From assembly GCA_003194525.1 (NCBI GenBank), contig NBIV01000261.1, positions 49,300 to 113,299 of the forward strand: a DNA stretch of 64,000 bases. Reading direction: 5' to 3'. Origin of the DNA: Gracilariopsis chorda (lineage: Eukaryota > Rhodophyta > Florideophyceae > Gracilariales > Gracilariaceae). The position numbers were made by a program, and so were the translations under genes. Positions 1-64,000 of the stretch are shown one piece after another; position 1 is the stretch's first letter, and each line of letters begins with the position of its first letter. Under the pieces are notes generated by a model. That model searched no databases, was not told the DNA's origin, and worked only from the letters and a program-made list of their open reading frames with translations.

Positions 1-489
1 CTTGGAAAGGTCATTCATTTCTTGGCTACCAAGGATACCCATCCGCCCAATCGACGCGTGGCGGAGAAGCTCATGATGAAGTGGTCGCGGTTGGTGTACC
101 AGAATAACGCCAACTTTCATGACTTGCTTGAGGAATATGCCCGTCCGGATAACGGCAATCGTATTCCGAAGGAGGGCGTCGCCGCGGAGCGTAGACACGC
201 CATGAACCAGCTTAGAACGTTCAAGTCCACGCGCCAGAAACTGGAATCTGTCAAGCCTATTGATGGAAGGCAACGTGAACAGGTTCTCGCTGCTGTGCCG
301 CGCCCCGCCCCTATGTTGTATACTACGCTTGCGGAAAGTGATGTTGTCAATCATCGCTCGATGCGCGGAGGGAAGAGTTCGAAAAGCAGTACTCGCAAGG
401 TGAGTAAGACCATTTCTGAGCTTCGACGGTTTAATAAGCGCGGCTCTGCGCGTGCTTCGCGACCCTCGATTAATGGAAGGGATCGATGA
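1..489 (+). CDS. IWS1: Transcription elongation factor IWS1/SPN1, C-terminal part (5' end outside window)
   Basis: The frame is already open at base 1 and runs to a TGA at 487-489. The first residues read as LGKVIHFLATKD, followed by RRVAEKLMMKWSRLVY. This matches the last helices of the TFIIS N-terminal-like (LW) domain of IWS1/Spn1, in which a leucine-rich GKV helix is followed by an AEKLI-KWSRPI helix. Known role of the family: a nuclear factor that binds Spt6 and RNA polymerase II during elongation and mRNA processing. The remaining ~110 residues are a basic Ser/Arg-rich tail without a recognisable domain. The TTG at 22 is not a start; the true start lies upstream of the window. It converges on the casein kinase gene. 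The family call is confident, but only the C-terminal third to half is visible. Confidence 0.82.
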   Translation, partial: LGKVIHFLATKDTHPPNRRVAEKLMMKWSRLVYQNNANFHDLLEEYARPDNGNRIPKEGVAAERRHAMNQLRTFKSTRQKLESVKPIDGRQREQVLAAVPRPAPMLYTTLAESDVVNHRSMRGGKSSKSSTRKVSKTISELRRFNKRGSARASRPSINGRDR

Positions 490-2245
490 TGATGTCGCTT
501 TTGTTTTATACTATGCTTTAGTTTTTTGTCTTGTGTGGACAGCGAATGGGGAGGAGGCAGGGTTAGCAATCTTCAAGGCGCTGTCTGGTCTATGCCATTG
601 GTTTCTTTTTTTCTTTTGACGTAGTGGTGCTCTTGTTTTTACTTTTCTTGGTTTGTGGCGACATGTTTTTGCGGGTGACGTAAACATGGTGGGGTTTTTT
701 GAAAGACTTTAGCTTGTTTGAGATGGAGTAGCTCCACGGGAGCGCATCACATTAGATCCAGCTCTTCAAGTGTAGATCTCCTCCCCTGTCGCTACCAACT
801 GACTCGCATCGCAAGAATGCCTACTCGTGTAATTTCTCAAGTGCGCAGAGAGTACCAAGAAAACAGAAATCGCGCGACTTCGCATGTGTTCTGTCTTGAA
901 CAGCTAGTATCTGGTACCGCGTCCATAGAATTGCGCTCCTTAGAGCTGTTCAAACCATCACGTTGCGCACTGACGCAGTGCCGTTTCTTCATCACCACCA
1001 ATTCCACGGACAGGAAAGGCTGGCCCGTTGAGGAAAGGAACCGGTACGGCATGCGTATGGGTCGCGACATAACGAGAGTTGTTGTTGCTGCACAGCATCG
1101 TTATAAAAACCACGCGACCGATCGCGCGTGTACCTCGGTGCGCCTTGCCGGCCGCAACGGTCAACGTGATACGACAAAGCCGCGCACCACACCACCCCCG
1201 CAACGACACTCCTCTCCGTACTGAGGAGACGATGGTGCATTTCTCGATCTGGCGCGCCCACTCCGGCTGTTCATAGATGTGAACGACTACTACACCTCTA
1301 CTTGACAAGCCCGTCAATAACAGCACGACGCACACCTCGCAAGCTAATACAGCCGCGCTGTACGGATGCTGCACAGCAGGGCAAAACTGCATATCTACAC
1401 GGATGCGAAGAAACCTGCACCATGAGCACTATGGAACGTTTTGGTACCAACGGTCCAAAAGAATCCTTTTTAGTCGCCTAAAAATCCTCTCAGAAATCGG
1501 TTCTGCCCCGTAACCCCACGCTACCTCACTGGACAACCCAACCCCCTCACAAACCTTCCTTCCAAGTACTACGCAATAAACAGCATCCCGTACGAACAAA
1601 GGAAAAAGTACCACTAGTCTTTCTCATGAGTTTCTGTGGCTTTTCAAGCTTCACTTTTTCAGCAAGTAAAAACACCATCTCACCCATCGCTCATGCAATA
1701 AACGTTAGAGTGTACAGACGGTTCGACACCTGCACGAGCAACAGCTTTAGTGTAGTAGTAGTATATAAAAAGAGAAAGAAAATCGGCTGAGCGTAACGAA
1801 GAAGAGTGTTGTACTTCTTGTTCTTGTAAATGTGTGCACATTTCCACACCGTGACGGCCCAAGTTATGTACAAGGGAAATGACCAGAGTACAAAGTTGTG
1901 AGCAAAAAAAAGGGAAATGAGACTCACAAGTGACACACACTCAGGCACACACATCAACCTTGTTTCGTCGACTTTCGAACGAGCACAATACCTGACATTT
2001 AGACCAAACTCAAGCGCTTTACCACCAAGAGGGACCGTACTAACGAGCGCTTCGACGCCAGTATCCAAACGCGAGAAATTAACGAGAGATTGAGAGAAGG
2101 AAGAGGAGGAGGGTAGAAACATAGAGAGCGGTGGGCGTAGAGAGAAAGGGGGAAGATGAGGAGGCTGAGAAACGCTTAGCATTGATGCACAGGAATAGGC
2201 TGGCTTCGAATGAGAAAAGAAGAGAAAATGGTACGAAACAGACGC
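490..2245. other. Intergenic region between convergent IWS1 and CK1
   Basis: About 1.75 kb separates two convergent genes. Several open frames of 60-170 codons occur on both strands, but none has a recognisable domain, and overlapping frames look equally plausible. It probably holds both 3' UTRs. Nothing else can be supported. Confidence 0.6.
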
Positions 2246-3529
2246 TTAACGCCTACCAATACTAGGCAGGCGCATTCTTGGCCTCGCCTGTCCTGTCGTT
2301 TCCTTTCGAACGTCACCAATGCGCATGGGGTTGGCGCCGTCGGCGCGTCTCGCACCGGACATATCCATCCCTCCGGCGTCAGCGCCCGTGACCGGCGCGC
2401 CTTGAAAGAGGGCTTGGTTTTGTGGCATGGAGGTTCCAGCGTTGAGGCCTGCAGCGTAGCCCGGGTCCTGGTTGGGATGGCGTGTCATTTCAGGGAGTTG
2501 AGCGTGTTGCACAGCCAGATTCGCTTGATATTCTTGGACGCGAGCCTGTTGCATGGGGAACATAGGTCCTGCTTGTACTACCACAGGGCCAGAGGATGAA
2601 CCGCCAGCTTCTTGGTTCCTCATGAGTGTCCAGTCGAAAATGCAGTCGTCGGCAAAGCCCTCTCTAAGGTAGAGGTCACGGAAGAGACCGCGGAGGTAGG
2701 CATAATCCGGCCTGTCATCAAAGCGGAGCGAGCGACAGTACCTGAGGTAGGTAGCAAACTCCGATGGATAGTTCTTACATAGTTCGTTAATGGAGGTGGA
2801 GACTTTGCGGTCCGATATCTTCTGGTACTTCTGCTTCTTGGTGGCGGCGCGCAATCCCTGCCATGGCAGGGAGCCACGGTTGAAGTACATGAGCACAAAG
2901 CCGAGCGACTCGAGGTCGTCCCGGCGACACTGCTCGATTCCGAGATGTGTGTTGATAGAGGCGTAGCGCGCGGTTCCGGTGAGGTTCTTGTTCTCTCTGT
3001 AGGGGATGTGGACGTGTGTCTTGTGGTCACGGTACTTTTTGGCGAGACCAAAGTCGATGATGTACACGATGTTGGCCTCCTTGCCGAGACCCATCAAAAA
3101 GTTGTCGGGCTTGATGTCGCGGTGCAGAAAGGATCTCGAGTGGACGTACTCGATCCTCTGAATCATCTGGTCGGCGAGCATGAGGACGGTCTTGAGGGAG
3201 AAGCGACGGTGGCAAAAGTTGAAGAGGTCCTCCAGCGAGGGGCCGAGCAGATCGATGGTCATGATGTTGTATTCGCCTTCGCAGCCGTACCAGCGGACGC
3301 GGGGGATTCCGACGACGGCCTGGCCGTTTGGGGAGATGTTGAGGTAGCGGTAGATCTTACTTTCGTAGATGAGTTGGGGATGCTTTGTCTTGGTGTTTTC
3401 GAGCTTGACGGCGACCTCCTCGTTGGTGTGGATGGTGATGCCGATGTAGATGTCTCCGAAGGAGCCTGCGCCGATGCGGCGGCCGAGGCGCCATTTTCCG
3501 CCAACGCGGAGGTCTGTAGCGTACGACAT
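2246..3529 (-). CDS. CK1: Casein kinase 1 family Ser/Thr kinase
   Basis: A 427-residue single-exon kinase. The ATG at 3529 begins [20 protein letters not shown]. The frame stays open 139 codons further upstream, but that part is low-complexity Pro/Ser/Thr from G-rich promoter DNA, so I reject the longer start. Visible features: glycine loop GAGSFG at residues 20-25, the ATP-binding Lys at 42, HRDIKPDN at 136-143, DFG at 159-161, and a CK1-type replacement of the APE segment around residues 186-203. There is EQCRRDD where the family usually has EQSRRDD. The ~110-residue C-terminal tail is Gln/Met/Gly-rich, comparable to the variable regulatory tails of CK1 delta/epsilon. Known role: phosphorylation of acidic or primed substrates in trafficking, signalling and clock control. 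It is divergent from the acyl-CoA synthetase gene. Confidence 0.95.
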
Positions 3530-4019
3530 AATGGAAGCGCGAATAGGGGGTGTTGTGGAGGGGTGGAGAGGGGGTGTTTGTGAGAGGTGGAAGTAAACGG
3601 GGAGGGAAGGAAGAAAGGGGAGGGGGGGGGTAGATGACGACGCGTGGAAGGAGGGGGGGGAAGGGGGTGGGGTAGCAGTGTGTTGGTATGGGGGGGGATG
3701 TGCTTGTGGAGGGGTGGAGTCGGGCGGGAAGGAGGAAGTTGCAGTTCGATGTGGTGGTGGGAACGGAGGGGCGCGGGCGCAAAGCACGCACGTGAAATCG
3801 ACTGAAACGCGCTGCGCTGCGGGCTGGTCGCGCAAATAGTGAACGCATGCACGCGCGACGCGCCCGCCGCAGCTGACAGCCGTCTGGCGCTTACAGACGG
3901 TTGCGCCGATGCGCCACTTGTCCAGCGCGCATTGGGCGGCGCCCATTTATTGGCCGGCTTTCGTTTCGGACGGCGGGCGATGCGCGGCGAGACGCTGAGC
4001 TTTCGCTTCGCGTGCGGCA
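3530..4019. promoter_or_regulatory. Shared upstream region of CK1 (-) and ACSF3-like (+)
   Basis: A 490-bp head-to-head intergenic region. The part next to CK1 (about 3550-3720) is strongly G-rich on the + strand with repeated GGGG runs. The part next to the synthetase is GC-rich and CpG-rich. No TATA box is obvious on either side. A bidirectional promoter is inferred from gene spacing only. Confidence 0.45.
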
Positions 4020-5510
4020 ATGCGGATGCGCGCGCACTCCTTCTTCGCGGCGCTACGCGCGCATGTGGCCACGAAGCGCGCCGTCGTCGATGCCTCCGCC
4101 CAGTTCTCCTACTCCTCGCTGCTGCGTCAGGCGCTGGCGCTTCGCGATCGTCTCCCCTCCGGCGCCAATGTAGGCGTCTTCTTGCAGCCCACGGCCGCTC
4201 TGGTGCCGGCGTTGCTCGCCGTATGGGCGAGCGGATCCACTGCTGTGCCGCTGTCCCCGCTCTTTCCGGCTGCCGCGCTTTCCCCCCTGCTGGACGTCAT
4301 CGACCCGGCTGCTATCGTCACTTCGCAGGGGCTGCGACACGCTCTTCCGCCGTTTACCAATGCCGTCGAGCTCGTCGAAAATGCACAGCCCTCGGAGCGC
4401 GAAATCGATTACCCCGCTGTCTGTGACGAGCTTGCCCCGCTCATGCCCTCCACCGCGCTCATCTTCTTCACGTCGGGAACAACGGGGCACCCAAAGGGCG
4501 TCGTGTGGACTCAGCACATGCTGATGTACCAGTTGCAGACGCTGTCCAAAGCATGGAAGTGGTCTTCTGCAGATCGCATACTCAATGTGCTTCCGTTGCA
4601 TCACATCCACGGCATGGTCAATGTCGTCCTGTCCGCCATCTTCAACGGCGCCACTCTAGAAATGCACTCTGCTTTTGATGCCCATTCTGTGTGGCGATCC
4701 ATTCTCGGCGAGGGTGAGTTTCAGCCTCCAACAGTTTTCATGGCTGTCCCTGCTGTATACAAGAAGCTCATATTGTACTATAACGCCGCCTCCCCTGCCG
4801 ATCAGAACGCCATGCGACAAGCTGCCGCTTCGCTTCGCCTCTACGTTTGCGGCAGTGCTTCGCTTTCCAAATCCGATTTTGACGCCTGGCAACACATCTC
4901 CGGCCATACTATCCTGGAGCGCTATGGTATGACTGAGACTGGAATGACTCTCAGCAACCTATACGAAGATCGTCACCACGGCTTGCTCGGATGTCCGTTA
5001 CCCGGTGTTCAAGTTCGTGTTGAAGGTGAACACCAAACCGGCCAGTTGCTTGTCAAAGGACCGGGTGTGTTTCAACAATACTACCGCATGCCTGATGTCA
5101 CCGAACGCAGCTTCACTCCTGACGGATGGTTCAAAACTGGTGATGTTGTCAGCATTGATGAACCTACCGGCTATTACAAGCTACTTGGCCGTGAAAGTTC
5201 CGATATTATAAAGACTGGTGGATATAAGGTGTCCGCACTCGAGATTGAAGATGTTATTAGAGATTGTCATGGAGTCGTGGACTGCTGCGTTCTCGGCGTT
5301 CCGGATGACGTTTTGGGACAGCGTATTGCCGCTGCCATTATCGTTGATGATACCAAGGACGTCCTCAACTCTGTTCGACAACGCGTAGAGCAATTTTTGC
5401 CAAAGTATAAAATGCCTCGCCAGTATCATGTTGTCGATGACTTCCCCCGAAATGTTTTGGGCAAAGTGCAGAAACAAATGTTGAGGCTTAGACTTGGCCT
5501 TGCTTCATAA
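4020..5510 (+). CDS. ACSF3: Malonyl-CoA-synthetase-like acyl-CoA synthetase (ACSF3/AAE13 type)
   Basis: A 496-residue single-exon member of the ANL adenylating superfamily. The P-loop-like motif TSGTTGHPKG follows residue 150. The adenylate-binding motif ERYGMTETGM lies near residue 300 and is the variant typical of ACSF3 and plant AAE13. The hinge region contains YKLLGRESSDIIKTGGYKVS. A C-terminal PRNVLGKVQK carries the expected catalytic lysine. Known reaction of this subfamily: malonate + CoA + ATP gives malonyl-CoA, in mitochondria or cytosol, feeding mitochondrial fatty acid synthesis and clearing malonate. The start at 4020 gives a short Arg/Ala-rich N-terminus that could be a weak organelle presequence; the next ATG is two codons on. 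Substrate is inferred from subfamily resemblance. A related short-chain acyl-CoA synthetase is the alternative. Confidence 0.88.
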   Translation: MRMRAHSFFAALRAHVATKRAVVDASAQFSYSSLLRQALALRDRLPSGANVGVFLQPTAALVPALLAVWASGSTAVPLSPLFPAAALSPLLDVIDPAAIVTSQGLRHALPPFTNAVELVENAQPSEREIDYPAVCDELAPLMPSTALIFFTSGTTGHPKGVVWTQHMLMYQLQTLSKAWKWSSADRILNVLPLHHIHGMVNVVLSAIFNGATLEMHSAFDAHSVWRSILGEGEFQPPTVFMAVPAVYKKLILYYNAASPADQNAMRQAAASLRLYVCGSASLSKSDFDAWQHISGHTILERYGMTETGMTLSNLYEDRHHGLLGCPLPGVQVRVEGEHQTGQLLVKGPGVFQQYYRMPDVTERSFTPDGWFKTGDVVSIDEPTGYYKLLGRESSDIIKTGGYKVSALEIEDVIRDCHGVVDCCVLGVPDDVLGQRIAAAIIVDDTKDVLNSVRQRVEQFLPKYKMPRQYHVVDDFPRNVLGKVQKQMLRLRLGLAS

Positions 5511-5983
5511 CGGTCTGCATTGATTTGCTGATTCTGTGACTGCCGTTTGTAAATGCATACCCCTCTGGCGCACCCCTCGTTTGCAGCTCGTCATTTGCAG
5601 CTCCTCCTTCGGTTGCACCACGACGTACAGACCTTGTCAGACTTGTTTTGGCATAAGAGTACGCTGAGTTGATGTGGCTCTCCACGGCGCTCGTCACAGT
5701 CGGCACGTGACACGGACTCAGATACTTTCGAACCCGCAGGTGTGGCTTGCAGCTTTTCGATAACGATAGTTGTGCCACATTGCTTTGTCTCTCAACTGAC
5801 AATACGGACACCAGGCATTTCATTCAATACCTCGACATCGGATGATAATACCTTTGTTATCTTCTGTTCAACAGTGCACTGACCTTGTTCTACCCTTCGG
5901 CTTAGGCTCTACAGTTACGAACTGTTTGCTACCGTGCTATTCGCTGGCTCAACGTTTGCGTTGCCAGTATCAGGTATTCTGTA
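5511..5983. other. Intergenic region
   Basis: A 473-bp spacer between two co-oriented genes, presumably the ACSF3-like 3' UTR and the promoter of the next gene. No repeat, RNA or credible frame was seen. Confidence 0.5.
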
Positions 5984-7054
5984 ATGGAAAACGCGCTAAG
6001 AGTTGTTCTACTCCTTATCTTCATTGTTCCGGTTTCTTCAGAGGTTCAACCAACACCCAAACCAAGAAAAGCTTTAACTGCGGCGGAACTACGACAAACT
6101 GATGTAGATGTGCGCAACAGATTAGAGCAGCTACATAAAACTATCGACGCAGTCCAAGAGACTATGAAAAATATGAACGATGGATATGACTACCATGCGA
6201 AACAAAACGCAGATCGAATGAAACTGCGTTTCGAAAAATTAAGTGCTGTTGTTTCACGACTAACAAAGCAAAATAGCAAGCTGAACGTGGAAAACAGACA
6301 GCTTCGACAAGAAAAGACCACTTTGGTCGATAAGATATCGAAACTGGAAGTGCAGCTCGATAAGCTTGCTGCTCAAGCTTCTAATTCTGGCGTGGGTGTG
6401 TGGATGAAGCAGACAGCAACAGATCTCAGAAAGTTTTTGGAAGAAAACGGACTGGAGCACTTTAAGAGTCCGCGATTCTCACCTATTATCGCTGGGCTCG
6501 TTTCAAATGGGGTAGTTCTGTTACCGCTTGCCATGGCTACATTCTTCTTGTTGCATTACTCAAAGAATTTGACAGTTCTTCGAATTGTCATGGCCTTAAA
6601 TCTCTTTGATCTTGGATTCGCTCTAGCAATTATTGCCAGTAGCGCATTGCTCCTTGGTGACCCATTTGAAGGAATGAGACATATAAGTGAGATCAACTTC
6701 GTTTTCATTCAAATGGTCGTTGGTGGCGTGTTTTGGCTCACAGCTGGTTTCCTAGTTGCTGCAATAATCCAGAACCGAACCAACAGAGCCTGGAAGTTTT
6801 CGACGGTCGAGCTTATGCTTAGGTCAGCTGTTGCGCTTGACTATAGTACTAGAGTGTGGAATCCGGTCATGGAACGGGATGACGTTCCCATTGCTATGCA
6901 GCCAGTTTTCTATCTGACTTACTTGGCGTCTGCAGTTACAAATGTTTATCTCACTTCAAAAGCGGGGTGGCATGTTGTTTATGCCCAGAAAACACAGATC
7001 CGAAAGCAAGAGGAAGAAATGATGGTCTCGTTTGAAACTCACCGCGGAAACTGA
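5984..7054 (+). CDS. Unknown secretory-pathway membrane protein with long coiled coil
   Basis: A 356-residue open frame starting at an ATG with a clear hydrophobic signal sequence (residues ~1-19, ending near VSS). Residues ~30-135 form a long heptad-like coiled coil rich in Lys/Glu/Gln/Asn. Three to four hydrophobic segments follow, at about residues 167-190, 196-222, 240-262 and possibly 303-320. The C-terminus is charged (RKQEEEMM). The inferred topology is a lumenal or extracellular coiled coil tethered by a membrane bundle. I do not recognise the family. The regular order of signal, coiled coil and membrane segments and the strong codon-level openness argue for a real gene. No function is assigned. 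Confidence 0.75.
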   Translation: MENALRVVLLLIFIVPVSSEVQPTPKPRKALTAAELRQTDVDVRNRLEQLHKTIDAVQETMKNMNDGYDYHAKQNADRMKLRFEKLSAVVSRLTKQNSKLNVENRQLRQEKTTLVDKISKLEVQLDKLAAQASNSGVGVWMKQTATDLRKFLEENGLEHFKSPRFSPIIAGLVSNGVVLLPLAMATFFLLHYSKNLTVLRIVMALNLFDLGFALAIIASSALLLGDPFEGMRHISEINFVFIQMVVGGVFWLTAGFLVAAIIQNRTNRAWKFSTVELMLRSAVALDYSTRVWNPVMERDDVPIAMQPVFYLTYLASAVTNVYLTSKAGWHVVYAQKTQIRKQEEEMMVSFETHRGN

Positions 7055-8369
7055 TCAGCAATGTCGTATACTTGTGTTGGTTGAGTGATAGATATACCCT
7101 GCAGATGATAGCTTCGCCCGTGGCTACCCAAGCTGATGTTTTTATTTATTGCCCTTCCAATCACAGGCGCGGTGCAAGGACTGTCTTCGTATGTTATGCA
7201 ATTAATAGACAATACTCTTCATGTCCTTGATTGTTGTTTACGTTGTTGACTAGGTCGCAGTAGCAGTTCAGAAGATCGATATTCTGGGAAAAAGGCAGAA
7301 GGAAGTGGTACGGGATATATCCGCAAATGTACCGTGTATCGACAGAGCGTTCCGGGATGTCCAGTTGTTTGCTTTACTTTACTGTAACAAGCTTAGGTCG
7401 TCGAATTCTCGTTCTGATGTCGAAGTACATTTTCGCACCTCTGAATGAGCTTGTACTTTTTCTTTGCCCTGGGGAGCGTTTCTGAGATTCAAATAGTGTC
7501 CCCTTAAATAAACCTCTCAAGGGTGTGATGGACAATGTGTGGCACACCACACAAATGGTTGTTTAAACACTCTAGTATAAAACTGAAGCACTAAGATTGT
7601 GTTGAGGTTATCCAGCGCCACATGCATTGAAATGCAGAAATACAAACAGACAGGCAGTGGCCAAACAAGTTCCTTGGTTTCCTGCGGAAAGAGAAGTATC
7701 TATAGACGATACTTCTACCCACAATGCAGCAATTAGGCATTGAGGGCCCATAATAAACAACAACAACAACAAACAGACGCGTCGACCAATTTCTTCATGG
7801 TTTGTATGTCTGCCGATTGCAGCTCAACATATCATTTAGAAATCTCTAAGAAAAGAATGCGAGAAGCCTCGAAACAGGAAACTGGGCACTAAGGGTAGAT
7901 ATAAGATGTCTACTTCGTGCATGGATCGTGAAGCTGATGGGATAAAAATGTGTTCTGCCGCACAAATGCAGTCCGAGGGTGAACTGTAGTGGATTGTGGT
8001 GACAGCTTCACTCTATGATGTCTCCTCGCGGACCCTACGATGGGCTTTCAGGGCCATATGGAAGTGCTGAACCCTTTACCTTCAGCCGGGGCTCAGATTG
8101 TCCCCCCCCCATCTGAACACCCCTACATGTCGTCCAACGCCGAGGGGAAAAAAAACGAACGAGGAGGGTTTCTGAAATACAGGGAAAATGGAGGCAAATA
8201 TTCAGAAATACAAAAAAACAGACGGTGACCACCTGCCAACGCAAGAGGACGATCAAGACAAGGGTCCTTTCAAGCAAGGCCAAAACCTAAGCTGCCAGGG
8301 AGCTTACGAAAGCCCTTCTTTCGCAGAACTGGGGTCGTCAGCCGTTTGACGGCGAACCGAGACTTGTTC
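7055..8369. other. Long intergenic region
   Basis: About 1.3 kb without a supported gene. It holds one copy of a dispersed repeat with a CAA-rich tail (listed separately) and the likely LSM12-like promoter and leader. The short open frames near 8040-8280 are low-complexity and unconvincing. Confidence 0.5.
7707..7760 (+). repeat. Dispersed repeat copy 1, followed by (CAA)n tail
   Basis: Aligns with 30461-30514 at about 50 of 54 positions without gaps. It ends in CCCATAATAAACAA and is followed here by CAA CAA CAA CAA. The conserved end plus a short A-rich, microsatellite-like tail resembles the 3' end of a SINE or another retroposed sequence, but the 5' limit is not defined. Confidence 0.6.
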
Positions 8370-9209
8370 ATGGACGCCCGTCCTCAGCCGGGCATGAAGT
8401 TCGAAGTGGGCAAACCGATCGCCATCCAGCTCAACGATGGCTCTTTCCTGCGCGGCTTCGTCCATGCTGAGGACAAGGGCGCCGCGTTGCTGTGTCTGGA
8501 GCTTATACCGTCCGCTAAAGTAGCGCTTGTTTCCATCGTCAACATCAAATCTGCCTCTCCGCTCACACAGATTGCCGATACGCGAAAGTGGCCCTCAAAC
8601 TGTGCGTACTACTTTCTTACCCTCTCTGCTGCTTCCCGCGCGTCGCTTGCTCTACCAAGATGGATGAGCGTGTCGACTCGCACCCTGGATCATCATGCTA
8701 ACTTTTTCCGACTTGCCGTGCCCCTTCTGCGGTTCTTCGTCTGGTACATACGCGCTTACAGTCCATATTGACCTTGCAAAGTTACGAGCAGAGGAGCGCC
8801 GCATCTGCGAAAAGCGCGAAGCAGAGTTCAACAAACTGGGCGTAGGAGTTTCACCCTCAGCTCAGGCCATCTTTGACACTTTGGCGAAAACCATGCCTTG
8901 CAAATGGGATGGGGAGGATATACTAATCCTAGACACTGTGCGGCTGGCGCCCCCGTACAACGCCAAGTGCTTAAGGTAAGCTAACACCAGCCCTACATGT
9001 TCAGCGTGACCTATTCAAATTCGATACGCAGCTCAAAGGGGTGGAAGATACTGACATGGTGCTTGTTTATGTTGTGCGCTCTCTCTACTGGCCATGCATT
9101 TGGGTACCACAGTGGTGATACAGGAGTAGTAGAACGTGTTAAGATGATACTTGAGAACGAAGCGCATTCAATAAGAAATGCGACAGATGCCAACGGGGTA
9201 AAGCCATAA
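8370..9209 (+). CDS. LSM12: LSM12-like protein (three exons, proposed splicing)
   Basis: Proposed exons are 8370-8601, 8762-8975 and 9113-9209, giving about 180 residues. Exon 1 (ATG at 8370) encodes an Lsm-like beta-barrel with KFEVGKPIAIQLNDGSFLRG. Exon 2 encodes the anticodon-binding-like AD domain, with GVGVSPSAQAIFDTLAKTMP, then CKWDG, DTVRLAPPY. Exon 3 supplies GDTGVVERVKMILENE, matching the GGTPAANERVKKVLE-type end of plant LSM12. Intron 2 (8976-9112, GTAAGC...CAG) preserves phase and is convincing. Intron 1 (8602-8761, GTGCGT...CAG) is the least certain junction: other donors nearby give stops. Known role of the family: an ataxin-2 partner in RNA metabolism and clock translation. Without the introns only disconnected fragments of the protein are seen, so an unspliced annotation would break it. 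Confidence 0.78.
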
Positions 9210-9532
9210 CTGTTGTACATCCTGCACCGAATCTGCTTAACGTACATCGAACCTGCACTGCTTGATATCTTGACCGTAGTAATCGACAACGTGCAAAAGA
9301 AGAAGCGATGATAAAGAGAGACAAACACAGAGAGAAAACAGACAACAGAGACAGAAACATAGAAAAAAGAGTCGAACTACTATACAAAACTCTACCAAGT
9401 CAATAGACTTGTGGAATGTCTACAGACAGTTCTTGGTGTGAAGACGTAGACCCAAGTTCACGAGAGGTAATGTGGATCCAAGCTGGGAGGTGTGACAGTG
9501 ATCATGGTTGACTACAAGAAAAAACGTGGAGC
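9210..9532. other. Intergenic region between convergent LSM12-like and MYB genes
   Basis: A 323-bp region, presumably both 3' UTRs. It contains an AG-rich stretch (about 9300-9375). No gene was seen. Confidence 0.5.
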
Positions 9533-10828
9533 TCAGCACTGCACCGGAGTGCCCTCAGCAGGTTGAGTGTCCTTCGGGGCGGGGTTCGGCAGCGTAGGAG
9601 CAGCGATCCACAAGGCAAGAAGTCGAGAAGCAACCATACAATCACCCTCATGTTGTTGTATCTTCGGAGGGACATGTCCGTCCTGACAGACAACAGCAGC
9701 ACGTCGGGCATGAAACTTTCTGCATTGTGACTCTCCGCTTGTTGATAGTGCACTGCAAGTATCAATATCCGCTTCGTTTCCAGACGAACCAGCCGAGCTA
9801 CTGCGCTTACCAATGCTGTCGGCATCTTTCTTGCGTTGCGCTTCTACGTGGGGGTCTGGATCGGGCTCAGGGTCGGGTTCGGGTTCAGGCTCAGGCTGCG
9901 GCTCAGGGCTAGACTTGGGCAGAGTTTGGTGGGATGGTGCAGTTTGTGAGTTTTGAGCGGGGTATTGCAGGTGAAGGCGTTTGAGAGGACTGTGGCCTTC
10001 TTGAGGATTGTGAGAATTGGACGGCGGGCGCTTGTGAGGTAGACGAGATGATGGGTGACGGGATGATGGCATTATGTGGGGAGGGTGAACAGATTTGATT
10101 GGGCGTGCCGACGTGGGTGCATTTGCTTGAAGGTCCGAGGAGTATAGCACGGCGGGGCTGTCGGGCAGATGGTGAGGATGGGTGGGAGGTGGGGCGATAG
10201 TGGAGTTGGGCCACACGTGACAGGCCGAGGTGCAATAGTATGATCGCGGATGCGGTTGGGGGTGAGGATGGTAAGCGGAATAGTACGGGCTGACATGGTG
10301 CATAAAGGGTGGGGAGTAGTAGCGATGGGAAGGGTGAGTATACGGTGGGTAAGGGTAGACAGGGTGGTAAGAAGTTACGGGAGCGGGAGTGGAGGAAGGA
10401 ACGGCGGGTGCTATACTGACGGTGGAGGAGGCGGCGTTGTATTGAGATGGAGATGGAGCGGGGGCGAGGACATGAGGGCGGGAGGGGCTGAGGGAGGAGG
10501 GAGGGTAGGAATGGGTGGGGACTGGGGCGGAGGAATCGGAAGGGCGCGTGCGCGACTTGCGGGGACGGGGAGGAGGAATGGCATGGAGGGCGGCGGAACG
10601 GTCACGTTCGAGGCGAAGAAAGTACTTTTGTGCGTGCGAGCGGATCTGTATGGCGGTTTTGGTGGCGACGTCACGTTCAATGGCTTTCCACTCCCGACCG
10701 TAGAGCGCGAGGGCGGTGAGGAAGCGCTTGTGCTCGTCGGGGGTCCAGTACACGCGACGCTTGGTCAGGACGTACTTCTTGCGGGCGACCTTGCGCTCGC
10801 GTTCGGCGCCGCGGCTGCTGCTGCTCAT
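9533..10828 (-). CDS. MYB-related transcription factor, SHAQKYF type
   Basis: A 431-residue single-exon protein. One MYB repeat occupies residues ~23-75: Trp at 28 (YWTPDEHKRF), Trp at 47 (REWKAIE), and the diagnostic SHAQKYF at residues 64-70. This places it in the one-repeat CCA1/LHY/REVEILLE-type or I-box-binding class, which binds DNA through a single repeat. The remaining ~350 residues are low-complexity, very rich in Pro/Ser/His/Tyr, with an acidic PEPEPDP tract near residues 312-330 that could be an activation region. Expected location is the nucleus, but targets are unknown. The gene is divergent from the coiled-coil gene at 11510. The start is the ATG at 10828, directly after in-frame GC-rich leader. 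Confidence 0.9.
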   Translation of the reverse strand: MSSSSRGAERERKVARKKYVLTKRRVYWTPDEHKRFLTALALYGREWKAIERDVATKTAIQIRSHAQKYFLRLERDRSAALHAIPPPRPRKSRTRPSDSSAPVPTHSYPPSSLSPSRPHVLAPAPSPSQYNAASSTVSIAPAVPSSTPAPVTSYHPVYPYPPYTHPSHRYYSPPFMHHVSPYYSAYHPHPQPHPRSYYCTSACHVWPNSTIAPPPTHPHHLPDSPAVLYSSDLQANAPTSARPIKSVHPPHIMPSSRHPSSRLPHKRPPSNSHNPQEGHSPLKRLHLQYPAQNSQTAPSHQTLPKSSPEPQPEPEPEPDPEPDPDPHVEAQRKKDADSIGKRSSSAGSSGNEADIDTCSALSTSGESQCRKFHARRAAVVCQDGHVPPKIQQHEGDCMVASRLLALWIAAPTLPNPAPKDTQPAEGTPVQC

Positions 10829-11509
10829 GGCGACGGCGGGGAAGAGTAGAGCAGGTGGTGGGCGGGTTGGCGGGCGGGGGAGGGGGATGAGCGTGCAGAT
10901 GCGGGGCGGGAGGTTTTGAAGGAGGTAGACTACGGGACGCGCGGTAGGTGCAGGGCGCCGACCCGATGGGCTGTGGTGCTTGTGGTGGCGGTACGCCGCC
11001 GAAGCGACTCGAGCTGCAGTTTGGGTTGAGCGCGTTGATTGGCTCGTGGCGGCTATGCGCGCTGTACGGGCGCCTCGAGCGCCGCGAGGCGACGTGCGGG
11101 CGCGCCGGTTCGCTCACTGAGGCGCTTCGCTGGTACTGAGGGGCGCGATATGAGACGCTTGGGGCGCCCCAATTGGCTGCCAACTATGGCACGCCGCAGA
11201 AGATCACATCTCCGCCACCAATACGGTATCTTGCAAAGCCGCGAACAGCGGCGACACGTGGCGGCTTCCGTTGCTGTCTGCTCGCCGTGCTTACAGCTCG
11301 TGCGTTTCGTTTCGGCCACCGAAACATCGCATGCAACCGCCACTTTGCGGATCGAACGAAAACGTCAACGCCGCGCGCTGTCCGAACTCGATATCTATCT
11401 ACGCGAGTCGTGAGTTCGAAAAGATGTGCGCGCTGCTTCCGTACGGCATGCGCGCACCTCCCGCTGTACTAACCTTCTTCCCCGTTCTCGTCGTTGCCTT
11501 CCTTCCAAT
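10829..11509. promoter_or_regulatory. Shared upstream region of MYB gene (-) and coiled-coil gene (+)
   Basis: A 681-bp head-to-head region, GC-rich near the MYB gene. Several frames stay open on both strands because of base composition (for example 11039-11413), but they have no domain and overlap each other. Promoter function is inferred from position. Confidence 0.4.
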
Positions 11510-11938
11510 ATGCCGAGTAACTCCGAGCCCGCCCTCTCCCCGCAGCAACTTGCCGATCGCTCCGTCCAGCGTATGCAGGCGTTGACAAATGAGTTGCACG
11601 ACACCATGCTTTCCCATCACAGCGCCACCTTCGAGCAGTGCGAATCCGCCGCCGAGCGCACCCTCCTCGCCATCACCGACATGGAAACCCAAGTTGACCA
11701 GCTCTACGAAAAGCTCAATCGCACCATTGAACAGCTCGAATCAAGCGTCGATACCATGATGCGAAACGCCATACAATCTGCTTCCTCTCACGTCTCCGGC
11801 GCTGCCTCCGTTCCTCCTGATTCTATCACCGCTTCTTGCTTGCCTTCCGCGACTCACTGTGCGTCGCCGCAACCCGCCTCGCTTGCAAACTGCACCCCTG
11901 CAACTGCCGCTGCGTCCAGCCGCGCTCCTACCGAGTGA
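11510..11938 (+). CDS. Small coiled-coil protein of unknown family
   Basis: A 142-residue frame from the ATG at 11510 (MPSNSEPALSPQQLADRSVQ). The ATG is the natural start because upstream in-frame sequence is promoter-like. Residues ~15-85 are predicted helical with heptad spacing and many Glu/Gln/Leu. Residues ~95-142 are Ser/Ala/Pro/Thr-rich. Size and layout resemble small subunits of helical-bundle complexes (Mediator, BLOC or kinetochore type), but no specific family signature is visible, so no function is assigned. It lies between a divergent MYB gene and COG1 on the same strand. Confidence 0.55.
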   Translation: MPSNSEPALSPQQLADRSVQRMQALTNELHDTMLSHHSATFEQCESAAERTLLAITDMETQVDQLYEKLNRTIEQLESSVDTMMRNAIQSASSHVSGAASVPPDSITASCLPSATHCASPQPASLANCTPATAAASSRAPTE

Positions 11939-12600
11939 CCTTACTTGTGCCCCGCTCCGCTCTGAGCGCACGCCTGAATCGTTTGCTCCACCGCTCAAAG
12001 CGCCCTGTTGCAATCTTATCATGCGCCTTTCATCCCGCTCCGCCGTGATAAGCTCCTTGCGCATTACTGTTCAACTCCTTCCTGTGCCCGCCATGTCGGA
12101 AGAGCTTGTCATATCGAAGTCGCATCTATCTGCTTTCGAATGACGCTGTCATCGCCTCTTTCACGCTCGCACTGCAGTCGAGAATCAATCTTGAGTCTTG
12201 CAGGAATATCTGCCAAAGTGATCTTTCGCTCTCAGTAGATCATTTTCGTATTCACCCTTGTAAAAGCCTAGGATATCTAGCGGCCCAAATACCAAATTAA
12301 AAACCAAATAAAAACAAGCCAAGCCAAGCCAAGCCAAGCCAAGCCAATCTTGTGTCACTCCTTGCTATATACCTACACCTTCGTCTTCAATACGCTACAT
12401 GCTTCACCTCTCCGACCTTCGACGTCAACTGTCAGCTCATCTTTCCATACTTCCTAGCTTCCCACGAATGCATTCTGCACATCTTTAACTCTGCATACAA
12501 ACTGCATCGGGCAGCTCCCTCACTTCAAAGTCCTCAGTCTCCAATTCGCCAAACCCATCACTGGCTTCGCAGAGCCGGCCTTAGAAAGAAAGCTTGCACT
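11939..12600. other. Intergenic region upstream of COG1
   Basis: A 662-bp spacer. It contains a pentanucleotide microsatellite (listed separately). The COG1 frame remains open upstream to about 12352, but that extension lacks similarity to the family. Confidence 0.5.
12316..12345 (+). repeat. (AAGCC)6 microsatellite
   Basis: Six perfect tandem AAGCC units about 250 bp upstream of the COG1 start, preceded by A-rich sequence. Confidence 0.95.
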
Positions 12601-15312
12601 ATGTCAACACCACAACCACGCGCAACTCATTCAGTTCTCACTACGGGTTCCGTCCCCTCTCAAGTAACACATTTATTCCGCACAAGGCGCGTGTCCGAAA
12701 TCCGTGCATACGAAGCGCAAATCCGCAGTGATGCCGAAGAGAAATCCACAGCGCTTCGAGATTTGCTCGGCACTCGATACAAAGATCTTCTCATCGCCGC
12801 TGATGAGATGATCTCCATGAAAGACGCCAGCGTCATACGAGTGCGCGATGCACTTGTCGGTTTTAACGCCTCTGCCAATGCTCTCAGAGAACGTTTTCTT
12901 GAGAAAGGGCATGAGAACAAACAGACTGAAACCGTCAACGACGATCTGGAGCGACGGCGGAGCGTGCACGTTGTTGGCTCTAAGCTAAAGCACATCGTCG
13001 ATTCTCCAGAGGTATTGTATGCGAATCTCGAATCCGGAGAAGTTTACGACGCCGCGGTGCGATATTCCTTGGCACACCATAACTATCAACAGGTCATGAA
13101 TACTACAGGTTTGGAAGGCGTAGCGAACCGGTTTGCAGAGCTGAGATGGAAGCAGGTTCACATCTTTAAGGACCAGATCTTGGAGGCGGCCGAGAAGAGA
13201 CTTCAAGCCGCTGGCCACACGTTCGATGAATACGCACGGGTGTTTGTGTCTCTCATGCTGCTCACTGAAAACTGCGATGTTCTCTCCATTCTGGACGGTA
13301 TGCTTGCGAGTAGAACTGGACTCATGTGGAACGAACAGCAAGCAACCAAGCAGGCCGAAGTCGCGACGCAGATGAAGCGAATTGCCACGCTTGTCAGAGA
13401 AACAGTTTCGTGTATTGCTCACATGTTTTGGAGTGATAATGGAGTCGTGTCTTTGTTACGCGGTGTGAATGACGATGCTATAGGCAAAGTCTCGGAGTTG
13501 AAGGACAACGGGACTTTGATTTCTGCTTGTACAGAGTGGACGCAAAGCGTTCGTGGATGGCTTGAAGAGCGAGGTAGCTCCATTCTTGCGAAGGCGGACA
13601 CATCACGTCAGCTTGCGGATACTTTGCTTGCGATTGATGACGCGTTTGACTACGATGAATGGGAAGCGGATTGCGGGAATGCTTTGCAGCAATCACCGCT
13701 GTTTGTGTTTGAGATATTCAAGCCGTTCATTAAGGACAGAGCTGGTGTGGTTGCCTGCGAATGCATTGAAAGAGCCGTGAACAAAGTTATCGAAGATATC
13801 GACGGTGCCTGGTCTGATATAGAAGTTAACATACATGCTGGAAAACGGATATGGGCTGTGGTATCTGGGCAGTCTGTGGGATCCAGCATTATAGCCGAGC
13901 ATTATAAAAACATCGAAGACGCTTCGAAGAAGTCTGAGAGTGTTGCCATTGCTCGCATTCTGTCATCAAACAGAGAAGTGTCCAGCGTCATGGGAGCTTT
14001 CGATAAGTCACTGAAAGCGGCTATTGAAGATGTCGAAGTTTTGACCAAACGGATACCAGCCGTCACCAAGGATTTCGTCGAGTCTGTAAGATCTCAACTG
14101 CCCCGTGTTTTGAATACTTTGAAGGAACAACTACAAACCATTCCTGTTGATTCGAAGGATCAAGTGAAGAAAGAGGTCTCTTCTGATTACCATCTTGTAC
14201 GCACATTATTCGTAGCGTGGTTGTCAACCGCATTTGGGAACGCAGATTGCGTGAGAACAGCATTCTTCTTTTCTGAGCCTGATACATCGTCGAAAGATGA
14301 CTTTGATGCGCACTCAGAGTTTCAAAAGACATCTAGATACCTCTCCGCAGCTGCCTACGGTACATGGGCAAAACGACTCCTCTTGGAACTAAGAGGAAGA
14401 TTGTTTTCCGAGCTTTCCGAATCGAATAAGTTACATGTCAGGATGGGTTGGTCCGCGAACAAGGAGACAGAAACCCCATCGAAGACAAACCAAGAAGACG
14501 ATGAGCCTCAATATCCCACTACTGCGTCAACTCCAATGACTAACTTTCTCCTCGATGTATGCAACTCGACAAACAAAGCTGGGGGCTTTGCCCTTCCCTT
14601 TGAGGCCATAGATCATCTCAGAAGAGAGATTATTGTTACGGTGATCACAACTTATAAGAAGGCTCTGATGTCCGGTGTCAAAGGCAACGACGATTTTGGA
14701 GAACGAGCTTCACCGCGGCGTGGAACGACTAAATTCTCAGAAACTGTCTCGATGCAGATGTTGTTTGACATACAAGTCGTGCAGGAACTATTCACAGTTC
14801 CTTCAACAGAAGCTCAGTCTTGGGTAAGCGATCAGAGCGATCTAAGAGATCTAGAGTCAGCAGTACAAACCATGGTGGACCCGATCACGTTAAGGAGCTG
14901 CAGAGATTCTCTGACCGCTGCTGTGAGTAGTTATGCAGCTAGAACGTCTGTTCTGCTTGGTCTTATTGGACGGAGCGTCACCGGGGATGAGATGCGTTTG
15001 AAGAACCCCCATATCATGGCAAGCAGAAATACGTCGAGCAATCTGGTCATGCTTGCGCAAACTGTGCCTCGTTTCACATACCTCCCAGCACCTATGCCGT
15101 CAACGTACTCGATAGCAGTCGCAGGACCCACTCTGAATGCGAAAGCTACTGCTGGTATGCTACGAACCCAGGCAACCAGCAGTACAAGTACATCAACCTT
15201 ACGCAAGAAAGATCAGGAGTCCTCTGTAGCAGACTATGCATCAAAAGTAACTGAGAGTGTCGGCCGGTTTGGCAGGGGATTCTTTGAATCGTTTACGAGA
15301 AAGGTCACATAA
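12601..15312 (+). CDS. COG1: Conserved oligomeric Golgi complex subunit 1
   Basis: A 903-residue single-exon protein starting at the ATG at 12601. Residues ~20-75 carry the Vps51-type N-terminal signature of COG1: LFRTRRVSEIRAYEAQ, then EEKSTALRDLLGTRYKDLL and ADEMISMK. This is followed by long alpha-helical sequence, as expected for a CATCHR-family rod. The length fits the usual 850-1000 residues. The C-terminus reads GRFGRGFFESFTRK. Known role: one of eight subunits of the COG tether on Golgi membranes, needed for retrograde traffic of glycosylation enzymes. The frame is open about 80 codons upstream of 12601, but that part is Ser/His-rich and unlike COG1, so the internal ATG is chosen. It converges on the secreted-protein gene at 15589. 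Confidence 0.9.
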   Translation: MSTPQPRATHSVLTTGSVPSQVTHLFRTRRVSEIRAYEAQIRSDAEEKSTALRDLLGTRYKDLLIAADEMISMKDASVIRVRDALVGFNASANALRERFLEKGHENKQTETVNDDLERRRSVHVVGSKLKHIVDSPEVLYANLESGEVYDAAVRYSLAHHNYQQVMNTTGLEGVANRFAELRWKQVHIFKDQILEAAEKRLQAAGHTFDEYARVFVSLMLLTENCDVLSILDGMLASRTGLMWNEQQATKQAEVATQMKRIATLVRETVSCIAHMFWSDNGVVSLLRGVNDDAIGKVSELKDNGTLISACTEWTQSVRGWLEERGSSILAKADTSRQLADTLLAIDDAFDYDEWEADCGNALQQSPLFVFEIFKPFIKDRAGVVACECIERAVNKVIEDIDGAWSDIEVNIHAGKRIWAVVSGQSVGSSIIAEHYKNIEDASKKSESVAIARILSSNREVSSVMGAFDKSLKAAIEDVEVLTKRIPAVTKDFVESVRSQLPRVLNTLKEQLQTIPVDSKDQVKKEVSSDYHLVRTLFVAWLSTAFGNADCVRTAFFFSEPDTSSKDDFDAHSEFQKTSRYLSAAAYGTWAKRLLLELRGRLFSELSESNKLHVRMGWSANKETETPSKTNQEDDEPQYPTTASTPMTNFLLDVCNSTNKAGGFALPFEAIDHLRREIIVTVITTYKKALMSGVKGNDDFGERASPRRGTTKFSETVSMQMLFDIQVVQELFTVPSTEAQSWVSDQSDLRDLESAVQTMVDPITLRSCRDSLTAAVSSYAARTSVLLGLIGRSVTGDEMRLKNPHIMASRNTSSNLVMLAQTVPRFTYLPAPMPSTYSIAVAGPTLNAKATAGMLRTQATSSTSTSTLRKKDQESSVADYASKVTESVGRFGRGFFESFTRKVT

Positions 15313-15588
15313 GTGGTAAACGGTGTACCAAGTGTTTTGTGAGAGCAGCGATGTTCTTCGCAGTCTAACTATAGCCTATGAAGCGAACCTGGATAGAGTA
15401 TTGTCCGTGGCCATTGCTTTCCGTAGTACCAAGAGTACCCAAATATTGTTTCTATTGCATTTACCAGGGCAAGTATTGCTTGGAGCTCTAGGTTTATCAG
15501 TTACACGCCGTATACTTCCAAGTAACGTAGGTGCAATGCTAACAATGATATCTACCAGTTAAGAAGTTGGTTCAGTGTTTGCCTGATT

Positions 15589-16674
15589 CTACATACGAAG
15601 AGATTCAGCTTCCCTCCTTATCGCATCAGCTATTGCCGCAGCATGAGCTGCCGCAGCGTCCACCGCATTATTTCTCTTTGCGTATCTGGCCGGGCATTGC
15701 ATGGTCTGATGTCGTTCTTGCGACTCATCCATATTCTCACATCCACGCCTTTCCTCCCTCTCTGCGAGCTCATGTGAAATGTTTCCGCCCCCTCGACCTC
15801 CTCGCTCGTTCTCACTTGCCATCCTGTCGCCTTTGCCGGAATTAAGGTGTGCATGAGTCGTTCGTCGCTTATCTCGCGTCACAGAATTCTCAAGACTGTC
15901 TGCTGCGGTTTCGTTATTCTCAGCATCCAAAATGCCCTCCGCAGCATCAACCTGCTCTTCTCTTTCGGCTCGTTCATCGAATGTTCCTGCAATGACTTCT
16001 CGCACATCGTGAATCTGTTTAGAAGACAGCTTGACTCCCATAGTTTTTGAGAGAAGGTCCCCAATGTTCGCAGCCAACTCATCTTCTTCCATTCCAGAGC
16101 TTTCTATGTTATTGGGGCCCAAGCCGCGAATGCCAACTGAGCCATGAGTTCCAGCTGCAAGCGAATGTTTCAAGTTTGTATTATCAGAAACCTTGATTGA
16201 CTGCCCGCGCAATATCTGATCATCTCGAGCAAGTAAGGGGTCTTCATCGTTATCGTCATCATCATCGATTACACTTCGTTCTTCCTCTTCGATTTCCTTT
16301 CCTCTTTCCATCAGTCTTCGAAGATGGGATTTAGTCTTCTTTCGGAAGCAGAAACCTTGCATACAATGGAGTCCTACAGCGCAAACATAGAGAGGTGGTT
16401 TACATCTTTCTCCAAGGTTCCTAACGTGCACTTTAAGTTTATCTTCTCCATCGGTACCAGTGCGTATGATCTGTTCAACAACGGAATCAGCTTCCACAGC
16501 TTTCAACAATGGGCAATTGAGTTTGAACTGCTCACAACAAAAACGTTCTTCCTCGAGAGAAAGGACTATTCCAGCTTTTCCGCACTTCGTCACCATGGAC
16601 ATCGGTACGCCCGTAGCACACTTGCAGACAAGTGCTGCAACTAGAAAACTGAGTACATGGACCATCATTGTCAT
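15589..16674 (-). CDS. Unknown secreted acidic protein with cysteine-rich N-terminal domain
   Basis: A 361-residue frame from the ATG at 16674. Residues 1-22 form a signal peptide (MTMMVHVLSFLVAALVCKC). Residues ~30-110 carry about eight cysteines, including an adjacent pair (FCCEQF) and C-x6-C-x5-C (CAVGLHCMQGFCF), suggesting a small disulfide-bonded domain. Residues ~113-145 are charged, with KKTKSHLRR followed by an acidic DDDDDNDED run. The last 200 residues are hydrophilic Glu/Ala/Arg-rich and probably disordered. No family is recognised. The clear signal peptide, cysteine spacing and single long frame support a real extracellular or endomembrane protein. Function is unknown. Confidence 0.7.
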   Translation of the reverse strand: MTMMVHVLSFLVAALVCKCATGVPMSMVTKCGKAGIVLSLEEERFCCEQFKLNCPLLKAVEADSVVEQIIRTGTDGEDKLKVHVRNLGERCKPPLYVCAVGLHCMQGFCFRKKTKSHLRRLMERGKEIEEEERSVIDDDDDNDEDPLLARDDQILRGQSIKVSDNTNLKHSLAAGTHGSVGIRGLGPNNIESSGMEEDELAANIGDLLSKTMGVKLSSKQIHDVREVIAGTFDERAEREEQVDAAEGILDAENNETAADSLENSVTRDKRRTTHAHLNSGKGDRMASENERGGRGGGNISHELAEREERRGCENMDESQERHQTMQCPARYAKRNNAVDAAAAHAAAIADAIRREAESLRM

Positions 16675-17276
16675 TTGTAAGTACAGAACTCGTTCTTCAA
16701 TAACGCTTGGTCTAAAAACTTCCTTTCACGGTTTGAGAGGTGTCGGCTTCAAGCTTCTTCTGAGGTCTCTGCAAAGAAAGTCGAAGCAGGTACGGATTTG
16801 TTGATAAGAGGTAGCCCTTGTGCTGTCATTGCCCTCGTAATAATAGACACGTGCAAAGTGCTCAATTCAGAACAGCGTACACTTTTGTTGTTCCGATGTT
16901 AACTGTCCAGGAGCATTGCCTCATTTCGACGCACTGACCATCGACGCCAAGAGCTGTTCGAACCAGGCTTCTGATAATGAATGCATAAGCTCATGATCCC
17001 CCATTTGGTACTTAAATCTGCTTGGCTGGTCATCTGGTCATACCCAGCTGAATGCAGAACCTGACAACAAGATAATCCTCCGAATTGAAAACGCACACAC
17101 CTGCATGCCGGAAAGGGATCTTTGCCTTTGATGGTCTTAAACCAAAATTGCCGTGTCATTCAATCGCACGTCCAAGTGTAACTCGGAGAAGCCCCGTGGT
17201 GGTTCCTCGTTACAAAAACGTGACTCACATCCGCCAAAGAGCCCCCTTGCGCTTTTGGGCGAGACAGGAGCCAAGT
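16675..17276. other. Intergenic region
   Basis: A 602-bp spacer between two minus-strand genes, presumably the promoter of the secreted-protein gene. No repeat or RNA was seen. Confidence 0.5.
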
Positions 17277-18494
17277 CTATGAGGGCTTTGCATTGAAATC
17301 CACTAAGAAATAAGAGACATTCTGAAAGTCATGGAGAATAGGATTGTATCCATCCAAGCATGTACTTGCTTCCACATCCTCCTTTGAAGAAAACAGCTGA
17401 AAAAAGTTGCTTTGCTTCAGTATCAGTCTGGAAACCTGAGTCTCATCCCGCATCATCGACTCGTGACCACATGCAAGGGAATGAAAGTCAGTGGGAAACA
17501 TGATGTCAGCCTTGCCGAAGGGCGCAGAATGGACCTCGTCGTACACAACTGCTGCACCTCCTCGGACGCTTTGCACCACCGGTGCGTTAACACCAGGCAG
17601 CGCTCCAGGAAATGAATGAAAGTCTGTAATGGTCAAATGTGCTTGAGGAAGTGCCGAAGTGATCGCACGCAGTAGTAAGAAAGATGCAGTCGGAACCCAT
17701 ATGTTGGGATTTTCACCAAGCATGTGTTCGAAGCGTTCACGAAGCGCGGATAACCAGTTTTGTTGAGAGTGAGCATAGTCAAGAACACCATATGCGCCTA
17801 AAGTTGTTAGAATCGTGTTATCTGTGCACTCCGACCATTGTACGGAGCGAAGCCCGTCTTCCGATGTGTGTATTTCTGCTTGTTCGAGTGTTTCACCCTG
17901 GCGCACTAAATCATGACCCATATTGTCCAAAACTTCTGTCGCAATAACGTGGCAATGTCCTTCAAGATCCAATCGTTCTGGACAAAACCACTCCAGAGCG
18001 TTCATATTACAGACTTCAGCTTTCCCTTTCAGTATCCATTCCTGCAACGACTCCTTCTGGATTTTTGCGAGAACTTCCGATATTTCCACAGTGACATAGT
18101 TGACGCGTTCCATTAAGTCTGGATGGTCTCCCCAGTACCGTAGAATATCTGTTGCAAGTGTTCCGCGACCAGCTCCAATTTCTATTACATTGAGTGGCCC
18201 ATTGTCAGGTGCGGTGCGCTGGATGCGATTTGCGATCGCTCGAGAAAGATATGGTGAAAAGAGTTCCACAGGTGTCATCCATCCTGGAGTTTTCAAGAAC
18301 GTAGAGGCCACAGTATCCTGATACGCGGACTTTGAACTAATTCGATCGAAACGGATTCGTGCAGGATGTTGAAGGAGGGGGGGATTCTTGTTTGAAAAGT
18401 ACCCTCTTATTGGATCGTAAAGAGCTTCATGAATGTAATCACGGAAGAGAACTGGTGCCGAGGGGGTGGGCATGCTACCCAAAAACCGCTTCAT
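17277..18494 (-). CDS. NDUFAF7: NDUFAF7/MidA-like SAM-dependent methyltransferase
   Basis: A 405-residue single-exon protein. It opens with FRDYIHEALYDPIRGYFSNK, the family hallmark of a short-chain entry motif before the methyltransferase domain. It then has NVIEIGAGRGTLATDILRYW (residues ~100-120), the SAM-binding GxGxG-like loop, and a following acidic strand (YVTVEISEVL). Known role: mitochondrial arginine dimethylation of NDUFS2 during respiratory complex I assembly. The N-terminus MKRFLGSMPTPSAP is short for a targeting peptide, so an upstream exon carrying the presequence is possible. The C-terminal half, with ATEVLDNMGHDL in place of the more usual NE-DALP segment, is diverged. The family call is good. 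The mitochondrial location is inferred. Confidence 0.85.
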   Translation of the reverse strand: MKRFLGSMPTPSAPVLFRDYIHEALYDPIRGYFSNKNPPLLQHPARIRFDRISSKSAYQDTVASTFLKTPGWMTPVELFSPYLSRAIANRIQRTAPDNGPLNVIEIGAGRGTLATDILRYWGDHPDLMERVNYVTVEISEVLAKIQKESLQEWILKGKAEVCNMNALEWFCPERLDLEGHCHVIATEVLDNMGHDLVRQGETLEQAEIHTSEDGLRSVQWSECTDNTILTTLGAYGVLDYAHSQQNWLSALRERFEHMLGENPNIWVPTASFLLLRAITSALPQAHLTITDFHSFPGALPGVNAPVVQSVRGGAAVVYDEVHSAPFGKADIMFPTDFHSLACGHESMMRDETQVSRLILKQSNFFQLFSSKEDVEASTCLDGYNPILHDFQNVSYFLVDFNAKPS

Positions 18495-19328
18495 TTCTGG
18501 GAGCCAAGGATCGATGATGATGTTGATGATGTCGTTTTTATTTCAACGGGGCGAGAAGGAGGGATTGTCACTAAGGACTCCTATTGTTCCCTGCGAGAAA
18601 AGAGAACCTCCGCCGGTTGACGAAGGTTGGGTAGAAGCAGCAGTTCTCACAGTGCTCGCAATGAAGTAGAAATTACACTACTAAAGTGTACTTTCAGTCG
18701 TTTTTTCGAGGTGCTTGCTAACCTTTTCTTTGTCGCTTCCTATTGTTTTCCGTCGTCATTGAGTAGTCCTGTGTTTGTTGTTTGTAAGGTTCGCTCACAT
18801 TGTCGTCCCTGGAGAACAGTGTCTAAAAGATTTCCAATCACCACATTATCACGTGGAGGTGAGGCCGAAGCAAAAGCATAGCTCCTGTTGATGAAGGTAT
18901 CAGAGGCAAATTGTCGAGCAGGAAGCATATATCCCTTTACATAGTAACACATACCAAAAAGACAGGAGCAAGGAATATTGTCCTCTCGGCAAGTGACGCT
19001 GAAGTAAAAAGTTATTCTAGTTTAGCGCAATTACAAAATGTGGGGTAGATATACTGTAGTATGTGGTGCTCATCCGAGCTCGTGATAGACGGTTTCCACA
19101 CCCGGCAGCTGTTTTTAGCACATGAAAGACTACGGAAACATGTGTGTCTGAAATAATGATTTGTACGTCGCCAATATGCTATGTGACGAAACTGTGAATT
19201 ACGTGCACGATTGTCGCTACCAGGGGTAGAACAAAAGTGACAGGACTCGGGTCGAGGAGGAAAACATCATCGGACCGCGACTGAAAAACAGAACCAAAAA
19301 AGAAAAAGCTGATGGGAGAAAGGCAAGG
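18495..19328. other. Intergenic region
   Basis: An 834-bp spacer between two minus-strand genes. A few frames of 60-85 codons lack any signature. Nothing is identified. Confidence 0.5.
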
Positions 19329-20191
19329 CTAGATGTCGATCTCCAAAAGCAAACGGCGGGGATCCTCAATGAGCGTCTTGACCCTCCTCAGAAAGGTAAC
19401 CGCTTCCCTACCATCAATAAGGCGATGGTCATAGCTAAGAGCGACATACATCATAGGTCGAATGACAACTTGATCATCAACGACAACAGGTCGTTTCTGA
19501 ATGATATGCATTCCAAGGATGGCGCTTTGCGGCATGTTCAAGATGGGAGTACTCAACAAACTTCCAAAGACGCCGCCATTACTAATGGTGAAAGTTCCGC
19601 CTTGCATTTCCTCAAGCGTCAATTCACCGCTGCGAGCCCTCTCACCAAGCGACACAATGGTCTTTTCAATGGTTGCAAAATTCATATTTTCGCAGCCGCG
19701 CACGGCGGGTACGACGAGACCCTTTGGCGTAGAGACAGCAACCGAGATGTCGACATAATCACGATATACGATATCATCGCCGTCGATGAATGCATTGACT
19801 TCAGGTTGCTCCAGCAAAGCGACGGTACAAGCCTTGACGAAAGCGGACATGAAACCGAGCTTAGCACCATGTCGTTTCAAGAATGCATCTTTAAACTCCT
19901 TTCGAAGATCGATGAGGGCGGACATGTCCATCTCGTTGAAGGTGGTGAGCATTGCCGCCGTGTTCTGCGCCTCTTTGAGACGCTCTGCAATACGCTTGCG
20001 CATGCGGGTCATCTTCACGCGACGCTCGCCACCATCGGTCATGTTGCGCGGGGGGTAGACCTTGATGGGCTCGGACTCGCCGGCGGGCTCTGGCTCGTAT
20101 GCGGGCGGCTGGGTGGGAGTCTCCACGGGCGGGTATTCTGCAGGCGGCGCCTCTGCGGGCGGCGCTTCAACGGGGGCAGGCTGGGTCGATT

Positions 20192-20234
<43 letters not shown>

Positions 20235-20576
20235 TTCATAGTCGATCAGACCGAGCTGGGCGCCGACAGCAACGACCTGGCCCTCCTCAGCGGTGCGCTC
20301 GACAAAGACTCCAGGGCGCTCTGCACGGACGTCAACGACGATCTTATCAGTTTCGAGCTGAACAAGGACCTGATCCTCCGCGACACCCTGTCCGTCATTG
20401 ACGAGCCATTCGGCAACGGTGCCCTCAGTGATGGACTCGCCCATAGTGGGCACCGGGATGGGCTGCGCGGCGAACGCGCGCCATGGGGCGCGGAGGGCGC
20501 GCAGAGGCGGCGATCGCGCAGGGCAGCGCGCAAGCAGCGAAGACGCGGCACGGGCTACGCGGAAGGCGCGGAGCAT
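19329..20576 (-). CDS. DLST: Dihydrolipoamide succinyltransferase, E2 of 2-oxoglutarate dehydrogenase
   Basis: A 415-residue protein from the ATG at 20576. Residues ~1-37 are an Arg/Ala/Leu-rich, acid-free mitochondrial presequence. The lipoyl domain follows (residues ~40-112), with the lipoyl-lysine at position 78 in LETDKIVV. A poly-Ala linker of about 14 residues and a Pro/Glu linker come next. There is no peripheral E3-binding domain, as in animal and plant E2o. The catalytic domain begins [20 protein letters not shown] and ends with the active-site motif [13 protein letters not shown]. Known reaction: transfer of succinyl from E1-bound lipoamide to CoA in the TCA cycle. The frame extends 44 codons upstream, but the internal ATG starts the ideal presequence. 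It is head-to-head with HSP110. Confidence 0.95.
20193..20234. repeat. (GGC)14 trinucleotide repeat inside DLST
   Basis: Forty-two bases of uninterrupted GGC/GCC units encode the poly-alanine linker after the lipoyl domain of DLST. The perfect nucleotide repeat, rather than mixed Ala codons, points to recent slippage expansion and likely length polymorphism. Confidence 0.9.
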
Positions 20577-21035
20577 TGCGGGCGGGGCGAAGCAGACGGC
20601 GCGGAGGCGATGAGCGGCGCGTCGGCGATGAGCGTCGCGTCGGGACGCGACGGCCGATGCGCACAAGTCGCGCGCGGCGCGCACAACGTCAGCTCCGACC
20701 CGGTCCAATCGGCGCGCGCCGCGTCTTCACAGCCACGTGCGCGCTTGCTGGAAATACACGTGTTCGTGCACGTGGACAGCTGGCCACGCGGACAAATGCG
20801 CAACGTGGCGCATGCTCTGCGCCGTTGGCATTTGACAGCGATGACAGGCGCGGGGTCTGGAATGTTCGCGCCGCGGAGGGCCCCACACAATGCATTGCGG
20901 ATCAATAGCGCATCAACATATAACCGCCCGCCTCGCCCCCGCACCCGCCACAGCGCCACGATCCGTCTGCCGCTTAGCCTCCCCTCTCCCCTCGGTAACA
21001 GCGCCTCTCTCCCCCTCCCCCCCCCCTCTCACAAT
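20577..21035. promoter_or_regulatory. Shared upstream region of DLST (-) and HSP110 (+)
   Basis: A 459-bp GC-rich head-to-head region. Just before the HSP110 ATG is a C/T-rich tract (about 20975-21030), likely leader or initiator DNA. No clear heat-shock element array was seen. Bidirectional promoter activity is inferred from geometry. Confidence 0.45.
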
Positions 21036-23744
21036 ATGGCCTGCGCAGGAATTGACTTTGGCGCAAAGACCGCCGTCGTCGCAATTGCCCGTCGCGGAGG
21101 TATTGACATATGCTGCAATGAGGTTTCGAACAGAGCCACCCCGACAATCGTCTCCTTTCAGATCAACGAGCGACACATTGGTGAATCGGGTGCTTCAATC
21201 GCCGCTCAAAACGCAAAGAACACAGTCGCCTATCTGCAACGTCTGCTGGGCGTTCCGCACAACACTGATTTCGCTCGCAAAGAGGCAAAGCGACTCACCT
21301 GCAAGGTGCAACCAGAGCCCACCACGGGTGTCAGCGCCGCACAAGTCGCCTATACAGGCCTTGAAAGCTCCACTCCCGGAGAGCATATATTCTCTTTTGA
21401 GGCGCTCGTTGCAATGTTCTTGACAAATCTCATGGCAACCGCTTCCAACGAGTATAAAGCACCTGTAAAAGACCTCGTCATTTCAGTCCCCTCCTACTAC
21501 ACAGAGGCACAACGACGCGCTTTATTGAACGCTGCCACCATTGCTGATGTCAATGTGTTGCGCGTTGTTAATGAACATGCTGCAACTGCCCTGTCTTATG
21601 GAATCTTCAGAACTAAGGAATTACCGGAAAAGGATCCCATCAAAGTCGCCTTTGTCGATATTGGAGAGGCTTCTACCACCGTGTCTATCGCCTCGTTCAC
21701 TAACACTCGATGTGAAGTCATCTCCGTCGCCACTGATCCTCATCTTGGCGGCCGAAATTTGGATGATCTTCTTGTTGATAAGTTTGCGCAGCAGTTTCAA
21801 GCCAACTATTCTATCAATGTGCTGTCAAAACCCAAGCCAGCTGCGCGCTTGCGCAAGGAGTGTGAGAAGATGAAGAAGGTGCTTTCTACAAATTCTCAAG
21901 CCCCGCTCAACATTGAGTGCATCATGAACGACGTTGACGTCAGCTCATCCATTAAGCGTGAGGAGTTTGAACAACTTTCTGCTCCCCTGGTTGACAAAGT
22001 TCGCCTTGTTTGCGAAAGAGCCATCAAACAAGCAAAGCTCAAAGACGGTGAGAAGCTCATCGCCGTCGAAGTTGTCGGTGGAAGTACTCGCGTTCCCGCA
22101 TTCAAGACCGCTATTGCTGACGTGTTTGCGCCTTATGACGCTAAGATCAGCACTACTCTCAACGCTGATGAGTGCATTTCCCGAGGCTGTGCGCTCATGA
22201 GCGCCATGCTCTCGCCTGCTTTCCGCGTTCGCGACTATGTCGTCAGTGATATCAATACTCAGGCTCTTGACGCTGAAAAAATCTTCACCGACGGAAATCC
22301 TCCGGAATGCTTCACCCTTGTGCCGAAGGGCAATGCCTTTCCCTGCCTCAAGGCCCTCACTTTCAAAGCTCCTGGTCCGCTCACTGTGAACATTCGTTAC
22401 AACGACCCGCCATCGCTTCCCTTCGGAGTTGAAGCTCCAAACGTATCTGGCTATCTCATCGATGCCCCGAATGACCCCGATGCCAAGGTTCGTGCAAAGA
22501 TCCGTGTCACTGCCAACGGAACGGTTGAAATGGCCGGCGCACAACTTGTGAAGGAAGTTGAAGTTGAGGAGGAAGTTGTCATTAAGCCGCCGAAAGCAGC
22601 CCAGGAAGCTGCCAATGGACCGAAGGATGTTCCCATGGCAGATGCGACGGCTGAACCGGAGAAGAAGGATGCTGAGATGCCAGATGCCTCTGCCAACGCG
22701 AAGGGCACTGCCCCGCCTCCAGCTGAAGGTGCTGACACTGGAGCCAAGCCGACTGACGACGCAAATGCCGCTCCCGTTGGACATGCTGACGCTGAAGCGA
22801 AACCTGTGAATGGGAATATCGCTCCTGATGCAGCGCCTGTACCGATGGAGGATGTCCCTGTCGCCCCCATCGTGGAGAAGCGAATGGTGAAGAAGATAAG
22901 AACGACGGATCTGCAAGTCACTCCTTTGCCAGGTATTGGATGCATTCTCACGGCGGAACTTGTTACTGTTGCGACCGAGAAGGAAGCGCTAATGCGAGCT
23001 AACGATTTGTACATTAAGGAACGGTCCGAAGCCATGAACTCTTTGGAAGCGTACGTGTATGACTTGCGAAGTCGCATCGGCGATTATGGAGACTTGAAAG
23101 ACTTTGGTCCCGATGCGCTGCGACAGGAACTTAAGACTGATCTCGACGGCGCCGAGAACTGGATTTACTCGGAGGAGGGAGACGAGGCGTCGAAGAGCGC
23201 GTTTGTTGAAAGGAAAGCGGCTTTGGTTAACAAGGCGAATCCTATTTTCTTTCGCAAAAGAGAGTTTGAGGAACGACCAACACGAATCAAGGCCTTGGAA
23301 ATTGCCATTGATCTTTACAAGAAAATTCTGGTCCCTGGAGTAGAAGAGTATGCTCACATTCCTGATGAAAAGAAGACGACCGCTCAAAAGTGTCTTGAGG
23401 GTGCCTCGTTGTGGCTTTCACAGGAGATGGGCAAACAGTCGAAGTTGGCTAAAGACGTGGACCCGGTGCTCACATGCGAGCTTCTTAACGCCAAGATTGG
23501 TGAAGTCACCTCGATATGCAAACCGATCATGGAAACGCCGAAACCTAAACCGAAGGTTGAGGAAAAGAAACCGGACGCGGAAGCGGAAAAGAAAAATGAG
23601 ACAGCTAAACCTGAGGAGAACAGTATGGACACTGAAACTCCGGATGCAAAGGAGAGCGGAGCTGAGAAAGCTGACCCAACGGGAGACGAAGATGAATGTC
23701 GAGGAAACACCTGCTGCGGAAACTGCGGCCCCGTACCAGTATGA
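21036..23744 (+). CDS. HSP110: HSP110-family chaperone (HSPA4/SSE1 type)
   Basis: A 902-residue single-exon protein from the ATG at 21036; the much longer open frame upstream is antisense to DLST and is rejected. The Hsp70-like ATPase domain starts MACAGIDFGAKTAVVAIARR and contains the Hsp110-style EVSNRATPTIVSF. Phosphate-loop segments VAFVDIGEASTTVSIA and EVVGGSTRVPAFK are present. A beta domain follows with an expanded acidic/Ala-rich loop (about residues 510-610: MADATAEPEKKDAEMPDA and similar), then a helical domain and a Lys/Glu-rich tail. Known role: nucleotide exchange factor for Hsp70 and holdase in the cytosol. The last ~16 codons read as Cys/Gly-rich (ECRGNTCCGNCG), unusual for the family; see findings. 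Confidence 0.93.
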   Translation: MACAGIDFGAKTAVVAIARRGGIDICCNEVSNRATPTIVSFQINERHIGESGASIAAQNAKNTVAYLQRLLGVPHNTDFARKEAKRLTCKVQPEPTTGVSAAQVAYTGLESSTPGEHIFSFEALVAMFLTNLMATASNEYKAPVKDLVISVPSYYTEAQRRALLNAATIADVNVLRVVNEHAATALSYGIFRTKELPEKDPIKVAFVDIGEASTTVSIASFTNTRCEVISVATDPHLGGRNLDDLLVDKFAQQFQANYSINVLSKPKPAARLRKECEKMKKVLSTNSQAPLNIECIMNDVDVSSSIKREEFEQLSAPLVDKVRLVCERAIKQAKLKDGEKLIAVEVVGGSTRVPAFKTAIADVFAPYDAKISTTLNADECISRGCALMSAMLSPAFRVRDYVVSDINTQALDAEKIFTDGNPPECFTLVPKGNAFPCLKALTFKAPGPLTVNIRYNDPPSLPFGVEAPNVSGYLIDAPNDPDAKVRAKIRVTANGTVEMAGAQLVKEVEVEEEVVIKPPKAAQEAANGPKDVPMADATAEPEKKDAEMPDASANAKGTAPPPAEGADTGAKPTDDANAAPVGHADAEAKPVNGNIAPDAAPVPMEDVPVAPIVEKRMVKKIRTTDLQVTPLPGIGCILTAELVTVATEKEALMRANDLYIKERSEAMNSLEAYVYDLRSRIGDYGDLKDFGPDALRQELKTDLDGAENWIYSEEGDEASKSAFVERKAALVNKANPIFFRKREFEERPTRIKALEIAIDLYKKILVPGVEEYAHIPDEKKTTAQKCLEGASLWLSQEMGKQSKLAKDVDPVLTCELLNAKIGEVTSICKPIMETPKPKPKVEEKKPDAEAEKKNETAKPEENSMDTETPDAKESGAEKADPTGDEDECRGNTCCGNCGPVPV

Positions 23745-25312
23745 CACGATACCCTTTAGGTCATATCGCTTTCAACACGTGCCTGTGGGCGAGCTTTGGG
23801 GGTTTATTACTATGCGAGGCGGAATCTTTCGTCCAGCTTCGTGCCCTGCAACCTTCTGTATTCTCTCAGTGTGCTTAAATAGAGCGCGGGATAATACAAG
23901 TAGGTTCTTAGTTTTGGGACTGTTGAAGCATACTGAGCATGAATTGTTTTTGATCGCTAACTATTAGCGCTGACGCAGATACGTCACACATAACCCGTGT
24001 TGGGTGTTGGGCCCATATAATTGCATTTACTACACGTAAAGGATCGCTTTGGTAGAACGTTCTACTCCGTCAAGATGTCTTATAAATGATGCCCTCACAG
24101 CTCGATCAAACATCAAACTATGTAAGGGACGATGGACGGCTTGACGAATGGTAATCCTTAGCCACACTCCCCGCGTTTTTGAGTTTTCGTCTCTTGTATG
24201 GTTTGCTTCATTACTGCTCTAAAACCAGAAGAATGTAAACGGTATGCTCAGCTTTGTGAAGCAGACGTTTCAACGCAGTGCTTGAAAGGCGTGACTTGAA
24301 CGGACCACAAAAAAAAGTGTCTACGTGTAGTATTTTTTCGAATCTTCTTCGAGTACCAACGGTAGACTAGTAAAGATCTTCATGGACAACGAAGAGCATT
24401 CGCACCAATAGCATCTCATACTTCTCTGGCTGATAGTGCAAATAACGCTGATCCACGATCATCAAACTATCACGGATAACAATTTGATGACTGTCGCTTG
24501 GTGATTAGTTTCTTCGTCCCCGGATGATGTACCATTTGTATATTAACAAGATAGATGTAATCAAGAAAGATCATATTTTATGTTAAAGGCGTTATTTCGT
24601 CGAACGATCATCCTAAATCGCGGTTAAACGTCTAAACTTCACAACTGATTCTGTCTTGACCAGATCTATCTTGGGGCAAAATCGTCACTTGTTTTAAAAC
24701 TAGTTCTCCTCACTTGCGAAAAGACAGTCGCATATTCTCAACAGCTAAGAACTTCGCAGTTCTTGGAGAGGTTTGCTCTAGCACATCCTGTTACGGTATC
24801 AAGTACAGAAAAGAACTATTGTATGGCCATTCTTGCTGATAATTGAATCAAACATGCTTAGGTGTCTTCTTTGGGAACCAAATCACTCTATACCTCCAGA
24901 CGAACTCCATCCCAAATGGGGATAAAGATACACCTGTACGGATTACATTCCAAATTATGTCAGGCTTTTTGCTATACTAACCTGTTTGTAACGCTCTGCA
25001 TTCGGACAAGATACGAACTATCTTGAGTGGACGAACATTGTCTCGTCTAATCTAATACTAATGTTTCACTTGTGCACCCCTTTTTTGGTCTTTTACCCAA
25101 ACCAGAACGGAAGAGATCCAAATGCACTAGAAGAAACGGATTGAGCAACCGGCCTGTGTTATCGCGACATGTATAAAAGGTGACGTATTTGTTCGAGAGA
25201 GCTCATCAGACTTTCTCCCCACAAGGTCTTTGGCTTCTATTCTTTACATCGCAGCAGTCCGTCCTGCCAACTTTATTCCGCCTGTCACAATTTCGTTTGG
25301 TACCTCCGCAGA
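23745..25312. other. Long intergenic region
   Basis: About 1.6 kb, AT-rich compared with its flanks, with no frame I can support. It holds a 14-bp palindrome at 24052-24065 and, near its end, a TATA box for the Hint gene. The 8-bp inverted repeat near 24461-24495 is too small to call a structure. Confidence 0.5.
25172..25179 (+). promoter_or_regulatory. TATA box of the Hint-domain gene
   Basis: TATAAAAG, 141 bp upstream of the ATG at 25313 and in the correct orientation. A leader of roughly 110 nt would follow. This is one of the few textbook TATA boxes next to a gene in the window. Confidence 0.5.
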
Positions 25313-26257
25313 ATGTTCACATTCTACCGTTTCGTCCTCACAACGCTCTTTCTTGTGTCAAGTTGCGCCTCGCCAATTGTCAAACAAGATGGTTCAGCCC
25401 AAGACGCACATATGCCTTCTCGCACTAGCCGAATCCCTTTTCTGTTATCGAACAACAGTCAGTTTCTAGAATCCAACCATTATTTCTTTCCCTCTTCCAG
25501 GCCGCGTCTTCCACGTTCGAAAAAAGTGGTTTCTATGCAACCCTTACATCTGCCAAACAATCAGGATGATTATGCCGACACCGTGGGGGGTGAGATAAAA
25601 CTCTTCAAAAGGGTCTCAGTGCGACAGACTGATAGCAATGATAACAGCACTGAAAGCGGCGATTCCAGCATTGAATCAAATATCGAGGAGTTAATAGAGC
25701 AAGTGGAAAGCTGCTTTCCTGGGAACGCGGCGGTGAAAGTCGAGAATATTGGCTGGGTTCCAATGAGAAACTTGCGAACTGGTGACAGAGTACTGCAGGC
25801 AAATGGGGCCTATTCCGAGGTATTTGGCTTTTCTCACAGACTTAGAACTTCTATTCACCCGTTCAGAAGGATTTGTACCGTAACCAAGTGCATGACTGCT
25901 TCGCACGGGCATTACATTTACACGAAGCAAAAGCTTGTTGCAGCTGGTGCGATCAAGGCTGGGGATTTCTTGGCAACGGGAGTGGATGAGTACGAAGCAG
26001 TAATTGGTTCAGAAGACGTGTGGGAACAAGGTTTGTATAATCCGCACACTCTGACTGGTGAATTTGTAGTCGAAGGATTCCGTGTCAGCTGCTACACCAC
26101 GGCTGTTCGACCAGATTTAGCGAAAACATTACTTTCGCCTTTGAGGGCGGCATTTCGCGTCATCGGGGCAGACATAAGTGGCGGTTTGTTGGCAAGTGTA
26201 CGCCAGCCTTGGATGTTCCCACCAGGGATGCTCGGACAAAGCTCACTTGCTCTGTGA
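25313..26257 (+). CDS. Secreted protein with hedgehog-type Hint (Hog) module
   Basis: A 314-residue protein from the ATG at 25313. Residues 1-19 are a signal peptide. Residues 20-133 are Ser/Asn/Asp-rich without a hedgehog signalling domain. The Hint module starts at Cys134 in SCFPGNAAVKVENIGWVPMR, followed by LRTGDRVLQANG, and has the T-x-x-H pair at Thr195/His198 (MTASHGHYIY). It ends with GLYNPHTLTGEFVVEGFRVS followed by CYT, characteristic of Hog rather than intein or bacterial Hint. Known chemistry: N-S acyl shift at the Hint cysteine, giving autoproteolysis of the N-terminal segment. Cleavage would release residues ~20-133. Hog proteins without Hedge occur in several protist and algal lineages. 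The autoprocessing is inferred from conserved residues. Confidence 0.85.
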   Translation: MFTFYRFVLTTLFLVSSCASPIVKQDGSAQDAHMPSRTSRIPFLLSNNSQFLESNHYFFPSSRPRLPRSKKVVSMQPLHLPNNQDDYADTVGGEIKLFKRVSVRQTDSNDNSTESGDSSIESNIEELIEQVESCFPGNAAVKVENIGWVPMRNLRTGDRVLQANGAYSEVFGFSHRLRTSIHPFRRICTVTKCMTASHGHYIYTKQKLVAAGAIKAGDFLATGVDEYEAVIGSEDVWEQGLYNPHTLTGEFVVEGFRVSCYTTAVRPDLAKTLLSPLRAAFRVIGADISGGLLASVRQPWMFPPGMLGQSSLAL

Positions 26258-28515
26258 TTGTGGTGTACTGGTGTCCCAGTAGCAATGTAATAAGTTGTAT
26301 GCGCTTGTAGCACACAAGTGGCAAACGACTTATGGATGGAAGTTCCATTATGGACTCCATCAGATGGAACGTTATATCAACTATCTTCCTAACCCTTAAC
26401 ACACTAGAACGCATCAACTAAAATCAAAACGTAAATTTGAGGATAACAAGCAGTTGTGGCTTATCTCCAGAGCTGCAGTACCAAGTCGCTTTTCGTTTGA
26501 TTAGTACTGGGCTGAGGGATCAAGCGGGAACAACAGATCGCATCACGAGTGGTGATGCATCCAGGACTGCTCCAGCAGGCGCCAAAACGTATAATGTATG
26601 AGCAGATGATATTCTGGAGCAGGAATGGAACTCGTGGACCGAAGTATGCTGCGCTAAAGAAGACCGCATTATCGATTCTTGATATGTTAACCGCCTCCAC
26701 GGACGACTTTTTGTTTTGAGCATAGAATCGAGGGCGACGCGAAAGTGGTGCATTGTGCCGATAATGCACAGCCTTTGGTTATGGGTCAGTATCGAACAGT
26801 ATCGCCTAGCTAGCAAAAGGAATGCCGTCTTCCTAGGTAGCGACCGTTCGTTGCAGAAGTCTGAAACCCCGATCGACTCCCTGGGTCTGGCTTTAAGTAC
26901 CGTCTCCTGCTCTTCACTTTTCGCCTTGGTATGGTGTCACTGTCCGTCAAGAAAATGGCGCGGATCCTGGAATGCGTTCCGTGGCTCAGCTATTTTGGGC
27001 AAGTCTTGAATATAACTGAAGAATGCCTAGGGAAGTTCTGTGGCGGCACATGTCGGTAGCAACTACAGTTCTACGATCTCAAAGCGCATTGTAATGGTTA
27101 GATATGTGCGAGATTCTTAAATCTCGATTGTTAATCAATATTTATCTTCACTTCCGCCAGGGCTCTGACGCCGAATCAATAGTAAGGACATGGCCAGAAA
27201 AACTGTTGGTTTATCTAGAGAGAGAGGGGTTCTTCTCAATGTAACCCCTACCGTAGTCTTGGAATTAAAGACACGAGCTCATAAAAAAACACACACACTT
27301 CCGACAATCCAATGAGTCGCCTAAAGAAGAGGTACATGGTTTACACACAAAAACATGTGGTCATCTAATGCAGACTTACCCAGTACTTGTTCACTAGAGT
27401 TACACTGCGTTGAACATAGTGTAACGTGCCACTACGACTCTGTCCCCAACAAGGATTTCGTCGTCACGGAAAGCTGTAGTGCAGGCCCCTTCCTTGCTGC
27501 TTGTGCCCGCCAAGAGAAAGGCTCAGGCGAAGGGTCTCTCACTCCGTACAAAGTGTACCGTTGTAGTGACAAACGGGCAGACGGCGGTTCGAAACAAAAG
27601 GGTGGAATCACCTTCTCTAAGGTTGGCTGGGGCCATTGGAAATAGTCTAGGATTAACCAGGAGACTACAACGATAAGTGTAAACAGATTGACGCTGGAGT
27701 AAGTAACCCTAACTAGTTAATTTGAATGTCTGCGGACAGCAACGCGTTCGGAGACTGACAGCGCTGTCAGCTGGTCGGCCCGGTCTTAATAAGCGCGTTC
27801 AAGCGTGAACGAGAATTCCGGTTTTCTGTGAGTGTAGGTTTTCTTTGACTATCAAACAACTCCTGTTGTCGCTTTGCTCTTCTTTGAATTATGATATTGT
27901 TAATTTATTGATAAAGAGATAAACGAGCATCCGGAGTGGCAAGCACTGTTTTAACCTTTGTCGTTATGCAACCATCGCATACTGAAATCAATCATACTTA
28001 CGTCCTGAACTGCGGTAAATGAGATAAAAGACACGAAATGGAGAATGGGTTTCCAAGGTGGGACAACATCGAAAAGAAAGCGGCAAAACAGGCTTATAAG
28101 CAAAGAGGTTGGAACGCGTACATTGATGTGTCTGGCTGCTGAATGCAGTATCCAATGATTTTGAGTTGAGCAGCAGCTCATCAAGCGCATAGTTCTCGAT
28201 ACGAGGGCAGTACGCTTGCTGAGCATTCATGACCATGTGACAACCGTGATGATTGTCAAATCGCCTTCATTGACATCGACCTTGGTCTGATGTTCACAAC
28301 GTTAATTGCGATCAAAGAATTAGCAATTTAGCTAAGCTGATCAAATCTCAAATATTATTGCGCTAGTTTCTCTAGGACGCATTGGTCAATGGTTCACTGA
28401 GAGACATCTGCGTGTACTTTGCCGAGCACACACGGCATTCTTCTGTCTTACGTATATTCTGAAATTGCTAAGGTCTGCCATCAAGAGAAATTATCGATTT
28501 CCTCGAGAACCCGCT
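26258..28515. other. Long intergenic region with repeat remnants
   Basis: About 2.3 kb. The segment around 27255-27300 resembles the CTTGGAATTA...CACAC part of the tandem repeat at 34113-34430. A frame at 27355-27645 contains several cysteines but has no signal sequence or recognisable motif. A 42-codon frame at 26931-27059 ends ECLGKFCGGTCR. Neither is supported enough to call. Confidence 0.4.
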
Positions 28516-28814
28516 ATGGCGCATATATTGCTGAAGGCAGCGGTCGCCGGAGTTCCCCGGTTGCCTGCAGAGACAAAGGTAGCTCTTGAGTGCATACGTC
28601 TTTCTTTATGCCGCCATGAGACACTAACACCCAGAATACAACAAATTTAATAAAGGTTTTCGATACTGCTCTGAAAGACTGGGTCCACAACCGATACGAA
28701 AGGATTACCACAAATGACGATATCCCTGTTCCCTCGCGGCGCACTGAACCATGTAACTTGGCAAACGCACGGGTGAAAACCTCAGGAGACTTGAAGAATT
28801 CCGTGAAGGATTGA
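28516..28814 (+). pseudogene. Class 3 lipase-like gene fragment (two short exons)
   Basis: The segment 28656-28814 reads VFDTALKDWVHNRYERITTN, then DDIPVPSRR. This resembles the part of fungal/plant class 3 lipases where a strand R-I/V-T-x-x-D-x-V-P precedes the catalytic histidine region. It joins in phase to 28516-28578 (MAHILLKAAVAGVPRLPAET, then K) through a possible intron starting GTAGCT at 28579 and ending AAAG at 28655. No GxSxG nucleophile motif was found upstream, and the frame stops soon after, so this looks like a decayed remnant. The similarity is judged by eye on ~50 residues. An unrelated or chance frame remains possible. Confidence 0.33.
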
Positions 28815-28934
28815 ATGTGCACTATGCACGTCTTTGCCACGGGAGGGGGTAGCCGCATACGAAGCAGCCTCACTGCTGTAGTACAGACCAACAGATATTT
28901 CAGATCAATACCCCCTTAGATGTGCTGCTGTGGT

Positions 28935-30041
28935 CTACTTGTTCAGTACACACCTGCACAACCTCTGGGTGGCGCAAGGGCGTACGAAGCAGCAAGAGTT
29001 CGGTGGAGGCGGCACAAACGGAGGGATACGATCTGGGAGCGTCGGAGCAGGCGTCGGCGCCTGCGGGGTAGGGGTGGCAGGGCCAATGCTGAAACCTGGA
29101 GGGACCGGGCAGCCCTTGCTCTTGCAAGCGCCACCGAAGTAAACTGGGCCAAAGGGACCCTGAACAATTCCACAACCCTTACTCTTGCAATTCCCGCCAA
29201 AGAACAGTCCTCCTTGACCACCGAGCCCTTGAGTAGTAAATCCTTGGGTAGTCAGTCCTTGGGGAAAGGCACCTGGGAAAGCTCCAAACGGACAACCTTT
29301 GCTCTTACATCCTCCAAAACCGCCCTTGAACTTGAATTTCTGACGAAGTGAAATTGGAATGTCAGAAGGAACACCATAGGAAAGGTTGATCATGCGATCT
29401 ATCAACTTGAAGTATGGCTCCTCTGTATCAACCTTCGGACCGAGGTTGCTCATTATTTCCTCGTCGGTAGTGGCCTGGCGATCAACATAAACCGGATAGG
29501 GCTTGCAGTGACCCTTCTTGCATGGTTTCGGTCTGGGCTGCATGCCTGGTGGCATGGGGCGCGGCATTGGTCTAGGAGGAGGCGGGCATCCTCTGAAGAC
29601 ACAGCGCGCACGGTTTCCGCTACACACGTTTTCGGCACGGCGACAGTCGAAGCGGGTCAATGGGCCAGAGCACGAGCCGGACGCAACAAAGTAGCCTTGA
29701 ACAGCCAGACGCGGGCTGAGCGCACCGGTGAGGCACTCGGTTCTGTATCCGTTAAAGCAACCATCTGGAGTACAGCAGACGGGTGGGGCTGGCGGAAGAG
29801 GGGTGGCTGGGACTCCTGGGACTGATACTCCGGGAGGAACCGGACAGCCTTTAGACTTACATGCTCCTCCAAAGAACACGGGCCCAAAGGGACCGTTGAC
29901 TATACCACATCCCTTCGATTTGCAATTCGCGCCGAAAAACGGATTGAACGCTTGTCGGTAGAGCGAGGACAATTCCTCTTCTGCTCCCTTGGCCACGTTG
30001 GCAAGAACGAAAGCGATGAACAGAAATCTAAACGCGTTCAT
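28935..30041 (-). CDS. Secreted protein with CKSKGC repeats
   Basis: A 368-residue protein from the ATG at 30041. Residues 1-20 are a signal peptide (MNAFRFLFIAFVLANVAKGA). The motif CKSKGC occurs five times, at residues 40-45, 61-66, 245-250, 285-290 and 306-311. Two copies of a 33-residue block lie at ~39-71 and ~284-316: N-CKSKGC-GIV-GPFGPV-FFGGA-CKSKGC-PVPPG. The centre holds a cysteine-rich segment (residues 89-152), a Pro/Arg/Met-rich hinge and CKKGHCK. The C-terminus is Pro-rich, then Cys-rich. It contains no membrane anchor. The layout suggests a cross-linked extracellular-matrix or cell-wall protein, or a metal-binding one, but no family is recognised and no function is assigned. The strict block duplication and signal peptide make it a confident gene. 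Confidence 0.82.
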   Translation of the reverse strand: MNAFRFLFIAFVLANVAKGAEEELSSLYRQAFNPFFGANCKSKGCGIVNGPFGPVFFGGACKSKGCPVPPGVSVPGVPATPLPPAPPVCCTPDGCFNGYRTECLTGALSPRLAVQGYFVASGSCSGPLTRFDCRRAENVCSGNRARCVFRGCPPPPRPMPRPMPPGMQPRPKPCKKGHCKPYPVYVDRQATTDEEIMSNLGPKVDTEEPYFKLIDRMINLSYGVPSDIPISLRQKFKFKGGFGGCKSKGCPFGAFPGAFPQGLTTQGFTTQGLGGQGGLFFGGNCKSKGCGIVQGPFGPVYFGGACKSKGCPVPPGFSIGPATPTPQAPTPAPTLPDRIPPFVPPPPNSCCFVRPCATQRLCRCVLNK

Positions 30042-32454
30042 GGTCAGAGTTCTTCAGAGCTATTCTTCGACTTCAGGACGGCAGGCGATCTGGCTTCTCT
30101 TGCCCACTGGACGAGGGATTGGAATGGGCCCTTTAAGTACATTTCAGGAACAGCTCAATAGGACGGAGAACCGACTTTCTCAATGTTTCGTTCGTGAAAC
30201 CCCTACGGTAAGGAGGAGTGAAGATAACCTTTAATCATTATATCCCTTAACCGGTTTGCGAGAGGATTCCATTCAAGACGCTGTCTTGAAAAGCCATCTT
30301 GATGGCGCCAGAGATGTAGACGCGCGCGTTGTATTCTCACGTAACTCGTACCAGAACCAGAAGTAGAAGATTTGCGGTAAAGGAGAACACGGTTGTGCGT
30401 GCCTAGCTGCGTACAGAGGCTGCTGTCAGCTGTCACTGGTCGTCCAGATCTTCAATAGAGCGATACTTCTACCCTAAATGCAGCAATTAAGCATTGAGGT
30501 CCCATAATAAACAAGAAAACGAACAAACAAATCTCTATCCGGTCCGGCCATCTTACACTCGCTTTGAAATACCGTTCTACGGACCGCGCGTACCGCCGTG
30601 GCAGTACAATAGGGCCCGTCGTCGGAGGGATCGTCAGTCCATGGTGCGTTATCGCAGTCCAGTAAACTGAATTGTCAATTCAACTGTCCATCATCATGAA
30701 GACATCTCGTGAGCTATATGATCTATAACCGGAGTTATGTCCCACCTTCTGGCGACGTGGTATGCTCTGTGTACCTGCTTCAAATACAGAGACGAAACTA
30801 CATGAGGAATGGAGTCAATAACTGTGAAATTTGCAGAGTTCATCGCTTCTATTCAACGCAGTGGACGCAGCTCTGGATTGTGGCACACTGTCGAAAAAAG
30901 TATGCCATGGTCAGCTTCAGTGTTTTGTAAGCTTCGCTCTTTCCAACGAGTTATCGCTCACCCATTTCCGTGACATTTGGGACAAGGGGAACACATGCTG
31001 GGCGCTATTTGCTTGATAGCTGTGAGCTGGCGATTCTCCGACGAGCCATCAGAGCACTCCTTACTCGACGAAAACCAGAAATGCGCACGGTTCCTCTCAT
31101 CCAGAGAAGTCATCCGTCACTTCTGTTCGAGGGTTATTGTAGCTACATCGGCTGGTTATTAGAGAAGAGTACACATTTTGTGAGCGCTCTCCATGGAGAA
31201 CTGAAAAGGGTACAGACATTTTACTGTTAGCACGGAGATATATCTGCTGTCAGTTAGTCGATAACAACAGACACCCTACATAACTCCCTCAGTAAAGTCC
31301 TCTGCTTGGCAGAAAGAGGTATCGAACCATCGACATCCTCACACATTTCGCAAAACTTGCCACAGCAATTAAGGTTAGGATGTACAGCTACCCCTCACCG
31401 TTAGGGAAAATTGTAGGTCAACGTGTCTTCTGAGCTTTGTGTATTTCTCTTCATGAGTCGTGTCTGCGCTAAGTTAGATAGAGTGGTCAGGCGAATCTAT
31501 CTACCGGGGCTATCCCTATACTCCTTTGCTGGCTTGACAATGGATGACCAGCATTTTGAAAGGCATGAATGTTGCGTCTAATGTTTTCGAAGGGTAACAT
31601 GTATTACAAGAGATGAAACAGAGACGAGATTTTTCTCGTTGAATGGAAAGTTGACTGCTTGTCCATGTCGGAAGCCGAATAACTATGAAAGATCTGTAAG
31701 CAAGGAGCAAGACCGAAAGTTTCGCAAGATGCGAAGGCGAATTGTTCGGCCTGAATCTCAGTTTGGGACGTGCGAAGGATCTGCAGCGTTGATATCGGTG
31801 GGGATTGTGTAGCAATCTACGCCTAACTTTAGATATAACGAGAAATGAAAAAGAAATAATGATATCGAAATCAAATACCGATGTCGATAACAACACCGAT
31901 GGAGTGAGATAGCCCTGGTTCGGTGCGATACGGCGCCAGGAGAGATCCTCATACTACGAAAGTAATGAGCCATGATCTCATGGATTTATGAGCTCGGTCA
32001 AGAAGCTTGCTTACACAATGATTTCATGGACTTGTGTTATTCGCCTGCATACGTATCTACACATTTGCAGTCAATTCAGTTTGAGCTTCGGTGAATTGTG
32101 AATTGCGCTCCTGTTCTGTAAACTGAACCGATAACATGTTACCCACGCATGGTAGGCATGAGGCATACAGTCGACCAGAGAGTACGCTCTCTCGTTGAGC
32201 GTTGATGCCAGCCTGCTTCCATTTGCAGAGGGACTTATCCCAGAATTACGAGACACTTTCCACTACGATGTCAAACATCGCTTGTGCTATATCCTCCGGG
32301 AGTTCAGGTGCTCCGAAGGTCTTAAGCAAGAGCGCTACACGTTTTTGACTCGGAATTCGTTTTTTCCGTGCTGCTATTAAGGCAAACTGCGGCCGGAGTG
32401 CCGTACAAGTTCGATCACAGACTCCCTTTCCCTAAAACGATTGCCAGAGCCAAC
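30042..32454. other. Long intergenic region
   Basis: About 2.4 kb between divergent genes. It holds the second copy of the CAA-tailed dispersed repeat (30461-30514). Short frames at 30709-31230 and 32195-32380 have no signature. The 2OG-oxygenase frame is open upstream to 32368 only with a GTG start. Confidence 0.45.
30461..30514 (+). repeat. Dispersed repeat copy 2
   Basis: Matches 7707-7760 at about 50 of 54 positions in the same orientation. It is followed by an A-rich tail (ACAAGAAAACGAACAAAC) corresponding to the CAA tail of copy 1. Confidence 0.6.
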
Positions 32455-33449
32455 ATGGTGGCCTCGCCGAAAAAGGAAAGGAGGAATATCTCGTTGCAGT
32501 GCTGCCTTTCTTGCGTTGTAGCATGTCTTTCCCTCTTCATTGCCCTCTCCCAAACGTTGAAGCCCAATCCCGCAGAATTGAGTACAGCGTACATTTCTGA
32601 TGAGCTGATAAGTTTCGATGCTTTATCTGAAGAAGTGTATCCAGAATCTCAAGTCCGCTACGAAGCGTACCTGAACATCTTTGTGAGAAACGCCGATCTG
32701 GATCAGCCGCTCTTACAGTCGAAGGAGAATGCGTTGCCCACTCATGAGTTTAAGCACTTGCAAGACTGTCTTCGAGACCATCCGATGCGGCACCACAACG
32801 TAAATGATGACACAACCTTCAACGGAACAAGAGGTTTTCTGCTCAGCTTCAACGAAAATGGAATCGAGAAAATGGAAAAGCACGATATGTTTAGTTGCTT
32901 GAAGAGCTATTTCCGTCGCTATCGCCTTCCCAACACGAACGCTTGGGTTCTAAACATGGTGTGGGCTGATATTCCAGACTACGAGAGAGAACTAACGATT
33001 CAAAGACATACTGACGATGGTAAGTTAGGGTTCAAACACCATACCCACTTGATCGATTCAACATACTGACGAGTTTTATGTAATGGTATTGAATCGCAGC
33101 AATCATGCTCAACTACACGGGGTCAAAGAAAATCATGCCGTATCAAACCAATGTGCTCTATGTCTTCGTCCCCGAAGACATGCAGGGAGGTCAGCTTGAA
33201 GCGTGGGACTACGATGCACATCCCGCAACAATTATGCATGGGGCGCAAGCCAGTGTAACACCCGTTGAAAACCGCATGGCGTTCTTCAGAGGGGATGCAC
33301 AGCACCAGGTACGAAGCTATAAAGCACCGATGAAGGACACACTGAGGGCAAGCCTTGTGCTCGAACAGTACGATATACCCGAGGAGTATAGAGATTTGGT
33401 GCTTGAATGGTACTGGAGAGACCATCAAGACAGCGACATGATGATGTAG
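32455..33449 (+). CDS. Membrane-anchored 2OG-Fe(II) dioxygenase (prolyl-4-hydroxylase-like), one intron
   Basis: Exons 32455-33019 and 33100-33449 are separated by an 80-bp intron, GTAAGT...CGCAG. Splicing is phase-correct and joins HTDD to AIMLNY, giving 304 residues. Residues ~12-33 form an N-terminal signal anchor (CCLSCVVACLSLFIA). The double-stranded beta-helix core carries the iron triad His185 and Asp187 (RHTDD) and His257 (GDAQHQV), plus Arg271 (LRASLVLEQY) for the 2-oxoglutarate carboxylate. Known chemistry: Fe(II)/2-oxoglutarate-dependent hydroxylation. The type II topology would place the domain in the ER or Golgi lumen, as for enzymes modifying secreted proteins. The substrate is unknown. 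Nearby Pro-rich secreted proteins are plausible substrates only by proximity. Reading through the intron gives a premature stop at 33067. Confidence 0.8.
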
Positions 33450-35109
33450 ACAGCGTGAAGCAGGTAACAACCGGCGGTGATTACTGAGTTCTGGGAGGCG
33501 TATCGGCTCTGTTGGGGTTAGGTGCGACATCTCTGCGTCTCTGTATGTGAGGCCTTGCTCTCTTCGCCGAAAGACAAGAAACGACAAGACTGGTAGTCTA
33601 CAGAAGTTTCGGCAGTGGTTCCATTCGCAGGTACTTCTCGACTCCTTCCGACACAATTTCAAAACCTTAAGAACGGGCGGCATACGATAGCGGGCGGGCG
33701 GAGTAGCAAATTGTGTTCTAAGCGAAAAGGCAGGTAGTTTCCCGGCAACTGCCTCTCCGAAGTGCTAGACCAAACCATGGCAACACAAAACTGAAGGGAT
33801 TAGGCCAGCAGCTGCCGTGGCCTCCCCTCCCTTCCGTCTTCTTAGTTGCGACGAAGTATTCACTGGGCTCCCATGCTACGATAAAGTGAGATAGTAAGAA
33901 AAGATGCGAGAGGGGGCAAGAAAAGGTAATTGCAGAATGGGATACGTATTACTCCGGAAGAATGAAGATCTTCTCGTCAGGAAAAGAGAGCGCAGCTCCT
34001 TTGTAAGACTTGCTATCCTCAGGTGTAGCAAACATGGTTCAGGTCACATGCAGTTCCACCCGTCGAGGTGTGCCGACCTTCCGAAAAGGCTAGAAAAGAC
34101 TGTGAAGTTACTCCGGATGAGGAAGCCAAATGGAGATGCAATTGGGTCTATTAGGAGAATTTATCCGTCGAATAGATGATTAGCCTTCTACTACTTCTAG
34201 AAAGTCAATACCGCGGCCTCGGAATTAGAGGCACGCGCCCGCAAACACATACACACACATAAAACACTATAAGGAAACGCCGGATGAGAAAGCCAAATGG
34301 AGATGCGATTGGGTCTATTATGGGTATTTAGCGGTTGAATAGATAATTAGCATTCTACTTGTAGAAAGATACAGTTGCCTTGGAATTAGGGGCACGTGCC
34401 CGTAATCACACGCACATAATGGTCCACATCGTTTAGCACACCCGGCCTACATCTGCAAACCAATCGTCGTTTTGATATGTAAGACCCCAAAGGATGCAAG
34501 CATTTGAGGAAAGCGAAACGGATCTGCGGTTGGGTCTCCAACGGAGACCAGCATAATTCAGGCTATCGGAGATGAAAGAACTCTGATCAGGTGAGCGTCC
34601 GCTCCCGTTCAACTGCGTCGAGTGCCTCATCTTGCCGTATTCTGTGGCCACATGGCATCTTATTCCGAAGGGGCCATGTGCCCGCCTTTCCTCTCGCGGA
34701 GCAAGGGGAATGGCATAGATTCGCAACCGGGTCTCTGAAGAGAGTAACTGTAGACCGTACTAATATATATCGCGTAGTTCCAGAGTCTGGCTGAGAAGGA
34801 TTGACCACAATTTGGGCGTTCTCCACCCTTCTTCCTCCTCGGTAAGCAATCCAAAACAAACATACGAGGACACATCCACGCTTCTAATTGTCCTTTGATC
34901 CTACTTTTAATGCCTTCGATGATCATTAGTCTCAAGACCAATGCTCCTTCACAGAAGGCTGAAGAGCCATTCCAATGGTTGCTTAAGAATAAGCACTTTC
35001 GGCGAATGAGGCGCGTAGAGGCCTAACCTTCCATTTCCTCCCTACAATCCCTTCACAGTCGCCTCCAATTCACTTCAAAACTACGAACCAGCGTAAAACT
35101 AATAATGGG
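33450..35109. other. Intergenic region with tandem repeat
   Basis: About 1.7 kb at the transition to the transposon-rich half. It includes the ~167-bp tandem duplication listed separately. Frames on both strands are short and unconvincing. Confidence 0.45.
34113..34430 (+). repeat. Tandem duplication, period ~167 bp (two copies)
   Basis: Copy 1 begins CCGGATGA at 34113 and copy 2 begins CCGGATGA at 34280. Both continue with near-identical AGCCAAATGGAGATGC and ATTGGGTCTATTA segments, and both end with a GGAATTA...GGCACG...GCCCG...CACAC stretch. Copy 2 contains the perfect palindrome GGGCACGTGCCC. The GGAATTA/CACAC end also recurs near 27255-27300, so this is a dispersed family with one local duplication. 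Weaker matches lie near 34505 and 34715. Confidence 0.75.
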
Positions 35110-35111
35110 TA

Positions 35112-35205
35112 AGGGTTAGCGGTCTAACCCTTTACAGCGGATACGCCTTTTGTTGTTCCGCAGGATTTACCAATGTTATCTACCACAAGTAGACCGCCAA
35201 TCCTT
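35112..35205. mobile_element. 94-bp MITE of the pogo-like family
   Basis: Bounded by TA at 35110-35111 and 35206-35207. The left end AGGGTTAGCGGTC matches the left end of the large DNA transposon at 36560 (12 of 13). The reverse complement of the right end, AAGGATTGGCGGTC, matches the large element's right end (12 of 14). The inner part has no coding capacity. The left end also contains an imperfect 27-bp palindrome (35109-35135), as if two ends were joined head to head. Confidence 0.6.
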
Positions 35206-35207
35206 TA

Positions 35208-35613
35208 CCGACGGTACACGATTCGATACGTAAATTGGCACGAGATTGCCATATAAGCCCGAGGGATAGCAGTCCAGCAAAAGGGCTCAAATTAGCAAAG
35301 GGCTTAATTTGTCAGAACCCTCATCATTAGGTCGATAGGTTGCCGATCATATAACTCTCGATGAGCTCCCTGATCTCCAGCGGTTGTTTGAGAACTCACG
35401 TACTGTATGTTATTCTCCGGGCGTAGAAGATAAACTCACCGAGGTACGCATTTCGATGCGGTGCATGACGGTACACTTTGCCACACTCCGCTTGGAGCAA
35501 GCGGTCCGAGGTCATGCCCGGCAGCTAGAACGGCGCTTGTAGCACCATTGATTACAATTGTTGTCCTCGTTCGCGTCTGCCATTGCTCATCCTCGCAGAG
35601 CCCAATGCGAAAT
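35208..35613. other. Intergenic region before the AHCY pseudogene
   Basis: About 400 bp. The AHCY frame stays open to 35461, but without similarity. Nothing else is seen. Confidence 0.4.
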
Positions 35614-36557
35614 ATGAGTCCGCATCCTTCAGAAAGTAAAGTCGCAGATATCGAACGAGCTGTAGACGGGCGCCGCATCGTCAACGAGACTGAACGTTGC
35701 ATGAGAGGCCTCATTGCCTGTCGGAATAACCTGAGCCCTGCCACTCCTTTGAGAGGTGCTCGAATAACCGGCGTGTTGCATATGACAGCGCAGACGGCGG
35801 TTTTGATTGAAACGCTATCTGCACTGGGGGCTGATCTGCGAAGGTGCTCAAGCAACGCTTTTTCGACTCAGGATAGCGTCGCGGCTGCCGTCGCAAAAGC
35901 GCGGTCTGCATCGATATTTGCATGGAAAGGCCAGACGCCACAGGAGTACCTGGTGGTGCGTCAAGAAGGCTTGCACATGGCCGGGCGGCAAGGGGCCCAA
36001 CCTAATTCTGGACACCGGAGGCGATCTCACCCATCTTATTCATGTTGGTGTGGAGTATGAGATAAGCTATGAGCGAACAGGGGCTCCTCCGCCTCATCTC
36101 TTGGGACTTGAACCAGCTGAAGAGAGCACAGTTATTCTGAGTATGCTTCGAGATCAATATCTTCAAAACCCTGCTCATTGGTGTGAGTTGGTTCAAGAAG
36201 TAGTCGGTGTATGTGAGCAGATCTCCTCTGGAGTTCATCGCCTTCGGCAAAGGGAAAGTAATGGAAGCTTGCTATTCCCAGCAATGAGTATAAATGACTG
36301 CATCACAAAGAGTAAGATCGAAAACATATATGGCATCAAGCACTCTGTTGCGAACGGTCTTCTATGCGCACTTGATGTCATGCTCGCTGGCAAAACAGTT
36401 CTCATCTGTGGATTCGGAGATGTTTGCATGGGTTGTGCTATGGCTATGAAGGCAGCCGGGGCAAGGTGTCTCGTCGGGGAAACTGACCCCGTTCAAGCAC
36501 TCATGGCAGGAATGGAAGGGTATCAGGTTACTACAATAGAAACTGTTCTATCTGAAG
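35614..36557 (+). pseudogene. AHCY: S-adenosylhomocysteinase pseudogene, truncated by a DNA transposon
   Basis: The likely native ATG at 35614 is followed by KVADIERAVDGRR, GARITGVLHMTAQTAVLIET and FSTQDSVAAAVAKA, unmistakable N-terminal AHCY. A one-base frameshift lies at about 35950, within CTGGTGGTGC. Similarity then continues in the next frame with WPGGKGPNLILDTGGDLTHL and the ~40-residue insertion of the long plant/bacterial form, and on through the NAD-binding loop (CGFGDVCMGCAMAMKAAGAR; the usual GYGDVGKG has lost its second Gly-Lys). Similarity stops after TTIETVLSE, exactly where a TA and a transposon end begin. The C-terminal ~40% is missing and was not found beyond the element. Known reaction of the intact enzyme: reversible hydrolysis of S-adenosylhomocysteine in the methylation cycle. 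A functional copy is expected elsewhere. Confidence 0.85.
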
Positions 36558-36735
36558 TAAGGGTTAGCGATCACACCGTCTTAATTTGGGAAATGGTTTA
36601 ATTTGAGACGGCATGGCTCTGAAACACGGAATCTCGAATCTCGAATCTCGAAAATTCCATTCGCCTCTCTTTCAACCTCTGCAGGCCTACGCCAGAGTCT
36701 GACCACCCTCCTGCTCCTCACACATTCCAAATTCG

Positions 36736-38476
36736 ATGACCACTATGCCCCTGTCCATGGGACGCCAAACAACCCGACTCAAAACCCGAACACAACGTAG
36801 AGTGACAGAAGAAGCAAACCGGGAACGAGCAGTAGAGCTTTTAAAACAAGGCATAAAAGCGCATGCGGTAGCATTAGCATGTAGTACTTTTCGTTCCACT
36901 GGATACCGCTTGTATGCAGCCTTGAAGAACAAACGTACCAAAAATCCGAACAGACTTCTTAATCCAGTAATATATTTCCGAGTACGACCAACCATACTCA
37001 CAAAAGCCGAAGAAGACGCGATTGTGGAATGCACGTTGTTTGCAGCAAGCCGTGGATTTGCGTTGGATTTTGAAAACATGAGAACACTGATAGGAGCAGT
37101 TGCTTCTGATGGACGTGTTGGATATAAACGCGGCGTTCCTTCCAAAGATGCATTGATGTTCTTCCGAGCAAGAAATCGAGAGCTGACTTTTATTTCGACT
37201 GAGTACATGTAGTACAAACATTTTGAACAGGAAAGTGTTAACCTGTCATTAATTTGATTTTGGCGCTTTCTGAGTTGCAGAAAGAAGAACCAGACCTATT
37301 TGAGGACCCAGAAATAATATAGAATTTAGACGAGACGGCATTTAGTTACCAGCATGGTAAAAGAGTAAAGTATACTCATCGTCAACAACGCGCCACGCTG
37401 GACGCCGTATCGGTCTGAAAGACAATGGAAAGCACCTTACTGCAGATCATTGCTTTTCCGGAAAACTAGCACCTCCATTCTTCATAGTCGCCGGGAAAAA
37501 GGGCATGCCAAAGTGGATGAATGTTATGCAACAGAAAGTGCTTCGATTGCGTCCGGCTAAATATGAGTGGCTTGGTTACAATGACGTTCCGAAAGGAAAA
37601 AAGATAAGATATACACCAAAAGGTTCAATGGATGCTTAGAAAATGAAGCATTTGGTGAAAAACTTCGAGGAGTTTGTACGCCAGTTTGTTCCAGAATCCA
37701 AATCCATTTTTGTTCTTCTAGATGGTCACAGTTCTCAGAAAAGAACTGAATGGGTAGAAGAATGCATGAAGTTCAACATACATGCAATTCAACTTCCAGC
37801 GAATACATCACGCTTCCTCCAGCCATGTGACTCCCACATCAACAAACACTTCAAACGGGAAGCCAGAGTCATCCGGGACCAGCTCTCGATGGCAGGAGAG
37901 TTCTTGCACGCAAACATGAGTTTCAAAATGAAGCTAGCCATGGCTGGTTATCCGGCAATAAGCAGGTAGATATTCAACAAGAGTTTTGTTGACGTAGAAT
38001 TATGGCCATTGTGTAATGCGTTAGTGGATACGCTGGGAGTCAAGTTACAGCGACGGCTAGAAGGAGAAAGTATATCAACGGGAAACAGGAGTCAGAAGGT
38101 AAGACGATCCGAGCGATTGCGCTGTATGGATAGGACCATCTGTAGTGAGTTGCGGAGAGTTCTGGCAGAAACGCAAGACCTAACGGTTGCGGTAACGGCC
38201 GTAGAGAAAATATTACAAACCAATCCTACATCCAACAGAGTTTTATTGGAATTGGCGCCGCTACGCGCACCAGTTCGTGTGATGAAAAGTAGAGGGGCAT
38301 CAAAGGGTCAGACGCCTGCTATGTGGTTGACAAAGAACAAAGGTTCGGTGAATGTGAAAGCTAAACACCATTGCAGCGGGAAGGAAAAAAAAAATCCACG
38401 TATGGTGACTGCGAAACGCACTCCAAGGGTTCCTCTACTTTTGCATGTTAAGGCACCTATGCTTTCCCTTTTCTAG
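36736..38476 (+). pseudogene. Pogo-like transposase, copy A (broken)
   Basis: The N-terminal frame 36736-37212 has a Psq-type helix-turn-helix region (NRERAVELLKQGIKAHAVAL). After a stop, further frames give NLDETAFSYQHGK, which carries the first catalytic Asp, then PAKYEWLGYNDVPKGK. At 37643-37969 come FVLLDGHSSQKRTEW, with the second Asp, and FLQPCDSHINKHFKRE. The final frame 38009-38476 is a basic C-terminal region. At least three stops and one or more frameshifts interrupt it, so it is non-functional. Known role of the family: DDE endonuclease/strand transferase that inserts at TA. Confidence 0.75.
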
Positions 38477-39029
38477 AGCCCGGCAGACGATATTGTGTCG
38501 TGCGCTCTTACGGCGTCGCAGTGCAAAGGTGAGGCGCGATAAGCACGATTATATTCGCGGAAAGGGAGCAAAAGAAGTTAGAGTATCGAATTGACTGCGG
38601 TTGCCGCGCTAGGTGCCGCGGAGGAAATGGTGGCAGCTTGGGAGCATCGTCTCAAATAAACCCATTTGCTTCCTGTGGCAGCGTCATCTCTCCTTAAGCA
38701 TGCGATTTAATCGTCAAATTCAAAGCTATTTGAGGCACCGTTTTGTTTTCAAATTGACCATTTCTGATCACTACCCTTTTTAATGGGTTAAATTGAGACA
38801 TGGGGTTATTTTGGGCGGTTTCCTGCCGGTCTTCTTGTGCAACGAAACGCTTTCGGTCCAACGCTGTAGAGCTTCCGTGCGAACTATGCATAGCTTGCAA
38901 ACAGTTTTAGATCACTATAGCACGTTTTCGAGTCGTTTACTTTCCTTGCAGACATTCTGGATTCGAATACCAAGGTACAATACCGTACACCAACGCCCAT
39001 TGATCGAAATAGAGCAAGATAATGTTATT

Positions 39030-40103
39030 TTCTTGTCTTCAAGGTACAAGTGGCTTGGCTATCATACCGTGACTCTAACCGGTACAGTCGTCCGATGTTC
39101 ACCAAATCGAAGTATGGATCGTCCAACTTTGACACATGTAGTGAAGCATTCTGCAGAGTTCGAGCGTCAGGTCGTGCCACTTTCAATGTAACTATTGCTC
39201 TTGCTTGATGGACATAGCTCTCGCAAAGGTACAGATTGGTCGGTAGAATGCGAGAAGTTTAACATACATGTCATTCCACTTCCTGCCTATACCACACATT
39301 TCCTTCAGCCTTGTGATTCCCATATTGATAAACATTTCAAAGAAGAAGCGAGGTCAGTTCGTTATGTTCTCTTGGAAAGCGGAAAGTTTTCCCATGCCAA
39401 TATGTGTTTCAAAATCAAACTGGCCATTGCCGCCTATCGAACAATTACGCCTAAAGTTGTGAAGAAGAGCATTGTTGACGTTTCGATGTGGCCAGCGGAT
39501 AACATCTTCGTGTAAAGGCTCCGTGAGAAATTGGAAATGTGAGCTGATTCGAAGAGTCGGAAAGGTGAGATGGATGCAGTTGAGGTCAGATCTTCCAATC
39601 GACTGCAAACCAAAGACGAAACGATTTGCCGAAAGATCCGGGACAGATTATCTACTCACGTTAATCCCATTGCCGCAATGACAGATGTAGAGAATATCCT
39701 CCAGAACGACCGCTCAACAAATCGAGTAATATGGGAAGCAGCGCCATTGCGTTTTCCAGTTCATTTCACCCGCAAAAAAGTTGCAATTGATGCTGGACCT
39801 CGAGCTTTTCGACTCACTCAGAGCACGGTTAATGAAACCAAGTATCCGCAAAACTCCACCACCATGGAGAAAAAATGCGATGCTTCACCAGGGAAAATGA
39901 AGGGGAGAGCGAAGCGCTTGTATCTGAAGTTTGTGGACGAGAATCTTCCACCGCTATTTAACAGTGTTCTCGATGACATTTTGCCAATAAATAAGTTAGT
40001 GAGACGTCGACAAGCCAAACGAAAACGTGGACACTTACGGGTTGGGCTATGGGAAGGACTGCGAGTCCCAAGAGCTATGCGCAGATCGCACATGCTTCGA
40101 TAA
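39030..40103 (+). pseudogene. Pogo-like transposase, copy B (5'-deleted, broken)
   Basis: It aligns with the second half of copy A: SRYKWLGYHTV, then LLLLDGHSSRKGTDW with the second catalytic Asp, FLQPCDSHIDKHFKEEARS, a region similar to TDVENILQNDRSTNRVIWEA (copy A has TAVEKILQTNPTSNRVLLE), and a basic tail. The helix-turn-helix and first catalytic Asp are missing. Stops occur at about 39189 and 39513. The amino-acid divergence between copies is large, so they are old relative to each other and not a recent duplication. Confidence 0.7.
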
Positions 40104-40283
40104 GCGGCATAAAGAAGCACTGGGGATGGCAGCAGCGTCGTCTCAAATAAAGCCCTTGAGCTCAGTGCACCGCATTTTGGCTTTACGGGATGGGGTATTT
40201 TGTGTCAAAGCAGGTTAAAAATCACCTTCTTCTGAAGCACGCTGTGTGTCTCAAATTAAGTTCTTCTGACCGGTAATCCTTTA

Positions 40284-40980
40284 CCCAATTTCTCAAATCA
40301 CCAACTGGTTCTTTGGCTCCCCATCCACACACGAGACTCCGTCGATCTTCTAACTCAGATCTTCCAATTATTAGTATCTGTCATTCCTGCAAACACGTCA
40401 ATGCATCAGAAAACCGCGGTTTATATAAAGATAATGCCAAATCTGTGCATCACCGACAAACCTTGTTGCAGTCGTATTGCAAAGCAAAAATCCTATCTTT
40501 AAGGACATAAGAGGCCATCGTTTTGTTGAAAATGTTTTAAAGAGAAGTTCCAATTTGTCTCAAATAAAAGTTGCAACTAGCTAAAACGATTGCGACACTT
40601 AGGGATTTAAGCGATATATATTGCTAAAAGTGACGCTCTCTGGAACAGTAAAAAAAGACAAGAACACTCTCAAAAGATAGTTTTAACACTAATAATAGCG
40701 TTTATTATGGAAGACGGGGTTGTAGGAGCATAGAAAGAAGCATGATAGAATTCAGATACTCGCCAATTTACTGGTGGGGTCCGTTGTTAGTGCTTGACCG
40801 GCCTCTAGTGAACAAAGCATAGAGAGCTCCACTTTTGTAGGCTCTTCATTCTAGGATGTACGCCACCGCCGATCGATCCAGCTCCTCTAACAGTCAATGC
40901 GATATCGCCTTCAATGCGATATCGCCATCCACTCGGCGCTACGTACGACTTGGCCGTTATCGCCAGGAAAAAAGAGTTAA
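40284..40980. other. Spacer between DNA transposon and G1 retroelement
   Basis: About 700 bp. GTCTCAAATAAA recurs at about 40556, recalling the pogo-like subterminal motif. The 5' LTR of the G1 element may lie here. TGGTGGGGTCCG at about 40773 could be its primer-binding site, but a matching 3' LTR was not found, so no LTR is called. Confidence 0.35.
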
Positions 40981-43137
40981 ATGACTTTGTGCGAACTGGC
41001 CCCTTCAACTCGCAGCCAAACTCTACAACCAGAAAACCAATGTAACGTGATTGAGGCATCACAGTCACAAAATTTGCGCGAAGAACTGCAATCTTTAATA
41101 AATACAGTTACTTTGCAGAACACTACGATTGAGAATCTACAATCTCAATTGGTGCTTAGCAGCCAGCTACAATCCCCAGCTAGCTTGAATTCTTCCAAAG
41201 CAGCGCCAATCTCTACGTTTACGGGCAAAATTTCAGACAGGACGACAGAAAAAGTTACCAGTTTTTTCTACTCGGTCAACAAGAATGGCAAGTTATGAAA
41301 CTATTGAGATTAGAAGATTCTGGATGCAGCAGAGTGTCATTTTTAAGATAGACCAGCCTCACGGTTCTTGCGCCTTAAAAATGAAAGTAGGAAGCCATCC
41401 AGTCTGGAGGATTTGGAGAAGGCCATGATTGAAGAATTTGTTCCGGCAAATGAAAGGGTTACTGCTTGAGTAAAGCTCCTGGTATTTCGTTTGAGAGAGA
41501 ATGAGTCTACGGATTTTCCTATTGCATATTTTTGAAGATCTCATAACTTTCTGTAGCACGCAAAGTAACGAAGCATATATTTATTTCTTCAATACCCTTC
41601 CCACAATTTACAAGGGCAAACTTATTGAGAGGTTTTCAACATTGCAGCCGGTCAATCACTTCGGAAATATTTCCATGGAGCCAGCATATATATATATGAG
41701 AACTGTTGAATTGTCTTTCTGGCATGCAGGGGCGTCACAAAACAGCCCTGCAAATGACCATAGCTCGACAAGAGTGCAAGAAATTTCAAAGAATGTCGTA
41801 GCACTACCAGAGACAACGACGCTTTTTCTTGGGGACCTATGAAGCGCGGGGAAGTTGCTCTTTACCGAAGAAATGACAGATGCTTTAGGTGCGGTGAAAA
41901 AGGATCGGGCGATCACAGTCACGCTTGCAGACAAGATTGGACTGAGAGAGAGTGCTTTGATAACTCAAAAAAGAGTTATTCCGCACAGTGGTGCGGTGAA
42001 GGAAGGCAATTTACATTAAGACTTGCCTTACCTTTCTGCATTAAACTATACAGAATGAGACTACTGAATGTACGATTCCAGGCTATCTGGAAATTCAGAG
42101 AAGCAGTTGTGGATTCGTACATGTCACACAACATCATGTCAGTGGATGACGCAAACAGATTGGGTTTAGAACTGAAAAAAGTTTGTTTAATTGATTTCGA
42201 ACTAGGGTGTTCTTCGAAGAATAGATTATTGGGTGAAGCACAGGCCATCTTAAACATAGATCGGTTCATGAGTAAAGAAAGAATCTTGGTCATCAGTATG
42301 AAACAGGAAAGTGGTCTGCCGATTCTTATAATGGGTAGAACCTGGTTGAGAGAGCATAACCTGCAAATCCTTGGCTAACAAATTCGTTCAAAATCAAGCG
42401 CAGTATTTGTACTATAATAACGATAAATTCTTGTAGCAAAGACAGAGAAACGTCGGGAAAGGTGTGTTTTAAACAGATTTCGGTGAAAAGAACGTGAAAA
42501 GAAGTCAAGAAGGGAAATTACGAACTGTTTGCTGTTCGAGTATCTCATATTCAAGAATCAGTGGTATCAGCAGCAAAATACGATTCAGAATTCAGAAAGA
42601 TTTTAAGGGAGTTCGAAGATGTGTTCAAGGAAGAGTTTCCGGATGAGCTGCACCCACCATGCGGGATGGAATGTGAAATTAACCTCATTCTCAGTGCCAA
42701 ACCCTCTGTCTGTCCTGTTATTAGACTCTCACCTCTAGATCTACAAGAACTGAAGCCCTGGCTACAGAAATACTTGAAAAACGGATTTCTAAGTGCATCT
42801 TCTTTTCCCTATGGGCTCCAGTATTTTTCATCCAAAAGAAGAACGGAGATCTCCGAATGGTTTGTGGCTATATAGCATTGAATAAGATCACTATTGCAGA
42901 TGTAATTGCGATACCTTTGAATAATGAGACCATTGATCAAGTGGCGGGATCTAATGCTTGCTCACACATTGACTTAATCTGGGGGTCCCATCAAACGATA
43001 CTTTAACAAAAGAACTGTCATAAGACGGCCAGCCGCATTTGATATGGATCATTTTAATGGAAAGGGCTTTTTTTGGCTTGACCAACGCACTGGCAGCGTT
43101 TTCTTGTCTACTGGTACATCTTCTTAGAGAGTTGAAT
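40981..43137 (+). mobile_element. G1: degenerate Ty3/gypsy chromovirus, 5' half (gag to mid-RT)
   Basis: Successive broken frames in one orientation. A gag-like coiled region occupies 40981-41298. A CCHC-like zinc knuckle starts RCFRCGEKGSGDH at about 41876. An aspartic-protease-like region ends ILIMGRTWLREHNLQ at about 42320-42375. The start of reverse transcriptase covers 42561-43137, with ELKPWLQKYLKNGFL, SKRRTEISEWF and FGLTNALAAFSCLL. The sequence then stops at an LTR of another element. The remaining part of this RT is found at 60484 on the opposite strand, sharing the 5-bp duplication TGAAT. Many stops and frameshifts make it non-functional. Confidence 0.8.
43133..43137 (+). repeat. 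Target-site duplication TGAAT (left)
   Basis: Five bases of G1 sequence immediately before LTR1. The matching copy lies at 60480-60484 (ATTCA, the reverse complement) next to LTR3, not next to LTR2. Confidence 0.85.
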
Positions 43138-43663
43138 TGTAGGAGAATGACCATTGTGCAGATGCAGTGGTGAAATAACCTTGGGGCTGGGCTGGCAGAG
43201 GTCAGAACATTGCTGGCCGAAATATCCCATGTGGCCAAGTTGGGTGCCTATGCAGGAGATACGAGGGGACATTGCAAGTGCCAAGGCACTGTGGCCATAG
43301 GTTTTATTATGTAGCTAATTTTATTTAATTTGTTAGGATAGTGTCCGGAGGTCAGAACGCCTCGCCAGCCATATAGGTTGGCGAGAGTGCCGCCGATCTC
43401 TGAAGCGTAAAGACAAGCACCCTAACCGTCTTCTTGCCGCCATATGCAGCCAGTAGGACTCCAAAGCCCTCCAAGCCATCGCTACCATTCTCCCGATCTG
43501 TAGGGACTTGAGATAGTGCCCGCCCATTGCGCCTCGCTGCCAGTTGGTGCCCGCCTCACTAATAGACCCAGTAGATTGTCACCCCAGTGGTTGGCTCTCT
43601 GCCGCTACTAACCCCTAGTAGACTACTACCCCAGTTGACCAAAGGACTTAGTATTCTTCTACA
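43138..43663 (+). repeat. LTR1 (5' LTR)
   Basis: 526 bp, starting TGTAGGAGAATGACC and ending TATTCTTCTACA. The ends are inverted (TGTAG...CTACA), as in retroviral-type LTRs. It has the same length as LTR2 and LTR3, with scattered substitutions. Confidence 0.92.
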
Positions 43664-43665
43664 AC

Positions 43666-43678
43666 TGGTCTCCCGACC
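43666..43678 (+). other. Putative primer-binding site
   Basis: TGGTCTCCCGACC begins two bases after LTR1. The initial TGG pairs with a tRNA CCA end, and the rest would pair with a tRNA 3' strand reading GGTCGGGAGACCA. It is not the common initiator-Met site (TGGTATCAGAGC). Which tRNA is used cannot be settled here. Confidence 0.55.
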
Positions 43679-43732
43679 TAGAAGCCTACAGGAACAGCCG
43701 TTTGGACCTTACGTAAAGAAGCTTACGCATAG

Positions 43733-45972
43733 GACTTCTACCATTGGACTATTAGTCGACGCAACTGGCTCGAAAGCAACACCGACCGTATCGGTAACCA
43801 ACAACCCAACCCAAGGAACGAAGACCAACAAGGAACCCCGGGTGCAGTCGCACCTCCTGCAGTTGCCGTAACCCCATTGGCCGCCCAAGCGGACAATAAT
43901 ATTGACCGTAGGAGTACCTGCAGCCGCTCCAATGGACGTGTTATAGACCCTGTGGACAATCCTGAAAGGATAACCAGAGATTCGCAATTGGTCGCTCGCC
44001 TCCGCGAGAGGATGCATCAGCTCAATCTTCGGCAAGGCCCAAGGAATGATGCAGAACAGCCTCAGGACTTAGCCGCTACCGTAACCACCCCCCGTATGGT
44101 GGATGATGTCGCCGCTCTCCTATGGCCGCAACTCCGCTCTTGGTGCGAAAACCAAGTGGAGCAGTTCCTTAGGGACCAACTGCATAGAATATTACGGGAG
44201 CGCCTCTCCTCTTTGGCAGACCAACTGGTTCTTCAGGTTGTGCAATCAGATGTCCTCGTGGAATCCATTGCCACGACCATCCAAGGAGAAATCACCCGCC
44301 AGGCAGGCACATTTCATAGCCCTCGGGCTGTTTCTCAAAGTGTACCATTGGATGTCCATCGGTCAACACACACCGGACCTCATGGAGCAGCTATAGAAGT
44401 AGCCCCTCGCCTGGGTACAGGACAGGAAGGCCCATTGGGTTATATACCGCCTGGAGAAGAGAGACTCTAGAGGCAAGGAGGCCGTGTGGGAGATAAGACC
44501 AATAAACAACACGACGTTCGGTACGCCAAAGAGTACCTCGAGGACGATGAAGAGCTCGGCCAAAAGGACCTCGTAGATACCGAGACCCATAGGAAGAAGA
44601 GACGCAGCCCAAGGCGTAAGTCAAGGACGAACCATCGGAAGAGGCACCACTCGGATTCGAGCGATGACTATTCGGACTCGTCGGACTCTTCCGATACCGG
44701 TACGGATGAGGCGGATGTTCGGCGCCTCAAACCATTGGTCACGACTAATGAGCTTTTCCAGAAGGTCTTAGACGTGAAAACGTACCGTTTGATGGATCGG
44801 TGCACGCGGTATACCTCTTTAGTCGCCAAGAAGATTGCCAGGTGGGCGAGGAGAATGCAACTGACCATCCCGTACAAGTTTTCTGGGAAGGATCCCATTA
44901 CAGTCCCTAGGTTGTTGAGCTCGTTCCAGGTGGCCTGTGACCAGAATGGTATCCATGAAGGAGTGGCACTTTATTGCTTCCAGTTTTTCTAAGTGGACAA
45001 GCGAAGGACCAAGTGGTTGCCAAGACCTCCGGCTCGGCCAACCCCATTGATGCCCGAGATCAGGAGCTCCTAAGGACCTATCCAGAGATTGTTCATTACC
45101 TGTTGGAAACGTATGCGACCGATGACAACATAGTGGACGCCTATCAGGACGTAATTGGATACCACCAGAGTTCCAGCATGTCCGAAACGGACTACGCCGA
45201 CCAACTTTGGACTACAGCCCACAGGTGCGGGAATGTGTTCTTCGAGGGTAGGCTGAAGCGACATTCTATCGCGGGATTGCCCCCTGCGATACGGACTCAT
45301 GTCCGAAACCACCACACTGCCCATCCGGACTTGACGCTGCGTCAACTGGTGAAGTATGCCGAAGGATACGGCAAGACCTATAGGACTTCCCGTCGAACGG
45401 GTGACGCGGATACTCGGGGTCGCGCAAGACCCCTGACCAGAGGAGTGAAGGTCCACATGGTAGAGTCCCCGTCGGAGTCGGACTCGGCCTTTGGACATTC
45501 AGACACCGCAGGTTCTCTTGCGGTGAGCTTCTCCCCAGCTCCGTCAGGAGCACCATCGGCCTTTTCGTCAGGAACGACCACCCCATCGGCCCCGGCGACA
45601 CCCCGTTATTCTCCGATTGGCCCCAGGAAGGACGTCATAACGAAGTCCAATCAGGCCTGCTATATCTGTCTTTCCACGGCCCGGCCGTGTGACTGCATAA
45701 ATTATATGCCTGAGGACATCCGCAAGGGAATTATGGCGCGAAGGGAGGAGAACTACCAGGTGCGCCGAGCCGAGGGTTACTTCCGTAGGACCTTCCCTCC
45801 GAGGACCACTGAAGTGCCAGGGAGCTCAAAGTATGTGACTCCCCTGACTACACCGGTGAAGCAATCTGAGGTCAAAATGGTTGAAGACCCAAGGGATAGC
45901 GTCGAATACCTGGACGGACAAGGCGATCTTGCGGTGCCCACGCCGCAGGAAAACGACCAGAGGGACGCATAG
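43733..45972 (+). pseudogene. Chromovirus gag (broken)
   Basis: One frame is open from 43733, without a clear ATG near the start, to a TAG at 44468-44470, and continues in the same frame to 44992. A frameshift at about 44975-44985 leads into the frame 44974-45972. Features: an N-terminal Arg/Gln-rich helical region, a basic/Ser-rich stretch (HRKKRRSPRRKSRTNHRKRH) followed by acidic DSSD repeats, a capsid-like helical region with FLSGQAKDQVV and YATDDNIVDAYQ, and a small cysteine cluster (CYICLSTARPCDC) in place of a CCHC knuckle. Pol lies in the other frame and overlaps the end, so expression would need a ribosomal frameshift. No canonical slippery heptamer was seen. Confidence 0.72.
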
Positions 45973-48900
45973 AGGCGTATCGTCCCTCTTATAACTGCCG
46001 CCTCAAACCATCGGACTCGCAGACCACGGTAGCTGAGAAGAGAAAGAAAGCAGAGGACGAAATGACAGGGTTCTCGAGTCGGGTATATGCTGTGGACCAA
46101 TGGGAAGACCTGGAGGACGCTGTTTGTGTCCTGAGGAAGGATAACGACAAGGTACAGGGAACCTTGGGACTACATGCCAATACCACAAGGACGTTTACGG
46201 CCGTATTTTATACTGGAGCAGGCCCCAATCTGGTACATCCGAAGGTCTTACCATTGGGCTGGGAAAGGATGATACAGGAAAAGAAGTCACCGAAGGTAAC
46301 GGACGCATCACGTCTGCCGATGTACATTCGCGGAATACTTCCGCTTTACGTCCAATTGGGTCACCTGAAGGTTAAGACTTGGTTTCTTGTATGTCCGAAC
46401 CTGGGGCCGGAAGGGATCCTAGGGACGAGCTTTATTGATAGATATGTAAAGGCAATCTGTCCAGGCCAAAAGAGGGTTGCTTTCTATCGAGGACGACCAT
46501 TGGCGATTGTCGGCTCACGCCCTGGACCCGAGGCTGCTCCAGCTGAATTCAAGTTTCCCACGAGGACCGTGTCCAACAAGGCCAGATTGGCAAAAGCGAT
46601 AGTCATACCGCCTATGACCCAGGTAGCCGCTGCAGCGGTTTGCGAGTCCTCAGGTCTGGTTTTTGTGCAAAACCATCCCAAGTTGGTAACGAAACACCTT
46701 TCCCTCATGGCCAATGGAGTAATGAATGTGGTACCCAACCGGCCCTTTGCGGTTACGATGAGCAACGTCCGTGACAAGCCTACAAGGCTACCCAAGGGTG
46801 CAGTGGTGGGGGTATCTATGCCTGCTCCAGTGGCCATTATGGAGATTGATGCGGAGAAGTTGCTTCCTGGGGGTCAACCACCGGCCAATTCGGAAAACGA
46901 CGTCAACCTTGGCGATGAATTTGAACCACATAGGAAACAAGTCATTGATCTCCTCAAGGACTTTGCTAGCATGTGAAGTGGAAAGCTGGGCGAGATGGAT
47001 GCCACAAGGCATCGAATTGACCTTAAGGACGGGGCCACGCCCCAATATCAGCACCCATATCGGACTGGCCTAAAAGGACGAAAGGTGGTAGCCAAGGAGG
47101 TTGAGAAAATGAAGTCCGCTGGGGTCATTGAGCGTGCACCATCCACTGAGGCCGAATGGGCTAGCCCTTTTGTCCTAGTGGCCAAGAAGGACGGGACCGT
47201 ACGGTTTTGTATTGATTACCGCAAACTAAATGCGTTGACCAAGAGGGATACTTATCCTATCCCCCGTATGGATGACTGTGTAGATTCCCTTGCGGACCCG
47301 CAAATTTTCACCACGTTGGATGCCAATTGTGGGTATTGGCAGGTTCCCATGGACGAAAAGGTGAAGTCGCTAACTACCTTCACGACCCACGAGGGATTAT
47401 TTCGATTTACACGGATGACGTTCGGTCTTATGAATGCGCCAGCTACTTTCCAGAGGGCCATGGACATCATTTTGTCTAGGGTCAAACGGAAATTCGCCTT
47501 GGTCACCATAGATGATGTGATCATCTTTTCCAGGTCCATTAGGGAACACTTCGAACATGTGAAGGCAGTCCTTAGGTTACTCCAGCAGGCTGATGTCACA
47601 CTGAAAATGAAGAAGTGTTTCTTCTTCCAGCCCTCCGTGGACTACCTTGGCCTTGTGGTCCTGCCAGTTAAACTCCAAGTGGCCCAAGGTACAACAAAGG
47701 CCATACGGGAAGCAAGAGCCCCTAGGACCCATACGGAATTGCGCTCCTTCCTTGGCCTTTGTAATGTTTACCGTAGGTTTGTCGCAGGGTTCGTGAAAAT
47801 TGCAGCACCTCTCAATGAGATGGTGAAGAAAGGTACCCTTTCAGAATTTGACGACCTCACGGACGAGCATTATAAGGCCTAGCAGAACCTCAAGGACCAT
47901 TTGGTTAATCCGCCGGTCTTGGCGCTACCCAAGGCCAATAAACCGTATATCCTAGATGCGGACGCATCTGCGACCCAAGTGGGCTGTGCCCTTCTACAAG
48001 AGCAGGAGTCCCCTAAGAATTATCGCCCAGTTGGCTACTGGAGTAGGTCCCTGACCAAGGCCAAAAGGAACTATGGCACCACGGAAAAGGAATGTTTGGC
48101 CATCGTGTGGTCAGCGCTCCATCTTCGGCCTTATTTTGAAGGAACTCGTTTTACCATTAGGACAGATCACCACTGCCTCCGCCGGCTACTGAACATGACG
48201 GACGCATCCTCCCGTCTGGCCCGATGGAGATTGCGCCTGGCCGAACTCGATTACAAAGTGACCTATAGGCCAGGGCTGAAACATCAGGCCGCAGATGCGC
48301 TGTCACGCATCCTGACCGATGGTACACACCAAACTCCCCTGGAAGATGAGATTCCCACCATCTGGGACGGACCACAGTACACTCATGACGAGGGAGAGGA
48401 ACCACCGGTGGCTGAGGTGAGAATGGCCGAATGGACGGACGGACACGGCGCAGCGATCTTATGCGCCGTGGACTGGGAAGACGCACCGTTGGATATCCAT
48501 ATGGCCCAGTCGGAAATCGCGGATCTTACGCCAATACCCCTCGAGAAATTCCTTCAGGCCCAGAAAATGGAAGAATACTGCGCCCAGATAGGAGAGAAAG
48601 TAGGGACCCCTAGGTCTCTGTTTGATTATGACCGCCGAGGCAAATTATGTCGCAGGTCACCATTGGACGAGGCGATACAGCGGGTAGTGCCAAAGGCCTT
48701 ACGGGCACGCCTTCTTTACCTCGCACACTATCCGAGGTCGGCTGGCCATCCTGGAGGGGCTAAGATGTATCAGACCCTATGGAGATACTTTTACTGGCCT
48801 CTGATGGCCAATGACATAATGGAGACCGCAAGGACTTGTGCAGCATGCGCAAAACTCCGAGGAACAAGAGCGGTAAATCAAGGGAAACTGAATTAATTCC

Positions 48901-50303
48901 CAGCGGCCGGGCTTTTGGAGTTCACTGCTATGGATACCATAGGGCCATTTCCGAGGTCGACCCACGGCAACTGATTTATATTGGTGATTACCGATCGGTT
49001 TCCCAAGTTGACCCGAGCAATTCCGCTCAAATTAACAACCGCCACGGACGTCGCCATGGCTTTCCTGGTCCATTGGATTTATCCCTATGGACTGCTGCTC
49101 TATCTCCTTACGGACAATGGCTCTCAGTTTATCTCCAAATTCTTTGAGCATGTGTGCTCGGCCTTAGGTCTAAAACATCTCCTCACCACCGCGTACCATC
49201 CTCAGACCAATGGACAAGCCGAAAGGTTTAACCGAACCCTGGCCAAGAGGCTAATTCACTACGTTTACGAGCACCAATTGGACTGGGATGACTATGTCCA
49301 GCCGCTCGTCTATGCATATAATAATCAAGGGCATAAGTCCACGGGGACAACTCCTTTTGACCTCACCCTCTTACGGGCCTCGGCGCCGTACATGGTTGAC
49401 TTAAAGGACTTAGGAGCACCTCAGGACATAACGGAGGACATGACTCCCGCCCAGGCCCAACGGTATTCGTGGAAGCGAGTATATTCTATCTTGAAGGCCA
49501 CACAGACCACGTTGGACAGAGCGCAAGCGTGCTATGAGGCCGATCTCGATCAGTCCGTTTGGTTTAGACCGCAAGTGGCCGTGGGAGATTACGTCCGCTT
49601 GGACAGACCGCCGAAGGAAAAGCCCGAGGACGAGGACATCACCAAGAAGCTGTTGCTAAAGTGCACTGGGCCCTTCAAGGTACTGAAGTCGCTTGTGCAA
49701 ACGGTTACTATCGACCGAGATGGGCTCCAGGACACAGTGACAATGGACCGAGTCTCTCTGGCGCCAAGCCCACCTTCAACTGAACCATTGGACTGGCGTG
49801 CTTTCCCTTCGTCCCAAACCCCACACTCCATCCCTACGCAACCACTGGTCAATGACCCTACAGGCCCTCAGAAACTGCAGGTCTCCACGGATCCAGAAGG
49901 CCCTTCCCTTGATGGCTACGGTCCCGTGGACGAAATGATACTTCTTGAAGAAGTACCCGACCCTATGGAAACCCCCGACGCTGTTCCTTCGGACGCTGAC
50001 GGGTACGGTCCCCTCGACCAGATGGACCTACCGGAGAACGCCGGAATGAACGACCAATGGGAGTATGTCGTCGACCTCATCGTCTCGGCTGGGCTCACCG
50101 ACGATGGCGAAGTGCGGTACAAAGTCCATTGGTATGTCTATGAGCCCAAGGTCGATACTTGGCTTCCGAGGTCAAACATCCCGGATACTTCTGTGGCCCG
50201 CTATTGGTCAAAAACAGGCCACACGGAGCGTGAACTAAAGGAAGGGGGTATCCCTGGCCACAAATTTGCGCCAGGACGGGCCCAATCCGCCTCCACCCAA
50301 TAG
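45960..50303 (+). pseudogene. Chromovirus pol: PR-RT-RNase H-INT-chromodomain (four in-frame stops)
   Basis: A single uninterrupted reading phase runs for 4.3 kb except for stops at 46974, 47880, 48894 and 48972. Protease: FYTGAGPNLVHP, with Tyr (46209-46211) where the family has catalytic Asp. RT (46995-47650): FCIDYRKLNALTKRDTYPIP, FGLMNAPATFQRAM and TIDDVIIFS, with Thr in place of the Tyr of YxDD. RNase H (47900-48310): DADAS, TEKECLAIVW, RTDHH and AADALS, all four acidic sites present. Integrase (48680-49450): HHCC zinc finger with H-x7-H and CAAC; DDE core MDTIG, LTDNGSQF and GQAERFNRT. Chromodomain (about 50060-50225): WEYVVDLIVSAG, YKVHWYVYEP and DTWLPRSNI. Known role: copying and histone-guided integration. 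Confidence 0.92.
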
Positions 50304-50658
50304 AAACACTGCTTTTGGCTACAGCGCCCACATAAACGCCTCCCACGCCGCCCCACTCGCTGGCTGCGTGCCAGTTCTTCCGAAGGTTTACTGCGACGAT
50401 GACCAACTTGGACGCTACATAACTCCGACGTACCTGGGTTATCAAGGCCGAAAACCTCAGGAACGAAGCGCGGGCGGCTGACCTATAAGGAAAGTGCACC
50501 AAAACCCCATGGACTTGTTTCAAAACCGAGCTAGTGGTATTCAAGGGTGGAGATGAAGACCTATGGAGCGCCACAGAGAAGACGCACACCTTGACGCTAG
50601 AAGGGCCAAAAGGGGAACCATAGTGTTTACTGAGGACTACTAGCCCTAAGGACGACCA
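50304..50658. other. Spacer between pol stop and 3' end of the antisense frame
   Basis: 355 bp inside the element. It could carry the antisense gene's 3' UTR. No frame was supported. Confidence 0.5.
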
Positions 50659-52870
50659 CTAGGACGACGCAGCCGGTTGAGAAGGGGATCCCGTGCGGGC
50701 ACGCTTGCGAGCCGGACTCCGGGCGGAAGAGGATGAGGCACCACCAGCGGACTCCATGCCCGAAAGGTTAAGACCGAAGCAGCTACCAAGGTCTGTCGCG
50801 ACATGCTCAGACAACACCTTAGAGTTCTCCTCCAGGATGTTCGCTAAGGCCTCTTCGACCTCTTGGCTACGCTGAACCAGCGAATGGTACCGCGAATCCC
50901 AGCGAGCCCAGGATTGGGCGGAAGGAAGAGCTTCTACGATACCAGTGGGTTCAAGGATACCAACAGACGTGCATAACTTCCTCAGGTCATCGAAGGCCAT
51001 TGTAATGACCTCTGGAATGGCCGGCACGGGAGGCGGAGGAAGGACCATAGGGGCGGAACCCGTCATGGATGTAGGAGGTGGGGAAGCCAAGGGACCGATG
51101 GACGCCTCTGGGGGTTCTACCACGGCAACTTCATGTGCCGGCACAAAAGACGGCGCTACGGATGGGGCCGGTACAGGAACTACCACCTGCTCCCGTACTG
51201 GAGGACGAAGACAATCTTCGTGATACCCAATGGCCTGAGGGTAGTAATCCGGCACGGACTGACGTGGCTCGTTCACAGCAGCCAGCAATGGTTTGGCCTG
51301 GTAGAGGTTCCCGTCATCATTGCCTAAAGGATGTCGCGGGATCGGGAAGAAGGTGTCAGTGTCATAATAGTACCAAAGGAACCCGAGGGTCTGCCCCCAG
51401 TCGACCCGGAGGACATAATCCAATAGGGCTTCGCCCTCTTCACTCTCGTTCTCCGTACCCCGGACAATGTTCTGCACTCCCAACTCATGGATGAGCCAGA
51501 TCAAGGGCCGCGGAAGAGGCAAGAGATGGCCTTCAGGACTGGGAAGAACCTGCTCGTTCCAGATACGGCAGTCGGCCTCCCGGACGTTAGCTTGGACCCC
51601 AGAGCGGGTGGTATCCAGAAAGGCCATCAAACAGAACACGGCCCATTCGGCAAAAAGAACCTGCCAGGTCAGCCAGGGGAGACGTTTATTGAAGTCTCCC
51701 TGGAGCTGATACGTGCGGTAGGCCACCACGGACAGAGTAGGGACCAAATAGGAGATCGGGATCGAGCCAGATAGCGGCCTCCGGTCCGGAGCTAAGTGAC
51801 GATAGCATGAGATATAGAGAAGACCTGCGGGACGGAGGCATATCGTGGAATTCCACTTGGTGCCAACAGAAGAAGTACTTGAGGTTGGTTCGAATAAGAC
51901 CATCGGGTTCGATCATATCCTTCCAGTAGTTCCGGTTCGATAACCAGTACAAACGGTCGTATGGAGGTCTGAAGAAGACTAACCCCAGGAGGCTATGACC
52001 AAGGGGAGGAAAGGGGGCCTTCGGGTCGCCGCGCCTCGAATACAAGTCCTCCAGGAGCTTGTTTAGTCTCCATTGGTAATCAGACTCCTCGCCGCAGTGG
52101 ACGAAGGGCAAATCCGGTGGGACCAGAGTGCGGCAACTTGCGACCGAACGGGCATCAGTAGGAAGGTGGAGCCAGCGGTTGTACCAGGAGTCCTCTTGGG
52201 AGTTCTTCTTTGAACGGGCATAGTTGGGGATCGCAGCGAACCGCCGGGGGTCCAAGTATTGATCAGCATACCGCACGAACTCGGCGACCAAACTGGGTAG
52301 ACGGGTACTTCTCAAGGCCATAGGATTCCGACCCAAAGTGTGCTCGTACTTATCCCCAGGGTACACATATGCGCTGCTGGGGATCAGAGCCATCTTGGTC
52401 GAGTCTAGATTTATTGGCACCCGAGGGATACGCTCGAAGCTGTCATGGTCCAAGAGGTAGCCATGGGAGCCCCTATATGCCCCCGAGGGCATGGCGTAGA
52501 CACGATCGACAAGCCGACACAGCGGATACGGTGTCAGGGGAGACCAACGGTCAGGAATCTGAAAGGCCAAGGGAATGCACCACGATCTACCGAAGGGGCG
52601 GGCATGGTGGATGCACCAAGACGGTATGCGAAAAAGAGAGCGACCAGAGGGACGAGGTAATCTAGAGGGAAGTATGGGCGTCCGCGCCAGGGGTTGGTGA
52701 AATGCAGGAGCACGAGGAGCGCCCCGCAGTTGAGACTCACTAGTTAATGAGGCCCCCTCGTAGGCGACCAATGGCATGGTAGCGGCCACGTGCCACTTGC
52801 CGAAAAAGCAGCCAAATGGACGCAAACCGGTACTGCCGCCATACCTGCTGTAAAAGGGCCGACCAGCCAT
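50659..52870 (-). pseudogene. Long antisense ORF of the chromovirus (one frameshift)
   Basis: On the strand opposite to gag-pol, frames 52870-51686 and 51903-50659 overlap. Each half reads as protein-like up to a crossover near 51720-51735, where a single-base difference in a GGTGG run would join them into ~736 residues. The N-terminal half is Arg/Pro/Trp/Tyr-rich and globular-looking. Residues further on include WLTWQVLFAEWAVFCLMAFL, a hydrophobic helical segment, a Pro/Val-rich linker, a coiled-coil-like segment (SQEVEEALANILEENSKVL) and a basic C-terminus, ARSPARKRARTGS, resembling a nuclear localisation signal. The position between integrase and the polypurine tract matches where some plant Ty3/gypsy elements carry antisense ORFs. 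I recognise no family. Its function is unknown. Confidence 0.6.
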
Positions 52871-53006
52871 CTCAACCAGGAGGCGAGAGACCTAATTGGG
52901 AGAGAGGACGCGAGAACAACAATCCCATTGGGCGGGAGGAAAGAATGCCAGCGGAAGAAAAGGATGGCTCACCGACGGGGAAGTGTCCGACGGGACGTCG
53001 GATCTT

Positions 53007-53017
53007 AAGGGGGGAGG
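53007..53017 (+). other. Polypurine tract
   Basis: AAGGGGGGAGG ends two bases before LTR2, the standard site for plus-strand priming. It supports the LTR2 boundary. Confidence 0.8.
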
Positions 53018-53019
53018 TC

Positions 53020-53545
53020 TCTAGTAGAATGACCATTGGGCAGATGCAGTGGTGAAGTAACCATGGGGCTGGGCTGACAGAGGTCAGAACATTGCTGGCC
53101 GAAATATTCCACGTGGCCAAGCTGAGTGCCTATGCAGGAGATACGAGGGGACAGTGCAAGTGTCAAGGCACTGTCGCCATACGTTTTATTATGTAGCTAG
53201 TTTTATTTAATTTGTTAGGATAGTGTCCAGAGGTCAGAGCGCCTCGCCAGCCATATAGATTGGCTCGAGTGCCGCCGATCTCTGAAGCGTAAAGACAAGC
53301 ACCCTCACCGTCTTCTTGCCGCCATATGCAGCCAGTAGGACTCCAAAGGCCGCCAAGCCATCGCTACCATTCCCTCGACCTGTAGGGACTTGAGATAGCG
53401 CCCGCCCAATGCGCCTCGCTGCCAGTTGGTGCTCGCCTCACTAATAAACCCAGTGGATTGTCACCCCAGTGGTTGGCTCTCTGCCGCTACTAACCCTTAG
53501 TAGACTACTACCCCAGTTGACCAAAGGACGTAGTATTGTACTACA
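53020..53545 (+). repeat. LTR2 (3' LTR)
   Basis: 526 bp, aligning without gaps of note to LTR1. It begins TCTAGTAGAATGACC (first G of TGTAG mutated) and ends GTACTACA. At many of the inspected differences it agrees with LTR3 rather than LTR1. Confidence 0.92.
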
Positions 53546-53550
53546 ATTTG
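53546..53550 (+). repeat. Target-site duplication ATTTG next to LTR2
   Basis: The reverse complement of CAAAT at 61011-61015, next to the outer end of LTR3. It does not match the TGAAT before LTR1. Key evidence for the inversion. Confidence 0.85.
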
Positions 53551-56419
53551 TCTTGGAGGTTACGTTTTTTTTTGTTTATCCTTCTCATTTTTAAATGGCT
53601 TACAGCTATAAGGACACTTTTTTAGCCTATTCTATCGCCTCATTTGGGCTCCTTGCGTCATTATCTCGTGATAGCGTCCACATGTTCTTTAAGAGAGCGC
53701 TTCCCGAAATTGCAAATCACAAATTGGGTACTGTAAAAATTGTGATAAAGACACAATTGTTTGCGATTTGGGCACGCAAAAATTCCTCAGTAGCTTCGAT
53801 GGTCAACCTCTTTGGAACCACATGAACGGCTGGAAGAAAAAATTTTAAAGCGATGAGTTGGCGCGTTTTCGCCCTCTCTGGTCTGCGTTATGCTCAACTA
53901 CTATCAATAAGATCTACATCCTAGTTTCCATCACATGGGCTGGCATTTGCATCTCGCCCCGCATTTTGCTTGCTTATCAAGACCAAGATCTTATTCTCGG
54001 TCTAAAACACGTGCAATTGCACTTAAAATTTATTCTCAGAAGTGCACGGTTGTTTAAGGAAAGATTTACTCTTCGCGATTGATTAGGAGGACTTGATTTT
54101 GTGTGTGGTTCTAAGCAAGTTGTAACTATGCGCCTTTTTGTCACCTAAACCCCTCAACATTCTTCCTAAGAAGATTGGCTCCAACATTGATGCTAACCGA
54201 GTGTCTTTCTGCTTCGCTGATATGTGTTAATCCCTCCAACTCTCGTGACGACGTCTTTCTTCAACGTTGTAAACTGAACTCACATTTTTGGTTCAAGAAC
54301 ATAGTTTAAGAATACAAGCGCAGACATTAGGCATCAGCAACTCTGCGGCATGGACACTTGAGTTTAAGTATTAAAATTGAAGAATTTGTGTAAGGAGAAT
54401 TACCAAATGGAACACGGAAATGATGAAAAATAATCTTGCAGGACGGAAGAAGTCTTACTCTTTCAACCAAAAGAAGGTTCAATTACGAACGCGCCCCGCA
54501 ATTCATCAAATGTAGATAGCAGCAGAGAGCCGTAGCGAATCAACCAAGCGTGGCAATTCGTGTCTAGCGATGATCATGCAGCAGCCTGTCCACGCACAAC
54601 CTGCAGTATATCTCCAGATGACTCAGATGGTACAAACCACCAGCAAGAGGCTGAAGTTCAGCGCTGCTCATCCGGATTGCCACCAATGGTTTCAAGCAAT
54701 AAAAGTAAAGAAAATAGAAAACTGACTTCATCGTAAGTACCAGCTGGGACACAAGGGACTAGATTGTTGCAAATTGAAACTAACAACGTACTGGATTTGA
54801 TCGAAGAAAATATGTTGCTTGGTATAAAGAAGTGGGAGATGGTGTCTAGACTTCACAATACAATACTTCTATCACAGAGTAGTAATGCATATTTCTTCAG
54901 ACGAATGTTTTCGTTAATATGTCGTACGAAGTTTCTAACTGCAAATCGAGCCATTATTCATCATGATATGCAGCCTTAACAGCTTTGAGAGCAAATGACG
55001 CTAAGACCCAACATTAGTGATAGTGCAAAATCAGAAGAGAGATTTTCTTAGATTGCCAAAGAAAGCGGTATGGAGAAATACGAAGTAGAAGCAGTTGAAG
55101 CCAGAAGGCGGATCATCGAAGAGAGGCAGTAATGCAAGCAGTTCTTTTTGTAAGCGAAAACCTGCGGTGCAAAACCACGTGAGCAAAGATGAATACGAAA
55201 TGTGTCCGAATCCTTTCCATTGTAAAGGGTACACTCGGCAATGGAGTACTTTGATAAGATCGACACTAGCCGAGCGTAACTCCGGGCGATCGCTTCTCCA
55301 CTTGCGAAAGAAGCGAAAGGCATTAGAGGGTAACGGTTTCCACCAACCGTAAGTTCTGAAAGAGATAAAAGGTATGGCAGAGGCCGTACACGAACAGTAT
55401 TGACCCTGACGTAAAGCGAAAAAAGAATTGAGAAAAGACGCCAAGCCTTCGGCTCTGGGACGATAACCACCTGTAACACAGGACAGAGAAGAAACCGTAA
55501 AGAGGACAACAGAAAAAAAAAACCGTAAATAACACCATTCAAGCGGGCTTACTTTGCAGAGAATCAGGAAAGGTAGTGAGGCGGGAAGCAACACGGGTGC
55601 TCCCAGCAATTGGGTTATAGTCTTGTGTTGGCGAGTTTGAATAGAGCCGAACCTTTCTCTTCCACTCCTTGACGATGGCCGAGAGGGAATCGCTTAAGTG
55701 GGATCACTTCTGGGCACTATTCTAGGAAATTTACTAAAAATCAAACAACTATTACGGGACCCATGCTCGGGCAAGACCAACAGGTGTGTGTGACGTCACC
55801 CCTCAGAAAATGATTCGTGTAAGTGGTCGCTCACCTGAAACGTATCTGACTACGTCCACGCTCCCAATGGGACGGACGATCACACACGTACGACGTCTTA
55901 TTCCGGTAGCCAACGGTATCTGGGCTATCCCTCACGTCGCACTTAAAGCCTCTGGCTCATGCGTTTGAGTCACATCCAAATTGAGTCCTTCCCTAGCGGC
56001 CGAGGGTCCATTGCATAAAAGAATGCATTCTCATTCACCACAGCCACTGGTTTGGAAAAGAGTGAATTATCTACATAATAGGGCAGATAGAGGTTAATCT
56101 ATTCTAGAAATCATGAGGGCTCCAATTATGCAAGACGGTGCGTGGCCAAACGCAGAATATCAGAAAATCGTTGGAAATAGGGAAACAGAGAAACAAAGGG
56201 AGCAAAAAAGAGGAAATACCACGCCGATCAATTAGAGGAAGGTTGCAACCATAGAGAAGAGAAGAGAGTGCAAAGTTAAAAAGAGAAAAGAAGATCAGAA
56301 GAGAAAAATCGTAGCAATGTTCGAATGATGCAAATAATGATGACGTCATTTCTGGGAAAGCAGGAAAAGCTCGATATTAATGGTTATGAAAATGTGACAA
56401 TTGATCACACTCTTCATTA

Positions 56420-57038
56420 CTAGTAGAGAACAAATTGTCTAGCCTTAATAATTAAGCAAGGCACATAAGCGCTTATATTTTCGTTGAATAGTACAACTTT
56501 GGACCACAAATTGTGTAACCGAACAACAGATTGCAGCATTAGTTCTTCCACCCCGGGTCCCATACAAAAAGAAATTTTGTAACCTTGAAAAAGGTGCTTT
56601 AAACGTATAAATACCTCATTTGTATGCCTAAAGTGCAGATCTTGCCTTACCAAAGCGATGTATGTCCTGTAGTGTACCATCACTGTTAGCGACGCAGTCT
56701 TGCGAGGACTTTATCAAATACGAAAAATTTATCTTGCAGAACACAGAATCTACCATGACACGTGCGCCAATCCTTCTCAAAAGATTGTCCAGCTTGTCAC
56801 TAATGCCATCGTATTTTGATATGATCGAATTAAGCATAGTACTAGGCACATTTAGCAAAAATTCTATAGCGAAACTACTTGCTGCAAACACCAAAACACT
56901 TTCCACATAGTGCTCATGCTTTGAACCCATGTAGAACATGCTTTTTATAACAAATTCAACACCCTGTTCCAAATACAGATTCAATCCATTAACAACACAA
57001 TGTAGATCATACAGAGCAGAATTTTTAGCCTCAAACAC
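56420..57038 (-). other. Protein-like minus-strand frames, unidentified
   Basis: Frame 57038-56628 (136 codons; FEAKNSALYDLHCVVNGLNL, FAASSFAIEFLLNVPSTMLN) overlaps frame 56683-56420 (87 codons; IFIRLKHLF-type helical sequence) in another phase. Composition is helix-rich and not low-complexity, unlike random AT-rich DNA. It could be a decayed gene or transposon part, but no family is recognised. Confidence 0.25.
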
Positions 57039-58329
57039 AATTTAGTACTCGCTAACTTCTTCTTTTGATGGTATAAGAATCGTAGCAAAATGATCACGAC
57101 GAAAAACCTTTAACAAAACCCGCTTTGTAAATCGCCAAAAAAAGTGAACATACCAAACTGGTGATACCAAAACGCATGCATAGCAGAAAATCTGCATTTC
57201 TCGTGCTATTCCATGTCAATAACAGCCCTAGGCATTGTGCGGCATTCATGATAAAATCAAGATTTTGGTCTCAAACTTTGATTCACCGTTCATAGAATAG
57301 GACGTATATCTGTTGTATAATGATTCAAATTTGTGTAGCAGGTATGGGAGTTTACAGTGATGAAAACCGATAAGTGTGAGAAGAGATTGATTACATCCAC
57401 TTCCAAAAAGAGTTACAAAAACAGACATATGAGGAAGCTGCAACGCACGTTTTGTTATGATTCTATAACATTTGTGACTTGCTTGAAGATCAATTCAATG
57501 TTTGTATTAGTAGTAAAATTTTCTTTGTCTTTCAGTTAATTATAGCATCATGAACGATACTGAAATCACTCTGAGGTTAAGGATAGAAAGTGAATAGAGT
57601 CAACTTGAAAGAGTAAAATTTACGATACCGGAGGCACCAGCAGAAGCTTCAGGCGGTTTTCGGGAAAGCATTATACTATGCTGGTGCATAGTGCTGATAC
57701 CAAGCCTAATAGTACGATGTTCAGCAATGATGTCGTGCCGAATTTAGTATGACAAGCTCTGCTTTCAACGTCTCGTTTTTGCCTGACAGTTTGACGTAAA
57801 AGTTGAACGCTACTAGTATTAATTTGGGATTCCTGGAAGCTACCAGTAAACATGGTATTTTTTTGGTTATGAAATGTTTAATACCGAAATAAATGTACTT
57901 CAGTTATCTTGATTTGTTTTGTTTTATGAGTTTCGCTGCTAAAGCAGCTCAAATTTTGCCATATGGAGCAAGTACATGCACAATGGCGATCTGCATCTCT
58001 TGGAAAGCCCAGCCAACCTTTGGAAATTAGTTTCGTTTTGTAGAGTCAAACCAATCTATATCTGTCATATTGCCGCTATTGTCGTCAAAAATCGCTATGT
58101 AAGAGTATTGCACTCTTACTAAACTTTGACGCACTAGAATCAATGTTGGCTACTTCTGAATTTACTTCGAACAGTCTAAAATGTTTTCCTCTTATACTAT
58201 GTAAGGCGTCTATTCTTGAATATGTGAATCTGAACTCCCACACTCACCACCAGCTGTACAAATTCACGTCCACTGAGCCCTTGGTAACGCTTCTAATACA
58301 TTCACCCTTTCTTCCAAATTGACGTACTC

Positions 58330-60484
58330 GACAAGTTCTCAAGTTTCTTAATGAGTTCTGTACAGTTCCCCTTTTATTTCTCATCAATATTGCTTCTTCT
58401 TTAGTATCCCCTCAAACTGTACAAGATACTGCTTCTTTCGAATTTTTCTTCTCGTCTCAAGACCCGCAATCACTTCGTACTCAACTGTGTCTGCTGTATC
58501 AATCACAGTAGTCAGCGACTATTTATCATCCTTTCGATTAAACCGTCGTAATTGGGACACATGAAAAGCATTGTGTGCTTTGTTCCTGGGAGAAGATAGC
58601 TCAATCTTATAAGTTGTCGGGCCCCATCACTCGCTTAACCCTAAACGGTACCATATATTCCATTTGCCACTTTTTGCCATTCCTGACTTACGTGCTGTAC
58701 TTATGCGATGTAACGTCAACAGGACCAAATCTCCAACGTTAAGCTCTGCACGCTTATGCTTTTTGTTGACATAGAATTTTTGTCCAGCAATGGCTTCAGC
58801 CAGGTTGTCTTTTGCTGCAGTACAAAATGTTTGTCCACTCTCTGAATAGTCGAATGCTGCTGGACAGAATGTGATTTCTATAACTTTCTGGAATGCTCTG
58901 TCTCAGGTATTCGACCAATGTCCACTTCATATGGCGATAAAACGGTGATCTTGTTCATTGAAGAGTTGTAGTGGAATTCTAACTCACTGAACATATTGTC
59001 CTGTTTTAAAGGATTCTTTTGAAAAGTGCTTCTGATCATTGTAGAGAATGTCCTGCTCATCTTTTCAGACTGGCCATCTCTTTTTGGATGTCCTTTTGAG
59101 GCCATGTTTAGTTCCACATTCAAGATCCAGGTGGTGTCGTTAAAGTAGTGCAACGTGAACAATTTGTCTCTGTCAAAAATGATAGTCTTCGGCATCCCAT
59201 GTTTCGAAAACACTAGGCCGAAAAGTACTTGCATTACTTCCATGGAAGTGATCGTCTTCTTTGCCGGGATGAAAATGGCCCTCTTAGAAAGCTTCTCCGC
59301 AACAACAAGTACTGCGTCATGTTTTGTGTCTGACAAAGTAAATTCAGATATAAAATCCATAGAGACGACATTCCGACAGGACTACGGTACTGCATGTGGT
59401 TGTAACTTCCCATCTTGCATTGTTCTTGCCCCTTTGTTGAACTGAAACTCCTTACAAACCCTAATGAGCTCCCGGATATCTGCGAGCGTTCGCTTCCAGT
59501 AAATTAAACCATCTTTGATGGAATAATTTCTAATGTACATTGCAGTCTTCCTGCTGGGTGGTTCCTTTCTGTCTTGAAGTACAGCTACTATGTTCTGAAT
59601 CTACGATTCCTTTTTTTATCTCTCGCGAATCACAACGTGTAGTTCCTTTTCGCGTAAACGGAGGGCTTTGCATGTCGGATGGGAATCGTACAGTCTACTT
59701 AACGCATCTGCAGCTCCATTTCTTGAGCCCTTTAGATGTTACACTTGGTATGAGTAACACTGTAGCTCGTCAAGCCGTCTCATCTGTCTTCCTGACAGTT
59801 TTGACTTAGTCTGCAAGTACTTCATAGGCTCATGATCAGTGCGAATCATGAATAAGCGATCTTTGAGATACACTGACCATTCTCGTAACGCGATCATAAC
59901 TGCTATCAGTTCCTGGTCTCCTGTATCCCACCTTGTCTCAGCTTCAGTGAGGCGATGCGATAGGTAGGCCATTGGTTGATTTTTTTTTGTTCAAAGGGTG
60001 CCTCTATGACGTACTTTGACCCATCAGTCGTCACTACGAACACTTCGTCAGACGTTGGATGACGTAGCACTGGCGCTGTAGTTAATCTTCTCTTCAATTC
60101 TTCAGATGCACATTTCTGTTCATCCTTACATTGAGAGATATTTGTGCGAGGTAGGTCCGGAATTGGTTGTGCAACTTGAACAGAGTCTACTTTTGTAGAA
60201 GCTTGTGAGACATATGAACTTTTCTAAATCCTTCACTGACGTTTGGATAGGCCATTTCTGTACAGCTTTTACAAGTCTCTGCTGTGTATGAACTTCTTCT
60301 GTGTTGATTTTGAAGCCTAGGTATTCAACCTGTGTGGTCCCAAAATTACTCTTGCTTGATCTGATGTACAGCTTGTGTTTCCTCAAAAGTTGCAAAAGCT
60401 TTTGCAAGTGACTTCTGTGCTCCTCTGTGCTCTTACTGTAAATGACAATATCATTTATATAGAGAACCATGCATTCTCCATTCA
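58330..60484 (-). mobile_element. G1: degenerate Ty3/gypsy chromovirus, 3' half (mid-RT to chromodomain), inverted
   Basis: Reading from 60484 downwards: RT with NGECMVLYINDIVIYSKS (YIND where YxDD is expected) and HKLYIRSSKSNFG; the RT/RNase H connection (KRRLTTAPVLRHPTSDEVF); RNase H with YLSHRLTEAETRWDTGDQEL and MIRTDHEPMK; integrase core with MDFISEF, IIFDRDKLF and KGHPKRDGQSEKMSRTF; and a final chromodomain with TVEYEVIAG and QYLVQFEGI at about 58390-58480. Stops and frameshifts are frequent. The first codons continue the RT that ends at 43137, in frame across TGAAT, which shows it is the missing half of the same element rather than a separate copy. Confidence 0.85.
60480..60484 (-). repeat. 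Target-site duplication TGAAT (right, inverted)
   Basis: Plus-strand ATTCA, which reads TGAAT in the orientation of LTR3 and G1, matching 43133-43137. Confidence 0.85.
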
Positions 60485-61010
60485 TGTAGTAGAATACTAC
60501 GTATTTTGGCCAACTGGGGTAGTAGTCTACTAGGGGTTAGTAGCGGCAGAGAGCCAACCACTGGGGTGACAATCCACTGGGTCTATTAGAGAGGCGGGCA
60601 CCAACTGGCAGCGAGGCGCAATGGGCGCGCGCTATCTCAAGTCCCTACAGGTCGGGGGAATGGTAGCGATGGCTTGGAGGCCTTTTGAGTCCTACTGGCT
60701 GCATATGGCGGCAAGAAGACGGTGAGGGTGCTTGTCTTTACGCTTCAGAGATCGGTGGCACTCTAGCCAACCTATATGGCTGGCGAGGCGCTCTGACCTC
60801 CGGACACTATCCTAACCAATTAAATAAAAATAGCTTCATAATAAAACGTATGGCGACAGTGCCTTGGCACTTGCACTGTCCCCTCGTATCTCCTGCATAG
60901 GCACCCAGCTTGGCCACGTGGAATATTTCGGTCAGCAATGTTCTGACCTCTACCAGCCCAGCCCCATGGTTACTTCACCACTGCTTCTGCCCAATGGTCA
61001 TTCTACTACA
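60485..61010 (-). repeat. LTR3 (solo LTR, inverted)
   Basis: 526 bp in reverse orientation. In its own direction it starts TGTAGTAGAATGACC and ends GTATTCTACTACA, with intact inverted ends. No internal sequence follows on either side, so structurally it is a solo LTR. One flank is G1 (TGAAT) and the other is CAAAT. Confidence 0.92.
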
Positions 61011-61015
61011 CAAAT
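61011..61015 (+). repeat. Target-site duplication CAAAT next to LTR3
   Basis: Matches ATTTG (reverse complement) at 53546-53550 beyond LTR2. The two would flank the solo LTR before the inversion. Confidence 0.85.
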
Positions 61016-64000
61016 ATCAAAGCAAAAGGGGAAAACCGACGGTCAATTCCAAAAATCTTTTTCAAAACTTTTATAAAGGGCACACAGTCAAAGAAGTATG
61101 CCAATAGTCACTAAAGATCAGACTTTTGGGTTATAGTGAGATATGTTAAATGCGAATTTCTTCAGTGTACTCATTTTTGCAATAAACAGGTATAGGCGTC
61201 TAGAATCTTTACAAAACTTCCAAAAGAAAGCTACTAAACGCAGAATATGCTTTCATTTTGTACCTAATCTTGCCCAATACCTAGAATACTTGCACAGCAC
61301 ATTGCCTACTGACGGTTCCTATTGCAGCACTTCCAGACTGATCTTGCCAAGTTCTTTGATGCTCACCGCTATAAAAAAGCGTTTATCGAGCTAATAGAAG
61401 ACAACAGTACCTTAAATAGAAACATTTCGTTTCCCATATATGCTTAGAGCGGTTCTGTTGGTTTCAATCAAAGTACTATCCCACCATGAGCATGGAGCTA
61501 GCCACAAGAACCCCCACTACATGGTCTTGATATTTGAAATTTGATGGTAGAATATGGAGAGGTTGATGTTTTTGTGTCCGTTGGTTTTTAGGTTATGCTT
61601 GAATGAAAATTTGAGTTTCATCCCCCCCTTTTAGAGACTATTACAGCACCCAAGGCAATACAGAAACGTATCCACCATTTGTCGCTTACTCATGTGTGCT
61701 CCTAAGTTTCTCCATTGGTTTCTAGTAGTCTATGAAACATCAAACAAACCAATCAAGCTTTGCGGTCTGGCATCAACGCCAGTAAGATACAGTAGCAGTA
61801 ATAATTCATCGAAGGTAAGAATTCTCTACGATCTGCTCAACCCCTCTACACGTTGTTTCTTGCAAAGCCAGAACATTCTACATATTTCGCGACCAGTAGA
61901 AAGATGGTGTAAAGAGAGATGTTTTCTCATTTTCTTACCAATCTAAATCCATTACTCCAAATTGCACTCTAGATAGAACTGAGGGCATTTTTCTATGATT
62001 TTGTGAATCGCACGTTTAAAACCTGTAATTCTGAAAAAAGTTTAAATGTGTTCAGTATCACTCGCTATGTACTTTTTTATAGGAATTGTTCAAACCCTTT
62101 TCAAAGAAACTTCAATGCGACACATTCCAAAATCTCGTAATATCGTCCAACTCTTGCCAATGCTTACATTTTTTGTCTTTTGGCGGTCGCAGACTTTCGG
62201 CCAAGTGGCTTAAACACTTTCAACAATTCCAGCTTCCAGCCGCAGCAGTGGTTTAAGTAAGCTTTTGTTATATATGGAATAAGGTATGTATATTTATCAG
62301 TCATCTTTGCACTGTTTTGCAAATATATCAATCTCAATTTCCAAGAAACGAAGCCAATCATACAGTTCTTCATTTTAAAGGCTGTAATTCTTATCAAATA
62401 CATAGTTCAGGAAGATATTGAATGTCGTGCACTTCATATAAGTGCAATATAAATGTACCAATGCATCCCTTGCTTGATCTGTGTCGATGAAAACGATGGT
62501 TCGCCATTCTCTTCGATTATGTTCTGGAGCAGATTGTTTGGAGGTTACGTAGAATTACAGAACTACAAAATCTGCGGTTCACCATGTATCTACAGAAACA
62601 CTTCCTTCATGGAAAAAATGTTCGCCTTAGATCTACATCTCTTCCACCGAAAAAGAGTGAGTCATTAACGATGGAAAGTTCCAGAGGCTACACAACTCAC
62701 CATTTGACAGAGTCATTGTAACCCTGGATGGAATTACTGTTGAGAAAACTCGACTTTCTTTGACAGATAGTCCTGATCCACGCATGTATAACAACGGGAA
62801 GCCCATTTTGGAAATCTCCATGCAGGTCGGAAATTGGACTGATTAGGAGTTCTGTTTTCTTTAATCACGCCATGCACGTTGTGGCACACATGACTCAATA
62901 ATAATTATGAATACAAAACTACACTAATTTCTGAGCAGTGATTTACGACCTGAATGGGTTACGTTTGTCACTGATGAAGCATATAGAAATGACAGCCGAG
63001 TTTTACGTTATACCCAAGGCGTAGTCAAGCTCCAAGAGCAGATTCATTAAACATGTCTCATTCCTCTATTCATATGACTGGAGCAATATCCTAAGATGAG
63101 AAATTCCTTTAAGGGGTTCAAAATCTTGCTCTCTTATGAGATAGGCTTTTCCACAGGTCCCTCCATACCGCATGGTTTTCGTTTGTAGAACACAGGTTCC
63201 TCTCGACTGTACCGATGGATTTCGTACCTGAATTTGCCTACCAGTGGTTGATCTAGTGCCAAGCTCCATGTACGTCATATTCCAGATCACGGAGAATGCA
63301 AAGGAGAAAGGACAAAAAGAAAACGAACAAAAAAGGGAGGGTAAAAGCTTGGCTGGTCTTATGGAAAACCGAAAGAGACCAGACAGTGGGGGTGATGCTT
63401 TTTCAGCCAGCGTGGCAAGCGAGATGCCGAGTCGGACAAATATCTATCACCACAATGCGAAAGCATCCAAAATGGTAATACCAGTTGGCACTTAGCGAAC
63501 TCATGGAGTAAGACAGATCAACCTTTCTGATTGAAACTGTGCAGGTCAGTATAACCGAACCGAACGCCATGAAATTGTGGGAAGCGTTGGTCACTTTGTG
63601 CAGGCGATAAACTCAAAGCCGATTAACAGGTTAGTTTCGCTGCACGGTGGAACGCTGGGGCGTCCTTCTTTAAGTACTCCTGGGTCAAACTAAAACTAAG
63701 AATACTAATACTGTAGTATGCTACCCCTTTGATCCACACGTTTGTGGCACTGAGCGGGACGGTCAGCCACGGCGCAACACAACACTTTTCAATCATGCAA
63801 GCATTAATAGCACCCGTACGCTTACCACCCGTCCCTCTATTCCAGATATCATAGAAAGCACTCATGAAGGCTCCACAATATCAATTAAGATTCATATCAC
63901 GCGCAAAATTTCCAAGAGTCCACTCATACCTGGGTGACTGATGCCACTTACGTATTGAATCTTTTATGACTCACCTTGCGTGGAAGGCATGCGTACTGTT
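61011..64000. other. AT-rich region with weak protein-like islands
   Basis: About 3 kb with no identified gene. Islands with protein-like composition include the plus frame 62661-62846 (RLHNSPFDRVIVTLDGITVE) and the minus frames 63290-63066 (SVQSRGTCVLQTKTMRYGGT), 63594-63403 and 63865-63623 (GAINACMIEKCCVAPWLTV). The minus frames are in different phases and could be exons of a gene or remnants of one. No family is recognised, and splice sites were not resolved. Confidence 0.3.

What the first reader, a model, noticed from the sequence alone, without database searches (positions are those of the whole stretch)
43133..61015. LTR-LTR recombination inverted a 6.9-kb segment and split one retroelement onto two strands
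Three 526-bp LTRs of one family carry swapped target-site duplications. LTR1 is preceded by TGAAT, and LTR3 (inverted) is followed by TGAAT. LTR2 is followed by ATTTG, and the far side of LTR3 is CAAAT (its complement). Inverting 53546-60484 back puts TGAAT on both sides of the full element and CAAAT on both sides of the solo LTR. It also brings the two halves of the G1 reverse transcriptase together in frame across a single TGAAT. All three predictions hold at base resolution. The event is therefore ectopic recombination between the 3' LTR and an inverted solo LTR.
Basis: seen in the sequence. Interest (0 to 1): 0.85.

Follow-up and report, generated by a model that had tools for sequence, protein, structure and literature searches.

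The report
LTR-mediated inversion in a red alga
A stretch of seaweed DNA was probably flipped when two oppositely oriented copies of the same mobile-element end recombined; the process is well known, but this copy keeps clear footprints, and they suggest the flipped piece is longer than first thought.

Summary
Three 526-bp LTRs of one Ty3/gypsy-type family carry exchanged 5-bp target-site duplications (TSDs): TGAAT/LTR1(+), LTR2(+)/ATTTG, ATTCA/LTR3(-)/CAAAT. Paralogues support both ancestral junctions: in 19 of 29 other loci of the older element G1 the two flanks abut exactly with a single target site, and one paralogue on contig C21 joins the other two flanks apart from about 30 nt. Inversion by recombination between opposite LTRs is well supported.

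TSDs alone fit two histories: (i) full element at TGAAT plus solo LTR at CAAAT, a 6.9-kb inversion through LTR2 and LTR3; (ii) solo LTR at TGAAT plus full element at CAAAT, a ~17-kb inversion through LTR1 and LTR3. LTR2 and LTR3 share four states found in none of 39 other copies, the most of 861 pairs. LTR1 and LTR2 share none and are more diverged (6.65%) than seven same-insertion pairs. History (ii) fits without large conversion; (i) needs near-complete conversion of one LTR. Crossover position is poorly resolved. No reads were available; contig C81 is the same locus, not an allele. The mechanism is ordinary.

The parts
43133..43137 (+). TGAAT, target-site duplication copy left of LTR1
   Evidence: read
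43138..43663 (+). LTR1, 526 bp, TGTAG...CTACA; by the favoured reading a solo LTR over most of its length, recombined near its 3' end
   Evidence: no uniquely shared state with LTR2
43664..53019 (+). internal region of the Ty3/gypsy-type element: RT, RNase H and H2C2 pieces above Pfam cut-offs; integrase core and chromodomain below them
   Evidence: Pfam; frames
53020..53545 (+). LTR2, 526 bp, starts TC; 3' LTR of the full element
53546..53550 (+). ATTTG, complement of the CAAAT duplication, right of LTR2
53546..60484 (-). 6.9-kb segment inverted relative to both flanks under either history
   Evidence: paralogue contiguity at both junctions
60480..60484 (-). ATTCA, complement of TGAAT, left of LTR3
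60485..61010 (-). LTR3, 526 bp, inverted; by the favoured reading mostly the 5' LTR of the full element
   Evidence: 4 states shared only with LTR2
61011..61015 (+). CAAAT, target-site duplication copy right of LTR3
43491..60657 (.). favoured inverted segment, about 16.9-17.2 kb; the crossover lies between LTR positions 354 and 501, that is 43491-43638 in LTR1 and 60510-60657 in LTR3 (inferred, weak resolution)
   Evidence: site pattern; segment likelihoods, not significant
41764..43137 (+). left half of the older element G1 (broken frames, reverse-transcriptase motifs by eye only)
   Evidence: its last 900 bases match 38 other places, 29 of them fetched and compared
58630..60484 (-). right half of G1: RVT_1 C-terminal part and RNase H above Pfam cut-offs, integrase core below its cut-off
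   Evidence: RVT_1 profile 148-205 of 205, RT_RNaseH, weak rve

Best explanation
Before the event, a solo LTR in + orientation sat inside an old, already broken Ty3/gypsy-type element (G1), flanked by TGAAT. A full-length element of the same LTR family sat downstream in - orientation, flanked by CAAAT. A crossover between the solo LTR and the far (5') LTR of that element, somewhere in LTR positions 354-501, inverted about 17 kb. The inversion carried the element body next to the left half of G1, put the right half of G1 on the other strand, and exchanged one copy of each target-site duplication. Shown: exchanged TSDs, opposite orientation, and contiguity of both flank pairs in paralogues. Inferred: which two LTRs recombined, the crossover position, and that homologous recombination rather than assembly made the join.
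For: Exchanged TSDs. Ancestral junction 1: the G1 flanks abut exactly with one target site in 19 of 29 other loci (29 fetched of 38 other matches). In 9 more the offset is within 9 nt of that but extrapolated across unaligned sequence; 1 has no right-half match; 0 of 29 show the element. Ancestral junction 2: contig C21 carries both flanks on one strand, E = 6.7e-42 for the outer flank starting exactly at 61011 and 2.3e-11 for the inner, against two loci only. Which LTRs: LTR2 and LTR3 share 6T, 156C, 163C, 354C, present in 0 of 39 other copies, the highest count of 861 pairs; the only two other pairs with 3 lie on C12 and C68 and look like the outer LTRs of single elements. The tree groups LTR2 and LTR3 at 99/89, and holding LTR1+LTR2 together costs 8.5 lnL, p-AU 0.044. 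LTR2-LTR3 divergence of 5.13% lies inside the 4.57-6.27% range of 7 pairs taken as same-insertion; LTR1-LTR2 at 6.65% lies outside it. In 401-526 the preference turns to LTR1+LTR2: 0.8 lnL below best, against 9.8 for either other pairing, as a crossover there predicts.
Against: The crossover position rests on one polymorphic site (501, A in 15 of 39 others) and a 507-508 cluster in LTR3. Segment AU tests are not significant (p 0.13-0.35), and raw differences in 401-526 do not separate the pairs (7, 7 and 8). Site 247 pairs LTR1 with LTR3 and fits neither simple history. Two of 7 pairs taken as same-insertion share no unique state, so LTR1-LTR2 sharing none is not decisive; unrelated pairs can be as close as 4.56%. 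The C12 and C68 pairs were noticed through their shared states and then checked by flanks; C68's outer flanks agree at only 3 of 5 bases. All three LTRs share 418C (0 of 39 others), so solo LTR and element would have to come from one subfamily. No reads; LTR1's left junction lies in one contig only.
Confidence: 0.6

Rival explanations
1. One reading: full element at TGAAT, solo LTR at CAAAT, crossover between the 3' LTR (LTR2) and the solo LTR (LTR3), inverting 6.9 kb, accompanied or followed by gene conversion that made LTR2 and LTR3 alike over most of their length.
For: Same TSDs and same ancestral junctions. All three LTRs share 418C, seen in 0 of 39 others, natural if all derive from one insertion plus conversion. 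Conversion over hundreds of bp commonly accompanies crossovers (general knowledge, no call). Two of 7 pairs taken as same-insertion also share no unique state.
Against: A clean crossover predicts LTR1+LTR2 kinship on the 5' side and LTR1+LTR3 on the 3' side; searches show nearly the opposite. Conversion would have to cover at least positions 6-354 and to be old, since LTR2 and LTR3 have diverged by 5.1%.
Confidence: 0.22
2. Assembly artefact: the assembler passed through the wrong LTR and flipped the segment, and no such order exists in the organism.
For: Contig C936 looks like a chimera through an element of this family: its left flank is the C53 locus and its right end is this locus, with unlike outer pentamers. 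C261 ends and C81 begins near this locus.
Against: C261 and C81 overlap over 11.5 kb with the same order and identical LTR2 and LTR3. LTRs of 526 bp differing by 5-7% should be separable by long reads (read type of this assembly unknown). A random chimera would not exchange TSDs between two sites 17 kb apart.
Confidence: 0.1
3. Two solo LTRs in opposite orientation inverted the segment first, and an element copy was later added at the left LTR by recombination with its cDNA; or two full elements were present and one lost its body later.
For: Same end structure; recombination of element cDNA with resident LTRs is known for yeast Ty elements (recalled, no call).
Against: More steps; does not predict the special kinship of LTR2 and LTR3.
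Confidence: 0.06

Closest known systems
Galileo-mediated inversion 2z3 of Drosophila buzzatii (PMC2775673; passages seen)
   Same: Two copies in opposite orientation at the breakpoints, exchanged target-site duplications, single target sites in uninverted chromosomes, chimeric copies used to argue for ectopic recombination.
   Different: Galileo is a DNA transposon with 7-bp duplications and a natural chromosomal inversion with uninverted chromosomes at hand; here LTRs, 5-bp duplications, about 7 or 17 kb, and only paralogues as the uninverted state.
Ty-recombination-mediated inversions (mentioned in a passage of PMC2775673)
   Same: LTR-retrotransposon repeats recombining ectopically.
   Different: Natural event in a red alga, nested in an older element, no strain comparison.
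LTR-LTR recombination producing solo LTRs (recalled)
   Same: Same homology and presumably the same recombination machinery.
   Different: Direct repeats give deletion; inverted repeats give inversion. Seven of 39 other copies here have identical 5-bp flanks of their own, as solo LTRs do.

Membership tests
TE-mediated inversion by ectopic recombination | Two copies of one family in opposite orientation at the two breakpoints | tested here: met
   LTR1 and LTR2 (+) against LTR3 (-)
TE-mediated inversion by ectopic recombination | Exchanged target-site duplications | tested here: met
   TGAAT and CAAAT pairs; 5-bp duplications are the family's habit
TE-mediated inversion by ectopic recombination | Single target site in uninverted sequence | tested here: met
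   Paralogues only: 19 of 29 G1 loci exact; one C21 paralogue for the second junction, with about 30 nt of indel
TE-mediated inversion by ectopic recombination | Breakpoint copies chimeric | tested here: inconclusive
   Pattern of shared sites suggests a switch between 354 and 501 in LTR1 and LTR3, but few sites are informative
TE-mediated inversion by ectopic recombination | Uninverted order present in a relative or allele | not testable with these tools
   No relatives of this genome are held (note); C81 is the same locus
Ty3/gypsy LTR retrotransposon | RT and RNase H before integrase, 5-bp TSD, TG..CA LTR ends | tested here: met
   RVT_1, RT_RNaseH and Integrase_H2C2 above cut-off in that order, rve core just below; TSDs; LTR1 and LTR3 end TG..CA, LTR2 begins TC
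Ty3/gypsy LTR retrotransposon | Chromodomain (chromovirus branch) | tested here: inconclusive
   PF00385 at 23.3 bits, below the curated cut-off of 25.1

The most novel reading that the evidence does not exclude
The inversion is still polymorphic or recurrently flipping in this seaweed, and coexisting orders are why contigs C261, C81 and C936 all end or begin within about 3 kb of the LTR2-LTR3 interval.
Probability: 0.08. Interest if true: 0.45.

Novelty: new member of a known kind. Interest (0 to 1): 0.27.

Why it matters
It is a clean example of LTR-driven rearrangement in a red-algal genome. It also shows that exchanged TSDs alone do not say which LTRs recombined when a full element and a solo LTR are involved: two histories with inversions of 7 and 17 kb give the same pentamers, and LTR kinship is needed to separate them. 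I saw no sign that it alters a host gene; what it splits is an already broken retroelement.

Tried and rejected
C81 first looked like a second haplotype carrying the same order; it is an overlapping contig end of the same locus, because C261 ends exactly at window 64000 and the differences are two substitutions and otherwise indels. I do not count it as an allele.

C936 first looked like the uninverted allele because it shares LTR2 and 53546-55022; its left flank is the C53 locus and its element is 87-96% like this one by 500-base blocks, so I read it as a mosaic.

A search for G1's own LTRs in inverted orientation, between 34001-43137 and the inverted segment, gave one chance-level 32-nt match (E 0.19); one search gave none of 40 nt or more.

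Position 418 (C in all three LTRs) was first taken as a conversion tract, then dropped as a marker because it may simply be a subfamily state.

Rows left out of the LTR comparison before counting: L049 (0.76% from L048), the C81 copies (same locus), both C936 LTRs and the C53 LTR (mosaic contig and its source), and a partial 79% match on C31. The 39 other copies kept come from the 40 scored in each of three searches out of 326, 347 and 354 first-look candidates, so 'unique' means not in 39 others, not in the whole genome.

Several G1 loci look like near copies of one another (for example L017/L018, L033/L034, L042-L044), so the 19 of 29 are not all independent.

Literature: searches (4 of 4 papers listed; 10 of 10; 8 of 17; 15 of 55; 15 of 47; 12 of 33) were read as search listings only; only passages of PMC2775673 were read. 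The listings I saw named no LTR-mediated inversion with exchanged duplications in a red alga, which does not show that none is in print.

Full report
What is there. The window is contig C261:49300-113299 of a 91.3-Mb, 1081-contig genome. The best named relatives of two of its proteins are from Gracilariaceae: a reverse transcriptase 67% like one of Agarophyton chilense (120 of 2992 hits listed) and a host methyltransferase 63% like Gracilaria domingensis NDUFAF7, with an unnamed 99% match above it. So it is probably a gracilarialean red alga; the species is not identified. Between 43138 and 61010 lie three 526-bp LTRs, two in + orientation around a 9.36-kb internal region and one in - orientation 6.9 kb further on. 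The internal region has RVT_1, RNase H and integrase H2C2 above Pfam's cut-offs in Ty3/gypsy order, and an integrase core and chromodomain below them.

The exchanged duplications. TGAAT precedes LTR1 and, on its own strand, follows LTR3; ATTTG follows LTR2 and precedes LTR3. The family's ordinary insertions carry 5-bp duplications. Of 39 other LTRs, seven have identical flanks of their own and two differ by one base. Of seven same-strand pairs taken as the two ends of one element, three have identical outer flanks, one matches over the four bases seen, two differ by one base and one by two. So the mismatch within, and the match between, the two insertions here is a real signature.

Ancestral junctions. 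If the inner segment was inverted, 43137 should have been continuous with 60484 read backwards, with one TGAAT. Of 29 other loci matching the left flank (29 fetched of 38 other matches), 19 have the right flank at exactly the predicted offset. Nine have it within 9 nt by extrapolation, one has no right-flank match, and none shows the element; some of these loci are near copies of one another. The G1 reading frames on the two sides put TGAAT in the same phase. The right piece matches RVT_1 positions 148-205 of 205; the left pieces alone reach no relevant Pfam family at E up to 1 and already lie in three frames. For the second junction, contig C21 carries both flanks on one strand, the outer one starting exactly at the CAAAT, the inner one ending 28 nt short, with about 30 nt of length difference. 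This is one paralogue at 64-68% identity, so weaker than junction 1.

Two histories, one set of pentamers. A full element at TGAAT plus a solo LTR at CAAAT, with crossover LTR2-LTR3, gives this structure. So does a solo LTR at TGAAT plus a full element in - orientation at CAAAT, with crossover between the solo LTR and the element's far LTR. In the second case the inverted piece is about 17 kb and includes the element body. This is reasoning from the order of parts, not a tool result.

LTR kinship. Aligning the three LTRs with 39 other copies, LTR2 and LTR3 share four states seen in no other copy (positions 6, 156, 163, 354), more than any other of the 861 pairs. The only other pairs with three are on C12 and C68 and look like the outer LTRs of single elements: C12's outer flanks match over the four bases seen, C68's at three of five. 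LTR1 and LTR2 share none; two of the seven pairs taken as same-insertion (C57, C180) also share none, so this half of the argument is soft. Divergences are 5.13% for LTR2-LTR3, 6.65% for LTR1-LTR2 and 6.27% for LTR1-LTR3, against 4.57-6.27% for those seven pairs; 851 other pairs have a median of 7.79%, a 5th percentile of 6.08% and a minimum of 4.56%. The tree supports LTR2+LTR3 at 99/89 and the three together at 97/74. Holding LTR1+LTR2 together gives p-AU 0.044, LTR1+LTR3 0.062. By segment, 1-400 supports LTR2+LTR3 at 98/92; 401-526 prefers LTR1+LTR2 by about 9 lnL over the alternatives, but no segment AU test is significant and raw counts there are 7, 7 and 8. Site 247 disagrees with both simple histories.

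Assembly caveats. C261 ends at window base 64000, and C81 begins at the equivalent of 52480 and continues; the 11.5-kb overlap differs by two substitutions and otherwise indels. This supports the order from LTR2 through LTR3 in a second contig but is not a second allele, and the two contigs may share reads. LTR1's left junction is in one contig. C936 suggests that the assembly contains a chimera through this family.

Known or new. [quoted passage not shown] This locus meets the first two and, in paralogues, the single-target-site test; chimerism is inconclusive. It is a new example of a known process. I rate it well documented but ordinary.

Noticed in passing
window 50095-52891 (-): Antisense open frames of 187, 417 and 401 codons between integrase and 3' LTR of the element; no Pfam match, but the 417-codon frame has two homologues in Agarophyton chilense, 37% over 75% and 52% over 34% of the query (7994 candidates scored). 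Possibly a conserved antisense gene of this element lineage.
   Followed up: partly
L045 and L047 (contig C936): Apparently chimeric contig: left flank matches the C53 locus at 100% (rounded), right end matches this locus from within LTR2 on; unlike outer pentamers.
   Followed up: partly
contig C261 end and L009 (C81 start): Unmerged 11.5-kb overlap of one locus.
   Followed up: yes
contig C12:243311-264037 (L057, L068): Two LTRs of this family 20 kb apart with matching outer flank (4 of 4 bases seen) and three uniquely shared states: probably one element with something nested inside.
   Followed up: no
window 25184-26254 (+): Open frame with a Hint module, PF01079, 59 bits, in a red-algal-like genome.
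   Followed up: no
window 28938-30053 (-): 372-codon frame with repeated CKSKGC motifs and no Pfam match at E up to 0.001.
   Followed up: no
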